A stretch of 64,000 nt of DNA from Bifidobacterium mellis (GTDB taxonomy: Bacteria; Actinomycetota; Actinomycetes; Actinomycetales; Bifidobacteriaceae): the NCBI RefSeq assembly GCF_000967265.1, contig NZ_KQ033885.1, positions 248,001 through 312,000 on the forward strand, read 5' to 3'. The translations under genes and the position numbers were made by a program. The notes beneath the pieces are model-generated. The model was not told where the DNA came from, ran no database searches, and saw nothing but the letters and a program-made list of their open reading frames with translations. Below, piece after piece: positions 1 to 64,000 of the stretch; positions within the stretch are counted from its first letter, which is position 1; the number at the start of each line of letters is the position of its first letter.

Positions 1-387
1 CTGGGGGAGCGGACCAGCCCCTTCGTTCTGTTGGATCACGTCAAGGGCCTGACCATGGTCCCCCTGCCCCATATCGAGAACTGCTGTGGGTTCGGCGGCA
101 TGTTCTCCATGAAGGAGCCTGAGATCTCCAAGCAGATGGTGGATGAGAAGGTAAACGACGTGCTCAGCACCAAGGCCAGCGTCCTCATCTCCTGCGATCC
201 GGGCTGCCTGATGAACATCGGCGGCCGCTTCAACCGGCGCGGCGAGAAGATCACCATCATGCATCTGGCTGAGGTGCTCAATCACAAGGTGGACATGAGC
301 CGCGTCAAGTATGTGGAAGGCCGCTCTGCCGGCGATGGGGCTGTGGGTTCCGTCAGGGCCGCCAAGGAAGAGGGGGCTCTGGTATGA
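1..387 (+). CDS. lutA: LutA-type (Fe-S) lactate utilization protein, C-terminal part
   Basis: The reading frame is open from base 1, so only the last 128 codons are present and the start lies upstream. The visible part is a cysteine-rich CCG domain: a CCGFGG motif near residue 36 of the fragment, then an SCDPGC motif. This is how LutA (YkgE) proteins end, and they carry Fe-S clusters in the LutABC complex that oxidises L-lactate to pyruvate. The stop overlaps the next ATG as ATGA, which indicates translational coupling with lutB. The family call is secure from the motifs and the two downstream neighbours. The substrate is inferred from the family. Related CCG proteins occur in glycolate oxidase and heterodisulfide reductase, but the lutB-lutC order argues against those. 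Confidence 0.88.
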   Translation: MGERTSPFVLLDHVKGLTMVPLPHIENCCGFGGMFSMKEPEISKQMVDEKVNDVLSTKASVLISCDPGCLMNIGGRFNRRGEKITIMHLAEVLNHKVDMSRVKYVEGRSAGDGAVGSVRAAKEEGALV

Positions 388-1889
388 GCAGCATGGTCAA
401 TGGCAAGAAGGCCGCGCAGTATCTGCGGACCAGCAAGGCTCCCTTCCTGACCAGGGTCAAGGAGTCCGAACAGGATAAATTCGCCCAGCAGGCCGTGGCC
501 AAGGCCCAGGATGCCCAGTGGGTCAAGCGTGAGGCCGCCCGCCAGGAACTGGGCAACTGGGAACAGTGGCGCGACCTGGGCGAGCAGATCCGCCAGCATG
601 TCATCCGCTACCTGCCTGACTACCTGGAGGAGTTCTCCGACAACGTGGAGAAGCGCGGCGGCCATGTCTTCTTCGCCCAGACCGACGATGAGGCTGCCCA
701 GTACATCAAGCAGATCGCCATCGAAAAGAAGGCCAAGCACGTCGTCAAGAGCAAGTCCATGGTGACCAGCGAGATCAACCTGGACCCCACGCTGATGACT
801 GTGCCCGGCCTGGAGGTGCTGGAGACCGACCTGGCCGAGTTCATCCTGGAGGAGGACGACTGGGACCAGCCCACGCATCTGGTCTTCCCGGCCCTGCACA
901 AGAACCGCGAGCAGGTTCGCCAGGTTTTTGAGAAGAAGCTGGGTTACAAGGGCGACAACGACCCCCAGCACATGGCTCGGTTCTCGCGCAAGGTTCTGCG
1001 CAAGCACTTCCTTGAGGCGGACATGGGCATCACCGGCTGCAACTTCGCCGTGGCCGACACGGGCATGATCAACCTGGTGACCAACGAGGGCAACGCCGAC
1101 CTGGCCATGTGCATCCCCAAGACCCAGGTGGTGGTCATGGGCATGGAGCGTCTTGTGCCGACCATGAAGGAGGCCGAGACCATGGACAACATGCTGGCCC
1201 GGTCCGCTGTCGGCCAGAAGCTGACCTCCTACCTGACCTACACTGCGCCACGCACAGACCAGGAGTCGGATGGACCGGACGATGTCTATGTGGTCATCCT
1301 GGACAACGGCCGTTCAAACGCGCTGGGAACGGTCTTCGAGCCCATCCTCCAGTGCATCCGCTGCGCCTCCTGTCTGAACGTCTGCCCCATCTACCGGCAC
1401 ATCGGCGGCCACGGCTATGGATCCATCTATCCGGGCCCTGTTGGCTCGGTGCTCTCGCCGGTGTTGGACGGGGGTTACGACGACTTCGGGGACCTGCCCT
1501 ACGCCTGTAGCCTGTGTGCGGCATGCACGGCCACCTGCCCGGTCAAGATTCCCCTGCATCAGCTCATGATCGAGCACAGGCGGATCATGATGGATGACCA
1601 GTCCCAGGCCAATCTGATCGACGACACGGTCATGAGGGTCATGGGTCTGGGAACCGGTCACTCCTCGCTCTTCCGCACTGCCCTGGGTGTGGATCACACC
1701 ATGCTGACCCCCATATCCAAGAAGCAGCCGGAGACGGCCAAGAACCTCTTCGCCAGTGATCGGCATGTGGAATGGATGCCCTTCGTCTTCGGCGGATGGA
1801 CCAAGGTACGTGATCTGCCGGATCCGCCCAAGCACGGGGAGAACTTCCGCAGTTGGTTCGCTCATCACAAGAAGGAGCAGCAGGCATGA
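384..1889 (+). CDS. lutB: LutB-type iron-sulfur lactate utilization protein
   Basis: A 501-residue protein of normal LutB length. It has an N-terminal LUD-like domain and then two 4Fe-4S motifs: C324-xx-C327-xx-C330-xxx-C334 and C375-xx-C378-xx-C381-xxx-C385, the second followed by the PVKIP sequence typical of the family. LutB passes electrons within the cytoplasmic LutABC complex during oxidation of L-lactate to pyruvate. It overlaps lutA and lutC by 4 bases each, so the three genes are one translationally coupled operon. The final electron acceptor is not visible here. Presence of this operon in a lactate-producing genus is unusual and suggests lactate can be re-oxidised. Confidence 0.93.
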   Translation: MSSMVNGKKAAQYLRTSKAPFLTRVKESEQDKFAQQAVAKAQDAQWVKREAARQELGNWEQWRDLGEQIRQHVIRYLPDYLEEFSDNVEKRGGHVFFAQTDDEAAQYIKQIAIEKKAKHVVKSKSMVTSEINLDPTLMTVPGLEVLETDLAEFILEEDDWDQPTHLVFPALHKNREQVRQVFEKKLGYKGDNDPQHMARFSRKVLRKHFLEADMGITGCNFAVADTGMINLVTNEGNADLAMCIPKTQVVVMGMERLVPTMKEAETMDNMLARSAVGQKLTSYLTYTAPRTDQESDGPDDVYVVILDNGRSNALGTVFEPILQCIRCASCLNVCPIYRHIGGHGYGSIYPGPVGSVLSPVLDGGYDDFGDLPYACSLCAACTATCPVKIPLHQLMIEHRRIMMDDQSQANLIDDTVMRVMGLGTGHSSLFRTALGVDHTMLTPISKKQPETAKNLFASDRHVEWMPFVFGGWTKVRDLPDPPKHGENFRSWFAHHKKEQQA

Positions 1890-2590
1890 CCGATCGTGAG
1901 GTATTCCTGGATTACCTGGCCAAGAAGAGCGGTCGGCCCCGCCACCAGCTCAAGGATCATCCTCTGGTGCCGGTCAACGATTTGCCGGAGACCACCCTGT
2001 CGGGTCATACCCAGGACGAGCTGCTGGAGATCGCCCGGAAGAGCAGCGAGGCCGTCCATGTGGACTTCCGCACCTGCACCAAGGCTGGTCTGCCCACCGC
2101 CTTGGATGAGTTCATCGATTCGCGCAAGGACGACAGTGACCATGTGATGCTGCCCACCTCCGACCTGTTTGCTGACTTCGGGCTGGAGGAGTGGAGGGAC
2201 GGCCTGAACCCACCCGCCACTTTCTGGAAGCCGGGGGCCAGCCGCGAGGAGAACATCAGGACCGCCGACGAGTCCGGAACGGCCATCGCCTTTGCGGACT
2301 TCCTGCTGGCCGAGTCCGGCACCATCACCGTGGCTACCACCCCGGGTCAGGGCCGTGCCTTCCACTTCCTGCCGGTGCACTATCTGAGCATCATCCGCAA
2401 GTCCAAGATCCTGCCCCGAACCCGGCAGGCCATGGACTATTATGATCCAGCCTTGGTCTCGGGTGAGCTCAAGACCTCCAACATCAACTTCATCACCGGC
2501 CCCTCCAACACGGGCGATATCGAGATGGTGATCGTGGTGGGCGTGCATGGTCCTCTGGATATGACCTACTTGGTGGTTGAAGACATGTAG
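1886..2590 (+). CDS. lutC: LutC-type LUD-domain lactate utilization protein
   Basis: A 234-residue LUD-domain protein, the third component of LutABC. The start is the ATG at 1886 that overlaps the lutB stop; an in-frame upstream codon at 1853 lies inside lutB and was rejected. The C-terminal part carries the family pattern: a FADFLLAESGT segment, a HFLPVHYLSII segment, then GPSNTGDIE and a conserved GVHGP near the end. LutC lacks Fe-S motifs. A strong hairpin follows directly after the stop, ending the operon. Confidence 0.9.
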   Translation: MTDREVFLDYLAKKSGRPRHQLKDHPLVPVNDLPETTLSGHTQDELLEIARKSSEAVHVDFRTCTKAGLPTALDEFIDSRKDDSDHVMLPTSDLFADFGLEEWRDGLNPPATFWKPGASREENIRTADESGTAIAFADFLLAESGTITVATTPGQGRAFHFLPVHYLSIIRKSKILPRTRQAMDYYDPALVSGELKTSNINFITGPSNTGDIEMVIVVGVHGPLDMTYLVVEDM

Positions 2591-2628
2591 CTCAATAAGA
2601 TTTCCTGCTTAGGCAGGGCGCATTTCCC

Positions 2629-2683
2629 GTAAGTGGGGAGTCAGCGGCTCGAAGAAGGACGCCGACTCCCCACTTACACTTTT
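2629..2683. terminator. Bidirectional terminator between lutC and rimM
   Basis: Perfect 14-bp inverted repeat (2629-2642 with 2664-2677) around a 21-base loop, followed on the plus strand by a short T-rich stretch. It sits between two convergent genes, so it can serve both directions. Confidence 0.75.
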
Positions 2684-2697
2684 GCTAATAGGCTGGT

Positions 2698-3303
2698 TCA
2701 GCCCAGGCCAGGCAGGAGCCCTCCAGGTGGATTGATGGCCACGTACCCGTTTTCAATATCAACCCGGGGCACCAGGGCTTCGACGAAGGGTATCAGCCCT
2801 TCCGCTTCCTCTTCGCCTTCTTCGGCGGCCATGCGAATCTGCAGCTGCTGCTGGGCTACACCGTCCAGTACGTCGCTGACTTCGCCGACCACTCGTCCGG
2901 ACGGTTCACCCAGAGAGTTGCCCGGGGCCATGCGGACCTCGAGCCCGATCAGATCCTCGGGATACCAGGCGTCCTCCTGTGCCAGCTCCTCGGCTGGATC
3001 AGCCTGGACATACAGTTCGATGCCGTTCAGAGCTTCGGATGCGTTCCTGTCTTCCACCCCTTTGAAGAGGACGATCCAACGCTGCTTGAAGCGGCGGGAT
3101 GAGACCACCGTGAAAACCTGCCCGTCCTTGGTCTGCAACCGGGTGTCGGGGGCGAAGCGCCGCTCGGGCTCATCGGTGTAGGCATACACGTTGACCTCGC
3201 CCTTGAGTCCCTGGGCGCGGCCGATACGGCAGACCCTCAGCAACCTTTGCTGCTGAGGGTCCGGACCCTGCGGGTCGTGATTGGTGGACCGGCTGGGGCT
3301 CAC
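2698..3303 (-). CDS. rimM: Ribosome maturation factor RimM
   Basis: A 201-residue RimM. The N-terminal RimM domain opens with LLRVCRIGRAQGLKGEVNV, and a PRC-barrel follows with DLIGLEV and the PFVEALVP/DIENGYVAINPPGGLL ending. RimM binds S19 and the 30S head during late 16S rRNA processing. The start is a GTG whose last bases overlap the khpA stop (GTGA), so translation is probably coupled. It is last in the rpsP-khpA-rimM group, the standard actinobacterial arrangement. Confidence 0.93.
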   Translation of the reverse strand: MSPSRSTNHDPQGPDPQQQRLLRVCRIGRAQGLKGEVNVYAYTDEPERRFAPDTRLQTKDGQVFTVVSSRRFKQRWIVLFKGVEDRNASEALNGIELYVQADPAEELAQEDAWYPEDLIGLEVRMAPGNSLGEPSGRVVGEVSDVLDGVAQQQLQIRMAAEEGEEEAEGLIPFVEALVPRVDIENGYVAINPPGGLLPGLG

Positions 3304-3533
3304 CGGCGCACATCCATGATGTCGACGCGCACCTTGTGGTCGGCCAGCGCCTGGATCACGGTACGGATGGCGTTGGCGGTCCTGCCGCCCCTGCCGATCA
3401 CGCGGCCGATGTCCTCGGGGTTGACCCGCACCCGCAACAGCTCTCCGCGAGAGTTCTCGTGGGACTTGACCGACACGTCATCGGGAAAGTCCACGATATT
3501 CCTGATCAGGTGTTCAACGGCCTGTGCAAGCAT
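3300..3533 (-). CDS. khpA: KH-domain RNA-binding protein KhpA
   Basis: A 77-residue single-KH protein with the RNA-binding GxxG loop in the sequence IGRVIGRGGRTANAIR. KhpA partners with KhpB to bind RNAs, affecting division and cell-wall synthesis in other Gram-positives. I chose the ATG at 3533 because a GAAGGA ribosome site lies just upstream; an in-frame TTG six codons earlier is less likely. It lies between rpsP and rimM, as in most actinobacteria. Confidence 0.9.
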   Translation of the reverse strand: MLAQAVEHLIRNIVDFPDDVSVKSHENSRGELLRVRVNPEDIGRVIGRGGRTANAIRTVIQALADHKVRVDIMDVRR

Positions 3534-3569
3534 GATAGCCGGTCCTTCCAATCCTTAAGTGAATGTGCC

Positions 3570-4028
3570 TTACTCAGCCGCCTGCTCGGTCTGGGCGGCA
3601 TCCGCCGACTCATCGGCCTTGGGGGCTTCCTTCTCCGCCTGGGCCTTGGCCTTGGCGTCAGCCTCGGACTTGGCGGCCTTGAGCTTCTGGGCTTCGTTCT
3701 GTGCCTGCTCGATGCGGGCCTGGGCATCGACCTCGGCCTGCGGCACCTTAAGGGTGCCTTCCTTGCCGGGCAGATCCTTGAACTTCTGCCAGTCGCCGGT
3801 GATCTTCAGAAGATTGAAGACAGGGTCGCTGGGCTGAGCGCCCACACCCAGCCAGTACTGGGCGCGCTCGGAGTCGATCTTGATTGAAGAGGGCTGGGTG
3901 TTGGGATCGTAGGTGCCGATCTCCTCAATGACCTTACCATCGCGCTTCTTGCGGGAATCGACCACGACGACGCGGTAGAAGGGGTAGAACTTCTTGCCCA
4001 TTCTCTTCAGACGAATTCTGGTTGCCAA
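3570..4028 (-). CDS. rpsP: 30S ribosomal protein S16
   Basis: A 152-residue S16. The conserved core is at the N-terminus: [12 protein letters not shown], then [24 protein letters not shown] and [12 protein letters not shown] long Ala/Lys/Glu-rich tail follows, which is common in bifidobacterial S16. The frame stays open much further upstream, but homology begins at a TTG (4028) preceded at good spacing by AAGGAGAG, so I use that start. It is first of the rpsP-khpA-rimM operon. Confidence 0.93.
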
Positions 4029-4199
4029 AACGGCTCTCCTTGGTACTTGGTGTGCCCGGCGGCGTCTCCATGTGGGGCATGGTGGCGCTCCTGGCGTGTT
4101 CCTCACGACCGTCGGAATGAGAGGGCTCCTCCGGACATGAATAACAGCAAAAGTATACCTCAACCGGAGGATATGGCGGGTGGTGGACCTGTATGGTGC
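4029..4199 (-). promoter_or_regulatory. rpsP upstream region with candidate -10
   Basis: This gap separates the EEP-family gene from rpsP. A minus-strand TATACT lies at 4152-4157, a good -10 box, but I see no convincing -35 at the right distance. It probably holds the rpsP promoter. Confidence 0.35.
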
Positions 4200-5162
4200 T
4201 CAGAGCCGACGCGGCAGAGTCAGACGGGCCACTAGAGCCCGGTGGTCGCTGCCTGGAATCCGTAGGGCATGCATGGATTGTGGGACCAGGTCGCCGTCCG
4301 TCAGAATATGGTCGATTTCAATCAACGAGGGCAGCGTGCTTGCCGATGGGAAAGTCAGGTGGCTGCCGGCTTTCAGATGCACAGAAGCGTCATGCAGCCC
4401 GGATTTGGCCAGCATGGCCCGGAAGGTCGGGTGCTGCAGGGTGGCGTTGCAATCGCCCATGACGATGGTGGGTACGGGCGGATGGCTCAGCCTGGCCAGG
4501 GCAGCGATGCCCCTGCCCCACTGCCTGGCGCCTCGTTGGGGTGATTTAGGATGAACGCTGGCCACTCGGATCGGTCCGGAGCTGGTCTTGAGCTCGACCA
4601 GGGGTACTGCAGCCGCCGGAAGGTCCAGGGCCGACGGGGAGGCCTTGACGGGTTGGTAGGCCGAGAAGATGGCGTTGTAGCCGCCGTTGTCGTCAGGGCT
4701 TGCGGTCCCCTGTGTCAGGTAGGGCAGGAGCTGATTCAGACCTGCAGCCTGGAGCGAATCCGGCAGCTTCCCCCTTACCTCTTGCAGGGCCAGCACTTCT
4801 ACTCCATAGGTGCGTACGCAACGAACGACCTCTTCAGGATCGGCCCGGCCGAAGCGACAGTTCAGGGTCATGACGCTCAGTTCATGGTCAGAGGATGATT
4901 GACTGGTCCTGTCTGCCGGAGGTAGCCGGTAGCGCAGGCGCTGGCAGCTGACCAGAGTAAGTTCGATCAGCGCAAGCAGGCATTGGGGCCAGGCGCCTGC
5001 GGCGACCGTCCATATCAGTATGGCCAGCAGGGGAACGGTCAGCAGGTCAATCAGGGCGATCAGCTCCACCAGGGGGCGGTGCCAGTCAGCTCCGGCAGGC
5101 AGGAAGCGCAGGGCCATCCATAGGGCGATGAGCCCCAGGAGAATCCAGAGAAGGGTGTTCAC
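4200..5162 (-). CDS. Membrane-anchored endonuclease/exonuclease/phosphatase-family protein
   Basis: A 320-residue protein. The first ~75 residues form two or three hydrophobic helices, and the rest is an EEP (DNase I-like) metal-dependent fold. The catalytic landmarks are in order: TLNCRFG, the metal-binding Glu in LALQEVR, a VHPKSP His segment, GDCNATL, and the closing EIDHIL and GSDHRAL motifs. All active-site positions look intact, so it should be an active phosphodiesterase, nuclease or lipid phosphatase facing outside the membrane. The substrate cannot be told from sequence. The start is a GTG at 5162 with a GGAG site upstream. It lies 29 bases after ffh on the same strand. Confidence 0.8.
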   Translation of the reverse strand: MNTLLWILLGLIALWMALRFLPAGADWHRPLVELIALIDLLTVPLLAILIWTVAAGAWPQCLLALIELTLVSCQRLRYRLPPADRTSQSSSDHELSVMTLNCRFGRADPEEVVRCVRTYGVEVLALQEVRGKLPDSLQAAGLNQLLPYLTQGTASPDDNGGYNAIFSAYQPVKASPSALDLPAAAVPLVELKTSSGPIRVASVHPKSPQRGARQWGRGIAALARLSHPPVPTIVMGDCNATLQHPTFRAMLAKSGLHDASVHLKAGSHLTFPSASTLPSLIEIDHILTDGDLVPQSMHALRIPGSDHRALVARLTLPRRL

Positions 5163-5191
5163 GTGCCATTGTCTCCTGCAGGAGGGAGGGG

Positions 5192-6808
5192 TCAGCGGCC
5201 GCCGAAGAGACCGCCCAGTCCGCCGCCAAGGTTGGGTGGCAGGTCCGGCAGGCCTTCAGGCATCTGCGGAGTTTCGGGGCGCTTGGCGAAGGCCGAGCCG
5301 CCCGAGGATTTGCCCTTGCCGGAAAGGCGCTCGCGTAAAGCCTTCTCTTCGGCCTCCCGCTTCATGGGATTGCCTGAGCGGGAACCCTTACGGCCTTTCT
5401 TGCCTTTTTTGCCCTTCTTGCCGCCGGCAGCGCCCATGCCGCCCATGCCTGGGATCGAGCGGCTGCCATTGGTCATCCGCTTCATCATCTTGGCAGCCTG
5501 CTCGAACCGTTGCAGCAGGCCGTTGACGGCAGAGACCGTGGTGCCGGCGCCATAGGCGATCCGGGCCCGTCGTGAGCCGTCGATGATGCTGGGGTCGCGT
5601 CGTTCCTGGGGAGTCATCGACTGGATGATGGCCTGGGTTCGATCCACCTCCTTTTCGTCGAACTGCTCAAGCTCCTTGCGGTGCTGGGCCATGCCTGGAA
5701 TCATGCCCAGGATGCTCTTGAAGGAACCCAGCTTGCGGACCTGCTGGAGCTGCTCCAGAAAGTCGTCCAGGCCAAAGCTGCCCTCGGACATCTTCCCGGC
5801 GGCCTTGCGGGCCTCCTCCTCGTCGAATTGGCGTTGGGCCTGCTCGATCAAGGTCAGGATGTCGCCCATGTCCAGAATGCGGGAGGCCATCCGGTCAGGG
5901 TGGAAGACTTCGAAGTCCTTGAGGCCCTCGCCGTTGGAGTCGAAGAGGATGGGCTTGCCGGTCACCGAGGCCACCGACAGGGCAGCGCCGCCGCGGGCAT
6001 CGCCGTCCAGTTTGGACAGCACCACGCCGGTGAAGTCCACACCCTGGTCGAAGGCCTTGGCTGTGGCGACCGCGTCCTGGCCGATCATGGCATCGATGAC
6101 GAAGAGGATCTCGTCGGGGTGGACGGCGTCGCGGATATTGCGGGCCTGCTCCATCAGTTCCTGATCCACGCCCAGTCGACCGGCCGTATCAATGATGACC
6201 ACATCGTAGAGCTTGTCCTTGGCCACTCTGATCGAGTCGGCCGCCACCTTGACGGGATCGCCCGTGACCTGTCCGGGGGCCGCCAGCTCGGATCCGCTGG
6301 TCTGCACGCCTGGCTCGGGTGCGTATACCGGCACTTCGGCCCGCTCGCCGACCACCTGGAGCTGGGTGACCGCGTTGGGCCGCTGCAGGTCGGCCGCCAC
6401 CAGCAGGGGGGTGTGGCCGGCATCCTTGAGCCAGTATCCGAGCTTGCCGGCCAGCGTGGTCTTGCCTGCACCCTGCAGGCCGGCAAGCATGATGATCGTG
6501 GGCGGGTTCTTGGCGAAATTGAGTGGTCGATCCACTCCCGCGCCCAGGATGCCGGTCAGTTCGTCGTAGACGATGGAGACCACCTGCTGGGCCGGGTTCA
6601 GAGCCTTGGAGACCTCCTCGCCCAGGGCGCGTTCCCGGATGCGTCCGGTAAAGGAGCGCACCACGTCCAGGGAGACATCGGCATCCAGAAGGGCGCGGCG
6701 GATCTCGCGGATTGTGCCGTCGATGTCGGCCTCGGTCAGCTTCCCCTTGGAGCGCAGGTGGGTGAAGGCCTGGGAGAGCCGATCGGTCAAAGATGAAAAT
6801 GCTGCCAT
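5192..6808 (-). CDS. ffh: Signal recognition particle protein Ffh
   Basis: A 538-residue SRP54 homologue. The N-terminal helical bundle is followed by the GTPase domain with its P-loop GLQGAGKTT at 110-118, DTAGRLGVDQ, and SKLDGDARGG. A methionine-rich M domain that binds 4.5S RNA and signal peptides follows. The C-terminus has a basic Gly/Lys-rich stretch and a Gly/Leu-rich tail, as in other actinobacteria. Ffh brings ribosomes making membrane or secreted proteins to FtsY, which matters here given the many exported proteins in this window. Confidence 0.95.
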   Translation of the reverse strand: MAAFSSLTDRLSQAFTHLRSKGKLTEADIDGTIREIRRALLDADVSLDVVRSFTGRIRERALGEEVSKALNPAQQVVSIVYDELTGILGAGVDRPLNFAKNPPTIIMLAGLQGAGKTTLAGKLGYWLKDAGHTPLLVAADLQRPNAVTQLQVVGERAEVPVYAPEPGVQTSGSELAAPGQVTGDPVKVAADSIRVAKDKLYDVVIIDTAGRLGVDQELMEQARNIRDAVHPDEILFVIDAMIGQDAVATAKAFDQGVDFTGVVLSKLDGDARGGAALSVASVTGKPILFDSNGEGLKDFEVFHPDRMASRILDMGDILTLIEQAQRQFDEEEARKAAGKMSEGSFGLDDFLEQLQQVRKLGSFKSILGMIPGMAQHRKELEQFDEKEVDRTQAIIQSMTPQERRDPSIIDGSRRARIAYGAGTTVSAVNGLLQRFEQAAKMMKRMTNGSRSIPGMGGMGAAGGKKGKKGKKGRKGSRSGNPMKREAEEKALRERLSGKGKSSGGSAFAKRPETPQMPEGLPDLPPNLGGGLGGLFGGR

Positions 6809-6883
6809 AGTGCCCCAAGTCTACCTGTCAGCCGGGAGATTGGCTGTTGATTCCGTAAGGCCTACCTGGATGGTTCTGATATG

Positions 6884-6923
6884 GAACAACGATTTTGTTC
6901 GGTTGCAGAATGCATGCTACCCT
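6884..6923 (+). promoter_or_regulatory. Candidate promoter of first ABC sugar importer
   Basis: TTGTTC at 6895-6900 and TACCCT at 6918-6923 are spaced by 17 bases and lie ahead of the importer operon. The -35 box is itself the right arm of an inverted repeat (GAACAA at 6884-6889 with TTGTTC), so it may be a second regulator site. The -10 is imperfect. Confidence 0.45.
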
Positions 6924-6925
6924 GA

Positions 6926-6943
6926 ATTTGCAACGTTGCAAAT
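6926..6943. promoter_or_regulatory. LacI-family operator (perfect 18-bp palindrome)
   Basis: ATTTGCAACGTTGCAAAT is a perfect palindrome with the central CG typical of LacI-family operators. It starts two bases after the candidate -10, where a bound repressor would block initiation. The regulator could be the LacI protein at 15421-16431 or one encoded elsewhere. Confidence 0.72.
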
Positions 6944-7120
6944 CACTATGAACCGGTCGGTCCGGCTCGCAGGGTGTCGATGTTTGATGCCCGGGGGTCG
7001 ACGGGTTCCGAAGAAACGATGCAGGGTTGCCGGCATACGGGTGTGCCGGTCCCATCGAGAGGAGCAAGAGGGATTGTGAGTGTCTTCAAGGAAGAAAGAC
7101 ACGGGGGAGGTGGAACCCAC

Positions 7121-8380
7121 ATGCCCCTGTTTGCGCGGCGTTGGCTCAGGCTGTTGCTGAGCCTGGCGGCCATATGTGGCATGGTGGTCTCGACCGCAGG
7201 CTGTGGCGGCGGCGATCAATCCGCCAAGGAAATCTACTTCTGGAATGGTTTGACCGGCGATGACGGCCCGGCCATGCAGAAAATCATCAAGGCCTTCAAT
7301 GCACAGAGCCCCGAGTACAAGGTGGTCTTCCAACCCATGAACGGCGGGGATCTGACCACCAAGATCTACAGCGTCATGCAGACCGGGAAGAACATCCCCG
7401 ATCTGGTCATCAACGACTCGTTCTCCACTTCGGTACTGCAGAGCCAGGGGCTGCTCAACCCCTCGTCGGTGTGGACCAGGTACCACCCGGAGCTCAAGGA
7501 GTCGAGCTTCCTGCCGCAGGCCTGGCAGAACACCGTGGTCAAGGGCAAGTCCTACGGCATCCCTCTGTACATGTTCCAGATGGCCATCTATTACAACAAG
7601 GATCTGATCCACAAGTACGGCCTGGACTATATCCTGGACGACCGGCTGGTCACCACCGATGAGATCGCCTCCATGAAGGGCAAGCTGCCCAAGGACGTCT
7701 ACGGGCTCTGCCTGGGCAACCTGCCCTGGGCCATGATGTCCCTGCTATACAGCACCGGCACCAACATCGAGGATGGCGTCAAGGACATGACCGGTCCAGG
7801 CTGGCGCAAGCCGCTCAAGGCGCTGCGCGATCTCAACGACCAGGGCATGCTCTCGCCCATCGACAGCGACGGTGAGCAGGTCTTCGCCTCCGGGCATGCG
7901 GTCTTCGGCATGCTGGGCACCTGGGCGCAGGGCAACATGTCCTCCACCCTGGGCAAGGACAAGGTTGGCGAGATCAACACCCTCCAGTACGGCACCGAGC
8001 ACCCCTCCAACTTCCTGTACCAGCAGAACTGGCTCCAGCTCAAGGACAAGAACCGGCCCGAGGCCAAGGTCAAAGCGGCCGCCGACTTTGTGGACTTCGT
8101 CTACAAGCATTGGATGATGTGGTCGGACGTGGGATCCATATCGCCGGCCTACCGTGACCTGAACAACCCGGAATACCAGAAGCTCATCCAGGCCTCTTTC
8201 ACCAACGACAAGCGTGAGAGGCAGTGGATCAAGACATCCAACTACATCTATGGCGGCTATGCCACAGCCGGGTGGGGATCCTTCATGGACATCGTCTATC
8301 GGAACATCTCCCTGGAGGAAGGTCTGAAGACGCTTGATCTGATGACCCAGGGCCAGATCCAGATTCAGGAGCAATCATGA
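7121..8380 (+). CDS. Sugar ABC transporter substrate-binding lipoprotein
   Basis: A 419-residue family 1 extracellular solute-binding protein. A lipoprotein signal peptide covers the first ~27 residues and ends in a lipobox with TAGC, so the mature protein is a membrane-tethered lipoprotein. I start it at the ATG at 7121, which follows a GGGGGAGG ribosome site; the open frame upstream to 6974 has no such support. The body has the usual CUT1 pattern, with KEIYFWNGL after the signal, ALRDLNDQGM, and FGMLGTWAQGNM. It overlaps the next permease gene by 4 bases. The sugar is unknown; CUT1 proteins usually bind oligosaccharides or glycosides. Confidence 0.88.
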   Translation: MPLFARRWLRLLLSLAAICGMVVSTAGCGGGDQSAKEIYFWNGLTGDDGPAMQKIIKAFNAQSPEYKVVFQPMNGGDLTTKIYSVMQTGKNIPDLVINDSFSTSVLQSQGLLNPSSVWTRYHPELKESSFLPQAWQNTVVKGKSYGIPLYMFQMAIYYNKDLIHKYGLDYILDDRLVTTDEIASMKGKLPKDVYGLCLGNLPWAMMSLLYSTGTNIEDGVKDMTGPGWRKPLKALRDLNDQGMLSPIDSDGEQVFASGHAVFGMLGTWAQGNMSSTLGKDKVGEINTLQYGTEHPSNFLYQQNWLQLKDKNRPEAKVKAAADFVDFVYKHWMMWSDVGSISPAYRDLNNPEYQKLIQASFTNDKRERQWIKTSNYIYGGYATAGWGSFMDIVYRNISLEEGLKTLDLMTQGQIQIQEQS

Positions 8381-9303
8381 GCGCACACGGCACAACCGCA
8401 GTCATGGGTGGACAGGGCAAGCGTCGTCCACTGGGACAGAAGTCCTTCTGGCATGCCTTCCCCTACATCGCCCCGCACATGGTGGTCTTCGCCATCTTCG
8501 GAGTCATCCCGATCTTCTTCGGCATCTACCTGGCCTTCACCAGGTGGAACCTGGTCGGTTCCCCGACCTGGGTCGGCCTGGACAACTTCAAGCTGATCTT
8601 CGACAAGTCCACCTATTTCTACTCCATCTTCTGGAGGGACATGTGGCACACGATCATCTTCGTGCTGATCAGCGTGCCCCTGACCATCATCGTCCCCCTG
8701 CTGCTGGCCTGGGCCCTGCAGACCAAGCACCTGAAGGGAGTGGGGCTTTTCCAGGCCATCTTCTACGTGCCCGGGCTGATCTCCGTGGCCGCAGGAGCCC
8801 TGGTCTGGCGGCTGGTCTTCAACTCCCAGTTCGGCCTGCTCAACACCACTTTCCGGTGGGACATCAACTGGCTGGGCAAGCAGCCTTGGGCCTGGATCGC
8901 CATCTTCGTCCTCAGCCTCTGGGGAGGTATCGGTGGCAACCTGATCATCTACCGTTCGGCCCTGTCCGGGGTAAGCCAGGATCTGTATGAGGCGGCCTCG
9001 GTGGACGGTGCCGGACCCATCCGGCAGTTCTTCAGCATCACCCTGCCAGCCATCAAGCTGCCGCTCTTCTATACGACCATCATGACCACGGGCGGCGCCT
9101 TCAACGTCTGGGGTCAGCCACAAATGCTGACCGGCGGCGGTCCTGCCTACACTTCGCAGGTGCTGCTGATGGACATCAGGAACCTGGCCTTCCCGCAGGG
9201 GCCTTCGGCCGCCGGCATGGCCTCCGCAATGGCCCTGCTGCTGGGGATCATCCTCATGCTGATCTCCCTGGTCCAGATATTCTTCATGAACAAGGAGGAC
9301 TGA
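8377..9303 (+). CDS. CUT1 sugar ABC transporter permease (MalF-like)
   Basis: A 308-residue inner-membrane permease with about six helices. The cytoplasmic EAA loop is clear at YEAASVDGAGPIRQFFSI, which docks the ATPase. It overlaps the binding-protein gene and is followed two bases after its stop by the second permease. No ATP-binding gene is present in the cluster. In bifidobacteria such importers usually share one MsiK-type ATPase encoded elsewhere; that is family knowledge, not seen here. Confidence 0.9.
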   Translation: MSAHGTTAVMGGQGKRRPLGQKSFWHAFPYIAPHMVVFAIFGVIPIFFGIYLAFTRWNLVGSPTWVGLDNFKLIFDKSTYFYSIFWRDMWHTIIFVLISVPLTIIVPLLLAWALQTKHLKGVGLFQAIFYVPGLISVAAGALVWRLVFNSQFGLLNTTFRWDINWLGKQPWAWIAIFVLSLWGGIGGNLIIYRSALSGVSQDLYEAASVDGAGPIRQFFSITLPAIKLPLFYTTIMTTGGAFNVWGQPQMLTGGGPAYTSQVLLMDIRNLAFPQGPSAAGMASAMALLLGIILMLISLVQIFFMNKED

Positions 9304-9305
9304 CA

Positions 9306-10250
9306 ATGAGTTCGGCAACCCTTGATATGTCATCCCTGGGCAAGGGGCTCAAGGCTCCTGGCCCCAGCGCAACGGTTCCCGGCGGCGAGAACGTGCCCGA
9401 AAACCACCACAAGGTGCTCAAGCCTTCGTTGGTGGCCATCTATGCGGTGCTGATCGTCCTGGCTGTGGTCTGGATCATTCCCGTGGTCTACACCATAACG
9501 ACATCATTCAAGTCACCCCAGGAGTTCCTGAAGAACGCCTACAACTTCCTGCCCGCGCACTGGGTCACCGTCAACTACCTGACCCTCCTGCAGGCCTCGG
9601 CCTCCTACCCGGTCTTCAACTGGCTGGGCAACTCGCTGATCATCTCGCTGTCGCACGGCATCCTGGCGGTCTGCGTTGTGGCTCTGGCAGGGTATGGCTA
9701 CTCCCGCATCAACTTCAAGGGCAGGGACACGCTCTTCTTCGTCCTTCTGCTCATCTCGATGTTCCCGGGTGTGGTCAACATGATTCCCTCCTACCGCATC
9801 GTGGCCACCTTCGGCTGGATCAACTCATACTGGTCCTGCATCATCCCCGGCTTGGGGAACGTGGCCAACATTTTCCTGGTGCGCAACTTCATGAAGGGGA
9901 TCCCCAAGGAGATCGACGAGGCCGCCGAGATTGACGGCGCCGGCGACTTCCGCATCTTCCGCAGCATCATGCTGCCCTCCATCCGCCCAATCCTGATCGT
10001 GATCTTCCTGTTCGCCTTCACCGGCGCCTGGAACGACTTCCTCTGGCCCACCCTGGTCTTCAACGACATCAAGAAGACCCCGGTCACGGCCGGCCTGCAG
10101 CTTCTGGGCAACCAGATGATGCAGTACAACCAGATGGGCACGCTTTGCGCGGCCACCTGCCTGGCCATCATCCCCACCCTGCTGCTCTTCGTGTTCGCCC
10201 AGCGCTACTTCCTGCAGTCGCTGAACATCACCTCGGGCCTCAAGGGCTGA
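9306..10250 (+). CDS. CUT1 sugar ABC transporter permease (MalG-like)
   Basis: A 314-residue partner permease with a ~35-residue polar N-terminal tail, about six membrane helices, and an EAA loop at IDEAAEIDGAGDFRIF. The start has an AAGGAGG ribosome site that overlaps the end of the upstream gene. It pairs with the 8377-9303 permease to form the membrane channel. Confidence 0.9.
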   Translation: MSSATLDMSSLGKGLKAPGPSATVPGGENVPENHHKVLKPSLVAIYAVLIVLAVVWIIPVVYTITTSFKSPQEFLKNAYNFLPAHWVTVNYLTLLQASASYPVFNWLGNSLIISLSHGILAVCVVALAGYGYSRINFKGRDTLFFVLLLISMFPGVVNMIPSYRIVATFGWINSYWSCIIPGLGNVANIFLVRNFMKGIPKEIDEAAEIDGAGDFRIFRSIMLPSIRPILIVIFLFAFTGAWNDFLWPTLVFNDIKKTPVTAGLQLLGNQMMQYNQMGTLCAATCLAIIPTLLLFVFAQRYFLQSLNITSGLKG

Positions 10251-10269
10251 ACCAGGAAAGGCGGCGACA

Positions 10270-10725
10270 ATGGCAAAGGAAAACCGTAGGGATCATCTGG
10301 CGGGCAAGGACGTAGCGAGCAGAAGGACCGAGAAGATCATCCTCCTGGTGGCGGCAGCCATCAACGTGATCATGGCCTCGGTCACCATGTTCATCTACTC
10401 GCCCTGGTTCAAGGACGAGGGCTATGCCATCCTCGGCCGGGCCGGACGTCTGGCCGACGACATGGCCACAGTCAACGGCGCGGCCACCGTGGCCCAGTCC
10501 TACGGTTTTCTGTTGCTCATTCTTGGGGCGGTCTCCTTCATTGTGGCTCTGCGGGCCATGCGGCCCTCGACGATTGTTCGGGGGGTGCAGTATTGGATGA
10601 TCTTCTGCATGGTCTTTTCCTTGGCCACGGCGGATTGGCTTTCGCTGATCGCCTACGGCCTGGCCTTTGTCACCTATGTGGCCAGGAACAAGACCATCCG
10701 CCGGATCTCGTCGAGTCGAAGGTGA
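10270..10725 (+). CDS. Small four-helix membrane protein of the ABC importer operon
   Basis: A 151-residue protein with a basic N-terminus and about four hydrophobic segments (roughly residues 23-44, 72-98, 105-122 and 124-140). I do not recognise the family. It begins 19 bases after the second permease and ends before a strong terminator, so it is the last gene of the operon. A similar-sized hydrophobic protein beside sugar importers could be an accessory or regulator, but no motif supports a specific role. Confidence 0.65.
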   Translation: MAKENRRDHLAGKDVASRRTEKIILLVAAAINVIMASVTMFIYSPWFKDEGYAILGRAGRLADDMATVNGAATVAQSYGFLLLILGAVSFIVALRAMRPSTIVRGVQYWMIFCMVFSLATADWLSLIAYGLAFVTYVARNKTIRRISSSRR

Positions 10726-10769
10726 CCAGCTCCTGGGGCCTGCGGCGCCCTTGATCGCTGCGCTTTCAA

Positions 10770-10818
10770 CCCCCTCTGCATTGTTCGAAGCCATCGGGCG
10801 ATGTAGAGGGGATTTTTG
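10770..10818 (+). terminator. Rho-independent terminator of first importer operon
   Basis: An 11-bp stem (10771-10781 with 10801-10811, one G-T pair) is followed by TTTTT. It cleanly separates the two importer operons. Confidence 0.85.
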
Positions 10819-10849
10819 GTTTTGAGGCGGTCTTCTTCTGCGTGCCCTG

Positions 10850-10879
10850 TTGACATGACCCCGGACCGGCTTCTATACT
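10850..10879 (+). promoter_or_regulatory. Promoter of second ABC sugar importer
   Basis: Near-consensus TTGACA at 10850-10855 and TATACT at 10874-10879 with an 18-base spacer. Transcription would begin inside the operator immediately downstream. Confidence 0.8.
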
Positions 10880-10882
10880 GAG

Positions 10883-10896
10883 TCGAAACGATTCGA
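10883..10896. promoter_or_regulatory. Operator 1 of second importer
   Basis: TCGAAACGATTCGA, an inverted repeat with TCGAA/TTCGA arms, lies four bases after the -10 box. It is of LacI-family type and differs from the operator at 6926. Confidence 0.7.
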
Positions 10897-10947
10897 TATT
10901 TCGGGTGCATCGACGGAGATGGTCAGTGCCCTGCAATCCGCCCGAAG

Positions 10948-10961
10948 TCGAAACCTTTCGA
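10948..10961. promoter_or_regulatory. Operator 2 of second importer
   Basis: TCGAAACCTTTCGA has perfect 6-bp arms around a CC centre. It lies 65 bases after the first site, about six helical turns, and shares its half-sites, so the two could bind one tetramer by looping. Confidence 0.68.
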
Positions 10962-11014
10962 TAAGTCGAATCGCAGTAACTGGATGCAAGGATGCAAGGA
11001 AGTTAGGAGCCATC

Positions 11015-12325
11015 ATGAAGATCAAGAGAGGGATCGGGGCGGCCTTGGCCTTGGCCATGTCGATCCTGCCGCTGGCGGCCTGCGGATCGGGGGGCGATGC
11101 TCCCCAGGAAGCCCATCCGTCCAGCATCAAAATCTGGTACTACGAGGAGCCCAGCAGTGGTCAGGCCCGGGGCTGGCTGAAAGCTGCCGATATCTTTACC
11201 CGACAGACCGGCATCAAGGTGGATTTCGAGGTCAAGTCTTTCACTCAGATCGCCCAGAATGGCAGCCAGTTCCTCAACTCGGACGACGCCCCGGACGTCA
11301 TGGAGTCCAATCGCGGCAACGGCTCTGCCGGGGTCCTGTCCACCCTGCAGCTGCTGACCGACCTGAAGCCCTATGTGCAGAAGTACGGCTGGGACAAGAA
11401 GGTGCGCGGCCAGGCGGCGGCGGTGGGCAAGTACGACAAGCGCGGCGTCATGGACGGGGATACCTGGTATGGGGTTTCCTCCTATGCGGAGATGCAGCGC
11501 GTCTACTACAACAAGGACCTCTTTGCCAAGTACAAGATCCCCATCCCGCAAACCTTTGACCAATTCGTGGCAGCCCTCAAGGCCTTCAAGAGCCACGGGG
11601 TCACGCCCATAGCGGCCGATGCCCAGGAATACGGGGTGCTTTGGCTCTGGTGGCAGCTGGCCATGACCAAGGCCGATGCCAAATTCGTCGACGACTGGCA
11701 GCTCTACAAGCATCCGGTCAACTGGCGCAGCGAGCCGCTGACCTTCGCAACCAACACCATCCGTGACTGGGTCGACAAGGGATACATCTCCAAGAACGCC
11801 ACCGGCATGAAGGCCGAGGATACGACCACGGCATTCATCAAGGGGACCTATCCCATCTACCAGACCGGCACCTGGAACCAGACCCGCTTCATGGAACAGG
11901 TGAAGACCTTCGACTGGACGGCATCCATCTTCCCAGGGGCCAGGATGGTCGAGGGCTGCGCGGGCAACCTGCTGGTCATCCCGCAGAAGTCACGGCGCAA
12001 GGATGCCGCAGCCCGCTATATCAATGTGGTCCTGTCCAAGGAGGTTCAGAACTACATCGGCAACAAGGGCGGCGTGCCAGTGGCGGCCGACACGGATGCC
12101 ATCACCAACCCCAAGAGTCGTGATCTGGTCAATGAATACACCAAAGCCTCGGACGCCAGCCGGATGAGCTACTATCCCGACTACCCTGCGCCCAACCTGA
12201 CCGACGCCATGCCGGCCGCCTTCCAAGAGCTGGTCAACGGCACCAAGAGCCCCGACCAGGTTTTGGACACCCTGCATAAGAACTACGACGACGGCGTCGC
12301 CCAGCTCGATCTGGATGACGACTGA
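11015..12325 (+). CDS. Sugar ABC transporter substrate-binding lipoprotein (second importer)
   Basis: A 436-residue CUT1 binding protein. The signal peptide begins MKIKRGIGAALALAMS and ends in a PLAAC lipobox, so it is a lipoprotein. The frame is open back to 10919 through the operator region, but the signal peptide and a TTAGGAG site fix the start at 11015. The body has IKIWYYEEP after the signal, a YYNKDLFAKY segment, and PIYQTGTWNQTRF near the hinge. With its two permeases and the adjacent GH172 gene, it probably imports an oligosaccharide that the GH172 enzyme splits. That link is inferred from position. Confidence 0.87.
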   Translation: MKIKRGIGAALALAMSILPLAACGSGGDAPQEAHPSSIKIWYYEEPSSGQARGWLKAADIFTRQTGIKVDFEVKSFTQIAQNGSQFLNSDDAPDVMESNRGNGSAGVLSTLQLLTDLKPYVQKYGWDKKVRGQAAAVGKYDKRGVMDGDTWYGVSSYAEMQRVYYNKDLFAKYKIPIPQTFDQFVAALKAFKSHGVTPIAADAQEYGVLWLWWQLAMTKADAKFVDDWQLYKHPVNWRSEPLTFATNTIRDWVDKGYISKNATGMKAEDTTTAFIKGTYPIYQTGTWNQTRFMEQVKTFDWTASIFPGARMVEGCAGNLLVIPQKSRRKDAAARYINVVLSKEVQNYIGNKGGVPVAADTDAITNPKSRDLVNEYTKASDASRMSYYPDYPAPNLTDAMPAAFQELVNGTKSPDQVLDTLHKNYDDGVAQLDLDDD

Positions 12326-12356
12326 GCTGCGTCAATCCGCCAAGGAGAGTACAAGC

Positions 12357-13292
12357 ATGTCTGACACACATAGCAGGAAGAAGGCGCAGTCCCGCATCCC
12401 GGGCAGTGCGCCCTCTCGGTTCGTCCCTTATCTGATTCCCGGTCTGATAGGCATCGTGGCCATCGTCATCGTGCCCATCTTCTGGAACATCTACCTGAGC
12501 TTCACCCGCTGGAGGGGGGTGGGGCCGACCAAATGGGTGGGTCTGCGCAACTGGCGACGGCTCATGGGCGACTCGACCTTCTGGGTCTCCTTCGGGCACA
12601 CCCTCTGGATCATCGTGGCCATCGTCATCATTCCCACGGTTCTGGGCCTGCTGATCTCATCGGCCCTGACCGACGTGATCCAGAAGAAGTTCGGCCCCCA
12701 CACCTCCTCGACCCTGCGGGCCCTCTACTACCTGCCCCAGGTTCTGCCCGTGGCCGTGGCCACCATCATCATGGGCTGGATCTTCCGGCCTGAAGACGGT
12801 GCGGTCAACGACCTGCTGGCCAAGATCGGCCTGGGTGGCCTGGCCCACAACTGGCTGGGTTCGACCACCACGGCCCTGCCCATCCTCATGGTCATCCTGA
12901 TCTGGATCCAGCTGGGCTATCCCATCGTCATCTTCATGTCCGGACTGCAGCGGGTGGACCCCGAGCTCTACGAGGCGGCCAGCCTGGACGGGGCCAACTG
13001 GTGGCAGAAGTTCCGCGTCATCACCCTGCCCTCCATCATTCCCGAGCTGCTGGTGGTCATCCTCACCTCCACCATCGGCGCCCTGAAGACCTTCGCCCCG
13101 GTCTATCTGCTGACCAAGGGCGGGCCCGGCACCTCCACCATGGTTCCCTCCTACTACTCCTACAACCAGTTCTTCCAGGTGCAGCAGGTGGGTTACGGTG
13201 CCGCCATCTCGACATCCCTGACCGTGGTCATCGTCATCTTCTCCATCGTCTTCACCATCGTGCAGAAGCGCGTGCAAAAGAGCATCGCCTGA
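12357..13292 (+). CDS. CUT1 sugar ABC transporter permease (second importer)
   Basis: A 311-residue membrane permease with about six helices and the EAA loop YEAASLDGANWWQKF. I chose the ATG at 12357, which has AAGGAG at good spacing; an in-frame start at 12315 would overlap the upstream gene and adds residues not seen in the family. Confidence 0.88.
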   Translation: MSDTHSRKKAQSRIPGSAPSRFVPYLIPGLIGIVAIVIVPIFWNIYLSFTRWRGVGPTKWVGLRNWRRLMGDSTFWVSFGHTLWIIVAIVIIPTVLGLLISSALTDVIQKKFGPHTSSTLRALYYLPQVLPVAVATIIMGWIFRPEDGAVNDLLAKIGLGGLAHNWLGSTTTALPILMVILIWIQLGYPIVIFMSGLQRVDPELYEAASLDGANWWQKFRVITLPSIIPELLVVILTSTIGALKTFAPVYLLTKGGPGTSTMVPSYYSYNQFFQVQQVGYGAAISTSLTVVIVIFSIVFTIVQKRVQKSIA

Positions 13293-13312
13293 GGAAGGCT
13301 AGGAAGCACATC

Positions 13313-14194
13313 ATGAATAATCAAGCCACACTGCAAGCCGACGCCCGGGTGTCCTCCCGGCACGCCCATAGAATCCGCACCTGGGGGAACTGGGTCGGTC
13401 TGGTCCTGCTGATCGTCGGAGCCGTAATCATGCTCTTCCCCCTGCTGATCCTGGTCCTGAACGCATTCAAGACCACGGCGGACTACAACGCCACGGGCCC
13501 CTTGTCCGTGCCCGCCCACTTCAGCATGGACGGCATCATCTCCTTCTGGAACAAGAGCAATTTCCCGCTCAAGCTGGGCAACTCCCTGCTGATTTCCCTG
13601 GTGGTTGCGGTGGTCGGGGTCCTGCTGTCGGTCCTCAACTCCTTCGCCCTGGGCATCGGCAGGGTCAAGGGCAACACGCTGATCCTCCTGTTCATCATGC
13701 TGGCCAACATGGTTCCCCAGGAGGCCCTGCTTTACCCGCTCTATGTCATGTTCAAGTGGATGGGCTTCTATAACTCCCAGTGGTCCATCATCATCATCTT
13801 CACCATCATCCAGAGCGCCTACGGCACCTACCTGCTCTCCTCGGTCTACGGGACCTTCCCACAGGCCATCCTGGAGGCTGCCACCGTCGACGGGGCCTCG
13901 CGCTGGCAGATTCTGCGCAAGATCGTACTGCCGGTGTCCTGGTCGACCATCAGCGTCCTCTTCGTCTTCTTCTTCATCTGGACTTGGAACGAGTACATGA
14001 TTCCCATGGCCTTCCTGATGAGCGAGAAGACGCAGACCATTCCGTTGGCCCTGGCGACCATGCAGGGGCAGCACACCATGGCTGCCACCGACCTGGCCTC
14101 CGCTTCGCTGCTCAGCATCATTCCCACCATCATCTTCTTCATCTTCTTCCAGAGGAAGCTCTCGCAGGGGATAGTGGCGGGCGCTGTCAAGTAA
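13313..14194 (+). CDS. CUT1 sugar ABC transporter permease, MalG-like (second importer)
   Basis: A 293-residue permease with about six helices and the EAA loop LEAATVDGASRWQILRK. The start at 13313 follows an AGGAAG site. The frame is open back to 13001, but that stretch lies inside the upstream permease gene in another frame. It pairs with the 12357-13292 permease. Confidence 0.88.
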   Translation: MNNQATLQADARVSSRHAHRIRTWGNWVGLVLLIVGAVIMLFPLLILVLNAFKTTADYNATGPLSVPAHFSMDGIISFWNKSNFPLKLGNSLLISLVVAVVGVLLSVLNSFALGIGRVKGNTLILLFIMLANMVPQEALLYPLYVMFKWMGFYNSQWSIIIIFTIIQSAYGTYLLSSVYGTFPQAILEAATVDGASRWQILRKIVLPVSWSTISVLFVFFFIWTWNEYMIPMAFLMSEKTQTIPLALATMQGQHTMAATDLASASLLSIIPTIIFFIFFQRKLSQGIVAGAVK

Positions 14195-14224
14195 TCGCCG
14201 CTGCATAAGTACACTGAACATGGT

Positions 14225-14260
14225 CGCCCGCTACGAGAAGGCGGAGGAGGGGAGCGGGCG
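14225..14260. promoter_or_regulatory. Intercistronic hairpin before the GH172 gene
   Basis: 8-bp arms (CGCCCGCT at 14225-14232, AGCGGGCG at 14253-14260) around a purine-rich loop, with no T-run. It is more likely an mRNA-stability or processing element than a full terminator. Confidence 0.4.
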
Positions 14261-14287
14261 GCCCGGATATGAAAGGCAATCACAACC

Positions 14288-15418
14288 ATGGGTATGACCA
14301 TGCCGAACATCACCAACGGTCTTGAGGCGCTGACCCGCCCATCCGCGGACCGCACCCGCTGCGTCAACGCCGAGAACCCTCGTGGAGGCAAGGGCAGTGC
14401 AGCCATGACGGCCAGCAATCTCGGTCCATCCAGAAAGGGGACCCCCTGCCTCAGGAACATTCCTCCCGGGCAGGACATGGTCCTGGCCGACCTGTCCGGC
14501 GCGGGCGAGATCCGTCATATCTGGATGACCGTGACCGATGCCACCTCGCCCACCGGGCCCAACGTCCTGCGCAACCTGATCCTGGAATGCTACTGGGATG
14601 GCGAACAGACACCCTCGGTCTGTGTGCCCCTGGGTGACTTCTTCTGCTGTGGCCACGCCCAGGCCTGCCGGGTGGAATCCGTGCCTGTGGCCGTCTACCC
14701 GCGCCGGGGCTTCAACTGCTACTGGCCCATGCCCTTCCATGACGGGGCACGGATCGTCCTGCGCAACCGGCACAACGAGCCCATTGAGGCCTTCTTCTAC
14801 CAGATCGACTACGTGGAGAAGGACGAGTTGCCCGAAGAAGTCATGACCTTCCATGCCCAGTGGCGCCGTCAGCGGGTCACTGAACTGGGTCATGACTACG
14901 TGATCCTGGACGGGGTGCATGGCCAGGGCTCCTACGTGGGCACCTATCTGGCTCTGACAGCCCTGGAGAGCCGCTGGTGGGGCGAGGGCGAGGTCAAGGT
15001 CTACCTGGACGGGGACAAGGACTATCCCACCTGGTGCTCCACGGGCAGCGAGGACTACTTCGGTGGTGCCTGGAGCTTTGCCGGGAAGGACCCCGATGGC
15101 CGCATGCACGAGGTCACCTACAGCGGGGCCTATATGGGATTTCCCTTCCATTCCAGGCAGTTGGACAACCGCGAATCCCAGTACTGGGATGCCGATACTC
15201 CGGTGACCAGGGGGTTCTACCGTTGGCACATCCCCGACCCCATTATTTTCAGCAGCGACATCAAGGTGACCCTGCAACAGATCGGTGTGGACGAGCAGGG
15301 CTACTTCGAGCGTCAGGACGACCTGGCCAGCGTGGCCTACTGGTACCAGCAGGAGCCCCACCAGCCCTTCCCGCAGGATGTGCTGGAGACAGGGGAGCGG
15401 GATCGTCGGCCCCGTTGA
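14288..15418 (+). CDS. GH172 (DUF2961) glycoside hydrolase
   Basis: A 376-residue cytoplasmic protein (no signal peptide) of the DUF2961/GH172 family. Known members act on alpha-D-fructofuranosides such as difructose anhydride or on D- or L-arabinofuranosides. Conserved acidic residues fall in GEGE (233-236) and in SEDYF (254-258), matching the family's catalytic segments; a CCGHAQ segment and a GAYMGFPFHS loop are also present. It follows the second importer operon, so the imported oligosaccharide is probably its substrate. It ends two bases before the stop of the convergent LacI gene. The exact sugar (fructose or arabinose type) is not decided by sequence. Confidence 0.85.
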   Translation: MGMTMPNITNGLEALTRPSADRTRCVNAENPRGGKGSAAMTASNLGPSRKGTPCLRNIPPGQDMVLADLSGAGEIRHIWMTVTDATSPTGPNVLRNLILECYWDGEQTPSVCVPLGDFFCCGHAQACRVESVPVAVYPRRGFNCYWPMPFHDGARIVLRNRHNEPIEAFFYQIDYVEKDELPEEVMTFHAQWRRQRVTELGHDYVILDGVHGQGSYVGTYLALTALESRWWGEGEVKVYLDGDKDYPTWCSTGSEDYFGGAWSFAGKDPDGRMHEVTYSGAYMGFPFHSRQLDNRESQYWDADTPVTRGFYRWHIPDPIIFSSDIKVTLQQIGVDEQGYFERQDDLASVAYWYQQEPHQPFPQDVLETGERDRRPR

Positions 15419-15420
15419 GT

Positions 15421-16431
15421 CTATCGGCTGATGGAGGAGCGGTCGATCAGCCTGGGACGCTCCAGCTGGACCCGACCGGCCAGGGAAACCCCCTCCTCCA
15501 CAGCCTGGGTCAGCAGATCCGCGGCCTTGGCGCACAGTGAGCGTGGTGTAAGGGGCATCTCGGATATGCCTTGAAGCTCAAGGGTGGGGCTGACCTTGCC
15601 TGCGGCGCAGGACAGAACGGCCACGTCATCGGGAATGCTCACGCCGTCCGAGCGCATGCGGACCACCACGGTGTCCAGCAGGGAGGGACGAATCTGGCCG
15701 ATCAGGCCATCAATGCGGCCGTGGTGGATAAGATCCAGCACCTGCTGGGTGTAGGCCAGATCGCTGCCGGTAGGCCCCGGTTGAAGCTGCAGATCCATGC
15801 CCAGGCGGTGGGCCCAGGTCTTGAGACTGCGCAGCAGGATAAGACGGAAGCCGGACCCGCGCCGGTATTCGCCTTCCAGATCCTCCAGAAAGAGCAGGCG
15901 TTTGCGTCCCGCTCGGGCCATGGCTTCCACCGCCATGCGGCCCATCAGTTCGAAGTCCAAATCCACACAGGCGCATGCTGTATGCCGTCGAGGCACTCCC
16001 AGGGCCACGCAGGGACGTCCGTATGAGGCGGCCTGGGCGGCACGGATGTCATCGTCCACCAGATCCATCAGGACCACCCCGTCGGCCAGATTGCTACGGG
16101 TGACCCGCCGAATATCTTCGACACCGTTCTCGGCGGTCAGCAGCAGGGAGTCGTAGCCACGGGCATGCTCGCAACTGGCCATCTCGATGAAGTAATCCGC
16201 ATAGGAGGCCCGGTTCTGCCCGGGGCGCAGGGGGGCGCTCAGGGCGACGATCTGATTGCGCTTGGCCCGCAGCATCCGGGCGCCGGCATCCGGGGCGTAG
16301 TCCAGTTCGTCGGCGGCCTGCATGATCCGCTGGTAGGTTTCCGGAGAGACGGGACGCTTGCCGGAGAAGGCATAGGAGACTGTGCTGACCGAGACCCCGG
16401 CCCTTCTGGCGACGTCGCGTATGTCGGACAT
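15421..16431 (-). CDS. LacI-family transcriptional regulator
   Basis: A 336-residue LacI/GalR protein. The helix-turn-helix is at residues ~4-23 (IRDVARRAGVSVSTVSYAFS), the hinge helix follows, then a periplasmic-binding-protein-like effector domain. It lies convergent with the GH172 gene and four bases downstream of cysS on the same strand. Its likely targets are the palindromes ahead of the second importer (10883 and 10948), the first importer (6926), or both. This is inferred from position; its DNA-reading helix was not matched to either palindrome. Confidence 0.88.
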   Translation of the reverse strand: MSDIRDVARRAGVSVSTVSYAFSGKRPVSPETYQRIMQAADELDYAPDAGARMLRAKRNQIVALSAPLRPGQNRASYADYFIEMASCEHARGYDSLLLTAENGVEDIRRVTRSNLADGVVLMDLVDDDIRAAQAASYGRPCVALGVPRRHTACACVDLDFELMGRMAVEAMARAGRKRLLFLEDLEGEYRRGSGFRLILLRSLKTWAHRLGMDLQLQPGPTGSDLAYTQQVLDLIHHGRIDGLIGQIRPSLLDTVVVRMRSDGVSIPDDVAVLSCAAGKVSPTLELQGISEMPLTPRSLCAKAADLLTQAVEEGVSLAGRVQLERPRLIDRSSISR

Positions 16432-16435
16432 GGGT

Positions 16436-18013
16436 TCAGCGGCTCAGGTCCCAGGTGCTGCCGGCGGGTGTGTCCGCCACAGCCACGCCGGCAACCGTCA
16501 GCTGGTCCCGGATGGCATCGGCACGGGCAAAGTCATGATTTTTCCGTGCTTGATTGCGTTCCTGCAACTGCTGGCGCACCAAGGCATCCAGGGTGTTCAT
16601 GGCCCGATCGTCATGGTCGGCTGAGGCTCCTGCCCAGTGGGGATCGAGGGGATCAAGTCCGAAGACATCCAGCATGGCCCTGACCTGGAGCAGGGCATTG
16701 GCCAGCCACTTCCGATCCAGAGCACCAGGGTCCGCATCCATGGCCGCGTTGGCTTGACGAATCAGTGCATAGAGGGCGGCCAGACCGCCGGAGACGTTGA
16801 TGTCGTCATTCATGGCCTGCACGAAGTCCTCTGGCAGATTGTCCGCGCCCAGTCCAGCCACGCGGTCACGCTCGGGCTGCGCTCCCAGGATCCGACCGGC
16901 CCGGTCCACGAAGTTGCTGATACGCTCGTAGGCGCCCTGGGCCTCCTGCAGGGACTGGTCGGACCATTCCAGCATGGACCGGTACTGCACCGAGACCAGG
17001 GCGTAGCGCACCACCCAGGCCGGATGCTGCGACAGCACCTGGTCCACGGACAACCCGTTGCCCAGGGACTTGCTCATCTTCTCGCCCTTCTGGGTCACCC
17101 AGGCCGTGTGCATCCATCTGTGGGCAAACCCCCAGCCGGCCGCGTGCGACTGGGCCATCTCGTTCTCGTGGTGGGGGAATCGCAGGTCCAGGCCTCCTCC
17201 GTGGATGTCGAACTCCGCACCCAGATAGCGGTGGCTCATGGCCGAGCATTCCAGATGCCAGCCTGGCCGACCTGTGCCGAAGGGGGTTTGCCAGCGAGCC
17301 GTGGGCGGATCGGTGGGCTTAGGCGCCTTCCAAAGTGCGAAGTCGCGGGGGTCACGCTTGCCGGGCTCCTCATCGGTGTCGGTATTCTTCCCATCGGTGT
17401 CGATGCTGGGTCCCAGCCGGTCGTTGGCGGCGGCCTGCTCGTCGGCCGGCTGCGTGCCGGTCTGCTGGTGGGTCAGGGCACCATACTCAGGCCAGGAGGC
17501 CACGTCGAAGTAGACGTTACCTGACGGGCGGCCCTGCTCGTCGGGCACCACATAGGCGTGGCCACGATCGATGATGCGCTGGATCAGGTCAATCATCTCG
17601 GGGATATGCCCGGTGGCCCTGGGTTCGTAAGTTGGCGGCAGAACCCCCATGGTCTCGTAGGCATGGGTGAATTCGCGCTCGTAGATGTAGGCCCGCTCCC
17701 ACCAGCGCTGGCCGTTGGCCGCGGCCTTGGTCAGGATCTTGTCGTCGATGTCGGTCACGTTCCGGATCAGGGTCACCTGGTATCCCAGCCTGAGCAGCCA
17801 GCGTCGGATCACGTCGAAGGCCAGTGTGGTCCTGATATGGCCAATGTGGGGCGAGCTCTGCACCGTGGCACCGCACACGTAGATGCCGACCTTGCCCGGT
17901 TCGATGGGTCTGAAGGGGGTCACCTGGTGATTAGCCGTGTCATACAGACGCAGACCAGCTGCGGCCAGGCCGACTGAAGCCTTGGAATCATGCGGTTGCG
18001 AACTCGTATCCAT
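16436..18013 (-). CDS. cysS: Cysteinyl-tRNA synthetase
   Basis: A 525-residue class I synthetase charging tRNA-Cys. The HIGH motif is at 56-59 (SPHIGH), the zinc cysteine lies in IYVCGATV, and the KMSKS loop appears as KGEKMSKSLGNG. An insertion of about 45 charged residues follows TGTQPADE. The start at 18013 is the first Met before homology; the frame extends further upstream without support. The lacI gene follows by four bases. Confidence 0.94.
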   Translation of the reverse strand: MDTSSQPHDSKASVGLAAAGLRLYDTANHQVTPFRPIEPGKVGIYVCGATVQSSPHIGHIRTTLAFDVIRRWLLRLGYQVTLIRNVTDIDDKILTKAAANGQRWWERAYIYEREFTHAYETMGVLPPTYEPRATGHIPEMIDLIQRIIDRGHAYVVPDEQGRPSGNVYFDVASWPEYGALTHQQTGTQPADEQAAANDRLGPSIDTDGKNTDTDEEPGKRDPRDFALWKAPKPTDPPTARWQTPFGTGRPGWHLECSAMSHRYLGAEFDIHGGGLDLRFPHHENEMAQSHAAGWGFAHRWMHTAWVTQKGEKMSKSLGNGLSVDQVLSQHPAWVVRYALVSVQYRSMLEWSDQSLQEAQGAYERISNFVDRAGRILGAQPERDRVAGLGADNLPEDFVQAMNDDINVSGGLAALYALIRQANAAMDADPGALDRKWLANALLQVRAMLDVFGLDPLDPHWAGASADHDDRAMNTLDALVRQQLQERNQARKNHDFARADAIRDQLTVAGVAVADTPAGSTWDLSR

Positions 18014-18104
18014 ATCACTGAGCCTATCAAGGCTTGCTGACCGTCCCAGGGGAAATGCCGAGCCTGCGGACCTGGTCCGACGGCATGTGTGCAAGAATGG
18101 AATC

Positions 18105-18830
18105 ATGGCGAAACCTAGGGTGCTGGTGCTTCAGCATGTGGATTGGGAGAAGCCGGGCCGCATTCTCGACAACCTCCAGGAGTGCGGGCTGGACACCGAG
18201 ATCACCAATATCGTGGACGAGAAAAAGCCCAAGCTGCCGCGCTCGCGTGAGTTGGCTGGGCTGGTCATCATGGGCGGGCCCATGTCGGCGGACGACTACG
18301 TGCAACACCCCGGACTCAAGGTGGAGACCAAGCTGGCCAAGGCGGCGATGGCTGCCAACAAGCCCATTCTGGGGATTTGCCTGGGTCATCAGATCCTGGC
18401 GCGGGCCCTGGGAGGCACCCTGATGAGGGACCAGGAGCCCGAATACGGCATGGGGCCCATCCGCTGGGTGGGGCAGGACGACGACGTGGCCATGTGGAGC
18501 AAGAACACGGATGTGCTGCACTGGCATGCCGACCAGGTCACCCTGCCGCCGGGAGCCAAGCTCCTGGCACGCTCCCAGGCGACCAAGGTCCAGGCTTTTC
18601 GGCTTGGGTCGGCCCTTGGCCTGCAATTCCACCTGGAGGTGACGGCGCCCATCTTCGAGGAGTGGATGCAGGTGCCGAGCATGGTCGGCACGATGAAGAA
18701 GTCCAGGATCGCTAAAATACGCAACGAATTTATCAAAGGGATGCCGCAGATGCAGCCGCTGGCCGATGCCATCTTCTCTGCTTTTGCAGCCCGGTGTTCG
18801 ACCCAGGCCGCCCAGCTGGCTGCCGCCTGA
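18105..18830 (+). CDS. Class I glutamine amidotransferase-like protein
   Basis: A 241-residue protein with the GATase1 triad: C92 in GICLGHQ, and H176 and E178 in FHLEVT. It is free-standing, without a synthetase domain, like GuaA-related GATase proteins (YLR126C type) rather than the amidotransferase subunits of known pathways. The catalytic residues are intact, so it is probably active on glutamine or a gamma-glutamyl compound. The start at 18105 was chosen because homology begins there. It is divergent from cysS and convergent with the ABC-F gene. Confidence 0.8.
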   Translation: MAKPRVLVLQHVDWEKPGRILDNLQECGLDTEITNIVDEKKPKLPRSRELAGLVIMGGPMSADDYVQHPGLKVETKLAKAAMAANKPILGICLGHQILARALGGTLMRDQEPEYGMGPIRWVGQDDDVAMWSKNTDVLHWHADQVTLPPGAKLLARSQATKVQAFRLGSALGLQFHLEVTAPIFEEWMQVPSMVGTMKKSRIAKIRNEFIKGMPQMQPLADAIFSAFAARCSTQAAQLAAA

Positions 18831-18832
18831 GG

Positions 18833-20797
18833 CTACTCCAGCTCCTCCCCGATCGTCAGCCACTCCTCCTCCAGCTGGTCCGACTGCCCGGTCAGATCCT
18901 TGAGCTTGCTGTTGAGCTCGTTGAGACCCTGGTAATCGCCGGGATCGTGCTCAGCCATCTGTCGTTCAAGATCCTTGCGCTGATCGGCCAGCTTGGACAG
19001 CTTGCGTTCGATGGCGGAGGCCTGCTTGCTCAGATTTCGTCTGGCAACACGTTCGGCCTTGGCCAGATCGGGATTTCCGGCCTCCTTGGCTGATGTACGG
19101 CCCGGTGCATCAGCAGCCTTCCGGTCGTCCGAATCGACCATATCCAGGTAGTCCTGAACACCGCCGGGCAGATGAACCACCTTGCCGTTGATCAGGGCGA
19201 ACTGCTGGTCGGTCACCCGCTCCAGCAGGTAGCGATCGTGGGAGACCACGATCAGGGTGCCCGGCCATGAGTCCAGCATGTCCTCCATGACGGCCAGCAT
19301 GTCGGTATCCAGGTCGTTGCCCGGCTCGTCCATGATCAGCACGTTGGGTTCGTCCAGCAGGATGAGCAGGAGCTGCATGCGGCGCTTCTGTCCGCCAGAC
19401 AGGTCGCTGATCCTGGTCATCAACTGGGAGCTTTCAAAGCCCAGGCGCTCCATCAGCTGGCTCGGGGACACCTCCTTGCCTTCGACCAGATAGGTGGGCT
19501 TGTAACGGCTGAGGACCTCCTTGATCCGATAGCGGCCCAGTTTCTCCAGTTCATCCAGACGTTGGGTCAGCACCGCAAAGCGGACCGTCTTGCCCACCTT
19601 GACGTGTCCTGCCGTGGGGGACACGCTGCCGTCAATCAGCCCCAGCAGGGTGGACTTGCCCGCTCCGTTGGCGCCTACGATGCCGAACCGGTCGCCAGGG
19701 CCGATCAGCCAGGTCACGTCGTCCAGGACCTTGTGTCCGCTGATGGTAAGGGTGCCGGCCGCTGCAGTGCCCGGGCGGTCCTGGCCGTCTTCGCCATCCT
19801 TGTCGGGATCAACGGCCACGGTCACCGAGCCCATCAGAGGGCGCTCGGCATGAGGGGAGGGGACCCGGTCGTTCTTGTTCCCATCGGCATCGGAGTCGGT
19901 CCTCGGATAGATCTTGGTCACGTCGACCAGGTCCACCACCTGCTTGCCCAGGCGGGAGGTGGCCATCCGTTTGAGTTCCAGGCTGTTGCGCATGGGTGGC
20001 ACGTCCGCGATCAGCTCCTGGGCGGCCTTGACATGGAACTTCTGCTTGGTCGAGCGGGCCCGGGCGCCCCGGGTCAGCCAGGCCAATTCCTTGCGGGCCA
20101 GGTTGCGGCGCTTGGTCTCGGCCAGATCCGCCTGGCGTTCGCGCTCAACCCGTTGGAGCATATAGGCGCTGTAGCCGCCCTCGAAGGGGTCGATGGTTCC
20201 ATCGTGCACCTCCCACATGGAGGTGCAGACCTCGTCCAGGAACCAGCGGTCGTGGGTGACCAGCAGGAGGGCTCCGGAATTCTTGGCCCAGCGGTTCTTC
20301 AGGTGCTCGGCCAGCCAGTGGATGGTGAGCAGGTCCAGGTGATTGGTAGGCTCATCCAGGGCCAGGATGTCCCAGTCCCGGAGTAGCAGCCGTGCCAGGT
20401 CCACCCTGCGGCGCTGACCGCCCGACAGGGTGCCCACCTTGGCCTCCAGCTCCATGCCGCCCAGGAGGGACTCGACGATTTCGCGGGATCTGGGGTCGGC
20501 AGCCCACTCGTAGTCCTGTCGGTTCTCCAAGGCTGCCTTGCGGACCGTGTCCTCGTCCTTCAGGGGATCACGCTGGTCCAGCATGCCGAAAGTGAGTCCA
20601 TTGCGCATGGTCACCCGGCCCTGATCGGGTTCCTGGGTGCCTTTCAGCAGGTGCAGCAGGGTGGACTTGCCGTCGCCGTTCCGGCCCACGATGCCGATCC
20701 GGTCACCCTCGAAGATGCCCTGCGTCACATCCGTAAAGATGGTTTTGGTGGCGAATGACAGAGCGACGTGTTCCAGACCGAGATCATAGATGGGCAT
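18833..20797 (-). CDS. ABC-F family ATPase (Uup-like)
   Basis: A 654-residue soluble protein with two ABC ATPase domains and no membrane segments. Domain 1 has Walker A GRNGDGKST, the signature LSGGQRRR and ILALDEPTNHLD. Domain 2 has GANGAGKST, LSGGQKRR and VLIMDEPGNDLD. In the second Walker B the usual TNHLD is GNDLD. A charged linker of ~60 residues rich in Asp and Lys lies between the domains, and a C-terminal coiled coil of ~70 residues recalls Uup. ABC-F proteins act on the ribosome, and some protect against antibiotics; here a housekeeping role is more likely. The start at 20797 is fixed by homology. Confidence 0.88.
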   Translation of the reverse strand: MPIYDLGLEHVALSFATKTIFTDVTQGIFEGDRIGIVGRNGDGKSTLLHLLKGTQEPDQGRVTMRNGLTFGMLDQRDPLKDEDTVRKAALENRQDYEWAADPRSREIVESLLGGMELEAKVGTLSGGQRRRVDLARLLLRDWDILALDEPTNHLDLLTIHWLAEHLKNRWAKNSGALLLVTHDRWFLDEVCTSMWEVHDGTIDPFEGGYSAYMLQRVERERQADLAETKRRNLARKELAWLTRGARARSTKQKFHVKAAQELIADVPPMRNSLELKRMATSRLGKQVVDLVDVTKIYPRTDSDADGNKNDRVPSPHAERPLMGSVTVAVDPDKDGEDGQDRPGTAAAGTLTISGHKVLDDVTWLIGPGDRFGIVGANGAGKSTLLGLIDGSVSPTAGHVKVGKTVRFAVLTQRLDELEKLGRYRIKEVLSRYKPTYLVEGKEVSPSQLMERLGFESSQLMTRISDLSGGQKRRMQLLLILLDEPNVLIMDEPGNDLDTDMLAVMEDMLDSWPGTLIVVSHDRYLLERVTDQQFALINGKVVHLPGGVQDYLDMVDSDDRKAADAPGRTSAKEAGNPDLAKAERVARRNLSKQASAIERKLSKLADQRKDLERQMAEHDPGDYQGLNELNSKLKDLTGQSDQLEEEWLTIGEELE

Positions 20798-20840
20798 GAT
20801 TCCCCAATCTACCGCCAGCCTTGGATGGGAGACCTGGGGA

Positions 20841-21395
20841 TCAGCGATCGGTGATCTGGGAGCCCAGCACCTTCTCACTCAGGGCCCGGGGACCCCGGGT
20901 GACGGCCACGGCGCCCGACCGGACCAGCTCGATGATGCCGAAGGGCCGCAGCAGCCGCAGCAGGGCTTCCAACTTGCCTTCGGCCCCGGTGGCCTCGATG
21001 GTCAGGGACTCGGGGTGGACGTCGACCACGCGCACGCGGAAGAGTTTGACGATCTCCAGCACGTCGGAGCGGTTGCGCTCGTTGGCCTTGACCTTGATCA
21101 TGACCAACTCGCGCTCCACGGCCTCGTCGCCCTTGAGCTCGACGATCTTGAGCACGTGCAGGAGTTTGTTGAGCTGCTTGATGATCTGCTCCAGGGGGAC
21201 GGCCTCCACGTCAGCCGTGACCGTGATCCGCGAGATGTCGTCCCGCTCAGTGGACGAAACGGACAGGGAGTTGATGTTGAAGGCGCGCCGGGCGAACAGG
21301 CCGGCCACCCTGGCCAGGACGCCGGGGCGGTTCTCGACCAGGACGGAAAGGGTGTGTCGTTCGGAACCGGGCTTGGATGCTGGATAATTGGCCAT
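20841..21395 (-). CDS. ilvN: Acetolactate synthase small subunit
   Basis: A 184-residue regulatory subunit. The N-terminal ACT domain (HTLSVLVENRPGVLARVAGLF) binds valine for feedback control, and the C-terminal half matches the IlvN/IlvH domain (PFGIIELVRSG). It lies 14 bases after ilvB, so the two subunits are co-transcribed and make acetolactate for valine, leucine and isoleucine synthesis. The start at 21395 is set by homology, since the frame runs far back into ilvB. Confidence 0.95.
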   Translation of the reverse strand: MANYPASKPGSERHTLSVLVENRPGVLARVAGLFARRAFNINSLSVSSTERDDISRITVTADVEAVPLEQIIKQLNKLLHVLKIVELKGDEAVERELVMIKVKANERNRSDVLEIVKLFRVRVVDVHPESLTIEATGAEGKLEALLRLLRPFGIIELVRSGAVAVTRGPRALSEKVLGSQITDR

Positions 21396-21409
21396 GTGGT
21401 GCCCCTTTC

Positions 21410-23350
21410 CTACTTGTTCATGCGACCGGCGGCGTCGCTGGCCATGGCTGCCCGGTCGGCTCCGGTCTGCTCGCGCGGCTCGGGTTGCTCCTGCTCCGGA
21501 CGGATGCCGGCCAGGGGCTGCACGCCCGGCTTGTAGATGATGGTGTCGTTGGAGGCGCCTGCCGGGACCATGGGCCATACCATGGCATCCTTCCAGACGC
21601 GGAAGTCGATCAGGACCGGTCGGTCGGTCACCGCGTTGGCCTTATCGATGGCCTCCAGGGCCTGCTCCTGGGTAAAGGCCCGCAGTCCCAGGCAGCCATA
21701 GGCCTCGGCCAGCTTGACGAAGTCGGGGATGCCGTTGCCGTCTGTGGGCTTGGCGCCGCCGTCCTCCAGGTTGGTCTGGGAGTAGTGGCTGCCGTAGAAG
21801 AGGGTCTGCCACTGGCGGACCATGCCGTAGACCGAGTTGTTGAGTATGGCGATGCGGATGGGCAGTCCCGCCTGCCCGGCCGTGGCCAGCTCCTCGGAGG
21901 TCATCTGGAAGGAGCCGTCCCCGTCGATCAGCCAGACAGGCCGCGGGTCTTCCTCTTCCCGGGTGCCGATTGCCGTACCTATTGCGGCGGGCAGACCGTA
22001 GCCCATGGTTCCCAGCCCGCAGGAGGAGACCCAGGAGCGGGTGCGCTCGAAGTCGATGAACTGGCTGGCCCACATCTGGTGCTGACCCACGCCGGATACC
22101 CAGATGGTATCCGGATCGGCCTTGTTGCTCAGGGTCTGGACCACCCACTGGGGGGCCAGGGTGCCGTCCGGGCTGGGCTCAAAGGTGGTGGGGTAGTCGT
22201 GCCGCCAACCGTCGATCAGTCGCCACCAGGGCTTGAGGTCGGGCTTGCCCCAGGTGCGCTGGGCCGCCTTGAGCGCCGGAATCAGATCGTCCAGTACCTG
22301 GCCCACGTCCCCGACGATGGGTACGTCCGCCTGCCGGTTCTTGCCGATCTCAGCCGGGTCGATGTCGATGTGGATGACCCGGGCCACCGGTGCGAAGTCC
22401 TCCAGGCTACCGGTCACCCGGTCGTCGAAGCGTGTGCCCACGGCCACCAGCAGGTCGGAATGCTGGATGGCCCCGTTGGCGGCCACCGTGCCGTGCATGC
22501 CGGGCATTCCCAGAACTGCTGGATCGGAGTCGGGCACGATGCCTCGCGCAGGCAGGGTGGTGACCATGGGGGCACCGGTAGCCCGAACAAGTTCCTGGAC
22601 CTGCCGACGGGCGTCTGACCGGACTGCGCCGCCGCCCACATACAGGACCGGTCTGTGTGACTGGACCAGGAGCCGGGCGGCATCGTCCAGGACGTGCCCA
22701 TGGGCCCGCGTCACCGGGTTATAGCCGGGCAGGATCATCTCCTGGGGCCAGGAGTAAAGCATTTTGCCATTCTGGGCGGTCTTGCTCAGGTCCACCACTA
22801 CCGGGCCCGGCCTTCCCGAGCGGGCGATGTGGTAGGCCTCGGTCATGACCCGGGGGATGTCCTGGGCCTTGGTCACCAGGTAGGAGTGTTTGGCCACAGG
22901 GTAGGTGATGCCCACGATGTCGGCCTCCTGGAAGGCGTCGGTGCCGATGGAGTCCACGCCCACCTGGCCAGTCACCACCACCAGGGGAACCGAGTCCATC
23001 ATGGCATCGGCTATGGGGGTGACCATGTTGGTGGCCCCAGGTCCGGAGGTCACCAGGCAGACCCCCACCTTGCCCGTGGAGACGGCGTAGCCTTCGGCTG
23101 CGTGGCCGGCGGCCTGCTCGTGGCGGGTCAGTGTGAAGTTGAAACGCACCTGCTCGTCGATGGCGTCGTAGGCGGGCAGAATGGCTCCTCCTGGAACGCC
23201 GAAGACCTGGGTGACCCCCAAATCCTCCAGGGACCGAATCAGTGCCTGGGCTCCCGTCATGGGCTCGCCCTGGGCGGGGACATCCTTGTCGTCGTGGTCC
23301 CAGTTCCTGGGTACCGAGCTGAACGCTTGCAGAGGTGTCGGCAGACTCAT
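21410..23350 (-). CDS. ilvB: Acetolactate synthase large subunit
   Basis: A 646-residue thiamine-diphosphate enzyme joining two pyruvates, or pyruvate and 2-oxobutyrate. The catalytic Glu lies in the N-terminal QVFGVPGGAILPAYD / TRHEQAAGHAAEGYA segments, and the ThDP motif GDGSFQMTSEE...NNSVYGMV lies in the C-terminal domain. I start at the ATG at 23350, preceded by GAGAGGAAAG. The frame is open much further upstream (to 23599), but that part is the leader. ilvN follows. Confidence 0.95.
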   Translation of the reverse strand: MSLPTPLQAFSSVPRNWDHDDKDVPAQGEPMTGAQALIRSLEDLGVTQVFGVPGGAILPAYDAIDEQVRFNFTLTRHEQAAGHAAEGYAVSTGKVGVCLVTSGPGATNMVTPIADAMMDSVPLVVVTGQVGVDSIGTDAFQEADIVGITYPVAKHSYLVTKAQDIPRVMTEAYHIARSGRPGPVVVDLSKTAQNGKMLYSWPQEMILPGYNPVTRAHGHVLDDAARLLVQSHRPVLYVGGGAVRSDARRQVQELVRATGAPMVTTLPARGIVPDSDPAVLGMPGMHGTVAANGAIQHSDLLVAVGTRFDDRVTGSLEDFAPVARVIHIDIDPAEIGKNRQADVPIVGDVGQVLDDLIPALKAAQRTWGKPDLKPWWRLIDGWRHDYPTTFEPSPDGTLAPQWVVQTLSNKADPDTIWVSGVGQHQMWASQFIDFERTRSWVSSCGLGTMGYGLPAAIGTAIGTREEEDPRPVWLIDGDGSFQMTSEELATAGQAGLPIRIAILNNSVYGMVRQWQTLFYGSHYSQTNLEDGGAKPTDGNGIPDFVKLAEAYGCLGLRAFTQEQALEAIDKANAVTDRPVLIDFRVWKDAMVWPMVPAGASNDTIIYKPGVQPLAGIRPEQEQPEPREQTGADRAAMASDAAGRMNK

Positions 23351-23454
23351 CTTTCCTCTCGACCTCCAGACTGCGCGCCGACCTGCGGCCGTGCATGTCG
23401 AAATACGAACCTGTCGGAGCGTCGGCGGGGTGGGCGGACGATTCCCGATCAGGA

Positions 23455-23489
23455 GGAGGCACCTGTGCCGTTCGTGACGGCGTGCCTCC
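23455..23489 (-). promoter_or_regulatory. Leader hairpin upstream of ilvB
   Basis: An 8-bp stem (GGAGGCAC with GTGCCTCC) encloses a second 5-bp stem, about 105 bases upstream of ilvB. It has no T-run, so it is not a complete terminator. It could be part of an attenuation or stability control, but no branched-chain-rich leader peptide is evident. Confidence 0.35.
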
Positions 23490-23567
23490 GGGTTATGCCC
23501 ATAGTCTAAACAGGGGTCTGGTCGGGGCGTGGCGGCAGTACCGCATGCCAGAATTCCGGCTGGAACC

Positions 23568-24329
23568 TCAGGCTGATTGTTCGGCGCGCAGGGCCGCAAG
23601 CAGATCCTGGTCGTCCAGCCGCTTCCACCCCTGGGCGGCAGCAGCCAGCTGGGCCTTCCGCTTGCTGCTGGCCCGGCCTTTGCCGATCACGGTCCCGCCG
23701 TCCTCCAGTCGCAGTTCGGCGGTGAAGACCTGGGCGTATTCCGGCCCGGAGACCGCCATGGCGTACCGGGGCTCGCCCAAGCCCAGCTTGTGGGCCTTGA
23801 CGGTGATCGAGGTCTTCCAATCCAGTGCTGGCCCCTCGGTGGCCACCTCGGCCAGGGTGTCGTCGAGAAGGGTATGGACGGTGGTCCTGGCCCCCTCGAT
23901 GCCGTGCTCCACGAATACCGACCCGATCAGTGACTCGACGGTGTCGCAGAGTATGGAGTCCTTGTCGGCCCCGCCGTTTTCGCTCTCGCCCCGGCCCAGA
24001 AGAATATACTGCCCCAGATGCAGCTTCTGCCGGGCGATGGCCGACAGGGCCTCCTCGGAGACCGCCTTGGCCCGCATCTTGGCCAGCTGGCCCTCGGTCA
24101 TGTCCGGATGAACCTTGTATAGGGTCTCGGTGGCCACCAGTTCCAGAACCGCATCGCCCAGGAACTCCAACCGTTCGTTGTTGGGCATGCCTGGGTGCTC
24201 ATGGGCGAAGGAGCGATGGGTCAGGGCGTGTACCAGCAGCTCCGGGCTGATTCTGCCGCCCAGGGCCTGGAAAAGTTCCTCAGCCGCCTGGTTGCCGGGA
24301 TTTACCTGCTCCTGTTCCTCCTGCTGCAT
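23568..24329 (-). CDS. rnc: Ribonuclease III
   Basis: A 253-residue dsRNA endonuclease that processes rRNA. The catalytic domain has the signature NERLEFLGDA (51-60) and the second acidic patch in DTVESLIGSVF. A dsRNA-binding domain follows with the SSKRKAQLAAA ending. I use the ATG at 24329, which has an AGGAAG site 8 bases upstream; in-frame Met codons at 24368 and 24374 lack one. It is downstream of rpmF on the same strand. Confidence 0.92.
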   Translation of the reverse strand: MQQEEQEQVNPGNQAAEELFQALGGRISPELLVHALTHRSFAHEHPGMPNNERLEFLGDAVLELVATETLYKVHPDMTEGQLAKMRAKAVSEEALSAIARQKLHLGQYILLGRGESENGGADKDSILCDTVESLIGSVFVEHGIEGARTTVHTLLDDTLAEVATEGPALDWKTSITVKAHKLGLGEPRYAMAVSGPEYAQVFTAELRLEDGGTVIGKGRASSKRKAQLAAAAQGWKRLDDQDLLAALRAEQSA

Positions 24330-24407
24330 ATGGTCTTCCTGATTCCTTCTGGAGTGCCCTGTCTGCATGGCCATTCTCGCTTTCTCGGCCCTTCCGCCTG
24401 ATGATAT

Positions 24408-24442
24408 GGAAAAACCCCTGCCACCCGTCGATGGCCGGGGTT
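24408..24442 (-). terminator. Terminator after rpmF
   Basis: On the minus strand AACCCC (24437-24442) pairs with GGGGTT (24413-24418), with an inner GCCA/TGGC extension, followed by TTTTT. It lies between rpmF and rnc, so rnc may depend on read-through or its own promoter. Confidence 0.7.
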
Positions 24443-24471
24443 CTCTCATTGCGTGTCGATCGCTTATCGGC

Positions 24472-24666
24472 TCATTTGCTGAACTGCGAACGAATGGCGT
24501 CGCGGTAGACGCGCCCGCGGTACATGCCGCAGCTGGGGCATGCCATGTGCGGCAGCGCAGGAGCTCCGCAGTTGGGGCAGGTCACCGTAGCGGCGGCCTG
24601 GGTCTTCCAGTTGGCGCGCCGGGAATGGGTGTTGGCGCGCGAGGTCTTGTACTTTGGCAGTGCCAT
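24472..24666 (-). CDS. rpmF: 50S ribosomal protein L32
   Basis: A 64-residue L32 with the [16 protein letters not shown] start and a zinc ribbon formed by CPNCG and CPSCG. It sits next to yceD, its usual partner, and upstream of rnc. Confidence 0.95.
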
Positions 24667-24730
24667 ATTGTCCTCTGTTTCGATCGAATACTTCGAGCTT
24701 AAGCGTAGAGCAGTCTACCGCAACCTCCGG

Positions 24731-25354
24731 TCATTCGCCAGTTCGGCCGTCGCTGCCGGGGTTCTCCTCCTGCTCCAGACGCTGCTTGAGTCCCTCCAGG
24801 GCTGCCCAGCGGTCGTCCATCATCTCGTGGTGGTGATCGGGATGGTCGTTCAGATCCATGCCACACTGGGGGCACAGACCCCGGCAGTCGGGTCGGCACA
24901 GAGGCTGCAGGGGAAGGGCCTCCACCAGGGTGTCGCGCAAGAGGGCCTCCAAATCCATAAACGCGCCCCCGCTGGCCAGAGGATAGGTCTGGCCGCCAGC
25001 CTCATCCTCCTGTTCGGCCAGGATCTCCTCCTTGCCATGGGTCGGCTCCGGTTCGGGTTCCTTGTAGGGGAAGAAGACCACCGGATCGTCCTGGATGCTG
25101 GTATTGACGGGCCTCAGGCAGCGGGTGCATTCGGTCTTCAAAGGCACGCTGACATGGGCCTGCAACAAGAGGCCGTCCACCAGGGAGTCAATGTCGCCCT
25201 TCACATGCACGGGTGTTCCCGCAGGGATGCCCACTACCTGGTCGCCAATGCCCTCCGGGGCAGGAAAATCGCGGTCCACCCGGGTGCTCTGCCCTGCTCG
25301 CGTCGACACCTGGGCCACCGAAACCGCCCAGGGGGAATCCTCCGGTCTGCTCAT
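24731..25354 (-). CDS. yceD: YceD/DUF177-family protein
   Basis: A 207-residue DUF177 protein. The family cysteines are present: CTRCLRPV near residue 77, and CRPDCRGLCPQCGMDLN near residue 158. YceD is encoded beside rpmF in most bacteria and is linked to ribosome or 23S rRNA maturation, though the biochemical role is unsettled. It overlaps the upstream coiled-coil gene by 4 bases. Confidence 0.85.
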   Translation of the reverse strand: MSRPEDSPWAVSVAQVSTRAGQSTRVDRDFPAPEGIGDQVVGIPAGTPVHVKGDIDSLVDGLLLQAHVSVPLKTECTRCLRPVNTSIQDDPVVFFPYKEPEPEPTHGKEEILAEQEDEAGGQTYPLASGGAFMDLEALLRDTLVEALPLQPLCRPDCRGLCPQCGMDLNDHPDHHHEMMDDRWAALEGLKQRLEQEENPGSDGRTGE

Positions 25355-26043
25355 CCCTGTGTCTCCTTTCCCTGGTCCGAGACTGACGCGTTCATGCTAC
25401 GCGCCGCCTCCTGCTCACGCTGGTGGAGAACCTCCAGGCCGGCACGCACATCCTGGCTCATCTTGCCCAGCTGGGTGTCAAGCTCGCCCATGACCTGGGC
25501 GGCATACCCATCGGCCCCCTGGACCAGACGGTCTGCCTGGGCCTGGGCCGTGTCGATGATGGTCTGGGCCTTTTGCCGGGCTATGGCCACCACGTTTTCC
25601 TGGCCGGCCAGGAAGCGGGCCTGCTCGCCGGCCTCCTTGACGATGTCTGCAGCCCGGCTCTGGGCGTCGGATATGGTGGCGTTGGCCTGGGTCTGCGCCG
25701 TGTTCAGCCGACGCTCCGCCTCCCTCATGAGCGCCGAGGCCCGCTCCAGCTGCACTGGCAGCATTTTCTTGAGCTCGTTGAGGTCGTCGGCCAGCTCGTC
25801 TCGGTCCACCTTGACCAGTCCCGGGCTGAAAATTGGGGCCTTGGCCTCATCCAGCATGGCCTGGATCCGGTCGATGATGTCATAGACGGTGGTGAATTCC
25901 GATCGGGGGTTCCCGCTCTCGCTTCGATCCTCCTGCAGGTCGGGCAGGTCCTTCATGTCGACTGCGGGCTTGGGAGCGCTCGCTCTGGTCGAGTCGTCGA
26001 TAGGCTCGCCATCGTCCCTTTCCTGGGTCTGCTCGTTCATCAT
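25351..26043 (-). CDS. Coiled-coil protein, DivIVA-like
   Basis: A 230-residue cytoplasmic protein. The first ~50 residues are acidic and disordered, then a [17 protein letters not shown] segment, and then an Ala/Gln/Glu-rich coiled coil to the end. It resembles the DivIVA/Wag31-like proteins found next to coaD in actinobacteria, often labelled cell division proteins. A polar scaffold role is inferred only. It overlaps coaD and yceD by 4 bases each, making one operon: coaD, this gene, yceD, rpmF. Confidence 0.7.
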
Positions 26044-26549
26044 TGGCTCTTTTCCGTGTGCGATGTGTCCCTGTGCAATGTACCCATCAGTGCGTCCACG
26101 ACGCTGTCGGGGACCATGCCGGTGATGTCCCCTCCATGTCTGGCCACGTCCTTGACGATGGTGCTGGAGATGTGCTCCCTCACCGGATCGGCTGGCAGGA
26201 AGAGCGTTTCCACCCCGGACAGCTTGCGATTGACCAGGGCCATGCCCAGCTCGGCCTCATAGTCCCCGTTCTGCCTCAGTCCCTTGACGATGACCGAGGC
26301 GCCTACCTTACGGCAGTAGTCGGTGATCAGGCCATCGGTGGAGGCTACGGTTATGTTCGGGTACCCGTCCTCGTCCAGGGCCTGGCGAATCATGGCCACC
26401 CGCTCCTGTTCGCTGAACATGGGGGTCTTGGCGGCGTTGACGGCCACAACCACGTGGACCGTCTCGAAGAAGCAGGCGCAACGTTCGATCACATCCATGT
26501 GGCCGGAGGTGACCGGATCGTATGAGCCAGGGCATACAGCGATAGTCAT
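26040..26549 (-). CDS. coaD: Phosphopantetheine adenylyltransferase
   Basis: A 169-residue enzyme of coenzyme A synthesis (pantetheine 4'-phosphate + ATP to dephospho-CoA). The nucleotidyltransferase motifs [12 protein letters not shown] (8-19) and ISSTIVKD (~130) are present. The length is that of the family. It is first in the operon with the coiled-coil protein and yceD. Confidence 0.94.
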
Positions 26550-26602
26550 GATTCTCAGCGTAGCGCGTCATAGGGAGCGAACGTGTAGCTTACCGCCGTA
26601 CC

Positions 26603-26923
26603 ATGGATGTCATGACTGCAAGCAAGAGCATTCGCATGGAGGATCCGGAGCGGGAGCAAAACCCCGACCAGGGCACTGGCACGGCCGTGCTGGACCGTCC
26701 GGACACCGAGACCGCTGAGAAGACCCGGCTGAACGACCAGGGCGATGCCGACCGGTTCGCCCATTACGTCTCCCGTGAGCGCATCGCCGAGTCCAAGCTG
26801 ACCGGCCGGCCTGTCGTGGCCCTCTGCGGCAAGGTCTGGGTGCCCAAGCACGACCCCTCCCAGTACCCGGTCTGCCCGGACTGCAAGCGTATCTACGAAC
26901 AGATGACCGGCGGCAACCACTGA
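26603..26923 (+). CDS. DUF3039 family protein
   Basis: A 106-residue actinobacterial protein of unknown function. The N-terminal ~45 residues are charged and probably disordered. The conserved part has an ALCGKVWVP segment and a CPDCKRIYE motif, which together suggest one zinc site. It is divergent from coaD. The ATG at 26603 is used; another ATG is three codons later. Confidence 0.75.
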   Translation: MDVMTASKSIRMEDPEREQNPDQGTGTAVLDRPDTETAEKTRLNDQGDADRFAHYVSRERIAESKLTGRPVVALCGKVWVPKHDPSQYPVCPDCKRIYEQMTGGNH

Positions 26924-26948
26924 ACGTCACCGAGTGGTCCAGGCTGCT

Positions 26949-27968
26949 TCAGGACTGCTTGCCCAAGGCGATCCGGTCGATCATCCCAAGCTCTTCCTGG
27001 CTGAAATCGGCCGACTGGACGGCCTTGAGATTGTCCAGGATCTGCTCGGGCTTGGAGGCGCCGATGAGCACTGAGGTGACAGCAGGGTCCCTGAGCAGCC
27101 ATGCCAGGGCCATCTCTGCCAGACTCTGGCCGCGTTGGCGGGCCAGCTCGTTCAGATCCTGAATCTGCTTCAGCCGCTGGGGGGTCAGGGCGGACTCCTT
27201 GAGGAAGCGGCCGTCGGCCCGAATCCGGCTGTCTTCGGGAATCCCATGCAGGTAGCGGTCGGTCAACAGCCCCTGGGCCAGCGGGCTGAAGGTGATCAGC
27301 CCTTTCTTCTCTTTCATCACTGCCTGCTTGAGACCGTTGTCCTCGATGGTTCTGTCGAAGATGGAGTAGCGGTTCTGGTTGATGACGAAGGGGACGTGCA
27401 TCTCGGTCAGGATGGCAGCAGCCCGTGCCATGGTGGGTCCGTCGTAGTTGGACAGTCCCAGGTAGAGGGCCTTGCCGCTGGTGACCGCCTGGGCCAGGGC
27501 ACCCATGGTCTCTTCAAGAGGCGTATCCGGGTCGGGGCGGTGGTGGTAGAAGATGTCCACATAGTCAAGTCCCAGCCGTTTCAGGCTCTGGTCCAGTCCG
27601 GACAGCAGATGCTTGCGTGAGCCGAGGTTTCCGTAAGGGCCGGGCCACATTTCATAACCGGCCTTGGTGGAGATGACCAGCTCCTGGCGGTGGTGGCTGA
27701 AGCATCGGCGCAGGATGATCCCCATGTTGCGCTCGGCGGCGCCCGGTCCGGGGCCGTAGTTATCGGCCAGGTCGAAGTGGGTGATGCCGTGGTCGAAGGC
27801 CGTAGTGCACAGTTTCTGCATACGGTCCAGTGGCGTGGTGTCGCCGAAATTGTGCCAGCAGCCAAGGCAGATTGGCGGCAGTTTCAGGCCGCTGTCGCCG
27901 CAGCGCCGGTAGGTTGTGGAATCATATCGGTTCGGGTCGGGCTGGTAGGTTTCGCCTTGCATATTCAT
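26949..27968 (-). CDS. Aldo/keto reductase (YghZ-like)
   Basis: A 339-residue NADPH-dependent reductase with a TIM-barrel fold. The tetrad is visible: D and Y in DLADNYGPGPG, K in ISTKAGYEMWPGPYG, and H in DIFYHHRPD. The closest named family is YghZ (glyceraldehyde 3-phosphate reductase), based on the GSRKHLLSGLDQSLKRL segment. The substrate is uncertain. Its ATG overlaps the stop of the nicotinate phosphoribosyltransferase gene by one base. Confidence 0.88.
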   Translation of the reverse strand: MNMQGETYQPDPNRYDSTTYRRCGDSGLKLPPICLGCWHNFGDTTPLDRMQKLCTTAFDHGITHFDLADNYGPGPGAAERNMGIILRRCFSHHRQELVISTKAGYEMWPGPYGNLGSRKHLLSGLDQSLKRLGLDYVDIFYHHRPDPDTPLEETMGALAQAVTSGKALYLGLSNYDGPTMARAAAILTEMHVPFVINQNRYSIFDRTIEDNGLKQAVMKEKKGLITFSPLAQGLLTDRYLHGIPEDSRIRADGRFLKESALTPQRLKQIQDLNELARQRGQSLAEMALAWLLRDPAVTSVLIGASKPEQILDNLKAVQSADFSQEELGMIDRIALGKQS

Positions 27969-29314
27969 CAGATGCTCCTCACCAGGGTGGGCAGGACCGG
28001 CTCACCCTTCATCAGGCTCAGGGCGTTGATGGGCATCTCCTCGAGGGCCTTGGCCCGGTGCTCCCGGGCATCCAGGACCGCCTGTCCACCTTGGAACTCC
28101 GGCATGCTCTGGCCATGGTCCACGTAGGTGACCAGCAGATCCCTCCAGTCCTGCTCAGGCGTATAGGCTGCCAGCGTCCCCTCGGCACCCGAGATGACGT
28201 GCTCGGCATCGGCCACCCCGTTGTGATAGGAGCGGTAGGCCAGCTTGCGTCCCGGCACCGAGGCCTTGCCCACCGACTTCTTGGCGACGGCCTGCATGAC
28301 CCCGTCGGAGTTCTCGCGCTCGGTCAGCTTGTAGACCATGGCGCAGGTGGGGGCTCCCGAACCGGTGACCAGCATGGTGCCCACCCCGTAGGAGTCCACC
28401 GGGGCATCCTGCAGGGAGGCGATGGCGTACTCGTCCAGATCATTGGTGACGGTGATGGTGGCCTTGGTGGCTCCCAGGGAGTCCAGTTGGGCACGGACCT
28501 GCTGGGCCAGCGAGCCCAGGTCTCCGGAGTCGATGCGGACCCCGCCCAGCTCTGGTCCGGCCACCTCGACGGCTGTCCTGACGGCCTCCTCGATGGAGTA
28601 GGTGTCGGTCAGCAGGGTGGTCCCCTTGCCCAGGGCCTGAATCTGACCCTGGAAGGCCTCGCGTTCATTGTCATGCAGGAGGGTGAATGAGTGGGCTGCG
28701 GTTCCGATGGCCTTAAAGCCGTAACGCTTGGCCGCCAGCAGGTTTGAGGTCCCCTGGAATCCGCCGACTATGGCCGCTCTGGCGGCCGCCACAGCCGCAT
28801 ATTCGTTGGCCCGGCGCGCGCCCATGTCCATGCAGGGCCGGCCCTTGGCCGCGGTGACCATGCGGGAGGCGGCCGAGGCCACGGCAGAGTCGTAGTTGAG
28901 TATGGACAGGATCAGGGTCTCCAGCAGGGTGCACTCGCCGAAGCCGCCTTCGACCTGCAGAATGGGGGAGTCGGGGAAGAATATCTCGCCCTCCCGGTAG
29001 CCGCGGATGGTTCCGGTGAAGTGGAAGTGCTCCAGCCAGTCGATGGTGGTCTGGCTGACGATGTGACGGTCGGACAGGAAGCGAAGTTCATCCTCGTTGG
29101 GGTGGAAATCCGCCAGCGCGTCCAGAATCCGTCCGGTGCCTGCTACCACTCCGTAACGTCGCCCTGCCGGCAGATGCCGGGTGTAGACCTCGAAGACGGA
29201 TCGTCGCCCGGCCGTACCGTCCTGCAGGGCGGCATCCAGCATGGTGTATTCGTACATGTCGGTCATCAGAGCCGTGGAGGTTCCGGTGTCCTTGCTATTG
29301 TTTTCGGCGTTCAT
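27968..29314 (-). CDS. pncB: Nicotinate phosphoribosyltransferase
   Basis: A 448-residue enzyme that converts nicotinate and PRPP to nicotinate mononucleotide for NAD salvage. The N-terminal TDMYEYTMLDAAL and the SGDLGSLAQQVRAQLD and NDLDEYAIASL segments match the family. The start at 29314 is fixed by homology; the frame stays open to 29968 without support. The aldo/keto reductase gene follows directly. Confidence 0.9.
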   Translation of the reverse strand: MNAENNSKDTGTSTALMTDMYEYTMLDAALQDGTAGRRSVFEVYTRHLPAGRRYGVVAGTGRILDALADFHPNEDELRFLSDRHIVSQTTIDWLEHFHFTGTIRGYREGEIFFPDSPILQVEGGFGECTLLETLILSILNYDSAVASAASRMVTAAKGRPCMDMGARRANEYAAVAAARAAIVGGFQGTSNLLAAKRYGFKAIGTAAHSFTLLHDNEREAFQGQIQALGKGTTLLTDTYSIEEAVRTAVEVAGPELGGVRIDSGDLGSLAQQVRAQLDSLGATKATITVTNDLDEYAIASLQDAPVDSYGVGTMLVTGSGAPTCAMVYKLTERENSDGVMQAVAKKSVGKASVPGRKLAYRSYHNGVADAEHVISGAEGTLAAYTPEQDWRDLLVTYVDHGQSMPEFQGGQAVLDAREHRAKALEEMPINALSLMKGEPVLPTLVRSI

Positions 29315-29419
29315 ATCTTCCCCTTTGTGGGTGGAAAAGCCCTGGTTGGCCCCCAGTCTAATCCTCTGCCGACCTACTGGCTCGCCCTGTCCTCGCAAGG
29401 TCGGGCTAAGCTGGTCCGC

Positions 29420-30058
29420 ATGAGATTCGTCGTGGGCATCTACCGATTGCTGATCGCCTTCTTCTGCCTGGGCGGCACCTTCGAGGCCTGGCTGCTGGGG
29501 ATCGGCAACAAGTGGGTCTACTTTACCTTCCAGACCAATATCGCCCTGGGTCTGGTCATGCTCTGGGCCGGAGCGGCCACCCTGCTCAAGGGCATCCAGC
29601 CCCCCGCCTGGCTCAAAGGATGCCTGACGCTCTACATCGTCATCACCGGGCTGGTGGCCATCCTGGTTCTGGGGCTGAACAGCACGGACTACAAGCTGGT
29701 CCTGGGCATCAGGACCACATGGATGATTCACGTCATCAGCCCAATCATGGCAACGGTGGACTTCCTCTTGTTCGACCCTCATCGTCGCTTCCACTGGCAC
29801 AATGTGCTGACCTGGCTGATCTATTTCCCCTTCTATGTAGCCTTCGTGCTGATCAGGGCCGCCATCTGGCCTCATTCGGGACCGCAGCAGGACGGTAACC
29901 CCTATCCCTATGCCTTCTTGGACCTCGGACAGCTGGGATGGGCCCAGCTGATGGTCAACCTGGCTCAATACCTGGTCGTTTTCTTCGCCCTGTCGCTGGT
30001 CATCTTCCTGATAGATCGCATCCTGCCAGCCAAGACACCACTGACCATTGATCGGTAG
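29420..30058 (+). CDS. Pr6Pr family six-helix membrane protein
   Basis: A 212-residue integral membrane protein with about six helices. The residues resemble the Pr6Pr (FAR-17a/AIG1-like) family, with a TNIALGLVMLWAG helix and an LLFDPHRRFHWHN loop that carries conserved His. The function is unknown. It begins at 29420, divergent from pncB; upstream frame to 29021 is not supported. Confidence 0.78.
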   Translation: MRFVVGIYRLLIAFFCLGGTFEAWLLGIGNKWVYFTFQTNIALGLVMLWAGAATLLKGIQPPAWLKGCLTLYIVITGLVAILVLGLNSTDYKLVLGIRTTWMIHVISPIMATVDFLLFDPHRRFHWHNVLTWLIYFPFYVAFVLIRAAIWPHSGPQQDGNPYPYAFLDLGQLGWAQLMVNLAQYLVVFFALSLVIFLIDRILPAKTPLTIDR

Positions 30059-30123
30059 ACGGCTGACGGAATAATGGGATCAGACCAGGGGAGCCTGGGC
30101 GGAACGGGAAAGGATCATCACTG

Positions 30124-30888
30124 ATGGTTGCTATCAAGGACATGCTCCAGGAGGGTGCCGTGCTGCGGCCTGACGGCAGGGCGGCTGATGAGTTGCGGCC
30201 GGTCGTCATCACCAGGCATTGGACGGAGGCCCCCGAGGGATCGGTGCTGATCGAGTGCGGCAAGACCCGGGTCATGTGCACGGCCTCCTTCACGCCGACG
30301 CTGCCCCGTTGGCGCAAGGACTCCGGATTGGGTTGGGTCACTGCCGAGTATGCCATGCTTCCCAGGGCCACCAGTGACCGGACTGCACGCGAGTCTGTCC
30401 GGGGAAAGGTCGGCGGCCGCACCCAGGAGATCAGCCGGCTGATAGGCCGTTGCCTGCGCGGTGTGGTGGATATGAAGGCCCTGGGCGAGAATCAGATCCA
30501 GCTTGACTGCGATGTGCTTCAGGCCGACGGCGGCACCCGTACGGCCTCGGTCACCGGCGCCTATGTGGCCATGGTCGATGCCCTCCGATGGGCCCAGGAC
30601 CACCATCACATCCGCAGTGCCGACAAGGTGACCAAGGATTGCGTCTCGGCCGTCTCGGTGGGCATCATCGATGGCAAGCCCATGCTCGACCTTCCTTATC
30701 TGGAGGACAGCAGGGCCATGACCGATATGAACGTGTCGATGACCGGAGCCGGCGATTTCATCGAGATACAGGGGACGGCGGAGCATCGCCCCTTCAGCCG
30801 TCAGGAGCTCGGCCTCTTGCTGGACCTGGCATCCAAGGGGAACAAGGAGCTTCAGGCCGCTCAGCGCAAGGCTCTGGCATCTGACTGA
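30124..30888 (+). CDS. rph: Ribonuclease PH
   Basis: A 254-residue phosphorolytic 3'-exonuclease for tRNA ends. The motifs are intact: [13 protein letters not shown] at the start, [26 protein letters not shown], and the ending [22 protein letters not shown] lies upstream of the ATG. It runs just before rdgB, a standard pairing. Confidence 0.95.
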
Positions 30889-30923
30889 CGCCCGGAGCGG
30901 GAATTTCAGCGAGGAGGATCGGT

Positions 30924-31610
30924 ATGGGGCAGGCCAGAAAAGTGGTTGTGGCCACGCACAACGAGGGCAAACTCAGTGAGTTTCGTCGCATCCTCGGCGG
31001 TTTCCTGGCCGATGAGGGTCAGAGGATCGAGCTGGTTTCGGCCGGCCAGTTGGGCCTGCCCGATCCGGTAGAGACGGGCACCACTTTTCAGGAGAATGCA
31101 CTTCTCAAGGCTGGGCAGGCCGCTCGGGAGTCAGGTCTGCCCGCGCTGGCGGACGACTCGGGGCTGGTCGTTGATGTGATGGGCGCTGCCCCGGGAATCC
31201 TTTCGGCACGGTGGAGCGGCCGCCACGGTGATGACCAGGCCAACTTGGAGCTCTTGCTGAACCAGCTGAACGACATTCCCGACGACCACAGAGGAGGGCG
31301 GTTTATCTGTGCTGCTGCCCTGGTCGTTCCGGATGTGCCGGGGTATGCCGTCCGGGGGTCTCAGGTGACCAGGGTCGGCGAGATGCCCGGAAGCATCATC
31401 CGCCAGGCGCGAGGGGACAATGGGTTCGGCTACGACCCGATCTTCGTGCCCCTTGATCAGCCTCGGCGCGCCAGCGGCCAGCAGCCGCTGACTTCGGCGG
31501 AAATGACCGCGGATGAAAAGAACGCCATTTCGCACAGGGGCAAGGCCCTGGAGGCCATCATGCCGATTCTCGTCAACTGGGTGCTGGGCGGCGGCCACCT
31601 TAAAGGCTGA
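30924..31610 (+). CDS. rdgB: dITP/XTP pyrophosphatase
   Basis: A 228-residue Ham1-family enzyme that hydrolyses dITP and XTP to keep them out of DNA. Signatures are ATHNEGKLSEFR (T/N-xxK), ALADDSGLVVD, and GDNGFGYDPIF with the SHRGKAL ending. The start at 30924 has an AGGAGG site. It is the last ordinary gene before the tandem surface-protein array. Confidence 0.94.
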   Translation: MGQARKVVVATHNEGKLSEFRRILGGFLADEGQRIELVSAGQLGLPDPVETGTTFQENALLKAGQAARESGLPALADDSGLVVDVMGAAPGILSARWSGRHGDDQANLELLLNQLNDIPDDHRGGRFICAAALVVPDVPGYAVRGSQVTRVGEMPGSIIRQARGDNGFGYDPIFVPLDQPRRASGQQPLTSAEMTADEKNAISHRGKALEAIMPILVNWVLGGGHLKG

Positions 31611-31701
31611 TAAATCCATATAGATTCCGTACGGTGAACGGTCGCGAAACATCAACGATCCTGTTCTGAGTACCGGTTGCACTTGAGCATGCAAGGAAAC
31701 G

Positions 31702-31730
31702 CGAAGGTGCGATTTTTTTATCTCTATGAT
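31702..31730 (+). promoter_or_regulatory. Candidate promoter of surface protein copy 1
   Basis: TATGAT at 31725-31730 follows a T-run and TCTC. The identical stretch TTTTTTTATCTCTATGAT occurs before copy 4, with the -10 at 41577-41582. No clear -35 is seen. Copies 2 and 3 have diverged versions. Confidence 0.4.
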
Positions 31731-31813
31731 ACAGTCTGCGGTATTGGGGACAACTTAAAAACAGAGCCGATCTGTTCTATCAGATGATTCCATCGGGATT
31801 TGGGGGTTTCGTA

Positions 31814-34750
31814 TTGAAGCGATTGCAAGAACGGAACAATAAGGGATCACTGCATATGAACCGTTCGATCATCGCCATTCTGATAACCCTTCTGGCGACG
31901 CTGGCCATGGTTGTTCCGCTTGGGTTGAGCGCTCTTTCGGCCAGTCAGGCCAATGCCATCGATGGACAGGATGAAACGGCGAGCAGGAAGCCCCTGCTCT
32001 ATAGGATGATGGCCTTCAACGACAGGATCGATACCTATCAGGATGAGCTGCGCATGGACTTCATCCTGCGGGTAAAACACAACGAGTTCAAGCCGGATTG
32101 TGTCGACCTTGGTAAGGCAGACACCGGTGGTAAGTCAAATTGCAATTTATCTTTTGTATATCAGTATGTTGGTTCTGATAACCCTGCAGATTATCATCGT
32201 GTAAAGTATATAAACACTATAACTCCAGATGATTATCTTGAAAATAACAAAACTGGGTATGCATATGATGGAGCTACAGCGTGGGCTGATAATCATCTGC
32301 AGCGCTTTACTGTTCATAAGGTAATCAATTCGGGTTTATACGACTACTTGACCATATCCATCGAAGGCGACATGAACATTGCGGATAAGTCTAAAGATCC
32401 CGCAAAGTTCGTGGCTGGTGGTCACCCTGAGCCCTTGAATGTCTTTGCTATCGTTGGTGATCAGAATACCGCCCTGTCTTGCGGTAGTTCTTCGTGGGCA
32501 TGGGGTACCGAAACCTGCTCAACTTTCGATCCAGCCTCCATGAGTGATTTACAGGCTCAGGATAGATATTCAAATATCACCGAGAGTTTATCGAAGGATA
32601 AACAGATGAAAGTGTATATGGGTGACTGCTTGGGTAGCGGAGGAGACGACCTGCAATGCAGCGGCCCATATTCCTGGGTTGGGTGGGACAGCAACCCATA
32701 TCTCTATCGAAACCATCAGGCTAATTGGGGTATGGTGACCGATTATGGTTTTCCGGCTTATAGCGATGGTACGGTTGGAAATATAAATGCCACAGCCCCA
32801 GGCACGGCCCCGGCACGGTCTTTCTTCGTGTATTGGATGAACTTGCGCGGTCCAGGCAACAAAACCAATGGCATATGTTCTGAGACCAGTTCCTATTACT
32901 ATCAGTGGGTGGCTCTTAAGGACAGCCAGTGGGTGCCTGTTAAGGAACTGACTCCTGAGCCGGTCCTGGTGACAGGCCAGCAGCCGAGTCCCAACACTTT
33001 GACTACCACCTACGGACTGCAGGGCATGGTCAATACCAATGGCGCTTATAACGTTAATCCGACTGACCCAAAGTATGCGAATACCACCAACGTGCTTTTT
33101 GCGACTGATAAGGATGGCAATCCTATGCCTGCTCAGAAGGCTGATGGCGGGATTGATTTCAAGGAGGCCAAGGAGAAGCAGGATCTTGACGGCTATTTCA
33201 AGCTGGTGACCTGGCCTGACACCAGGAATTCTGATGGCACGGAATGTACAGCCGTCAGCCCTGAGGTGTACAGCCCCAAGAGCGCTGGTCTTGTGGGGAT
33301 TGACGATAACATGTCCGCCGCGCAAAAGGATACGAATCTCTCTGCGGGTTGGACGATTGATACTGCTTTTTATAAGTATAATGTGCCGCGTCCTGATGAT
33401 CCGACAATCACCAAGATCCAGAATGATGCGGATGCCGGCTTGGATGCTTCTGGGGGCGTGTATACGTCGAAGCTTGACCCGATAATCAGTGGTGAGTGCA
33501 CGCCTTCCAAGGATGAGAAGCATCCCAATACGGTTGTTCTATATGGAGAGGATCCCACCAATCCGATTGCGGATGGGCAGGGCACAAATGGCGATGACTT
33601 GGTGAAAAGCTCGGACACGTGGGGGTTCAGGCTGGGGGAAGCTGTTTGCGAGACCGACACTGGCAGCAAGCAGGGAGGGTCCTGGTGGATACAGGACACC
33701 AATAAGCGGTATCCGTCGCCGGACCCCGGCAACAAGTACAACGGCTACAGGCGTTATCACGCCTGGGTGGTTGAGTCCACGTCAGGGTTCGGCTTGACCT
33801 CCTACTTCTCGAATGTCGGCACGGCTTATTTCGTCTCGGGAGAAAACGTCCCGGATGCGAGCAAGTTCTCGGTGACAGTGCCCCATACGGTCAACGGGAG
33901 CCTGCCGACAGGTTCGGTGGTCACGTTCAAGGGTGAGGTGTCGCCTGTGTATACGGCCTGGTCCTCGGGGAAGTTGGGGATGACTGATTCGAGGATGGTC
34001 GTTTCGATGAAGCAGAATGCTGCCTCGGATTGGATGCCCCTGTTGACCACTCCGGCCAACACCTTCCAGAGGGATGCGGCGGTCGGCACTGCTCCTTCCG
34101 TCACTGACCCCACATCAGGTCTCACGCTGAACCTGACCAAGACGGCGGCTTCCACCTGGTCCTGGTCGCTGAACATCCCTGCTGACAAGTTCACCGGTTA
34201 CAACGGTGACGACGAAACGCAGACCTATACTTTCCAGGTTGAGATGATCAACCCGATGAACCTCCGTTCGGGCCCGGCGTCCATCGAGCGGAAGATCGAC
34301 ATGACGCCCACCACGCTGACCATTGACCGCCATGACGTCTTCCAGGTGGCCGGCAGGGCCTACAAGTATGTGGACGGGGACAGGAAGATTCCTGAGACCA
34401 AAGGCACCCTGGTCCATATAACCTGGCCCGGCAAGACCAATAGCAGCACTGATGTCGCAGTGGGGGATCAGGGTTCGTGGCAGGCAACTCCGCCTGAGGG
34501 CGTCAATCAGGGGCAGTTCTCTGCTCAGGTGCTTTCGGATGATGCCGAGGGCTCTGACGCGCAGGGTCGGTTCCAGGGCGGGAACCAGTCAGCCTCGGTG
34601 TCGCATGAGCTGGACTTCCGGCCTTCGACCTCCTCCTTGCCGCTTACCGGGGGATGGCCGCTTTCCGTGCTCAGGATCCTGCTGCTGATAGCCCTAGGCC
34701 TGGTCGGCTTCGTGGCCTGCCTGAGGAACAGGCAGGAAAGCCGCCACTGA
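31814..34750 (+). CDS. Tandem surface protein copy 1, LPLTG-anchored
   Basis: A 978-residue secreted cell-wall protein of a family I do not recognise. Signal sequence: basic start, hydrophobic helix at ~18-40, likely cut after ANA (residue 48). The ectodomain has ten cysteines (96, 110, 223, 235, 272, 282, 355, 478, 562, 612). A conserved core includes ELRMDFILRVKHNEF and QANWGMVTDYGFP. The GC-rich C-terminal third looks like one or two beta-sandwich domains. The end is LPLTG (942-946), a hydrophobic helix and a basic tail, so a sortase should anchor it to peptidoglycan. The TTG start is the one shared by all four copies behind a poly-G Shine-Dalgarno; an in-frame ATG at 31784 exists. GC drops to 33% in 32161-32220 and is 65% in 34621-34680 by my count. 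An adhesin or ligand-binding role is inferred. Confidence 0.85.
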   Translation: MKRLQERNNKGSLHMNRSIIAILITLLATLAMVVPLGLSALSASQANAIDGQDETASRKPLLYRMMAFNDRIDTYQDELRMDFILRVKHNEFKPDCVDLGKADTGGKSNCNLSFVYQYVGSDNPADYHRVKYINTITPDDYLENNKTGYAYDGATAWADNHLQRFTVHKVINSGLYDYLTISIEGDMNIADKSKDPAKFVAGGHPEPLNVFAIVGDQNTALSCGSSSWAWGTETCSTFDPASMSDLQAQDRYSNITESLSKDKQMKVYMGDCLGSGGDDLQCSGPYSWVGWDSNPYLYRNHQANWGMVTDYGFPAYSDGTVGNINATAPGTAPARSFFVYWMNLRGPGNKTNGICSETSSYYYQWVALKDSQWVPVKELTPEPVLVTGQQPSPNTLTTTYGLQGMVNTNGAYNVNPTDPKYANTTNVLFATDKDGNPMPAQKADGGIDFKEAKEKQDLDGYFKLVTWPDTRNSDGTECTAVSPEVYSPKSAGLVGIDDNMSAAQKDTNLSAGWTIDTAFYKYNVPRPDDPTITKIQNDADAGLDASGGVYTSKLDPIISGECTPSKDEKHPNTVVLYGEDPTNPIADGQGTNGDDLVKSSDTWGFRLGEAVCETDTGSKQGGSWWIQDTNKRYPSPDPGNKYNGYRRYHAWVVESTSGFGLTSYFSNVGTAYFVSGENVPDASKFSVTVPHTVNGSLPTGSVVTFKGEVSPVYTAWSSGKLGMTDSRMVVSMKQNAASDWMPLLTTPANTFQRDAAVGTAPSVTDPTSGLTLNLTKTAASTWSWSLNIPADKFTGYNGDDETQTYTFQVEMINPMNLRSGPASIERKIDMTPTTLTIDRHDVFQVAGRAYKYVDGDRKIPETKGTLVHITWPGKTNSSTDVAVGDQGSWQATPPEGVNQGQFSAQVLSDDAEGSDAQGRFQGGNQSASVSHELDFRPSTSSLPLTGGWPLSVLRILLLIALGLVGFVACLRNRQESRH

Positions 34751-34765
34751 CCTCGGTCGTATAAG

Positions 34766-34823
34766 ACAGGGCCCGCCCTCATCTTTCCAATTTCATGGAG
34801 ATGAGCGCGGGCCCTGTTTTTTT
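34766..34823 (+). terminator. Terminator after surface protein copy 1
   Basis: An 11-bp GC-rich outer stem (ACAGGGCCCGC with GCGGGCCCTGT) and an inner CTCATCT/AGATGAG stem are followed by seven T's. Confidence 0.88.
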
Positions 34824-34836
34824 AATTCCCGTGTTG

Positions 34837-34894
34837 CTGCCGTTGCCAAGGCAGTGTTCGCCCCCAATCCAGACCGGTCGGAAGACGACAACAT
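34837..34894 (-). pseudogene. Relic of the tRNA-Leu/tRNA-Thr tail behind copy 1
   Basis: CTGCCGTTG (34837) matches the spacer between the two real tRNAs at 44741. The 39 bases from 34859 match those just after tRNA-Thr (from 44844) at 30 positions without gaps. The tRNA bodies are gone. The remainder of this 375-base gap up to copy 2 holds only the copy 2 leader, with a weak TATGTG in place of the TATGAT box. Confidence 0.55.
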
Positions 34895-35125
34895 TTTGCC
34901 TCTCGCAGCTGGGTACTGGCCCTGCCGTGGTCAAGAACTTGAACGGACGCAAAACACCCCACCTGAATCCCAGATTATGCCCTTGACTTCTGTAGCCTTG
35001 GAAAGGCAAAGAAAATTTATATGCATTGTTGTGCTCTATGTGTAGTTGCCTTAATTGGGGGTAGGTCAAAAGCAGACTTGATTTGTTCTGGAGCATGATT
35101 TCATTGTGGTTTGGGGGGTATTGTA

Positions 35126-38029
35126 TTGAAGCGTTTGCAGGAACGGGACGCTAATGGTCCACAGCGTGTGAGCCGTCCGATAATCGCCGTTCTGGTAACT
35201 CTTCTGGCGACGCTGGCCATGGTTGTTCCGCTTGGGCTGAGCGCCCTATCGGCCAATCAGGCCAATGCCATTGATGGGCAGGACGAAACAGCCAGCAGGA
35301 AGCCCAAACTCTATCGGATGTTGGGCTACAACAACAAGCTTGATTCCTATCAGGATGAGCTGCGCATGGACTTCATCCTGCGTGTGAAACACAACGAGTT
35401 TGACCCTTCTTGCGCCGACGCCACTTCTGGTGCCGATACCAAGGGCAATTGCAATCTGGCCTTTGTCTATCAGTACAAGGGGTCAGATGACACTTCCTTT
35501 TATCGCAGAATAAAGTATCTGAACACCATAGCCTCAGCATCATCCTCGGATCAGCCCTGGTCCGGAGCCTACAAGTGGGCGCAAAATCAAGATGAGTATT
35601 TCACCGTGCACACCATAATAAACTCCGGTTTATATGACTATCTGACCATTTCCATTGAGGGTGATCTGGCGCTGAAGAATTCTGCTGATGCGTCATATTA
35701 CCAACCGGGTGGGGCCAACGAGCCGGTGAATATCTATGCAGTCGTTGGTAAACAGGACGATGCACTGTCCTGCCTTCGTCCTGGTAATTCGTGGAGCTGG
35801 AGCACCGGAATCGATAATTGTCGCAATTTTGACCCTGAAACCATGATCAATGCGCCGGACAGGGTATCCAACATTACTTCAACTTTAGCGGCGAACGACA
35901 AAAACTTCACTTTGTATATGCAAGAATGCCTGGGCACGGGCGCTGATCTTCAGTGCAGCGGCCCGTATTCTTGGGTTGGTTGGAACAGCAACCCAAATCT
36001 CTACGGAGGCAATCAGGCTAACTGGGGCATGGTGACGGATTACGGTTTTCCTGATTATAAGAGCAATGCTACTGGGCCAATCGCCGGCACTGCTCCGGGA
36101 ACAGCTCCGGCACGGTCGTTCTTCGTGTACTGGCTCAATGTGCGCGGCAGCACTAGAGATAATCCTGATGGCATATGTTCTGAGACCAATTCCTATTATT
36201 ATCAGTGGGTGGCTCTGAAGGATAGCGAGTGGGTGCCTGTTGATGAGCTGACTCCCGAGCCGGTCCTGGTGACAGGCCAGCAGCCGTCCCCCAATACGGT
36301 CACCACCACGACTGGCAAGGCGGCCCAAGTCAGCAAGTATTCCGCTTTCAATTTGCCCAAACAGCCCAGCAATCCCAATGAGATGTTTGCCACTGACAGG
36401 AACGGCCAGCCTATGCCTGCCCAGAAGGCTGATGGCGGGATTGATTTCAAGGAGGCCAAGGAGAAGCAGGATCTTGACGGCTATTTCAAGATGGTCACCT
36501 GGCCTGTCACCACGAATCGGGACGGCAACGCTTGTACCGTCAGTCCTGAAGTGTACAACCCTGATCAGAAAGGTCTCGTCGGTATACGTGACGGTATGAA
36601 CAGCTCGGATATAGAACGGAATATTGCTGCGGGCTGGACGATCAATAGTGCCTTTTATAAGTATGATGTGCCTCGTCCTGATGATCCGACGATCACGAAG
36701 ATTGAGAACGATGCCGGCAGCGCTCTGGATGCTTCGGGCAGTGTGTATACGTCGAAGCTTGATCCGGTGGTCAGTGGTGAGTGTACGCCTTCCAAGGATG
36801 CCGCGCGCCCCAACAAGGTTGTTCTCTACGGCGAGGACCCAGCCAATCCGATTGCGGAGGGGCAGGGCACGAATGGCGATGACCTGGTGAAGGGGACGGA
36901 CACGTGGGGGTTCAGGCTGGGCGAGGCTGAGTGCCAGGTCGATCCCAAGAGCAAGCAGGGCGGTTCCTGGCGGATACAGGACACGAACAAGCTGTATCCG
37001 TCGCCGGATCCTGGCAACAAGTACAGCGGCTACAGGCGTTACCATGCCTGGGTGATCGAGTCCATCTCCGGATTCGGTTTGACCTCCTATTTCTCGAACA
37101 TCGGGACGGCCTATTTCGTTTCGGGGGAGAACGTCCCGGATGCGAGCAAACTCTCGGTCACGGTGCCTCATACGGTCAACGGGAGCCTGCCCGCAGGTTC
37201 GGTGGTCACGTTCAAGGGTGAAGTGTCTCCTGTATATACTGCCTGGTCCTCAGGAGGGCTGGGGATGACGGATTCGAGCATGGCTGTTTCGATGAAGCAG
37301 AAGACTGCCTCGGACTGGACGCCCCTGCTGACCACTCCGGCCAGCACATTCCAGAGGGATGCAGCGGCCGGTACCACGTCTTCCGTCGCGGATTCCGCGA
37401 CGGGCCTTACGCTGGGCTTGACCAAGACGGCGGCTTCCACCTGGTCTTGGACGCTGAACATCCCTGCTGACAGGTTCAGCGGCTACGACGGCAGCGACGA
37501 GACACAACTGTATGATTTCCGCGTTGAAATGGTCAACCCGATGAACCTCCGTTCGGGCCCGGCATCCATCGAGCGGAAGGTCGACATGACGCCCACCGCG
37601 TTGACCTTGGAGCGGTATGACGTCTTCCAGGTGGCGGGGAAAGCCTATAAGTATGTGGACGGGGACAGGAAGGTTCCCGAGACCAAAGGCACCCTGGTGC
37701 ATGTGACCTGGCCCGGCGGCAGTGGTACGGATGTCGTCGTGGGGGACGAAGGTTCGTGGCAGGCGGTTCCTCCTGAGGGCATCAACCAGGGGCAGTTCTC
37801 TGCTCAGGTGCTTTCGGATGATGCTGAGGGTGCTGACGCGCAGGGCAGGTTCCAGGGCGGGAACCAGTCGGCCTCGGTGTCGCATGAGCTGGAGTTCCGT
37901 CCTTCCAACTCGGCTTTGCCTCTTACCGGGGGATGGCCGCTTTCCGTGCTCAGAATCCTGCTGCTGATATCTCTTGGCCTGGTGGGCTTCGTGGCCTGTT
38001 TGAGGAACAGGCAGGAAAGCCGGCACTGA
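35126..38029 (+). CDS. Tandem surface protein copy 2, LPLTG-anchored
   Basis: A 967-residue paralogue of copy 1 with the same plan: signal peptide, ten ectodomain cysteines at equivalent places, conserved core, C-terminal beta-rich part, then LPLTG, a membrane helix and a RNRQESRH tail. The first intercysteine loop (CADATSGADTKGNC) and the one at LSCLRPGNSW differ from the other copies. From about 36040 on it is nearly identical to copy 4 over long stretches, including GPIAGTAPGTAPARSFF. It starts at TTG behind TTGGGGGGTA. The hairpin after its stop has lost the T-run. Confidence 0.85.
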   Translation: MKRLQERDANGPQRVSRPIIAVLVTLLATLAMVVPLGLSALSANQANAIDGQDETASRKPKLYRMLGYNNKLDSYQDELRMDFILRVKHNEFDPSCADATSGADTKGNCNLAFVYQYKGSDDTSFYRRIKYLNTIASASSSDQPWSGAYKWAQNQDEYFTVHTIINSGLYDYLTISIEGDLALKNSADASYYQPGGANEPVNIYAVVGKQDDALSCLRPGNSWSWSTGIDNCRNFDPETMINAPDRVSNITSTLAANDKNFTLYMQECLGTGADLQCSGPYSWVGWNSNPNLYGGNQANWGMVTDYGFPDYKSNATGPIAGTAPGTAPARSFFVYWLNVRGSTRDNPDGICSETNSYYYQWVALKDSEWVPVDELTPEPVLVTGQQPSPNTVTTTTGKAAQVSKYSAFNLPKQPSNPNEMFATDRNGQPMPAQKADGGIDFKEAKEKQDLDGYFKMVTWPVTTNRDGNACTVSPEVYNPDQKGLVGIRDGMNSSDIERNIAAGWTINSAFYKYDVPRPDDPTITKIENDAGSALDASGSVYTSKLDPVVSGECTPSKDAARPNKVVLYGEDPANPIAEGQGTNGDDLVKGTDTWGFRLGEAECQVDPKSKQGGSWRIQDTNKLYPSPDPGNKYSGYRRYHAWVIESISGFGLTSYFSNIGTAYFVSGENVPDASKLSVTVPHTVNGSLPAGSVVTFKGEVSPVYTAWSSGGLGMTDSSMAVSMKQKTASDWTPLLTTPASTFQRDAAAGTTSSVADSATGLTLGLTKTAASTWSWTLNIPADRFSGYDGSDETQLYDFRVEMVNPMNLRSGPASIERKVDMTPTALTLERYDVFQVAGKAYKYVDGDRKVPETKGTLVHVTWPGGSGTDVVVGDEGSWQAVPPEGINQGQFSAQVLSDDAEGADAQGRFQGGNQSASVSHELEFRPSNSALPLTGGWPLSVLRILLLISLGLVGFVACLRNRQESRH

Positions 38030-38045
38030 CCCCGGCAGCATCAGA

Positions 38046-38092
38046 CAGGACCCGCCCCCGCCCCATGAAGTTGAGAGGATGAGTGGGGCCCT
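38046..38092 (+). terminator. Degenerate terminator after copy 2
   Basis: The position and arms (CAGG...GCCCCA with TGGGGCCCTG) match the strong hairpin after copy 1, but mismatches have accumulated and no T-run follows. It is probably weak, so transcription may continue into copy 3. The following ~250 bases hold a CTGCCGTTGCCA relic of the tRNA spacer and a repeat of the copy-type leader (GGTCGCGAAACACCC), but no gene. Confidence 0.5.
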
Positions 38093-38349
38093 GCCGTTGC
38101 CAGTCACCCCCACCCCTAACTCAGACTGTTCTTAGTCAAGACTAAGGACGGTCGCGAAACACCCTATCTGAATCCCAGATCACGCTTTCAGTCTCGGTAC
38201 TCTTAAAGCATGTAAAGGGGACAAGAAGATGCCATAAGTGAGGATGCGGTACTTGTGCTCCAGGGTTTCGTGGCCTGCACCGGGGACAGTCAAGCGTGCA
38301 GTCCATCTGATTCTGGAGATGGTTGCATTGAGGTGTGGGGGGTAACGTG

Positions 38350-41247
38350 TTGAACCGATTGCAAGAACGGGGCAATAAGGGTCCACGGCATGTGGATCGC
38401 CCTATAGTGGCTGTTTTGATAACCCTTTTGGCGACGTTGGCCATGGTTGTTCCGCTAGGGCTGAGTGCGCTTTCGGCCAATCAGGCCAATGCCATCGATG
38501 GGCAGGGCGGGACGGCCAGCAGGAAGCCTCTGCTCTATAAGATGTTGGCCTACAATGACAAGATTGATTCATACCAGGATGAACTGCGGATGGATTTTAT
38601 CCTGCGCGTGAGACATAACGATTTCAATCCGCAATGCGTACCGATGCGTGATACTTCTCCTTATGATTCAGTAAAGTGCAATTTGTCTTTCGCATATCAG
38701 TTTGAAGGAGCGCAAAATCCGTCTCACTATCGCAGGATACGGTATCTGAATACTATTTCGACAAACCCTAACGACCCTACTGGCGGTGCTGAGCAATGGG
38801 CGGAAAACGAGGCCGAGTTCTTTACGGTTCATAAAGTAATCAACTCTGGTTTATATGACTTCCTCGCTGTATCCATAGAGGGTGATTTGTCCTATATGGA
38901 TACTTCCAAGGATCCGAAATATTATGTCACCGGCGGTTATCCGGAACCTTTGAACGTCTACGCAATTGTTGGTCAGCAAAACAATACGCTGTCGTGTGGA
39001 AGTTCTCCATGGACTTCTCCATGGGACTACACTACGAATGACTGCACCTTCGATCCCAGCACTATCAGCAGTAACGTCCAAGACAGGGTTGCAAATATCA
39101 CTGCAGACCAGGGCAGGGGCATCAAGCTGTATATGGGCAACTGCCTAGGTGATAGTCCCCATCCTCAGTGCAGCGGACCCGGTTCTTGGGTTGGCTGGGA
39201 CGGTAATCCCCCTCTTTATGGTGGTCACCAGGCCAATTGGGGCATGGTAACGGATTATGGATTCCCTATAGGAGATAAGCCGGTTCCAGGAGTGGCACCC
39301 CCCAAATCCTTCTTTGTATACTGGTTCAATTTGCGTGGAAATAACAGCGCTGGTGGAATATGTTCCACGACCAACTCCTATTACTACCAATGGGTGGCGC
39401 AGAAGAATAGCCAATGGGTGCCTGTCGATGCGCTGACGCCTAAACCGGTGCTAGTAACTGGTCAGAAGCCAGCAGTAAACGGCTTGACCAGTTCCTGGGG
39501 TCTTCAATATCAGGTCAATGACAATACGGCATACAACGTCGATCCGACTGACCCCAAGTATGCGAATACCACCAACGTGCTTTTTGCGACTGATAAGGAT
39601 GGCCAGCCTATGCCTGCTCAGAAGGCTGATGGCGGGATTGATTTCAAGGAGGCCAAGGAGAAGCAGGATCTTGACGGTTATTTCAAACTAGTTACTTGGC
39701 CTGTCACTACTAATGACGATGGCACCCAGTGCAAGCCGACGGCAAGCACTCCCGAAGTCACCACTAAAATATACGACCCGCAACAGGATGATCTTGTTGG
39801 GATAACAGACGATATGTCTACAGCCCAGAAAAATACGAATCTGGATGCAGGATGGGTTATCGATACTGCATTCTATAAGTATGATGTGCCTCGTCCCGAC
39901 GATCCGACCATCACCAACATCCAGAATAATGCTGATGGCTCCTTGAATGCCTCGGGAAGCGTCTATACCGGCAAGCTTGATCCGGTGGTCAGCGGTGAGT
40001 GCACTCCCTCCAAAGACGACACGCATCCCAACACGGTTACTCTGTTCGGCGAGGATCCCGGCAATCCCTTCAAGGAGGGGCAGAGCAAGAGCAGCGACGA
40101 CCTGGTGAAAAGCTCGGACTCCTGGGGGTTCAGGCTGGGCGAGGCTGTATGCAAGGTCGATCCCAAGAGCAAACAGGGAGGGTCCTGGCAGATACAGGAC
40201 ACCAATAAGCAGTATCCGTCGCCGGATCCCGGCAATAAGTACAACGGTTACAGGCGCTATCATGCCTGGGTGACCGAGTCCGCCTCCGGGTTCGGCCTGA
40301 CCTCCTTCTTCTCGAACATAGGAACAGCCTATTTCGTCTCCAACGAGAATGCTCCGGATGGCAAGCTCTCCGTCACAGTGCCCCACACGAAAAACGGGAT
40401 TCTGCCGGCAAACTCGGTCGTCACCTTCAAAGGCACTGTTTCGCCTATAAATATGGCCTGGTCCTCGGGTGGGCTGGGGATGACTGATTCCAGGCTGGCC
40501 ATTTCCATGAAGCAGAATGCTGCCTCGGACTGGACGCCCCTGCTGACCACTCCGGCCAACACCTTCCAACGGGATGCGGCGGTCGGCACTGCTTCTTCCG
40601 CCGCGGATTCCGCCTCGGGACTCACGTTGAATCTCACGAAGACGGCGGCTTCCACCTGGTCCTGGACCTTGACCATATCGGCTGACAGATTCACCGGTTA
40701 CAACGGCGACGACGAAACGCAAAAGTATACCTTCCAGGTCAAGATGATCAACCCTCTGAATGTCCCTTCGGACCCGGCTTCCATCAACCGGACGGTCGAC
40801 ATGACGCCGACCACGCTGACCTTGGAGCGGTACGATATCTTCCAGGTAGCAGGCAAGGCCTATAAGTATGTCAACGGAAACATCAGGGTTCCTGAGACCA
40901 AAGGGACTCTGGTCCATATAACCTGGCCCGGCAACAGCAGCACAGATGTCGCCGTGGGAGACCAGGGTTCATGGCAGGCGACTCCGCCTGAGGGGATAAA
41001 CCAGGGAAAATTCACCGCTCAGGTTTCTTCCGATGATGCCGAAAGCGCTGATACTCAAAGCAGCAACTTCCGAGGTGGAAACGAGTCGGCTGCGGTGTCA
41101 CACGCACTGGAATTCCGGCCCTCCACCTCATCCCTGCCCTTCGCCGGAGGATGGCCGCTTTCCGTGCTCAGGATCCTGCTGATGTTGATACTGGGTCTGG
41201 CTGGCTTTGTGGCCTGCCTGAGGAATAGGCAGGAGAGCCGATACTGA
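38350..41247 (+). CDS. Tandem surface protein copy 3, variant LPFAG signal
   Basis: A 965-residue paralogue, the most divergent of the four. It keeps the signal peptide, ten ectodomain cysteines, the KADGGIDFKEAKEKQDLDGYF block and the C-terminal domains. The sorting motif is LPFAG (41134-41148) where the others have LPLTG, so the threonine whose carbonyl a sortase attacks is alanine. The hydrophobic helix and RNRQESRY tail remain. It may be anchored poorly, by a different sortase, or held by its membrane helix. It starts at TTG behind GTGGGGGGTA. The leader is the least conserved of the four, without an obvious TATGAT box. Confidence 0.85.
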   Translation: MNRLQERGNKGPRHVDRPIVAVLITLLATLAMVVPLGLSALSANQANAIDGQGGTASRKPLLYKMLAYNDKIDSYQDELRMDFILRVRHNDFNPQCVPMRDTSPYDSVKCNLSFAYQFEGAQNPSHYRRIRYLNTISTNPNDPTGGAEQWAENEAEFFTVHKVINSGLYDFLAVSIEGDLSYMDTSKDPKYYVTGGYPEPLNVYAIVGQQNNTLSCGSSPWTSPWDYTTNDCTFDPSTISSNVQDRVANITADQGRGIKLYMGNCLGDSPHPQCSGPGSWVGWDGNPPLYGGHQANWGMVTDYGFPIGDKPVPGVAPPKSFFVYWFNLRGNNSAGGICSTTNSYYYQWVAQKNSQWVPVDALTPKPVLVTGQKPAVNGLTSSWGLQYQVNDNTAYNVDPTDPKYANTTNVLFATDKDGQPMPAQKADGGIDFKEAKEKQDLDGYFKLVTWPVTTNDDGTQCKPTASTPEVTTKIYDPQQDDLVGITDDMSTAQKNTNLDAGWVIDTAFYKYDVPRPDDPTITNIQNNADGSLNASGSVYTGKLDPVVSGECTPSKDDTHPNTVTLFGEDPGNPFKEGQSKSSDDLVKSSDSWGFRLGEAVCKVDPKSKQGGSWQIQDTNKQYPSPDPGNKYNGYRRYHAWVTESASGFGLTSFFSNIGTAYFVSNENAPDGKLSVTVPHTKNGILPANSVVTFKGTVSPINMAWSSGGLGMTDSRLAISMKQNAASDWTPLLTTPANTFQRDAAVGTASSAADSASGLTLNLTKTAASTWSWTLTISADRFTGYNGDDETQKYTFQVKMINPLNVPSDPASINRTVDMTPTTLTLERYDIFQVAGKAYKYVNGNIRVPETKGTLVHITWPGNSSTDVAVGDQGSWQATPPEGINQGKFTAQVSSDDAESADTQSSNFRGGNESAAVSHALEFRPSTSSLPFAGGWPLSVLRILLMLILGLAGFVACLRNRQESRY
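41134..41148 (+). other. LPFAG sorting motif in copy 3
   Basis: Codons CTG CCC TTC GCC GGA encode L-P-F-A-G in the exact position of LPLTG in the three other copies. Confidence 0.9.
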
Positions 41248-41264
41248 TTTTCGGGCGGCATAAG

Positions 41265-41325
41265 GCAGGGCCTGTGCTCATCTCCGCGGAATTCGGGGGA
41301 TGAGGGCAGGCCCTGCTTGTGTTTC
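41265..41325 (+). terminator. Terminator after copy 3
   Basis: A 10-bp stem (GCAGGGCCTG at 41265 with CAGGCCCTGC ending at 41316), an inner CTCATC/GATGAG stem and a T-rich TTGTGTTT tail. The design is the same as after copy 1. Confidence 0.75.
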
Positions 41326-41329
41326 CTGT

Positions 41330-41451
41330 GCGCGAGATGGGACTCGAGCCCAGACATCTGAAGGACAGCTGGCGGGAGAGCCGCTTGACAGCGTCGAACT
41401 GTCTGCCTTTCCATGACAAGGTGGCCTCCCCGTCCAATTAGACCAGCCAGA
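41330..41451 (-). pseudogene. Decayed tRNA-Leu and tRNA-Thr copies behind copy 3
   Basis: On the minus strand, 41330-41360 matches the 3' part of the tRNA-Leu at 44647 (acceptor GCGCGAG and TTCGAGTCCCAT arm, here CTCGAGTCCCAT). 41379-41451 aligns with tRNA-Thr at 44768: the T-arm GACAG-TTCGACG-CTGTC is perfect, but the acceptor stem cannot pair and the anticodon arm is scrambled. The Leu anticodon half is missing. Neither can be a working tRNA. The remaining bases to copy 4 hold its leader and promoter. Confidence 0.75.
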
Positions 41452-41576
41452 TGAAGACCGTAAACGGTTGTGAAATGCCCTTCGTGAAACACCCTATGGG
41501 AATCCTGGATAATGCTTGCAATTCCAGTGCTCTTGGAGCATGTATGGAAAAGGCGAAGATGCTATTTTTTTATCTC

Positions 41577-41582
41577 TATGAT
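41577..41582 (+). promoter_or_regulatory. Candidate -10 box of surface protein copy 4
   Basis: TATGAT in a stretch identical to that before copy 1 (TTTTTTTATCTCTATGAT). The matching placement supports it as a promoter, but the -35 is unclear. Confidence 0.4.
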
Positions 41583-41665
41583 AGAGTCGAAACAGTTGGG
41601 GACAAATTAAAAGCAAAGTAGAGCCGCTCTAAAGGATAATTGTATCTTGATTTGGGGGTATTGTA

Positions 41666-44593
41666 TTGAAGCGATTGCAAGAACGGAGCGCCAAGGGTTC
41701 ACAGCGTGTGAGCCGTCAGATCATCGCCGTTCTGGTAACCCTTCTGGCGACGCTGGCCATGGTTATTCCGCTTGGTCTGAGCGCCCTTTCGGCTAATCAC
41801 GCCAATGCCATCGATGGACAGGACGAAACGGCCAGCAGAAAACCCCTGCTCTATAGGATGATGGCCTTCAACGACAGGATCGATGCCTACCAGGATGAGC
41901 TGCGCATGGACTTCATCCTGCGCGTGAAGCACAATGAATTTAAGCCGGATTGTGTCGGTGTTGGTGGGACTGACACCAAAAATCCGTCACAATGCAATTT
42001 ATCTTTCATATATCAGTTTGTTGGTTCCGAAAACCCTGACTATTACAGGCGCGTGCGGTATATGAACACTATCACCCCGGATGATTACGTAGACAGCAAT
42101 AAAAATGCCTACGCTTATGATGGTGCCTTAGCCTGGGCCAGGAACCAGGATGAGTTCTTCACCGTTCACAAGATCATCAATTCTGGTTTGTATGACTACC
42201 TGACCATTTCCATCGAAGGCGACATGAACATTAAGGATAAGTCTCCAGATCCCGCAAAATTTGTAGTTGGCGGTCACCCCGAGCCCTTGAATGTCTTTGC
42301 CATCGTTGGTGACCAGAATACCGCCCTGTCTTGTGGCAATTCTTCCTGGTCCTGGACTACCGATAACTGCACAAGCTTTGATCCGGCTTCCATGAGTGAT
42401 TTACAGGCTCAGGATAGATATTCAAATATCACAGCGAGCATGTCCCAGGATAAACAGATGAAAGTGTATATGGGTTACTGCCTGGATAGCAAAGCGGATA
42501 TGAAGTGCAGTGGCCCGTATTCCTGGGTCGGTTGGGACACCAACCCTAATCTCTATCAAAACAATCAGGCCAACTGGGGCATGGTGACGGATTATGGTTT
42601 CCCTGACTATAAGAGCAATGCTACTGGGCCAATCGCCGGCACTGCTCCGGGCACAGCTCCGGCGCGGTCTTTCTTCGTGTACTGGCTGAATCCGCGTGGC
42701 AGTACAAATGACAATCCTGATGGCATATGTTCTGAGACCAATTCCTACTATTACCAGTGGGTGGCTCTGAAGGATAGCGAGTGGGTGCCTGTCAATGAGC
42801 TGACCCCTGAGCCGATCCTGGTGACAGGCCAGCAGCCGTCCCCCAATACGGCGACTACCACGACCAGCAAGGCGTCCCAAGTCAGCAAGTATTCCGCTTT
42901 CAACGTGAGTCCGAAGGATCCTCAATATCTCGACAACCCCAACGTGCTTTTTGCCACTGACAAGGATGGCAATCCCATGCCTGCCCAGAAGGCTGATGGC
43001 GGGATTGATTTCAAGGAGGCCAAGGAGAAGCAGGATCTTGACGGCTATTTCAAGATGGTCACCTGGCCTGTCACCACGAATCGGGATGGCAGCGCTTGTA
43101 CCGTCAGCCCTGAAGTGTACAACCCCAAGAGCGCTGGTCTTGTAGGGATAAACGATGGTATGTCCACCGTGGAGAAGGATACGAATATCTCTGCGGGATG
43201 GACAATCAATAGCGCGTTCTATAAGTATGACGTGCCTCGTCCTGATGATCCGACGATCACGAAGATTGAGAACGATGCCGGCAGCGCTCTGGATGCTTCT
43301 GGAAGCGTGTATACGACCAAGCTTGATCCGGTAATCAGCGGTGAGTGTACGCCTTCCAAGGATCCTGCGCGTCCCAACACGGTTGTTCTCTACGGCGAGG
43401 ATCCCAATAATCCCATTGTGGAGGGGCAGGGCACGAATGGCGATGACCTGGTGAAAGGGACGGACACGTGGGGGTTCAGGCTGGGCGAGGCTGAGTGCCA
43501 GGTCGATCCCAAGAGCAAGCAGGGGGGTTCCTGGCGGATACAGGACACGAACAAGCTGTATCCGTCGCCGGATCCTGGCAACAAGTACAGCGGCTACAGG
43601 CGTTATCATGCCTGGGTGACTGAGTCTGTCTCCGGGTTCGGCCTGACCTCGTTCTTCTCGAATATTGGAACTGCCTATTTCGTTTCGGGAGAAAACGTCC
43701 CGGATGCCAGCAAGTTCTCGGTCACTGTGCCCCATACGGTCAACGGGAGCCTGCCGGCGGATTCGGTCGTTGTGTTCAAGGGTGAGGTGTCTCCTATATA
43801 TACAGCCTGGTCCTCAGGAGGGCTGGGGATGGCTGATTCGAGGATGGTCGTTTCGATAAAGCAGAAGACCGCGTCGGATTGGACGCCTTTGCTGACCACT
43901 CCGGCCAACACCTTCCAGAGGGATGCGGCTGCCGGCACTGTTTCTTCCGCCGAAGATTCCGCGACAGGTCTCACGCTGGGCTTGACCAAGACGACGTCTT
44001 CCACCTGGTCCTGGTTGCTGAATATCCCAGCTGATAAGTTCACAGGCTACACAGGTGGTGACGAGACGCAGACGTACGCCTTCCAGGTTGAGATGATCAA
44101 CCCGATGAACCTCCGTTCGGGCCCGGCATCCATCGAGCGGAAGATCGACATGACGCCCACCACGCTGACCATTGACCGCCATGACGTCTTCCAGGTGGCC
44201 GGCAGGGCCTACAAGTATGTGGACGGGGACAGGAAGATTCCTGAGACCAAGGGGACCATGGTGCATGTGACCTGGCCTGACAACACTGGCACGGATGTGG
44301 CTGTGGGGGACCAGGGCATTTGGCAGGCGGTCCCGCCTGAGGGAATGAAGCAGGGGGATGTCGCCGTCCAGGTGCTTTCGGATGATGCCGAGGGCCCTGA
44401 CGCGCAGGGCCGGTTCCAGGGCGGGAACCAGTCGGCCTCGGTGTCGCAGGTGCTGGAGTTCCGGCCTTCGACCTCCTCCCTGCCGCTTACCGGCGGATGG
44501 CCGCTTTCCGTGCTCAGGATTCTGCTGCTGATAGCCCTAGGCCTGGTGGGCTTCGTGGCCTGCCTGAGGAACAAGCAGGAAAGCCGACGCTGA
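41666..44593 (+). CDS. Tandem surface protein copy 4, LPLTG-anchored mosaic
   Basis: A 975-residue paralogue with signal peptide, ten ectodomain cysteines, conserved core, C-terminal domains, LPLTG, membrane helix and NKQESRR tail. Its sequence is a patchwork. Around 42250-42470 it is nearly identical to copy 1 (SMSDLQAQDRYSNIT, DKQMKVYMG). From about 42590 to 43620 it follows copy 2 (DYKSNATGPIAG, AECQVDPKSKQGG). Near 44100-44250 it matches copy 1 again (TIDRHDVFQVAGRAYKYVDG). This implies recombination among copies. It starts at TTG behind TTGGGGGTA. Confidence 0.85.
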   Translation: MKRLQERSAKGSQRVSRQIIAVLVTLLATLAMVIPLGLSALSANHANAIDGQDETASRKPLLYRMMAFNDRIDAYQDELRMDFILRVKHNEFKPDCVGVGGTDTKNPSQCNLSFIYQFVGSENPDYYRRVRYMNTITPDDYVDSNKNAYAYDGALAWARNQDEFFTVHKIINSGLYDYLTISIEGDMNIKDKSPDPAKFVVGGHPEPLNVFAIVGDQNTALSCGNSSWSWTTDNCTSFDPASMSDLQAQDRYSNITASMSQDKQMKVYMGYCLDSKADMKCSGPYSWVGWDTNPNLYQNNQANWGMVTDYGFPDYKSNATGPIAGTAPGTAPARSFFVYWLNPRGSTNDNPDGICSETNSYYYQWVALKDSEWVPVNELTPEPILVTGQQPSPNTATTTTSKASQVSKYSAFNVSPKDPQYLDNPNVLFATDKDGNPMPAQKADGGIDFKEAKEKQDLDGYFKMVTWPVTTNRDGSACTVSPEVYNPKSAGLVGINDGMSTVEKDTNISAGWTINSAFYKYDVPRPDDPTITKIENDAGSALDASGSVYTTKLDPVISGECTPSKDPARPNTVVLYGEDPNNPIVEGQGTNGDDLVKGTDTWGFRLGEAECQVDPKSKQGGSWRIQDTNKLYPSPDPGNKYSGYRRYHAWVTESVSGFGLTSFFSNIGTAYFVSGENVPDASKFSVTVPHTVNGSLPADSVVVFKGEVSPIYTAWSSGGLGMADSRMVVSIKQKTASDWTPLLTTPANTFQRDAAAGTVSSAEDSATGLTLGLTKTTSSTWSWLLNIPADKFTGYTGGDETQTYAFQVEMINPMNLRSGPASIERKIDMTPTTLTIDRHDVFQVAGRAYKYVDGDRKIPETKGTMVHVTWPDNTGTDVAVGDQGIWQAVPPEGMKQGDVAVQVLSDDAEGPDAQGRFQGGNQSASVSQVLEFRPSTSSLPLTGGWPLSVLRILLLIALGLVGFVACLRNKQESRR

Positions 44594-44608
44594 TCCCCGC
44601 AACGTAAG

Positions 44609-44638
44609 ACAGGGCCTGTTCTTGCGGGCCCTGTTTTT
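44609..44638 (+). terminator. Terminator after copy 4
   Basis: 8-bp stem ACAGGGCC/GGCCCTGT followed by TTTTT, just before the tRNA genes. Confidence 0.85.
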
Positions 44639-44646
44639 AATACCTG

Positions 44647-44727
44647 TGCGCGAGATGGGACTCGAACCCACACGTCCGAAGACACAGGAACCTAAATCCT
44701 GCGCGGCTACCATTACGCCACTCGCGC
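44647..44727 (-). tRNA. tRNA-Leu (anticodon UAG)
   Basis: An 81-base class II tRNA on the minus strand. The acceptor stem GCGCGAG/CTCGCGC, anticodon stem CAGGA/TCCTG with loop TTTAGGT (anticodon TAG), a long variable arm TGTCTTCGGACGT and the T-loop TTCGAGT are all present. The discriminator base is A, as leucine tRNAs need. CCA is not encoded. Confidence 0.95.
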
Positions 44728-44767
44728 GTACGACGTGCCCTGCCGTTGAAAGGGCAACTGGTGGAAG

Positions 44768-44840
44768 AGCCACTTGACAGAATCGAACTGTCGACCTTCT
44801 CATTACGAGTGAGACGCTCTGCCAACTGAGCTAAAGTGGC
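44768..44840 (-). tRNA. tRNA-Thr (anticodon CGU)
   Basis: A 73-base tRNA on the minus strand. The acceptor GCCACTT/AAGTGGC, D-arm with AGCTCAGTTGGCAGAGC, anticodon stem TCTCA/TGAGA with loop CTCGTAA (anticodon CGT) and T-arm GACAG-TTCGATT-CTGTC fold cleanly. It lies 40 bases from tRNA-Leu and is the intact model for the pseudo-tRNA at 41379. Confidence 0.95.
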
Positions 44841-44953
44841 CTTCGCCTCCCGTCCGGACCCGCCGGAAGAAGACAACATGCTACATCATACTGGATGTGC
44901 GGGATAAAAACGCCTTGGGCTTCAGGCCAAGGGTGTACAAGCTTCTTGACACA

Positions 44954-46087
44954 ATGGAAGGCATGGATCTCGATGATTTCTATGCCGTCATTCCGGCCGG
45001 GGGCGTGGGCACCCGGCTCTGGCCATTGAGCCGCCAGGACCGGCCCAAGTTCCTCTATGATCTCTTGGGGTCGGGCAGAACAATGATCCAGGGCACCTTT
45101 GACCGGCTGGCCGGCATCTGCGGGGCCGACCATGTGGTCGTCTCCACTGGTCAGCGGCATGTGGACCAGGTGCGTCAGCAGCTTCCGGATCTGGCTGAGG
45201 ACGCGCTCTTCGCCGAGCCGGTTCCTCGCGATTCCACGGCGGCTATAGCCCTGGCGACTGCTGTGCTGGCCCGGCGGCACGGCGGGGAAATCATCGTGGG
45301 CTCCTTTGCCGCCGACCACGTCATCCGAGACGACAAAGCATTCGCGGCCTCAGTGGAGCAGGCGGTGGCAGCGGCCCGGGCCGGTTATGTGACCACCATC
45401 GGCATCGCCGCCTCCCGTCCCTCCACCGCCTTCGGCTACATCCACCAAGGCCCCTCCCTGGCCGATCGCATTCCCGGGGCCCCTGATGCCCGCCTGGTCA
45501 GCGAATTCGTCGAAAAGCCGGATGCCTCTACGGCCCAGGCCTACCTGTCGACAGGGGAGTACCGGTGGAACGCCGGCATGTTCGTCATGCAAGCGCAGGT
45601 GCTCCTGGACTGCCTTCGTCGTTACAAGCCGGAGCTCCACGCCGCGGTGATGGCCATCGCCCAGGTCTGGGACCAGGGCGGGCAGGCCCGCAGCCAGTCC
45701 ATGGAGGAGCACTGGCCGGGCATTGAGAAGATCGCCTTTGACTATGCCGTGGCCGAGCCCCTATCGGCGGCCGGAGGTGTTGCGGTTGTTCCAGGGGGCT
45801 TCGATTGGGATGACATCGGTGACTTCAATTCAGTGGCTGGTCTGCTTCCATCCTCCAACAGGCGCAACATCAAGATTCTTGGGGATGCCGACCGGGTCAT
45901 GTATCTGGATTCAGCCGGAGATATGGTCGTTCCCGGCTCCGAACGCACGGTCGCCCTCTTGGGTGTGGATGACATGATCGTCGTCGACACTCCCGACGCG
46001 CTCCTGGTGGCCCCCCGGGCCCGAAGTCAGGAAGTCAAGGACATGGTGGCCAAGTTGGCCCAGTACGGCTGTGACGACATACTCTGA
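44954..46087 (+). CDS. manC: Mannose-1-phosphate guanylyltransferase
   Basis: A 377-residue nucleotidyltransferase that makes GDP-mannose. The GTP-binding signature AVIPAGGVGTRLWPLSR lies near the N-terminus, and ADHVI, EFVEKPD and WNAGMFV follow. The C-terminal part ends with a GVDDMIVVDTPDALLV segment. It lacks the second isomerase domain of bifunctional ManC-GMP enzymes. GDP-mannose would feed exopolysaccharide or glycolipid synthesis. The start is uncertain between 44954 and 44963; neither has a good ribosome site. Confidence 0.85.
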   Translation: MEGMDLDDFYAVIPAGGVGTRLWPLSRQDRPKFLYDLLGSGRTMIQGTFDRLAGICGADHVVVSTGQRHVDQVRQQLPDLAEDALFAEPVPRDSTAAIALATAVLARRHGGEIIVGSFAADHVIRDDKAFAASVEQAVAAARAGYVTTIGIAASRPSTAFGYIHQGPSLADRIPGAPDARLVSEFVEKPDASTAQAYLSTGEYRWNAGMFVMQAQVLLDCLRRYKPELHAAVMAIAQVWDQGGQARSQSMEEHWPGIEKIAFDYAVAEPLSAAGGVAVVPGGFDWDDIGDFNSVAGLLPSSNRRNIKILGDADRVMYLDSAGDMVVPGSERTVALLGVDDMIVVDTPDALLVAPRARSQEVKDMVAKLAQYGCDDIL

Positions 46088-46216
46088 GAGCAATCCGGCT
46101 TGGTTAAGAAGATTGACTGATTTTGTTGTCTTCTGTCTGCTTTTGTGAGTAGTTTGGGTTACAGAACCGGGTGCTCGGTAGACCGGGCATCACCTCATGA
46201 AAGGACCCGAACAACC

Positions 46217-47914
46217 ATGGCCATCAATCCTCCAGTGGACGCTACCAGCACCAAGGCCTGGGCGGCCTTGCACCAGCACTTCGACGACATGCAGCGCCAG
46301 GGGATCGATCTGCGCGCATGGTTCGCCAAGGATCCGCAGCGCACCGAAAAGCTCAGCTTCGAGCTGGGTGATCTCTATATCGACCTGTCCAAGAACCTGA
46401 TTCAGCCCGAGACTCTGTCACTGCTGGCGCAACTGGGCCGTGAGGTCGGCCTTGAGGAGCGGATCGAGGCCATGTTCAACGGCGAGCACATCAACAACAC
46501 CGAGGACAGGGCCGTCCTGCACACAGCCCTGCGCCGTCCCGAGGAGGATCGCGGCCGGCTGATCGTGGACGGCCAGGATGTTGTCGGCGACGTCCGCGAC
46601 ACCCTCAAGCGCATCTATGCCTTTGCCGACCAGGTCCGCTCGGGCAGCTGGACCGGTCTGACCGGCAAGCGCATCACCACCGTGGTCAACATCGGCATCG
46701 GCGGCTCCGACCTTGGCCCGGTCATGGCTTACGAGGCCCTGAAGCCCTACGCGGATGCCGGCATCAGCGCCCGCTACATCTCCAACATCGATCCCAACGA
46801 CCTGGCCGAGAAGACGCGCGATCTGGATCCGGAGACTACGCTCTTCATCATCGTCTCCAAGACCTTCACCACCCTGGAGACCCTGACCAACGCCCGCCAG
46901 GCCCGCGCCTGGCTCCTGAAGAGCCTGGGGGAGCGTGGCCTGCTGTCCAAGGACGGCGAGGACCTCTCGGCCGAGGCCATCCGTCGGCACTTCATCGCCG
47001 TTTCGACCGCCCTGGACAAGGTGCGCGACTTCGGCATCGATCCGGACAACGTCTTCGGCTTCTGGAACTGGGTCGGCGGCCGGTACTCGGTGGATTCCGC
47101 CGTGGGCACCTCCCTGGCCATCACCATCGGCCCCGAGCGCTTCGAGGAGTTCCTCAAGGGCTTCAACACTGTAGACCGCTACTTCCGCGCCACCCCCCTG
47201 GATCGAAACGTAGTTGCTCTGATGGGCCTGCTCAACGTCTGGTATGTCAACTTCTTCGGCGCCCACTCGCACGCCGTGCTGCCCTATGACCAGTATCTGC
47301 ACCGCTTCCCGGCCTACCTGCAGCAGCTGACCATGGAGTCCAACGGCAAGTCCGTGCGCTGGGACGGCACGCCGGTGACCAGCCTGACCGGCGAAATCTT
47401 CTGGGGGGAGCCCGGCACCAACGGACAGCACGCCTTCTACCAGCTGATCCACCAGGGCACCCGCCTGATCCCCGCCGACTTCATCGCCTTCGCCAACACC
47501 CCCAATCCGGCCAAGGACGGCGACCAGGACGTGCATGAGCTCTTCCTGGCCAACTTCCTGGCCCAGACCAAGGCATTGGCCTTCGGCAAGACCGCCGACG
47601 AGGTCCGCGCCGAGGGCACCCCGGAGGCCATCGTCCCGGCCCGTGTCTTCACCGGCAACCGGCCCACCACCTCCATCTTCGGTGATGCACTGACCCCGGC
47701 CGCCCTGGGCGAGCTGATCGCCCTCTACGAACACATCACCCTGACCGAGGGCACTGTCTGGGGCATTGATTCCTTCGACCAGTGGGGCGTCGAGCTGGGC
47801 AAGAAGCTGGCCCGCGAGATTACGCCGGCCATCTCCCGGGACGACCAGGCGTTGGCTGAGCAGGATCAGTCCACAAAGTCCCTGATCGCCTTCTACAGGG
47901 CCCACCGCCGCTGA
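46217..47914 (+). CDS. pgi: Glucose-6-phosphate isomerase
   Basis: A 565-residue enzyme interconverting glucose-6-P and fructose-6-P, which in bifidobacteria feeds the F6P shunt. The PGI signatures are [34 protein letters not shown] and the final [13 protein letters not shown]. The ATG at 46217 follows GAAAGGACC. The open frame back to 46145 has no homology. Confidence 0.95.
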
Positions 47915-48014
47915 TGTCCGGCCGGGCCCATGCAGGTCCGGCTCGTGGTATATTATTGGACAGTTGTTTGCCGGAAGGGTAGCTGCCGCATGGGCTCCCT
48001 TCCTTTCAGGTCCA

Positions 48015-48060
48015 GCCGGATGCTCCGGCGGATCGGCACCCCCGACGGCAGACCGTCGGG
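48015..48060 (+). promoter_or_regulatory. Structured rplS leader (two hairpins)
   Basis: Two adjacent hairpins lie about 80 bases before rplS: GCCGGA-TGC-TCCGGC (48015-48029) and CCCGACGG-CAGA-CCGTCGGG (48041-48060, perfect 8-bp stem with 4-base loop). No T-run follows. Upstream, a TATATTATT stretch at 47950 may be the -10. The placement suggests an autoregulatory ribosomal-protein leader, unproven. Confidence 0.45.
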
Positions 48061-48136
48061 TTCCGTCCAGGATTGCTTCCTTTGATGGTTGCGGTCCATG
48101 TCATGGGTCGATGTGCGGCGGCCATGGAGGAACAGC

Positions 48137-48508
48137 ATGAACGCGATTCAGGAATTCGACGCCAGCCACATGAAGCCTGCGGAGCAGATCCCAGACTTCC
48201 GCCCCGGCGATACCGTCGAGGTCAACGTCAACATCACTGAGGGCAACAACTCTCGTATCCAGGCTTTCACGGGCGTGGTGATCGCCCGTCAGGGCTCCGG
48301 CGTGCGCGAGACCATCCTGGTGCGCAAGGTCAGCTTCGGCGTGGGCGTCGAGCGTCGCTTCCCTCTGCACTCCCCGCAGATCGACTCCATCAAGGTGCTG
48401 CGCCACGGCCGTGTCCGCCGCGCCAAGCTCTACTACCTGCGTGGTCTGCACGGCAAGGCAGCCCGCATTGTCGAGCGTCGCGACAACAAGGCCGAGTCCA
48501 ACAAGTAG
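48137..48508 (+). CDS. rplS: 50S ribosomal protein L19
   Basis: A 123-residue L19 that bridges the subunits. Family segments are [27 protein letters not shown] and [13 protein letters not shown]. The ATG at 48137 is preceded by GGAGGAACAGC; an upstream in-frame start at 48089 is not supported by homology. Confidence 0.96.
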
Positions 48509-48548
48509 GTTTCGACCAGGGCGACCCAGCCTAAGGCTGGCCGCTAAC

Positions 48549-48576
48549 ACCCGGGATGCAATTCTCCCGGGTTTTT
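48549..48576 (+). terminator. Terminator after rplS
   Basis: 8-bp stem ACCCGGGA/TCCCGGGT followed by TTTTT. Confidence 0.88.
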
Positions 48577-48653
48577 CCATGCTTGGGTGTGTACGCTATG
48601 AGGCATGCGGAACCTGTTCGCGTGCGGGTTCCGGCGGATGACAAGGAGTGGAT

Positions 48654-49418
48654 ATGGCCTTTCGGGATGAGGAAGCGACCTCGTCGGGACTCTGGTACCC
48701 GGACGGCAGACAGGCCACCTCAGCCCCGGTGCCGCCCCGTCATGCCTTCGACCGTCCCGGTGGACGCGGCTCCACCAAGGGCAGCCACCCGCGTCTGGGT
48801 GAGCGTGGTTTCCTGCCCGAGTTTCTGTTCGAGCTGGTTACCCTCTTGGCCGTTGTCGCCGTCCTGCGCATATTTTTGTTCAGCATCTACGTCATCCCCT
48901 CCGGCTCCATGGAGAACACCCTTGGCGTCGGGGACAGAATCCTGACCACTCACCGGCTGACCAGATCCATGGTGGCCCCCCGCCGAGGGGATGTGGTGGT
49001 CTTCACCGACCCTGCCAATTGGCTGGGTGAAGAGTCCGCACCCAGCTTTCGTGGCAGTCACCTGGTCAAACGCCTGATCGGCATGCCCGGCGACACGGTG
49101 GCCTGCAAGGGTCATGGCGCTCCGGTCACCGTCAACGGCGTTGCCCTGGACGAGAGCTCCTACCTGCGCCCAGGAGTGGAGCCCAGCTCCTTTGCCTTCA
49201 AGGTCAAGGTGGACCCTGGGTACGTCTTCGTCATGGGCGACAACCGTTCCAATTCCGCCGATTCCCGCCTGCACAAGGACGACGGCCACAATGGCCTGGT
49301 CCCCATGGACAACATCAAAGGCACCGCGCTGCTTACCTATTATCCCGTGGGTAGCTGGAAGCTGCTCAACAACCAGCACAAGGTCTTCGACGCCGTGCCC
49401 GAGCCGACGCAGGACTGA
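48654..49418 (+). CDS. lepB: Signal peptidase I
   Basis: A 254-residue membrane protease that removes signal peptides from exported proteins. After a ~50-residue polar N-terminal tail comes one membrane helix, then the catalytic Ser in IPSGSMENTL and the general-base Lys in HLVKRLIGMPGD. GDNRSNSADSR is the conserved D/E box. The ATG at 48654 has AAGGAG immediately upstream; a GTG at 48648 is in frame. It probably processes the surface and pilin proteins of this window. Confidence 0.92.
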   Translation: MAFRDEEATSSGLWYPDGRQATSAPVPPRHAFDRPGGRGSTKGSHPRLGERGFLPEFLFELVTLLAVVAVLRIFLFSIYVIPSGSMENTLGVGDRILTTHRLTRSMVAPRRGDVVVFTDPANWLGEESAPSFRGSHLVKRLIGMPGDTVACKGHGAPVTVNGVALDESSYLRPGVEPSSFAFKVKVDPGYVFVMGDNRSNSADSRLHKDDGHNGLVPMDNIKGTALLTYYPVGSWKLLNNQHKVFDAVPEPTQD

Positions 49419-49425
49419 ACCGGCT

Positions 49426-50133
49426 GTGAGGCGGATCCTGCCGACCCTGGCCACCGAAGCAGCCTTGGCTGGCCAGGGAGCCGAGTATGTGCTTGGTCTG
49501 GATGAGGTCGGCCGCGGAGCCCTGGCGGGTCCGGCCATGGTCGGCGTGGTGGCTGTCCGGTCCGCTGACCTGCCCAATTTGAAGGTCCCTGACGGGGTGG
49601 CCGATTCCAAGATGCTGACCCCCGCACGTCGGCTGGCCATGTATCGTGACCTGGAGGACTGGGCTGCCGGCTGGGCGGTGGGGGCCTGCTCCAACCATGA
49701 GATCGATCAGTGGGGCATCGTCCATGCCCTGGGCATCGCCGCCCTGCGTGCGCTGGCTGAATTGGAGCAGGGGATGGACCTGGGGCCTGGCCGCCGTCTG
49801 GCCGCCATCCTTGACGGCCCCAATGACTACATCACCCCGGCCGCCGACAGTTTTGACGCCCCCGACCTTCCTGTTCTGCCCAAGGTCTCCACCCAGGTCA
49901 AGGGCGACGCCCACTGTGCCAGTGTGGCCTGCGCAGCGGTCATCGCCAAGGTCACCCGTGACCGGCTTATGGTCCGTCTGGCCGCCTCCGACCCCGCCCT
50001 GGCCCCATACCAGTGGGAGCACAACAAGGGCTATGGTTCGCCTGCACACCTGGAGGCCATTCGCCGTCTGGGGCCCAGCCGTCTGCATCGGGTCAGCTGG
50101 CATTTGCCCTCGTCCGGTCCCGGCAGGGGCTAA
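49426..50133 (+). CDS. rnhB: Ribonuclease HII
   Basis: A 235-residue enzyme that cuts RNA in RNA/DNA hybrids. The metal-binding residues appear in GLDEVGRGALAGP, and the family segments SKMLTPARR and KVTRDRLM and the ending YQWEHNKGYGSPAH are present. The start is a GTG at 49426, eight bases after lepB. Upstream homology is absent. Confidence 0.93.
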   Translation: MRRILPTLATEAALAGQGAEYVLGLDEVGRGALAGPAMVGVVAVRSADLPNLKVPDGVADSKMLTPARRLAMYRDLEDWAAGWAVGACSNHEIDQWGIVHALGIAALRALAELEQGMDLGPGRRLAAILDGPNDYITPAADSFDAPDLPVLPKVSTQVKGDAHCASVACAAVIAKVTRDRLMVRLAASDPALAPYQWEHNKGYGSPAHLEAIRRLGPSRLHRVSWHLPSSGPGRG

Positions 50134-50171
50134 TATCGGAACGGTCGACACGGCTATCGGAAGAAGGTCAC

Positions 50172-51293
50172 ATGCCCGCAGGCAACGGGGGCAGGTCACG
50201 GTCCAAGCGCCCCTCCATGTTCGAGGTTGCCCGGCTGGCCGGGGTCTCCCACCAGACCGTTTCCAGGGTCATCAACAATTCCAAGGACGTTTCTCCGGCG
50301 ACGCGGATCAAGGTCCAGCAGGCCATCAGGAAGTTGGGCTACCGACCCAGCAACTCTGCGCGGGCCCTGGCATCCAGCCGCAGCCGGACCATCGGACTGG
50401 TGGCTGGCGGCGTCAGTCTCTTCGGGCCTGTCTCATCGATCACGGCCATCGAGACCGTGGCCCGTTCCCATGGTCTGTTCATGTCGGTCATGATGGTGGA
50501 CGAGTCAGCTTGTACGCTTGCCGGATTCCAGGAGCTCTGCGGCACCTTTCTGGAGCAGAATGTGGATGCCTTCATCTTTCTGACCCCCACCGACACCATG
50601 TTCCAGGCCGCCTGCCAGGTGGAGGTGAGCCAGCCCCGGGTCATCGTCACCTCCACGCATGGCATCACCAGCGTCGAAGAGGCCCTGAGCCGCCGGCGGG
50701 GTGAAGGCCGGATAGCCATGACCGGAATCGACCAGTGGGGCGCCGTGCAGCGGCTGGCCCGGCTGCTGGTCTCCCGGGGCCATAGGCGGGTGCTCTATAT
50801 GGCCGGTCCCTCTCAGTGGCGGGATGCCTCCACCCGACTGGCCTCCTGGAAGGTGGCCTGCGCCCGTTGCCGCATACGCACGGCCGTGGTCCACGCCCGC
50901 AGCTGGGAGGCGGGGGAGTCCTACACGCTGATGAACCACCTGATCGATCAGCGGGGCATGAGTGGCACCTCCCTGCCTTCAGCCGTGGTCACCGCCAACG
51001 ACAACCAGGCCGTGGGCGTGGCGCGGTCCTTGCAGGAGCACGGCATCCGCATTCCCAGTGACATCAGCTTGGTGGGCTTCGACGACGTACCCACGGTTGA
51101 CAACATGTTTCCGCCGCTGGCCACGGTCCGTCCCCGCTTTGAGGATCTGGGGGTGGCCACCATGCGGCAGGTCCTGGCCCTGCTTCACCAGGGGCAGCCG
51201 GTGGACTTCCCGGTCACCCACCACGGTGTGGGGCTGATTCAGGCGGATGTGATCCAGCGTCGGTCCCTGGGCTACGCAGTCGAGCGCATCTGA
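50172..51293 (+). CDS. LacI-family regulator beside araBDA (AraQ-like)
   Basis: A 373-residue LacI-family repressor. The DNA-binding helix-turn-helix is at ~15-35 (SMFEVARLAGVSHQTVSRVI), followed by the hinge (LGYRPSNSARALASSRS) and an effector-binding core. It lies 102 bases before the arabinose operon and follows rnhB, the position of AraQ in other bifidobacteria, where it controls arabinose and central carbon genes. The orthology is inferred from position and family. The palindromic site at 51361 is its probable target. Confidence 0.85.
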   Translation: MPAGNGGRSRSKRPSMFEVARLAGVSHQTVSRVINNSKDVSPATRIKVQQAIRKLGYRPSNSARALASSRSRTIGLVAGGVSLFGPVSSITAIETVARSHGLFMSVMMVDESACTLAGFQELCGTFLEQNVDAFIFLTPTDTMFQAACQVEVSQPRVIVTSTHGITSVEEALSRRRGEGRIAMTGIDQWGAVQRLARLLVSRGHRRVLYMAGPSQWRDASTRLASWKVACARCRIRTAVVHARSWEAGESYTLMNHLIDQRGMSGTSLPSAVVTANDNQAVGVARSLQEHGIRIPSDISLVGFDDVPTVDNMFPPLATVRPRFEDLGVATMRQVLALLHQGQPVDFPVTHHGVGLIQADVIQRRSLGYAVERI

Positions 51294-51319
51294 CCACTGT
51301 TGGCTCGCATTGAGCGGGC

Positions 51320-51348
51320 TTGCCTGATGACCTGGTCTCAGTTACAAT
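51320..51348 (+). promoter_or_regulatory. Promoter of araBDA
   Basis: TTGCCT at 51320-51325 and TACAAT at 51343-51348 with a 17-base spacer. Confidence 0.65.
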
Positions 51349-51360
51349 CGTAAGCAGACT

Positions 51361-51376
51361 ATGTGAGCGTTAACAT
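51361..51376. promoter_or_regulatory. LacI-type operator of araBDA
   Basis: ATGTGAGCGTTAACAT has TGT/ACA ends and a central CG and is an imperfect palindrome. It lies just past the transcription start expected from the -10 box at 51343, fitting repression. Confidence 0.62.
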
Positions 51377-51395
51377 ATCAGGCAAAGGAGCGGAC

Positions 51396-53009
51396 ATGGC
51401 TGTTGGCGAACAAGGCGTCATCGTAAGCGAACTACAGGAGGGCGCGACCAGTCTGGGCATCGAATTCGGCTCCACCCGCATCAAGGCTGTGCTGATCGAC
51501 CACGACTACCGGACGCTGGCCACCGGGGACGTCGAGTGGGAGAACCGGCTGGAGGACGGCCTGTGGACATACTCCATGGACCAGATTCACCAGGGTCTGC
51601 AGGCGGCCTATAAGGCCATGGCCGAGGATGTCCGTCGCCAGTACGGGGTGACGCTGACCAAGATCGGCGCCATGGGGATCTCGGCGATGATGCACGGCTA
51701 CCTGGCCTTCGACAAGGATGGCCAGCTGCTGGTGCCCTTCCGCACCTGGCGCAACACCAACACCCGCCAGGCCCATGAGGAGCTGTCGCAGGCCTTCAAG
51801 ATCAATATTCCCGAGCGCTGGTCCATCGCCCACCTCTACCAGGCCATCCTGAACGGCGAAGAGCATGTGCCCAGGGTGGCCTACATCACCACCCTGGCAG
51901 GCTACATGCACTGGAGGCTCTCCGGCCGCAAGGTCATCGGCATCGGCGACGCCTCGGGCATGTTCCCCATTGACTCCTCACGCAAGGAGTTCGACCAGGG
52001 CCTGCTGGACATCTTCTCCCGACTGCCCCAGGTTCAGGACCAGCCCTGGGACATCCACGACCTGCTGCCTGAGCCGTTGACCGCCGGCAGCGATGCGGGG
52101 GCACTGACCGCAGAAGGCGCCGCCCTGCTCGATCCCAGTGGTCAGCTGCAGCCCGGCGTGCCCATGGCCCCGCCCGAGGGCGATGCGGGGACCGGCATGG
52201 TGGCGACCAACGCGGTTCGTCCCCGCACCGGCAACGTGTCTGCAGGCACATCCATCTTCGCCATGGTGGTCCTGGAGCATCCCCTGCGTGACTTCCACCC
52301 CGAGGTGGATCCGGTCACCACACCGGCTGGGGATCCGGCCGGCATGAGCCATGCCAACAACTTCACCTCGGACCTGAACGCCTGGGTTGGACTGTTCGGG
52401 GACTTCGCCAAGGCCGCCGGTCTGGACCTGAAGGGGGATGCGCTCTACGCCACCCTGTTCAACCAGGCCCTTCTGGCAGACAAGGACGCCGGCGGACTGA
52501 TCAACTACTGCTTCTATTCCGGGGAGTTCCTGGCTGGCCTGGAGGAGGGCCGGCCGGTCTTTGCCCGCGGCCCCGAGGGACGGATGACCCTGGCCAACTT
52601 CATGCGCGCCCAGCTCTTCTCGGCCTTCTCGCCGGTAACCATCGGCATGGATGTGATGACCCGTCAGGAGCATGTCCAGGTGGATACCATGGTTGGGCAC
52701 GGCGGCATCTTCGCCACCCCCAAGGTGGCCCAGCGGATTCTGGCAGCCGCCTTCAATGCCCCCATCAAGGTCATGTCCACCGCTGTGGAGGGGGGCGCCT
52801 GGGGCATGGCCGTCCTGGCCGACTACCTGGGTCATGCCGACCAGACCCTGGCCGACTACTTGGATGCCAATGTCTTTGCAGGTGTCCAGTCCACAACGGA
52901 GCAGCCGGACCCGGCTGATGTGAAGGGCTTCAGAACCTTCTTCGACCGCTTCACCAAGGGCCTGCCAATCGAGCAGGCGGCCGTGAAGACCATTCCCCTG
53001 CAGGGATGA
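51396..53009 (+). CDS. araB: FGGY carbohydrate kinase, ribulokinase
   Basis: A 537-residue FGGY-family kinase, first gene of the araBDA operon, converting L-ribulose to L-ribulose-5-P. It shows the GIEFGSTRIKAVLID phosphate-binding start, the substrate region MMHGYLAFD, and GNVSAGTSIF and VGHGGIFATP of the C-terminal lobe. The start is ATG 51396 with AAAGGAG upstream; a GTG at 51363 lies within the operator and has no ribosome site. Neighbours araD and araA support the substrate. Confidence 0.9.
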   Translation: MAVGEQGVIVSELQEGATSLGIEFGSTRIKAVLIDHDYRTLATGDVEWENRLEDGLWTYSMDQIHQGLQAAYKAMAEDVRRQYGVTLTKIGAMGISAMMHGYLAFDKDGQLLVPFRTWRNTNTRQAHEELSQAFKINIPERWSIAHLYQAILNGEEHVPRVAYITTLAGYMHWRLSGRKVIGIGDASGMFPIDSSRKEFDQGLLDIFSRLPQVQDQPWDIHDLLPEPLTAGSDAGALTAEGAALLDPSGQLQPGVPMAPPEGDAGTGMVATNAVRPRTGNVSAGTSIFAMVVLEHPLRDFHPEVDPVTTPAGDPAGMSHANNFTSDLNAWVGLFGDFAKAAGLDLKGDALYATLFNQALLADKDAGGLINYCFYSGEFLAGLEEGRPVFARGPEGRMTLANFMRAQLFSAFSPVTIGMDVMTRQEHVQVDTMVGHGGIFATPKVAQRILAAAFNAPIKVMSTAVEGGAWGMAVLADYLGHADQTLADYLDANVFAGVQSTTEQPDPADVKGFRTFFDRFTKGLPIEQAAVKTIPLQG

Positions 53010-53073
53010 GGCCGGGAGCTGAAAACGTCAAGCGGCCGGATCAGCGGGATCGGGCCGGGAAAAGGAGTTGCTG

Positions 53074-53766
53074 ATGGTATCCTTGGCTGATTATTCGCCC
53101 GAGGTGCGCGACGAGGTGAAACTGGTGCGTGAGCAGGTGGCCACCCTGCATGCGCAGCTGACCAGGTGGAATCTGGTGGTCTGGACGGCGGGCAATGTCT
53201 CGCAGCGTCTGCGCTCCGCCGATCTGATGGTCATCAAGCCCTCGGGGGTGCGCTATGAGCACCTGACCCCGGGATCCATGGTGGTCACCGATCTGGATGG
53301 CAATGTTGTGGACGGCGCTGAGGCTCCCTCCTCGGACACGCTATCCCATGCTTATATCTACCGGCATATGCCCGATGTCTATGGCGTGGTCCACACCCAT
53401 TCCACCTATGCCACCGCCTGGGCGGCCACGGGCAGGGACATTCCCTGCGTGCTGACCATGATGGGCGACGAGTTCGGCGGCCCCGTGCCGGTGGGTCCCT
53501 TTGAGCTGATTGGCTCCGAGGCCATCGGCAAGGGCGTGGTCGATACCTTAAAGGATCACCCCGGCTGCCCGGCCGTGCTCATGCGCAACCATGGGCCCTT
53601 CACCGTGGGAGCCGATGCCGAGGCTGCCGTCAAGGCGGCGGCCATGACCGAGGAGGTGGCCCACACGGTCTGGGCAGCTGAGCAGATCGGCACGCCCAAG
53701 CCCATCGATCCGGCCGACATAGCCAAGCTCAACGACCGGTACCAGCACGTCTACGGCCAGCACTGA
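53074..53766 (+). CDS. araD: L-ribulose-5-phosphate 4-epimerase
   Basis: A 230-residue class II aldolase-fold epimerase making D-xylulose-5-P, the entry to the bifid shunt. Zinc-binding histidines are in VVHTHSTYAT, with the NHGPF segment near 175 and TAGNVSQR at the start. AAAGGAG precedes the ATG at 53074; a TTG two codons earlier is less likely. Confidence 0.94.
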   Translation: MVSLADYSPEVRDEVKLVREQVATLHAQLTRWNLVVWTAGNVSQRLRSADLMVIKPSGVRYEHLTPGSMVVTDLDGNVVDGAEAPSSDTLSHAYIYRHMPDVYGVVHTHSTYATAWAATGRDIPCVLTMMGDEFGGPVPVGPFELIGSEAIGKGVVDTLKDHPGCPAVLMRNHGPFTVGADAEAAVKAAAMTEEVAHTVWAAEQIGTPKPIDPADIAKLNDRYQHVYGQH

Positions 53767-53796
53767 GCTGGAAACATAAGCAAAGGAGCAAGAAGT

Positions 53797-55311
53797 ATGA
53801 GCATGAAAAATCCCTTCGAGGGCAAGGAACTCTGGTTCGCCGTTGGTTCGCAGGACCTCTACGGCGAGGAGACCCTGCGCCAGGTGGGCGTCCAGGCTGC
53901 GGACATCGCCAAGTCCCTCAACGACTCGGGTCGGATCCCGGTCAAGCTGGTCTTGAAGCCCACGCTGAAGGATTCGGACTCCATCCTGAATTTCATGGTC
54001 GATGCCTCGTCGAACCCGGCCTGCATCGGCGTGGTGGCCTGGATGCACACCTTCAGCCCGGCCAAGATGTGGATCAGGGGTCTGGAGAAGCTGCGCAAGC
54101 CGCTCCTGCAGCTGAACACCCAGCATCATGTGGAGATCCCCTGGGACACCATCGACATGGACTTCATGAACCTGAACCAGTCGGCCCATGGCGATCGTGA
54201 GTTCGGCTACATCCTGACCAGGCTGGGAATCCCGCGCAAGATCGTGGTCGGTCACTACACCGACCCCGAGGTTGCCGACAAGATCGGCGTCTGGGCGCGC
54301 GCCTGCGCCGGCTGGGATGCCGCCAACAACATGAAGGTCTGCCGCTGGGGCGACAACATGCGCGACGTCGCCGTCACCGAGGGCGACAAGACCGAGGCTG
54401 AGAGGGTCTTCGGCGTCTCCGTCAACACCTGGCCGGTCAACGAGCTGGTGGACCATGTGAACGCCGTCACCGACGACCAGGTCAAGGATCTGATCGAGGA
54501 CTACAAGCGCAGCTATGAGGTGGCTCCCGAACTTCTGGACTCCCGGTACGACTCCCTGGTGGTGGCCGCACGCGAAGAGCTCGGCATGCGGGCCATGATG
54601 AAAGAGGTGGGCGCCACCGCCGCCGTGGACAACTTCCAGGATCTGGGAGGCCTGCGTCAGCTGCCCGGCGTAGGGGCCCAGCGGTTGATGGCCGACGGGT
54701 ACGGATTCTCGGCAGAGGGCGACTGGAAGACCTCGGTTCTGATCCGGATCGGCAACGTCATGGGCTACGGTCTCAAGGGCGGCTGCTCGCTCATGGAGGA
54801 CTACTCCTACAACTTCGTGCCCGGCCACGAGGAGATCATGGGCGCCCACATGCTGGAGGTCTCGCCCACGCTGCTGACTGAGGGACGGCCCCGCCTGGAA
54901 ATCCACCCCCTGTCTATCGGTGACAGGGAGGATCCGGTTCGTCTGGTCTTCACGGCCACCCCCTGCACTGATGCTGTGGTCGTCTCCCTGGCGGATGTAC
55001 GCGAACGCTTCCGCCTGGTCATGAACGTGGTGGATGTGGTCGAGCCCGGCGGGTCCCTGGTCAAGCTGCCTGTGGCACGCGCCCTCTGGAAGCCCCGGCC
55101 CTCGCTCAAGGTCTCGGCTGAGTGCTGGCTGCGCGCCGGCGCGGCCCACCATACCTGCATGACCACCACCGTTGGTCGCGAGGCCTGGGAGGACTTCGCC
55201 CGGATGGCCGGCGTGGAGCTCGCCGTCATCGACGAGAACACCGAACCGCGCCGTTTTGAAGCCGATCTTCGTGCAGCCGAGCTCTACCACCGGCTGGACA
55301 ACCGGCACTGA
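53797..55311 (+). CDS. araA: L-arabinose isomerase
   Basis: A 504-residue enzyme converting L-arabinose to L-ribulose. Family features include the [11 protein letters not shown] start, [33 protein letters not shown]-type middle segment, [17 protein letters not shown], and GAAHHTC near the C-terminus. AAAGGAG lies upstream. Last gene of araBDA, followed by a terminator. Confidence 0.95.
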
Positions 55312-55334
55312 TCACCTGTCTTAGGACAGATTGC

Positions 55335-55368
55335 AAGGCCCTGCCACAACACATGTGGCAGGGCCTTT
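55335..55368. terminator. Terminator after araA
   Basis: Perfect 14-bp stem (55335-55348 with 55354-55367) and a 5-base loop. The T-run is short, so efficiency is uncertain. The next ~185 bases hold the leader of the pilin gene, including a C6 run at 55468. Confidence 0.78.
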
Positions 55369-55554
55369 GATATTCGGCTTGTCGGTTTGCGTTGTCCCAA
55401 TTTTGTCGGTACAGTGATGATTAGGCAATGGGAACAGTGGCATGTCCCAAAGTTGACATATTGCCCACCCCCCTGAGTCGGGGAAGTGATCGGTTGGGGA
55501 GGCGAAGATGTGCCTGGCCATCCTGTGCCTATTAACAAAGAAGGGAATGCGTGC

Positions 55555-57555
55555 ATGCACATGCAACGAGATAATGAAGGGATAAGGCTCCCTAAGCTTT
55601 TAGGCTTGGCGGTTGCCGGAGCGACGCTCCTGGCGGGCATGGTCGTTTTGCCAGCCACCCAGGCTTCGGCCGCTGAAGACTATGGATATAATGCCGAAGA
55701 TGACTTCAGGCCGGGTGCAGTTCAGAGCGACGTGCACCCCCAACTGACAGTTACCAAGTACCTGTCGTTGGCTCAGGGGTACAGCCCCACGGGTTCTTCT
55801 AAGGATGCAGTCAAGTTGAACGCGAATGCCGACTTGGTTCCTGCCAAGGGCATTGCTTTCAATGTCAGGGAAGTCGTTCCCCAACCCGGTCAAAATCTAT
55901 CTGACATTAGTGCCTCGGATGAGAACACATATAAGGTCACGGCCAACTATATCGGTATCACTGACGGCCAAGGTGTGATCAATACCTGGTATCCGGCTGA
56001 CACTGCAACCAACGCTCCAGCGGTTGATATTTCAGATTCGTCGAAAGCTGTCAGCTTCCCTGGAGGTGCCAACCATTGGTACGTGCTGGTAGAGAATCGT
56101 GATGAGTCGCCGGCTTTCAAGGCTAACAATCCGAATAAGCTTGATAGCAACAAGTATCAAGATGCAGCACCGTCGTTCTTTGGTCTGCCTTATGCGGCTA
56201 ACTCACTCGATGCCACCGATACTGCAAGCCAGGTTCAAGGATACATTTACCATCTGCACCTGTATCCGAAGAACATGAACATCACGCAGTTCTCCAAGAC
56301 CGTCCAGTCGGTCAAGGATTCGCAGAATAATGTGAAGCCTCAGCGGACAGCTGTTGCTGGAGATACGATTAGCTACAAGCTGACTCAGAAGCTCTACAAC
56401 ACTGGCGCGAAGACACCAAAAGACGGCAAGCTTGATGTCAGTGAGCTGAATGGCGACGGTAAGGATCTGCGTATTGTTGATCGCATGTCCAGCTCTCTGA
56501 AGCTGAAGGGCGAATTCAAGGTTGTGCTTCATGCAGATGGAGTTGATGATGTGCAATTGGCTGAAGGTGCTACTGCTGATTATACGGAGTCACAGCCAAC
56601 ATCAAATCCTAACTCTTTTGGGGATAATAAGATGTTCGCCAATGAAGCCCCGAGCAGTAATGTATCTTATTACCAGTTTGATTTCTTCAATACTCTAACC
56701 AAAGTAAAGAACTTCACTCCAAAGGCTTTCCTGCTTGTCATAACTTATGATGCCACGGTCACTGGAGATGGTGATTCGACTGGCACCGATGGTGTGGCCA
56801 ACGATGCAGCTTCCGATTTCACCGAAAACGTTGACGCAGATGGTAACCACCAAGATCCCATTCGTGAGCATACGAATGTGATCAATGCTGTTATTGCTTT
56901 CGGTGCTGTGCAGAATGAAAAGACAAAGTTTGCAGCTCTGCCCGACACTGAGTTCCGTCTGATCAAGTCTGAGAAAGAGCCGGATGAGTATCTTGCATCT
57001 GATGGAAACTTCTATGCCGAGGGTAAGGTACCAGATGGTGTTCAGCTCTACAAGGCCACGGCCAACAAGAATGGTTTGGTAGCGTTCGCTGCTTTGCCTG
57101 TCTTCGGCACACCAGCTCCAGCACCTAGAGACGCCGGCAAGACAGTGCAGGCCGGCAATTGGCTGCTGAAAGAGACCAAGACCCCCAAGGATTGGCGTAA
57201 CCCTGGCATTCCCTTCCATACAGTAACATTTGGGGATGCCGGTAAGACTGAGGAGCAAGTCGCTCAGGAGTATGGACCTCATGCCACAATTCAGCCTGAT
57301 TATACAAAGCTTGGGTTTGGAAAGTTCGGAAGGACACCTAAGCAGATCACTGACGGTGGTGGCACAGCGATACAGTTCAATAATGTGCCAGTACAAACTT
57401 ACTTGGCACATTATGCGACTTCTGATGCTGATGCGCCTCTGGCCCTGCCTCTGACTGGTGGTCGTGGCATCCTGCTGCTGCTGGTTGTCGGTGCCCTGAT
57501 CATGGGTGGTGCCCTCTACGCCCGCAATCGGCGCAATAACGCCGCCCGGGCCTGA
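55555..57555 (+). CDS. FimA-type major pilin, LPLTG-anchored
   Basis: A 666-residue secreted pilus shaft protein. Signal peptide to about residue 39. The pilin motif IYHLHLYPKN with the polymerising Lys at 239 is present, with Cna-B-like beta domains. The E-box ETKTPKDW is near 540, and LPLTG at 631-635 is followed by a membrane helix and a basic tail. The class C sortase at 58733 should join the LPLTG Thr of one subunit to Lys239 of the next. The start at 55555 lies 9 bases after AAAGAAGGG; the frame is open from 55486 without support. It is less GC-rich than its neighbours. Adhesion to host or plant glycans is inferred. Confidence 0.88.
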   Translation: MHMQRDNEGIRLPKLLGLAVAGATLLAGMVVLPATQASAAEDYGYNAEDDFRPGAVQSDVHPQLTVTKYLSLAQGYSPTGSSKDAVKLNANADLVPAKGIAFNVREVVPQPGQNLSDISASDENTYKVTANYIGITDGQGVINTWYPADTATNAPAVDISDSSKAVSFPGGANHWYVLVENRDESPAFKANNPNKLDSNKYQDAAPSFFGLPYAANSLDATDTASQVQGYIYHLHLYPKNMNITQFSKTVQSVKDSQNNVKPQRTAVAGDTISYKLTQKLYNTGAKTPKDGKLDVSELNGDGKDLRIVDRMSSSLKLKGEFKVVLHADGVDDVQLAEGATADYTESQPTSNPNSFGDNKMFANEAPSSNVSYYQFDFFNTLTKVKNFTPKAFLLVITYDATVTGDGDSTGTDGVANDAASDFTENVDADGNHQDPIREHTNVINAVIAFGAVQNEKTKFAALPDTEFRLIKSEKEPDEYLASDGNFYAEGKVPDGVQLYKATANKNGLVAFAALPVFGTPAPAPRDAGKTVQAGNWLLKETKTPKDWRNPGIPFHTVTFGDAGKTEEQVAQEYGPHATIQPDYTKLGFGKFGRTPKQITDGGGTAIQFNNVPVQTYLAHYATSDADAPLALPLTGGRGILLLLVVGALIMGGALYARNRRNNAARA

Positions 57556-57593
57556 TGATCACGGTCACATCAAGAATCATGTGAGGTGACCCG

Positions 57594-57630
57594 ATGGCGG
57601 ACGGTTCCTCCGTGAATCGTCCGCCATTTT
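57594..57630 (+). terminator. Terminator between major and minor pilin genes
   Basis: Perfect 10-bp stem ATGGCGGACG (57594-57603) with CGTCCGCCAT (57618-57627) and TTTT. It should limit transcription into the minor pilin gene. Confidence 0.78.
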
Positions 57631-57744
57631 AATACGGAACGTTGAACTTCTGCGGTCCGCACATGTCGGGATGCTGGTCTGGTTTTGGATCAGCAGAACT
57701 GACGCAACCACGTCGTCGAAAGGCGGCCTTGGAAGGGAAGGTTT

Positions 57745-58575
57745 ATGAAGGGAATTGCCTTGCCGAAATGCCTCACCCACCGGGTCCTGCCCTGTCTGAT
57801 CGCGGCTTTGGCCTGTTTAGGTCTCACCGCTTTCGATATGACGCCGGCGGCAGAGGCGGAGACGGTCAACCCGACCCTGACGGTGCAACTCAAGAGAGGG
57901 CATTCAGGTCAAGGTGGTCAGAACGACATCCTGCCGAGTGCTCCTGTATCTGCTGGAGCAGGGTATGTCTTTCGTGCCTTGAAGCTGGATGCCGGTACTC
58001 TGAAGAGCCGGGTGGAGGCACTAGACCACAATCCTGGCGCTGATAAGGCACAGGCGGCCATCAGCAATGAGGTTGCAGCCAACCCAGATGCTTTCAAGGA
58101 CAAGACACAACCCGCTGAATACTACGGTGTCTCTGATCAAAATGGCACTATAACCAACGCATCAGAAGCCAAATCACAAGGTGTCTGGCTTACAGGAGCC
58201 AATCTTGATTTAGACGCATCCAGTCTGACCGGAGGTAGTCCCGCTGTTTTTGATGGCGACTATTTCCATGCTTCATACTGGTTGGTCACCCTGGTAGCCA
58301 CACCCAAGAATGCAAAGGTAAAAACCGATCCAGTGGTCGTACAGTTGCCGCTCTACCGCGAGCAGGGTGAAGTCCATCCACTTTATGATGTGACTATAAG
58401 CCCCAAACTTGTGGACATACCCCAGGTCGTCCCAGTCGTGCGATCTGGAGGTCATGGCAAGCTGGCAGCTACCGGCGTCTCCATGGTAGCGCCTGGTATT
58501 CTGCTTATAATCCTGGCCATGATGGGCCTCTACTTGGCGGTAGTCGCACGATCCTGGAACAGGGATGAGCGCTAG
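57745..58575 (+). CDS. Minor or basal pilin with LAATG sorting motif
   Basis: A 276-residue secreted protein: signal peptide to about residue 38 (AEAE), a beta-rich ectodomain, then LAATG (240-244), a membrane helix and a WNRDER tail. It has no clear pilin Lys motif, so it would cap or base a pilus rather than form the shaft. LAATG resembles the LAxTG signals used by class E housekeeping sortases in actinobacteria, so this subunit may be the wall anchor. GGAAGGGAAGG precedes the ATG. It lies between shaft pilin and sortase genes. Confidence 0.75.
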   Translation: MKGIALPKCLTHRVLPCLIAALACLGLTAFDMTPAAEAETVNPTLTVQLKRGHSGQGGQNDILPSAPVSAGAGYVFRALKLDAGTLKSRVEALDHNPGADKAQAAISNEVAANPDAFKDKTQPAEYYGVSDQNGTITNASEAKSQGVWLTGANLDLDASSLTGGSPAVFDGDYFHASYWLVTLVATPKNAKVKTDPVVVQLPLYREQGEVHPLYDVTISPKLVDIPQVVPVVRSGGHGKLAATGVSMVAPGILLIILAMMGLYLAVVARSWNRDER

Positions 58576-58640
58576 GTATTCTCATGGCAATGTCGGTGTG
58601 ATGCCATCAAACGGCATCGTAGACATCTGTGAGGATGTGT

Positions 58641-58680
58641 AAAGACCGGCGGTATCATACAGGTGCCGCCGGTCTTTGTA
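58641..58680 (+). terminator. Terminator between minor pilin and sortase genes
   Basis: Perfect 10-bp stem AGACCGGCGG (58643-58652) with CCGCCGGTCT (58666-58675) followed by TTTG. A second attenuating step within the pilus locus. Confidence 0.75.
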
Positions 58681-58732
58681 TGTCAAGAACTAACAATCGG
58701 ACTATTTGAAGCGGGCATGAGAAAGGCTATAG

Positions 58733-60232
58733 ATGGACCAGTACACTGACTCGGCTACTATGAGCCCATCCCAGACGACCGGAAACGGTGATGCCAACGT
58801 ATCCATCCCGGCTGAGTCAGCCTCGTCAGACATGTCTGTTGAGCAAGGGGACATGCCACCTGCCTATGCTCCTAGTTCCGAGGTGCCGCCCTCCTATCCA
58901 CCTTCGGCAACACCTGAGGATCGCGGAGCTTCAGAATCGGATGATTCAGATGTAATAGCAGCTCCAGTGACAGTTCCAGGCCACGCTACAACGTCTGCTC
59001 CGATAATTGTCGTTTCGGGAAATCATTCCCAGGACACAGATCAACAAGGTAAAGCAGATCAGGAAGCTGCGACTGCATCCAAACAGGCCAAGAACGGCGG
59101 CAAGGCTAGCAAGTCAGGGCGGGGGTTCGGGCTCCTGGAGACCTTGGCCTTCCTGATCGGTCTGGCAATCTTTCTCTATCCCCTGCTGGCAGCCTATGTC
59201 AACTATTCCAAGGATTCCTCCGCAGTAGACAACTACGATCAGATTGTGGATGCACTCTCGCCTGCACAGCGCAGGGCGATGTGGCGTGATGCCAAGAAGT
59301 ATGACGAGGAATTGGGCAAGCCTACGCTGAGGGACCCCTTCAAGTACAAGGAAGTCAAGGAACCACTGGGCCGCTACTACAAAATCCTCAATGTGGATGG
59401 CAAGGGCATGATGGCCTATGTGGAGATCCCCAAGATCAACGTCAAGCTGCCCGTGCGGCACGGTACCAGCGATGAGGTGCTCAAGGACGGCACAGGGCAC
59501 ATTGCCACAACCCACGTGCCTACAGACAACCGAACAATCCACTCCGTTATTACCGGACACACCGGCGAAGTCGGCTACATGCTTTTCGACAACCTGACGC
59601 AGTTGCGCAAGGGGGACGTCTTCCAGATACGAGTACTCAAACGGCATATGAGCTACAAGGTGGATCAGATCAAGATCATCCTGCCTACTGATGTGAGCGC
59701 ACTGCAGCCAGTCCAGAATTCCAACTATGTGACCCTACTGACCTGCTACCCCTATGGTGTCAATTCCCACCGTCTGATTGTGCGTGGGCACTATATCGGC
59801 GATGACGTACCTCCCACCCAACCTGAAGGGGCGCCCATTTACATGGTCTGGGTGCTTCTGGCCCTGTTCCTGGCCTGCCTGGTGGGCTGGTACCTGCTCT
59901 CACGTCGTCGGCGCAACTGTCGCCACGAACTGGAGCAGATGGAACATCTGGAATCCCGCGCGACAGGACCGGGGGCCATGGGCGAGCCGCTGGCCACGAT
60001 CATGGTCAGCCATGAGCAGGAGACCCGTTCAGAAGCCACCCGTCGCCGTCGGTTGATCAAAACCAGACGGATTTGCAGCGCGCTCATGTGGCTGTTGGCT
60101 GTGCTCGGCCTCTTCTTCGCCTGGGGTACGGTCGGCATGATGATGAGAATCAGTCTGCTGCCCGTATTCGACCTTGGCTACCACTGGTTCGACACCCACC
60201 TGCTGTACTTCTTCGGCATCAGCAAATTCTAA
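58733..60232 (+). CDS. srtC: Class C pilus sortase
   Basis: A 499-residue pilin-polymerising sortase. Residues 1-130 are a Ser/Pro/Gln-rich tail, then a membrane helix (~133-157). The class C lid motif DPF is at 201-203. The catalytic His276 lies in ITGHTG, Cys338 in TLLTCYPYG and Arg347 in SHRLIV. A second helix (~370-389) and a third near 440-460 follow. All catalytic residues are intact. The long N-terminal tail and third helix are unlike typical 300-400-residue SrtC proteins. It should build the pilus from the LPLTG pilin at 55555. Confidence 0.88.
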   Translation: MDQYTDSATMSPSQTTGNGDANVSIPAESASSDMSVEQGDMPPAYAPSSEVPPSYPPSATPEDRGASESDDSDVIAAPVTVPGHATTSAPIIVVSGNHSQDTDQQGKADQEAATASKQAKNGGKASKSGRGFGLLETLAFLIGLAIFLYPLLAAYVNYSKDSSAVDNYDQIVDALSPAQRRAMWRDAKKYDEELGKPTLRDPFKYKEVKEPLGRYYKILNVDGKGMMAYVEIPKINVKLPVRHGTSDEVLKDGTGHIATTHVPTDNRTIHSVITGHTGEVGYMLFDNLTQLRKGDVFQIRVLKRHMSYKVDQIKIILPTDVSALQPVQNSNYVTLLTCYPYGVNSHRLIVRGHYIGDDVPPTQPEGAPIYMVWVLLALFLACLVGWYLLSRRRRNCRHELEQMEHLESRATGPGAMGEPLATIMVSHEQETRSEATRRRRLIKTRRICSALMWLLAVLGLFFAWGTVGMMMRISLLPVFDLGYHWFDTHLLYFFGISKF

Positions 60233-60361
60233 GCCGGTGCATGGGCGGGTAGGTTTGACCACATGTGCCTGTTTGGTCGTAACCGGGCTTTTGCCTGGCT
60301 CTAGAATGGAGCGAGCATGGCCCGGCAGACTGCTGGGCCGCATCCTGGGAAGGTGTGGACC

Positions 60362-61210
60362 ATGACAGCAGTTCCTGACATCCTATTGTCTGACGGCAAT
60401 CGCATTCCGCAGGTGGGCCTGGGCGTGCTCAGGATCGACGATGATCAAACCGCTGGGGTAGTGCAATCTGCCCTGGAACTGGGTTATCGCCACATCGATA
60501 CGGCGGCTGGCTACCGCAACGAAGGAGGCGTTGGTCGTGGCCTCAAGGCATTCGGTTGCCAGAGCGGTCCTGGGCGTACCAAGCTGTGGCTGACTACCAA
60601 GCTGCGCGACTCCGAGCAGGGGTATGACAGCGCTCTGCGGGCCTTCGACCGCCAGCTGGCACTGCTGGGCACTGACTATGTCGACATGTATATGATCCAC
60701 TGGCCAACGCCGTTCGATTGGCGGGCCGACCAGGTTTGGCGCGCTTTCCATCGGTTGCGCGATGAGGGACGGGTGCGGACCCTGGGGGTCTGCAACTTCC
60801 TGCCGGAACATCTGGAACGGCTGCACCAGGAGACAGGGGAGTACCCTGCCGTGGATCAGATTGAATTGCACCCCAGCTGGCAGCAGCGCGCGGTGACCGC
60901 CTTCTGCAAGGAGCATGGCATAGCCGTCCAGGCATACTCTCCATTGGCGCGAGGCGCAGACCTGAGAGCCGGTGGCGGCAGGCTGGAGAAAATAGCCCAG
61001 GCCCACGGGGTTACGCCGGCCCAGGTGGTGCTGCGTTGGCACATCGAGAACGGGACCATCATCATTCCCAAGTCTGTCCACAGGGAAAGGCAGGCGGAGA
61101 ACCTGGACCTGTTCGGCTTCAGCCTGACCCCTGAGGAGCATGCCGCCATCGATGCCATGGACTCCCTGGTGCGCGCAGGACACGACCCGATGACCTATGC
61201 CTACGCCTGA
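60362..61210 (+). CDS. Aldo/keto reductase (2,5-diketogluconate reductase-like)
   Basis: A 282-residue NADPH-dependent reductase with the AKR tetrad: D and Y in HIDTAAGYRNE, K in LTTKLRD, and H in MIHWPTP. The signature IIIPKSVHRER is the cofactor end. The substrate is unknown. The start at 60362 follows GGAAGG; the upstream frame is unsupported. Unrelated to the pilus genes by function. Confidence 0.87.
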   Translation: MTAVPDILLSDGNRIPQVGLGVLRIDDDQTAGVVQSALELGYRHIDTAAGYRNEGGVGRGLKAFGCQSGPGRTKLWLTTKLRDSEQGYDSALRAFDRQLALLGTDYVDMYMIHWPTPFDWRADQVWRAFHRLRDEGRVRTLGVCNFLPEHLERLHQETGEYPAVDQIELHPSWQQRAVTAFCKEHGIAVQAYSPLARGADLRAGGGRLEKIAQAHGVTPAQVVLRWHIENGTIIIPKSVHRERQAENLDLFGFSLTPEEHAAIDAMDSLVRAGHDPMTYAYA

Positions 61211-61264
61211 CCGCTATGATGGATGATTCATGCAAGCAGTCGACATAGGAGGTATCGGCGGTAG

Positions 61265-62062
61265 ATGACCGGTCCGAGACGCAGAAGATATCGGTATCGA
61301 GGCCGCAGTCGGTACGGTTCGGTTTGGAGGAATCCCGCCCCGGCCCGCTTCCGTCGCGAATCACTCACGGAACGGGTGCTGATCCTTCTGGTAGTGGCTG
61401 TGGTTCTGGGCATCACCATCGGTCTGATACTGCCAAGGGTCAATGGTGGAGTCGGACGGCTGACCGGACGATATACGGCAACTGGCGACGCGGCTCAGAC
61501 CCTGCAGAGTCTGACAGTGGATGATCATGCACGCCCTGGCCGTCAGTACCGGCGTGAGGCCTTCGGCTTCAAGGAGACCGATGAGGACGGCAACGGCTGC
61601 AACGTGCGCGAGGATGTGCTGACCCGCGATCTGACTGATCTGCGTACCACTACTCCCGGCGGATGCAAGGTGGCCAGCGGTCGTCTGCAGGATCCTTATA
61701 CAGGGCGGACCATCGAATTCGTCAGAGGTCCGAAGACCAGCTCGGCCGTGCAGATTGACCATGTGGTCGCCCTGGAGAACGCCTGGCGGTCAGGAGCCAG
61801 CAAGTGGGATACAGCCCGCCGCTACCGCTTTGGCAACGACCCATTCAATCTTCTCGCCGTGGACGGCCCCGCCAACCAGGCCAAGGGGAGTGCCTCGGCC
61901 GACTACTGGCTGCCCGAGAACAAGGACTATCAGTGCTCCTATGTGGCTCGTCAGATAGCGGTCAAGGACAAGTACTCCCTGAGCGTCACCAGCTCGGAAA
62001 AGCAGGCCATGCTGGCCGTTCTGCATACCTGCCCGGGCCAGCCCCTTCCGCAGGATCGCTGA
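61265..62062 (+). CDS. Membrane-anchored HNH nuclease (DUF1524 type)
   Basis: A 265-residue protein with a very basic N-terminus (RRRRYRYRGRSR), one membrane helix at ~37-56 and a probably external C-terminal domain. The domain matches the HNH/DUF1524 fold: DHVVALENAW (D165-H166), FGNDPFNLLAVDGPANQAKGS, and a DYWLPENKDYQCSY end. Cysteines at 112 and 134 may bond. It would be a surface nuclease, perhaps for nutrient DNA, competition or uptake; this is inferred. An AGGAGG site is 12 bases upstream of the ATG. Confidence 0.82.
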   Translation: MTGPRRRRYRYRGRSRYGSVWRNPAPARFRRESLTERVLILLVVAVVLGITIGLILPRVNGGVGRLTGRYTATGDAAQTLQSLTVDDHARPGRQYRREAFGFKETDEDGNGCNVREDVLTRDLTDLRTTTPGGCKVASGRLQDPYTGRTIEFVRGPKTSSAVQIDHVVALENAWRSGASKWDTARRYRFGNDPFNLLAVDGPANQAKGSASADYWLPENKDYQCSYVARQIAVKDKYSLSVTSSEKQAMLAVLHTCPGQPLPQDR

Positions 62063-62142
62063 TTGCTATGTAAGGGTTTATTCGCATAGGAGTTTTATAG
62101 CCTGACCTTCTGCGCTGATCTGGACCTTTTAAGGTGTGATAG

Positions 62143-62174
62143 TATTATAGAAGTTTGGTACACAGTTGTACCAA
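62143..62174 (+). promoter_or_regulatory. Promoter and palindromic operator of the GH43-like gene
   Basis: A TATTAT box at 62143-62148 is followed by the perfect inverted repeat TTGGTACA-CAGT-TGTACCAA (62155-62174). The -35 is weak. A regulator at this site would control the downstream glycosidase gene. Confidence 0.5.
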
Positions 62175-62237
62175 CTACATAGATTCCGCATTTCTTCGGG
62201 TCTATGACCATGATCATCAACAACAAGGAGGTTGGCT

Positions 62238-64000
62238 ATGAGTGAGAATATCGGCCCGCATGTACCCCAAATTGGAGACCACATACGGAATCATAAGCAG
62301 GTAAGGCACAAATTGGCCATTCTGCTTGCCGCCCTGGCTATGATAATGGGCTTGTCATTTGGAGCACCAAAGGTGGTTGCTGCTCAAGGAGCAGGGCAAA
62401 AGTCCGATTCCGTAGGCGGAAATGGGCTGATCGTCAATGACCGTTTTTGGAATGACGTTGACGGTAAACCAATGTATATGCAGGGCGGAGGGATTTTTGA
62501 TTTCCCGGATCCGGCTACGGGGAAGGTTTCTCATTTTTGGTATGGTGTTCACTTTTCCCAGGCAGAAGCTTATCGCAAGGATCCAACCCATGCGCTCACT
62601 GGCAATGATTTCATCTCGGTGGATGTCTACAAATCCGCGAATCTGACTGATTGGCGGTATCAAGGTGAAGCCTTGGACAGGGCACAGGCTGATGCATTCG
62701 CCAGCGACTTTGGTGGTCGCCACGCGGGTTGGGTGTGCAGAATGGGAGTTGCTTATGTCTCCGAGTTGCGCACCTACGCCATGCTTATCCAGCATGAGAT
62801 GCCTACGGATGCTACGGGTCGCAATTTCGACAAAAAGGTGATGATTGCTACATCTAATTCGCCTGTTGGACCGTTCAAAGCCCAGAGGCGTATCGATATG
62901 CGTGATTACGGTCTGGGTACCAGCAATACCGGTGACCAGAGTGTCTTCCAGGATGAAGACGGAACAGGTTATCTGATTTATTCCTATGGTCGTGGCCGTG
63001 GCAGTGCTTGGGCGGCCAGAATAGGCGCCAAAGAGGGCCAGGTGGATTTGCTTCAACCCACCAAACTCTACCAGGGCTTCGGGCGTGAAGGCAATGCGCT
63101 TTTCAAGCACGCTGGCCGGTATTATCTGGCTGGTTCCGATCTGTTCGGGTGGGATGCTTCGCGAATCCATTTTCAGGTGGCAGATCATCTGTTTGGCCCA
63201 TATCAGCCCGTCAATCAAACGGTGATCATGGATGGCAGCAAAGCGGATTTCGGACACATCACTCAGACCGGTTTTTACTACACCTTGCACGGCAGCCAGG
63301 CAGAGACCGTCATTCACTGCGGCGATCGATGGGCTGACTTTGCAGGCAATGGGCTTGGATACAACCAGTGGAATCCGCTGAGCTTTGATGATTCCGGCAC
63401 GCCTCGTTTCAATTCCATGAGTCGGTGGAAGCTGGATACGGATACCGGCCTTTGGTCGGTTGACGAAGCCAATGACTATGTGCTTAACGGTTCCTTCGAA
63501 GCGGACAGGGTTTCAGTGGGTGAGCAGGGATATCGAGATAAGGACGGTAATGTGATTGCTGATATCGCCGGATGGCAGCGTGTCAATCCAGATGCGGTGA
63601 AAAACGTAGCCGATGCCTATGGGAGAGTGGGCGATTTTGACCTGCGATTCGCACCTGGACAATCCCGCAGCGCCGCCATCGTCCAGGATTTTGATGAGCC
63701 GGGGCATGTTCCTCTGCACGCCGGCCGTTTCCTTCTGAAACTCTCCTATGCGAACCCCAAAGGCATGGATGAGGCCAGGATTGCTATTGAATTCGGCGGG
63801 AAGACCTCGGAGATTAACCTGGCTGCCTCTACTGGCACGGACTGGAAGCAGGCCTCCTTGCCGGTCGATCTGCCTGGTGGTCATACCAAGATCACTATCG
63901 AAGTCTCCGGAAGTCCTGGCCAAACCTTGCATGTGGATGATGTGTCCTTGAAGGGTGTGTCTGAAAAGGGGAATGAGACCAATGATGTCGCTGATCATGA
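62238..64000 (+). CDS. Secreted GH43_24-like galactanase, 5' part
   Basis: The frame is open to the window edge (587 codons), so the C-terminus is missing. The signal peptide is a basic start plus a helix ending near AAQG (~50). The catalytic domain resembles GH43 subfamily 24 (exo-beta-1,3-galactanase): VDGKPMYMQGGGIF at the N-terminal motif (the usual His of HGGG is Gln), WRYQGEAL, FQDEDGTGYLIYSYGRG, and the putative acid Glu284 in GREGNALFKHAGRYYL. A beta-sandwich, carbohydrate-binding-like region follows from ~430. AAGGAGG fixes the start. Type II arabinogalactan of plants would be a plausible substrate. Confidence 0.8.
   Translation, partial: MSENIGPHVPQIGDHIRNHKQVRHKLAILLAALAMIMGLSFGAPKVVAAQGAGQKSDSVGGNGLIVNDRFWNDVDGKPMYMQGGGIFDFPDPATGKVSHFWYGVHFSQAEAYRKDPTHALTGNDFISVDVYKSANLTDWRYQGEALDRAQADAFASDFGGRHAGWVCRMGVAYVSELRTYAMLIQHEMPTDATGRNFDKKVMIATSNSPVGPFKAQRRIDMRDYGLGTSNTGDQSVFQDEDGTGYLIYSYGRGRGSAWAARIGAKEGQVDLLQPTKLYQGFGREGNALFKHAGRYYLAGSDLFGWDASRIHFQVADHLFGPYQPVNQTVIMDGSKADFGHITQTGFYYTLHGSQAETVIHCGDRWADFAGNGLGYNQWNPLSFDDSGTPRFNSMSRWKLDTDTGLWSVDEANDYVLNGSFEADRVSVGEQGYRDKDGNVIADIAGWQRVNPDAVKNVADAYGRVGDFDLRFAPGQSRSAAIVQDFDEPGHVPLHAGRFLLKLSYANPKGMDEARIAIEFGGKTSEINLAASTGTDWKQASLPVDLPGGHTKITIEVSGSPGQTLHVDDVSLKGVSEKGNETNDVADH

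Follow-up and report, generated by a model that had tools for sequence, protein, structure and literature searches.

The tandem array at positions 31814-44593 of the window (the whole 64,000-nucleotide stretch of Bifidobacterium mellis DNA analyzed here) is, in the reading to which we lean, a bank of alternative adhesins of the tip-pilin type, detached from their own operon and served by the shaft and sortase that remain in the genome. The evidence comes from the gene neighborhoods of the family in related bacteria, from the divergence of the proteins region by region, and from the position of the nearby pilus locus, designated pilus B.

Results

The array comprises four complete genes with conserved TTG starts

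As the original prediction had it, the array is made up of four complete open reading frames arranged head to tail, encoding LPxTG-type proteins of 965-978 residues, with copies 2-4 aligning to copy 1 at 73-80% identity (Table 1). Its GC content is 51-58%, versus 60-67% for most of its surroundings. Position 31814, where the original prediction began, is a TTG. This codon occupies the equivalent start site in all 43 whole copies found in 12 genomes of the same genus, and a G-tract lies 6-7 nt upstream of it (5 G in 17 copies, 6 G in 25 and 11 G in one). Internal ATG/GTG codons were considered as alternative starts and rejected, since they read GTA, GCA, GCG or GTC in several copies whereas the TTG is conserved in every one; hence, together with the conserved G-tract, we adopted the TTG starts.

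Table 1. Window coordinates of the array genes, the modules of copy 1 and the genes of pilus B
Feature	Position	Strand	Basis
G-tract, 5 G, 7 nt before the copy 1 TTG, probable ribosome-binding site	31802..31806	+	
Copy 1, array position 1, LPLTGG sorting signal	31814..34750	+	ORF, conserved TTG start, alignment
N-terminal exchangeable module of copy 1, ~residues 91-525 from TTG, Cys-rich, no family match	32084..33388	+	edges transferred from alleles at position 4 in other species
Ig/FnIII-like beta-sandwich stalk of copy 1	33392..34624	+	structure model, VIA-align, profile match to Bap domain
Cell-wall sorting signal of copy 1, 37 residues (LPLTGGWPL... with hydrophobic stretch and basic tail)	34637..34747	+	
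Copy 2, grouping with array position 3 of five-copy species, LPLTGG	35126..38029	+	ORF, TTG start, tree
Copy 3, grouping with array position 4, LPFAGG	38350..41247	+	ORF, TTG start, tree
Copy 4, grouping with the last array position, LPLTGG	41666..44593	+	ORF, TTG start, tree
Pilus B probable shaft pilin, LPLTGG	55486..57555	+	SpaH/EbpB-type match of 79.9 bits (cut-off 95); HLYPKN by eye
Pilus B small pilin-like protein, LAATG motif, probable base pilin	57745..58575	+	
Pilus B class C sortase, 499 residues	58733..60232	+	sole one above the model cut-off in the genome

In B. breve UCC2003, slippage of G-tracts inside pilus genes switches pilus expression (PMC9187656). Phase variation through the G-tract was rejected as a general property of the array: 42 of the 43 tracts consist of 5-6 G, so that only the 11-G copy looks prone to slippage. 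This tract precedes array copy 2 of G004 (B. apousia; L044 ~5239-5249).

Each protein begins with a signal peptide ending at about ...QANA (read by eye) and carries ten ectodomain cysteines, all of them present in 43/43 copies; an eleventh, inside the sorting signal, is present in 42. The 37-residue sorting signal, LP(L/F)(T/A)GGWPL..., is likewise whole in 42 of the 43 copies, reading LPLTGG in 34 and LPFAGG in eight. The signal peptide that had been described for the four window proteins is confirmed, and the ten cysteines and, in all but one copy, the sortase-type C-terminus hold across the genus sample. A leader and a terminator had also been ascribed to each copy. The leader stands, as ~150 nt upstream of each copy can be aligned between copies (judged by eye), but the terminator finds no support: we counted nine terminator-like sites in 31500-45000 against a shuffle mean of 10.7, i.e., no excess of intrinsic terminators between copies.

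Two copies appear to be decaying. Copy 4 of G010 (L046 5404-8208) stops within the sorting motif and would be unanchored, and the third copy of G011 (L047 9142-12028) is broken into three frames. Directly behind the window array, before manC, lie tRNA-Leu and tRNA-Thr genes (44646-44840, minus strand).

The array occupies the rdgB-manC interval of the asteroides clade

The nearest named relatives of the window genome are Bifidobacterium asteroides, B. choladohabitans, B. apousia, B. mizhiense and two further Bifidobacterium, all of them bee-gut bacteria. Within the genus, 20 of 27 genomes carry the family; within the bacterial family, 37 of 189 do, from 2 of its 16 genera. In an even sample of the order, 18 of 396 genomes gave a match; seven of the matching genomes belong to other bacterial families, and in six of them the match covers the C-terminal Ig-like part alone.

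Within the asteroides clade, the array is located between rdgB and manC. We defined the array clade as the 13 genomes whose rdgB is at least 84% identical, all of which carry the family in this interval. Three to six copies are present in nine of the 13: six in G020, five each in G003, G004, G007, G010 and G019, four in G000, four in G012 (one cut by a contig end) and three in G011 (one broken). G008, G009 and G022 have one copy each at rdgB-manC, while G025 is cut by contig ends. Compared between species, the family is thus not the uniformly single-copy, invariant gene that would have spoken against a repertoire; it ranges from one to six copies, and the types of its N-terminal module differ.

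Among the genomes listed, G013 and G018 have 0.5-0.6 kb between rdgB and manC, and other genes fill the interval in G006, G016, G017, G023 and G024; in G005, rdgB and manC are on different contigs. Several genes residing in family-less intervals (L085-L087 and L090; G023, G024, G016 and G017) have wall-sorting-like C-termini, and surface genes may therefore insert into this interval in general. Plasmid spread was considered and rejected, as 467 residues of the N-terminal half of copy 1 found no match among 72,556 plasmid records.

Relatives of the array genes adjoin shaft pilins and class C sortases

Outside the array, a shaft pilin and/or a class C sortase is adjacent to the family gene at 17 of 24 loci (both at 14, the shaft only at three, neither at seven), as counted with local profiles built from five shafts, including the pilus-B shaft, itself a sub-cut-off model match, and five sortases. 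Each locus entered the count a single time; L048 is an additional locus in a genome that also has the array. In species farther away, the gene of this family adjoins a shaft pilin of 622-714 residues and a class C sortase. When four loci were typed with public models, all four sortases scored above the class C cut-off, and all four shafts scored above the Pfam SpaA and GramPos_pilinBB cut-offs and below the SpaH/EbpB cut-off. At L061 and L062, one shaft and one sortase are flanked by two tip genes, and at L069, a shaft-only locus, a class C sortase is listed just beyond the DNA stretch read. As to the seven loci with neither gene, L067, L078, L081 and L082 have less than 2.2 kb of downstream DNA, such that a shaft may be cut off, whereas L064, L048 and L118 offer enough DNA to judge; the family protein can accordingly occur without an adjacent shaft.

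Judged by this neighborhood, the array family provides the large ancillary pilin of relatives' sortase pili, an identity that derives from the 17 of 24 loci with a shaft or class C sortase and not from domain libraries. The family had been called unrecognized, which remains apt for domain libraries but not for gene neighborhood. The ancillary pilin probably sits at the tip, considering its size, the gene order and the parallel with Actinomyces oris discussed below. YPK, which we take to be the shaft polymerization motif of pilins, occurs in none of the 43 array copies. A kinship with the large ancillary-slot gene of the other pilus locus of G009 was rejected, as 39 residues around the sorting signal align and nothing more.

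Sortase-dependent pilus loci of bifidobacteria are described in PMC7822027 as consisting of a major pilin, one or two ancillary pilins and a sortase. Relatives of the array proteins fill the ancillary-pilin slot of such loci; the array differs in having no shaft or sortase and in having its ancillary gene multiplied.

A separate pilus locus lies downstream of the array

At the array itself there is no shaft or class C sortase gene; the nearest lie 10.9 and 14.1 kb downstream, respectively, in the separate locus, pilus B. The shaft of this locus in the window matches no Pfam pilin model above cut-off. Twelve of the 13 array genomes have one class C sortase above cut-off and G009 has two, and in 13/13 one class C sortase domain begins 14.5-14.6 kb after the last array copy. 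No large tip gene was found beside pilus B in the three array-clade loci read (the window, L115 and L117). With the shaft of the rdgB-manC pilus as query, no match was obtained in 12 of the 13 array genomes and a 30% match at another locus was obtained in G009, in a search that also missed the pilus-B shafts and that remote paralogues would therefore escape. The second sortase of the window genome, the only such second sortase typed, is of class E. Near the pilus locus, the product of a further window gene (61265-62062) contains a GmrSD_C (HNH-type) nuclease domain, and genes of similar appearance are seen by eye near pilus B in L111, L112 and L117.

Comparing paralogues of one genome, in the eight genomes with at least three whole copies, we found the sorting signal to be the least diverged region (dN 0.05-0.09 versus 0.10-0.31 elsewhere), which fits a sorting partner shared by the copies. 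Among copies at one array position, the signal shows no special conservation (dN 0.008-0.072 versus 0.024-0.033 for the N-terminal module). The array consensus signal does not contain the literal FLIAG found in A. oris tips, and pilus B offers no known cognate tip for comparison. Proteins with RCC1 repeats, for which scoring 150 of 216 candidates in the window genome gave RCC1_2 matches numbering at least 150, end in LPLTG, LPRAG, LPKAG or LPQAG at several loci (e.g., L107, L108, L109 and L110); as they too end in LPxTG/LPxAG, the motif alone cannot single out the class C sortase.

The array was also considered as a relative of these RCC1 genes and rejected as such, because Pfam matched no RCC1 model in the four copies or in 49 family members. 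Tandem clusters of RCC1-repeat LPxTG proteins in bee bifidobacteria are described by Ellegaard et al. 2015 (PMC4449606), and RCC1 proteins are also named by Bottacini et al. 2012 (PMC3447821). The clusters resemble the array in being tandemly duplicated, wall-sorted proteins of the same bacteria that differ between strains; unlike it, they are located elsewhere in the genome and match RCC1 models. The accessible parts of the secretome and genome papers (PMC4015849, PMC3447821) do not name the array proteins, nor does that of PMC4449606 mention the family. No paper on the array was found in the literature searched, i.e., top-ranked results with few subscription papers, though a fimbriome survey (doi 10.1128/AEM.01295-17) may list the genes.

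The N-terminal module behaves as an exchangeable cassette on an Ig-like stalk

The original description of a divergent N-terminal and a conserved C-terminal half is borne out by mean identities between the window copies, calculated per 50 residues, of 43-77% in residues 101-400 and 73-88% from residue 501. Searches of Pfam and NCBIfam returned nothing above cut-off for the four copies, and PHROGs returned nothing under an E-value of 0.05 for the array family. In a Pfam search of 49 diverse members, Ig-like domains were the commonest matches, and no vWFA or thioester-type tip domain was matched in the N-terminal module. Significant matches to the PDB by sequence were limited to the stalk, and when the full structure model was compared using VIA-align, the Ig/FnIII stalk filled the best 50 matches, with no pilus-tip structure among these 50; this list bears on the stalk and carries no information about the N-terminal module. 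The C region of the biofilm-associated protein Bap (7dm0) is among the closest known systems, the likeness being a profile match of the stalk to the Bap domain. The N-terminal module itself matches no known adhesin domain or enzyme family above cut-off in sequence searches; over 68 members it contains 23 invariant columns, several of which are W, Y, D or R. In a second genus, two genes (L144 774-4835 and L129 253-4320) encode proteins of ~1355 residues with two tandem N-terminal modules.

The two halves also differ in their trees. In that of residues 50-410, the deep branches follow largely the array position, with shallow species differences within each, while residues 540-945 give a shallower tree with more mixing. 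Within a position, dS of the N-terminal module is 0.13-0.33, similar to the rdgB and manC means between the same eight species (0.21 and 0.22, respectively); between positions it rises to 1.2-2.3 in eight genomes, with 0.39 in G011. Given this difference, most N-module types look older than the species. They also look to be under purifying selection, with a dN/dS within type of 0.09-0.23, on which ground rapid diversifying selection was rejected.

Block-wise comparisons delimit the region that is exchanged. At position 4, DNA identity between G007 and G004, taken per 15 codons, is 82-93% up to ~residue 90, falls to 37-80% over ~91-511 (with two gapped blocks at 6 and 20%), rises to 91-100% over ~512-856 and then runs at 82-95% to the end. 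Overall, position-4 genes of two species share 51-66% DNA identity in the N-terminal module and 91-100% over the next ~345 codons. G003 and G010 present identical edges at this position. G022 and G009 have the N-terminal module in common (81-92%, residues 81-520), with a C-terminal half at 74-87%. A clade of all position-4 copies, chosen for the AU test after inspection of the tree, is rejected by the N-terminal data (p-AU 0.0044) and not by the C-terminal data (0.552). Moreover, C-terminal halves can be alike within a genome: copies 1 and 2 of G011 are 96-100% identical beyond ~residue 441, and copies 1 and 5 of G019 are 94-100% identical beyond ~residue 601. Going by these sequence comparisons, the N-terminal half (~91-511) behaves as an exchangeable cassette, replaced as a block.

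Discussion

A precedent for tips encoded away from their shaft is found in A. oris, in which FimB and CafA serve the FimA pilus as alternate tips, the CafA gene being unlinked to the cluster, and in which the sorting signal suffices for tip placement (PMC11389406). We liken the array to this system by organization: as reported in the same paper, the A. oris proteins are LPxTG tip adhesins with similar sorting signals, and CafA, encoded elsewhere, uses the shaft of the cluster. The array departs from it in its 3-6 tandem copies in most clade genomes, in having no literal FLIAG, in the lack of a tip gene adjacent to pilus B and in the replacement of its N-terminal module as a block.

Under the reading we favor, an array protein would leave the cell, fold, probably with disulfides, and be cleaved at its LP(L/F)(T/A)GG signal. 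The class C sortase of pilus B would most likely couple the cleaved protein to the first shaft subunit of this pilus, so that each pilus would carry one of four alternative tips, and the class E sortase would fix the LAATG base pilin. The C-terminal Ig-like stalk and the sorting signal would then serve as a constant frame, and the N-terminal module (~91-511) as the presumed ligand-binding cartridge, existing as old, discrete types that would be swapped through recombination within the frame on either side. What we infer in this scheme is the display on pilus B, adhesion and the identity of the ligand. As for its origin, we infer that the operon form is ancestral, and that the tip genes of the array clade lost their operon and multiplied.

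The chief competing explanation, which we consider rather unlikely though deserving of serious weight, is that the former tip pilins have turned into monomeric wall-anchored adhesins, each fixed singly to peptidoglycan by the class E sortase. An array without its own shaft or class C sortase gene would be expected of such proteins, the orphan single copies at L064, L048 and L118 and the unexceptional conservation of the sorting signal within a position are in line with it, and the RCC1 proteins of the window genome, with their similar ends, are presumably anchored in this way. It sits less easily with the sorting signal being the least diverged region between paralogues of one genome, and with the retention of the class C sortase in 13/13 array genomes, though pilus B alone could explain that retention. 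The surface-adhesin repertoire put forward in the original prediction fits the data, seeing that the gene has multiplied, that its products bear wall-sorting signals and that they vary in an outer N-terminal module which recombines as a unit; the decoy repertoire suggested alongside it has nothing specific in its favor.

Two further possibilities concern the module itself. Its types may be kept chiefly for evading recognition, be it by bee immune receptors, phage binding the protein or rival bacteria, instead of for ligand diversity. Old discrete types, purifying selection inside a type, saturated divergence between positions and block replacement would all agree with evasion; however, ligand specificity predicts the same pattern, and rapid point diversification is not seen, making this improbable in our estimation. 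We give still less credence, indeed very little, to the proteins being surface enzymes, e.g., pollen-glycan hydrolases with an unrecognized catalytic domain. The genus lives on pollen sugars, and invariant W, Y, D or R columns of the module could befit a catalytic site, yet no enzyme family is matched above cut-off and the genes associate with shaft and sortase genes in relatives.

Returning to the tip-pilin reading, a more far-reaching version of it, which we advance tentatively and would not call probable, holds that one shaft and sortase set serves 3-6 alternative tips, and that the outer tip module of ~420 residues is traded as a cassette between bee-gut Bifidobacterium species, within an unchanging frame of signal peptide, stalk and sorting signal, so that every strain would have a binding-specificity combination of its own. 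A bank of tip-type adhesins with discrete, exchangeable modules is a concrete, testable candidate for strain-specific attachment, bearing on how co-occurring Bifidobacterium species and strains divide the bee gut. It would also show how tip pilins can escape their operon and multiply, and its N-terminal module would provide a new family for structural and glycan-binding work.
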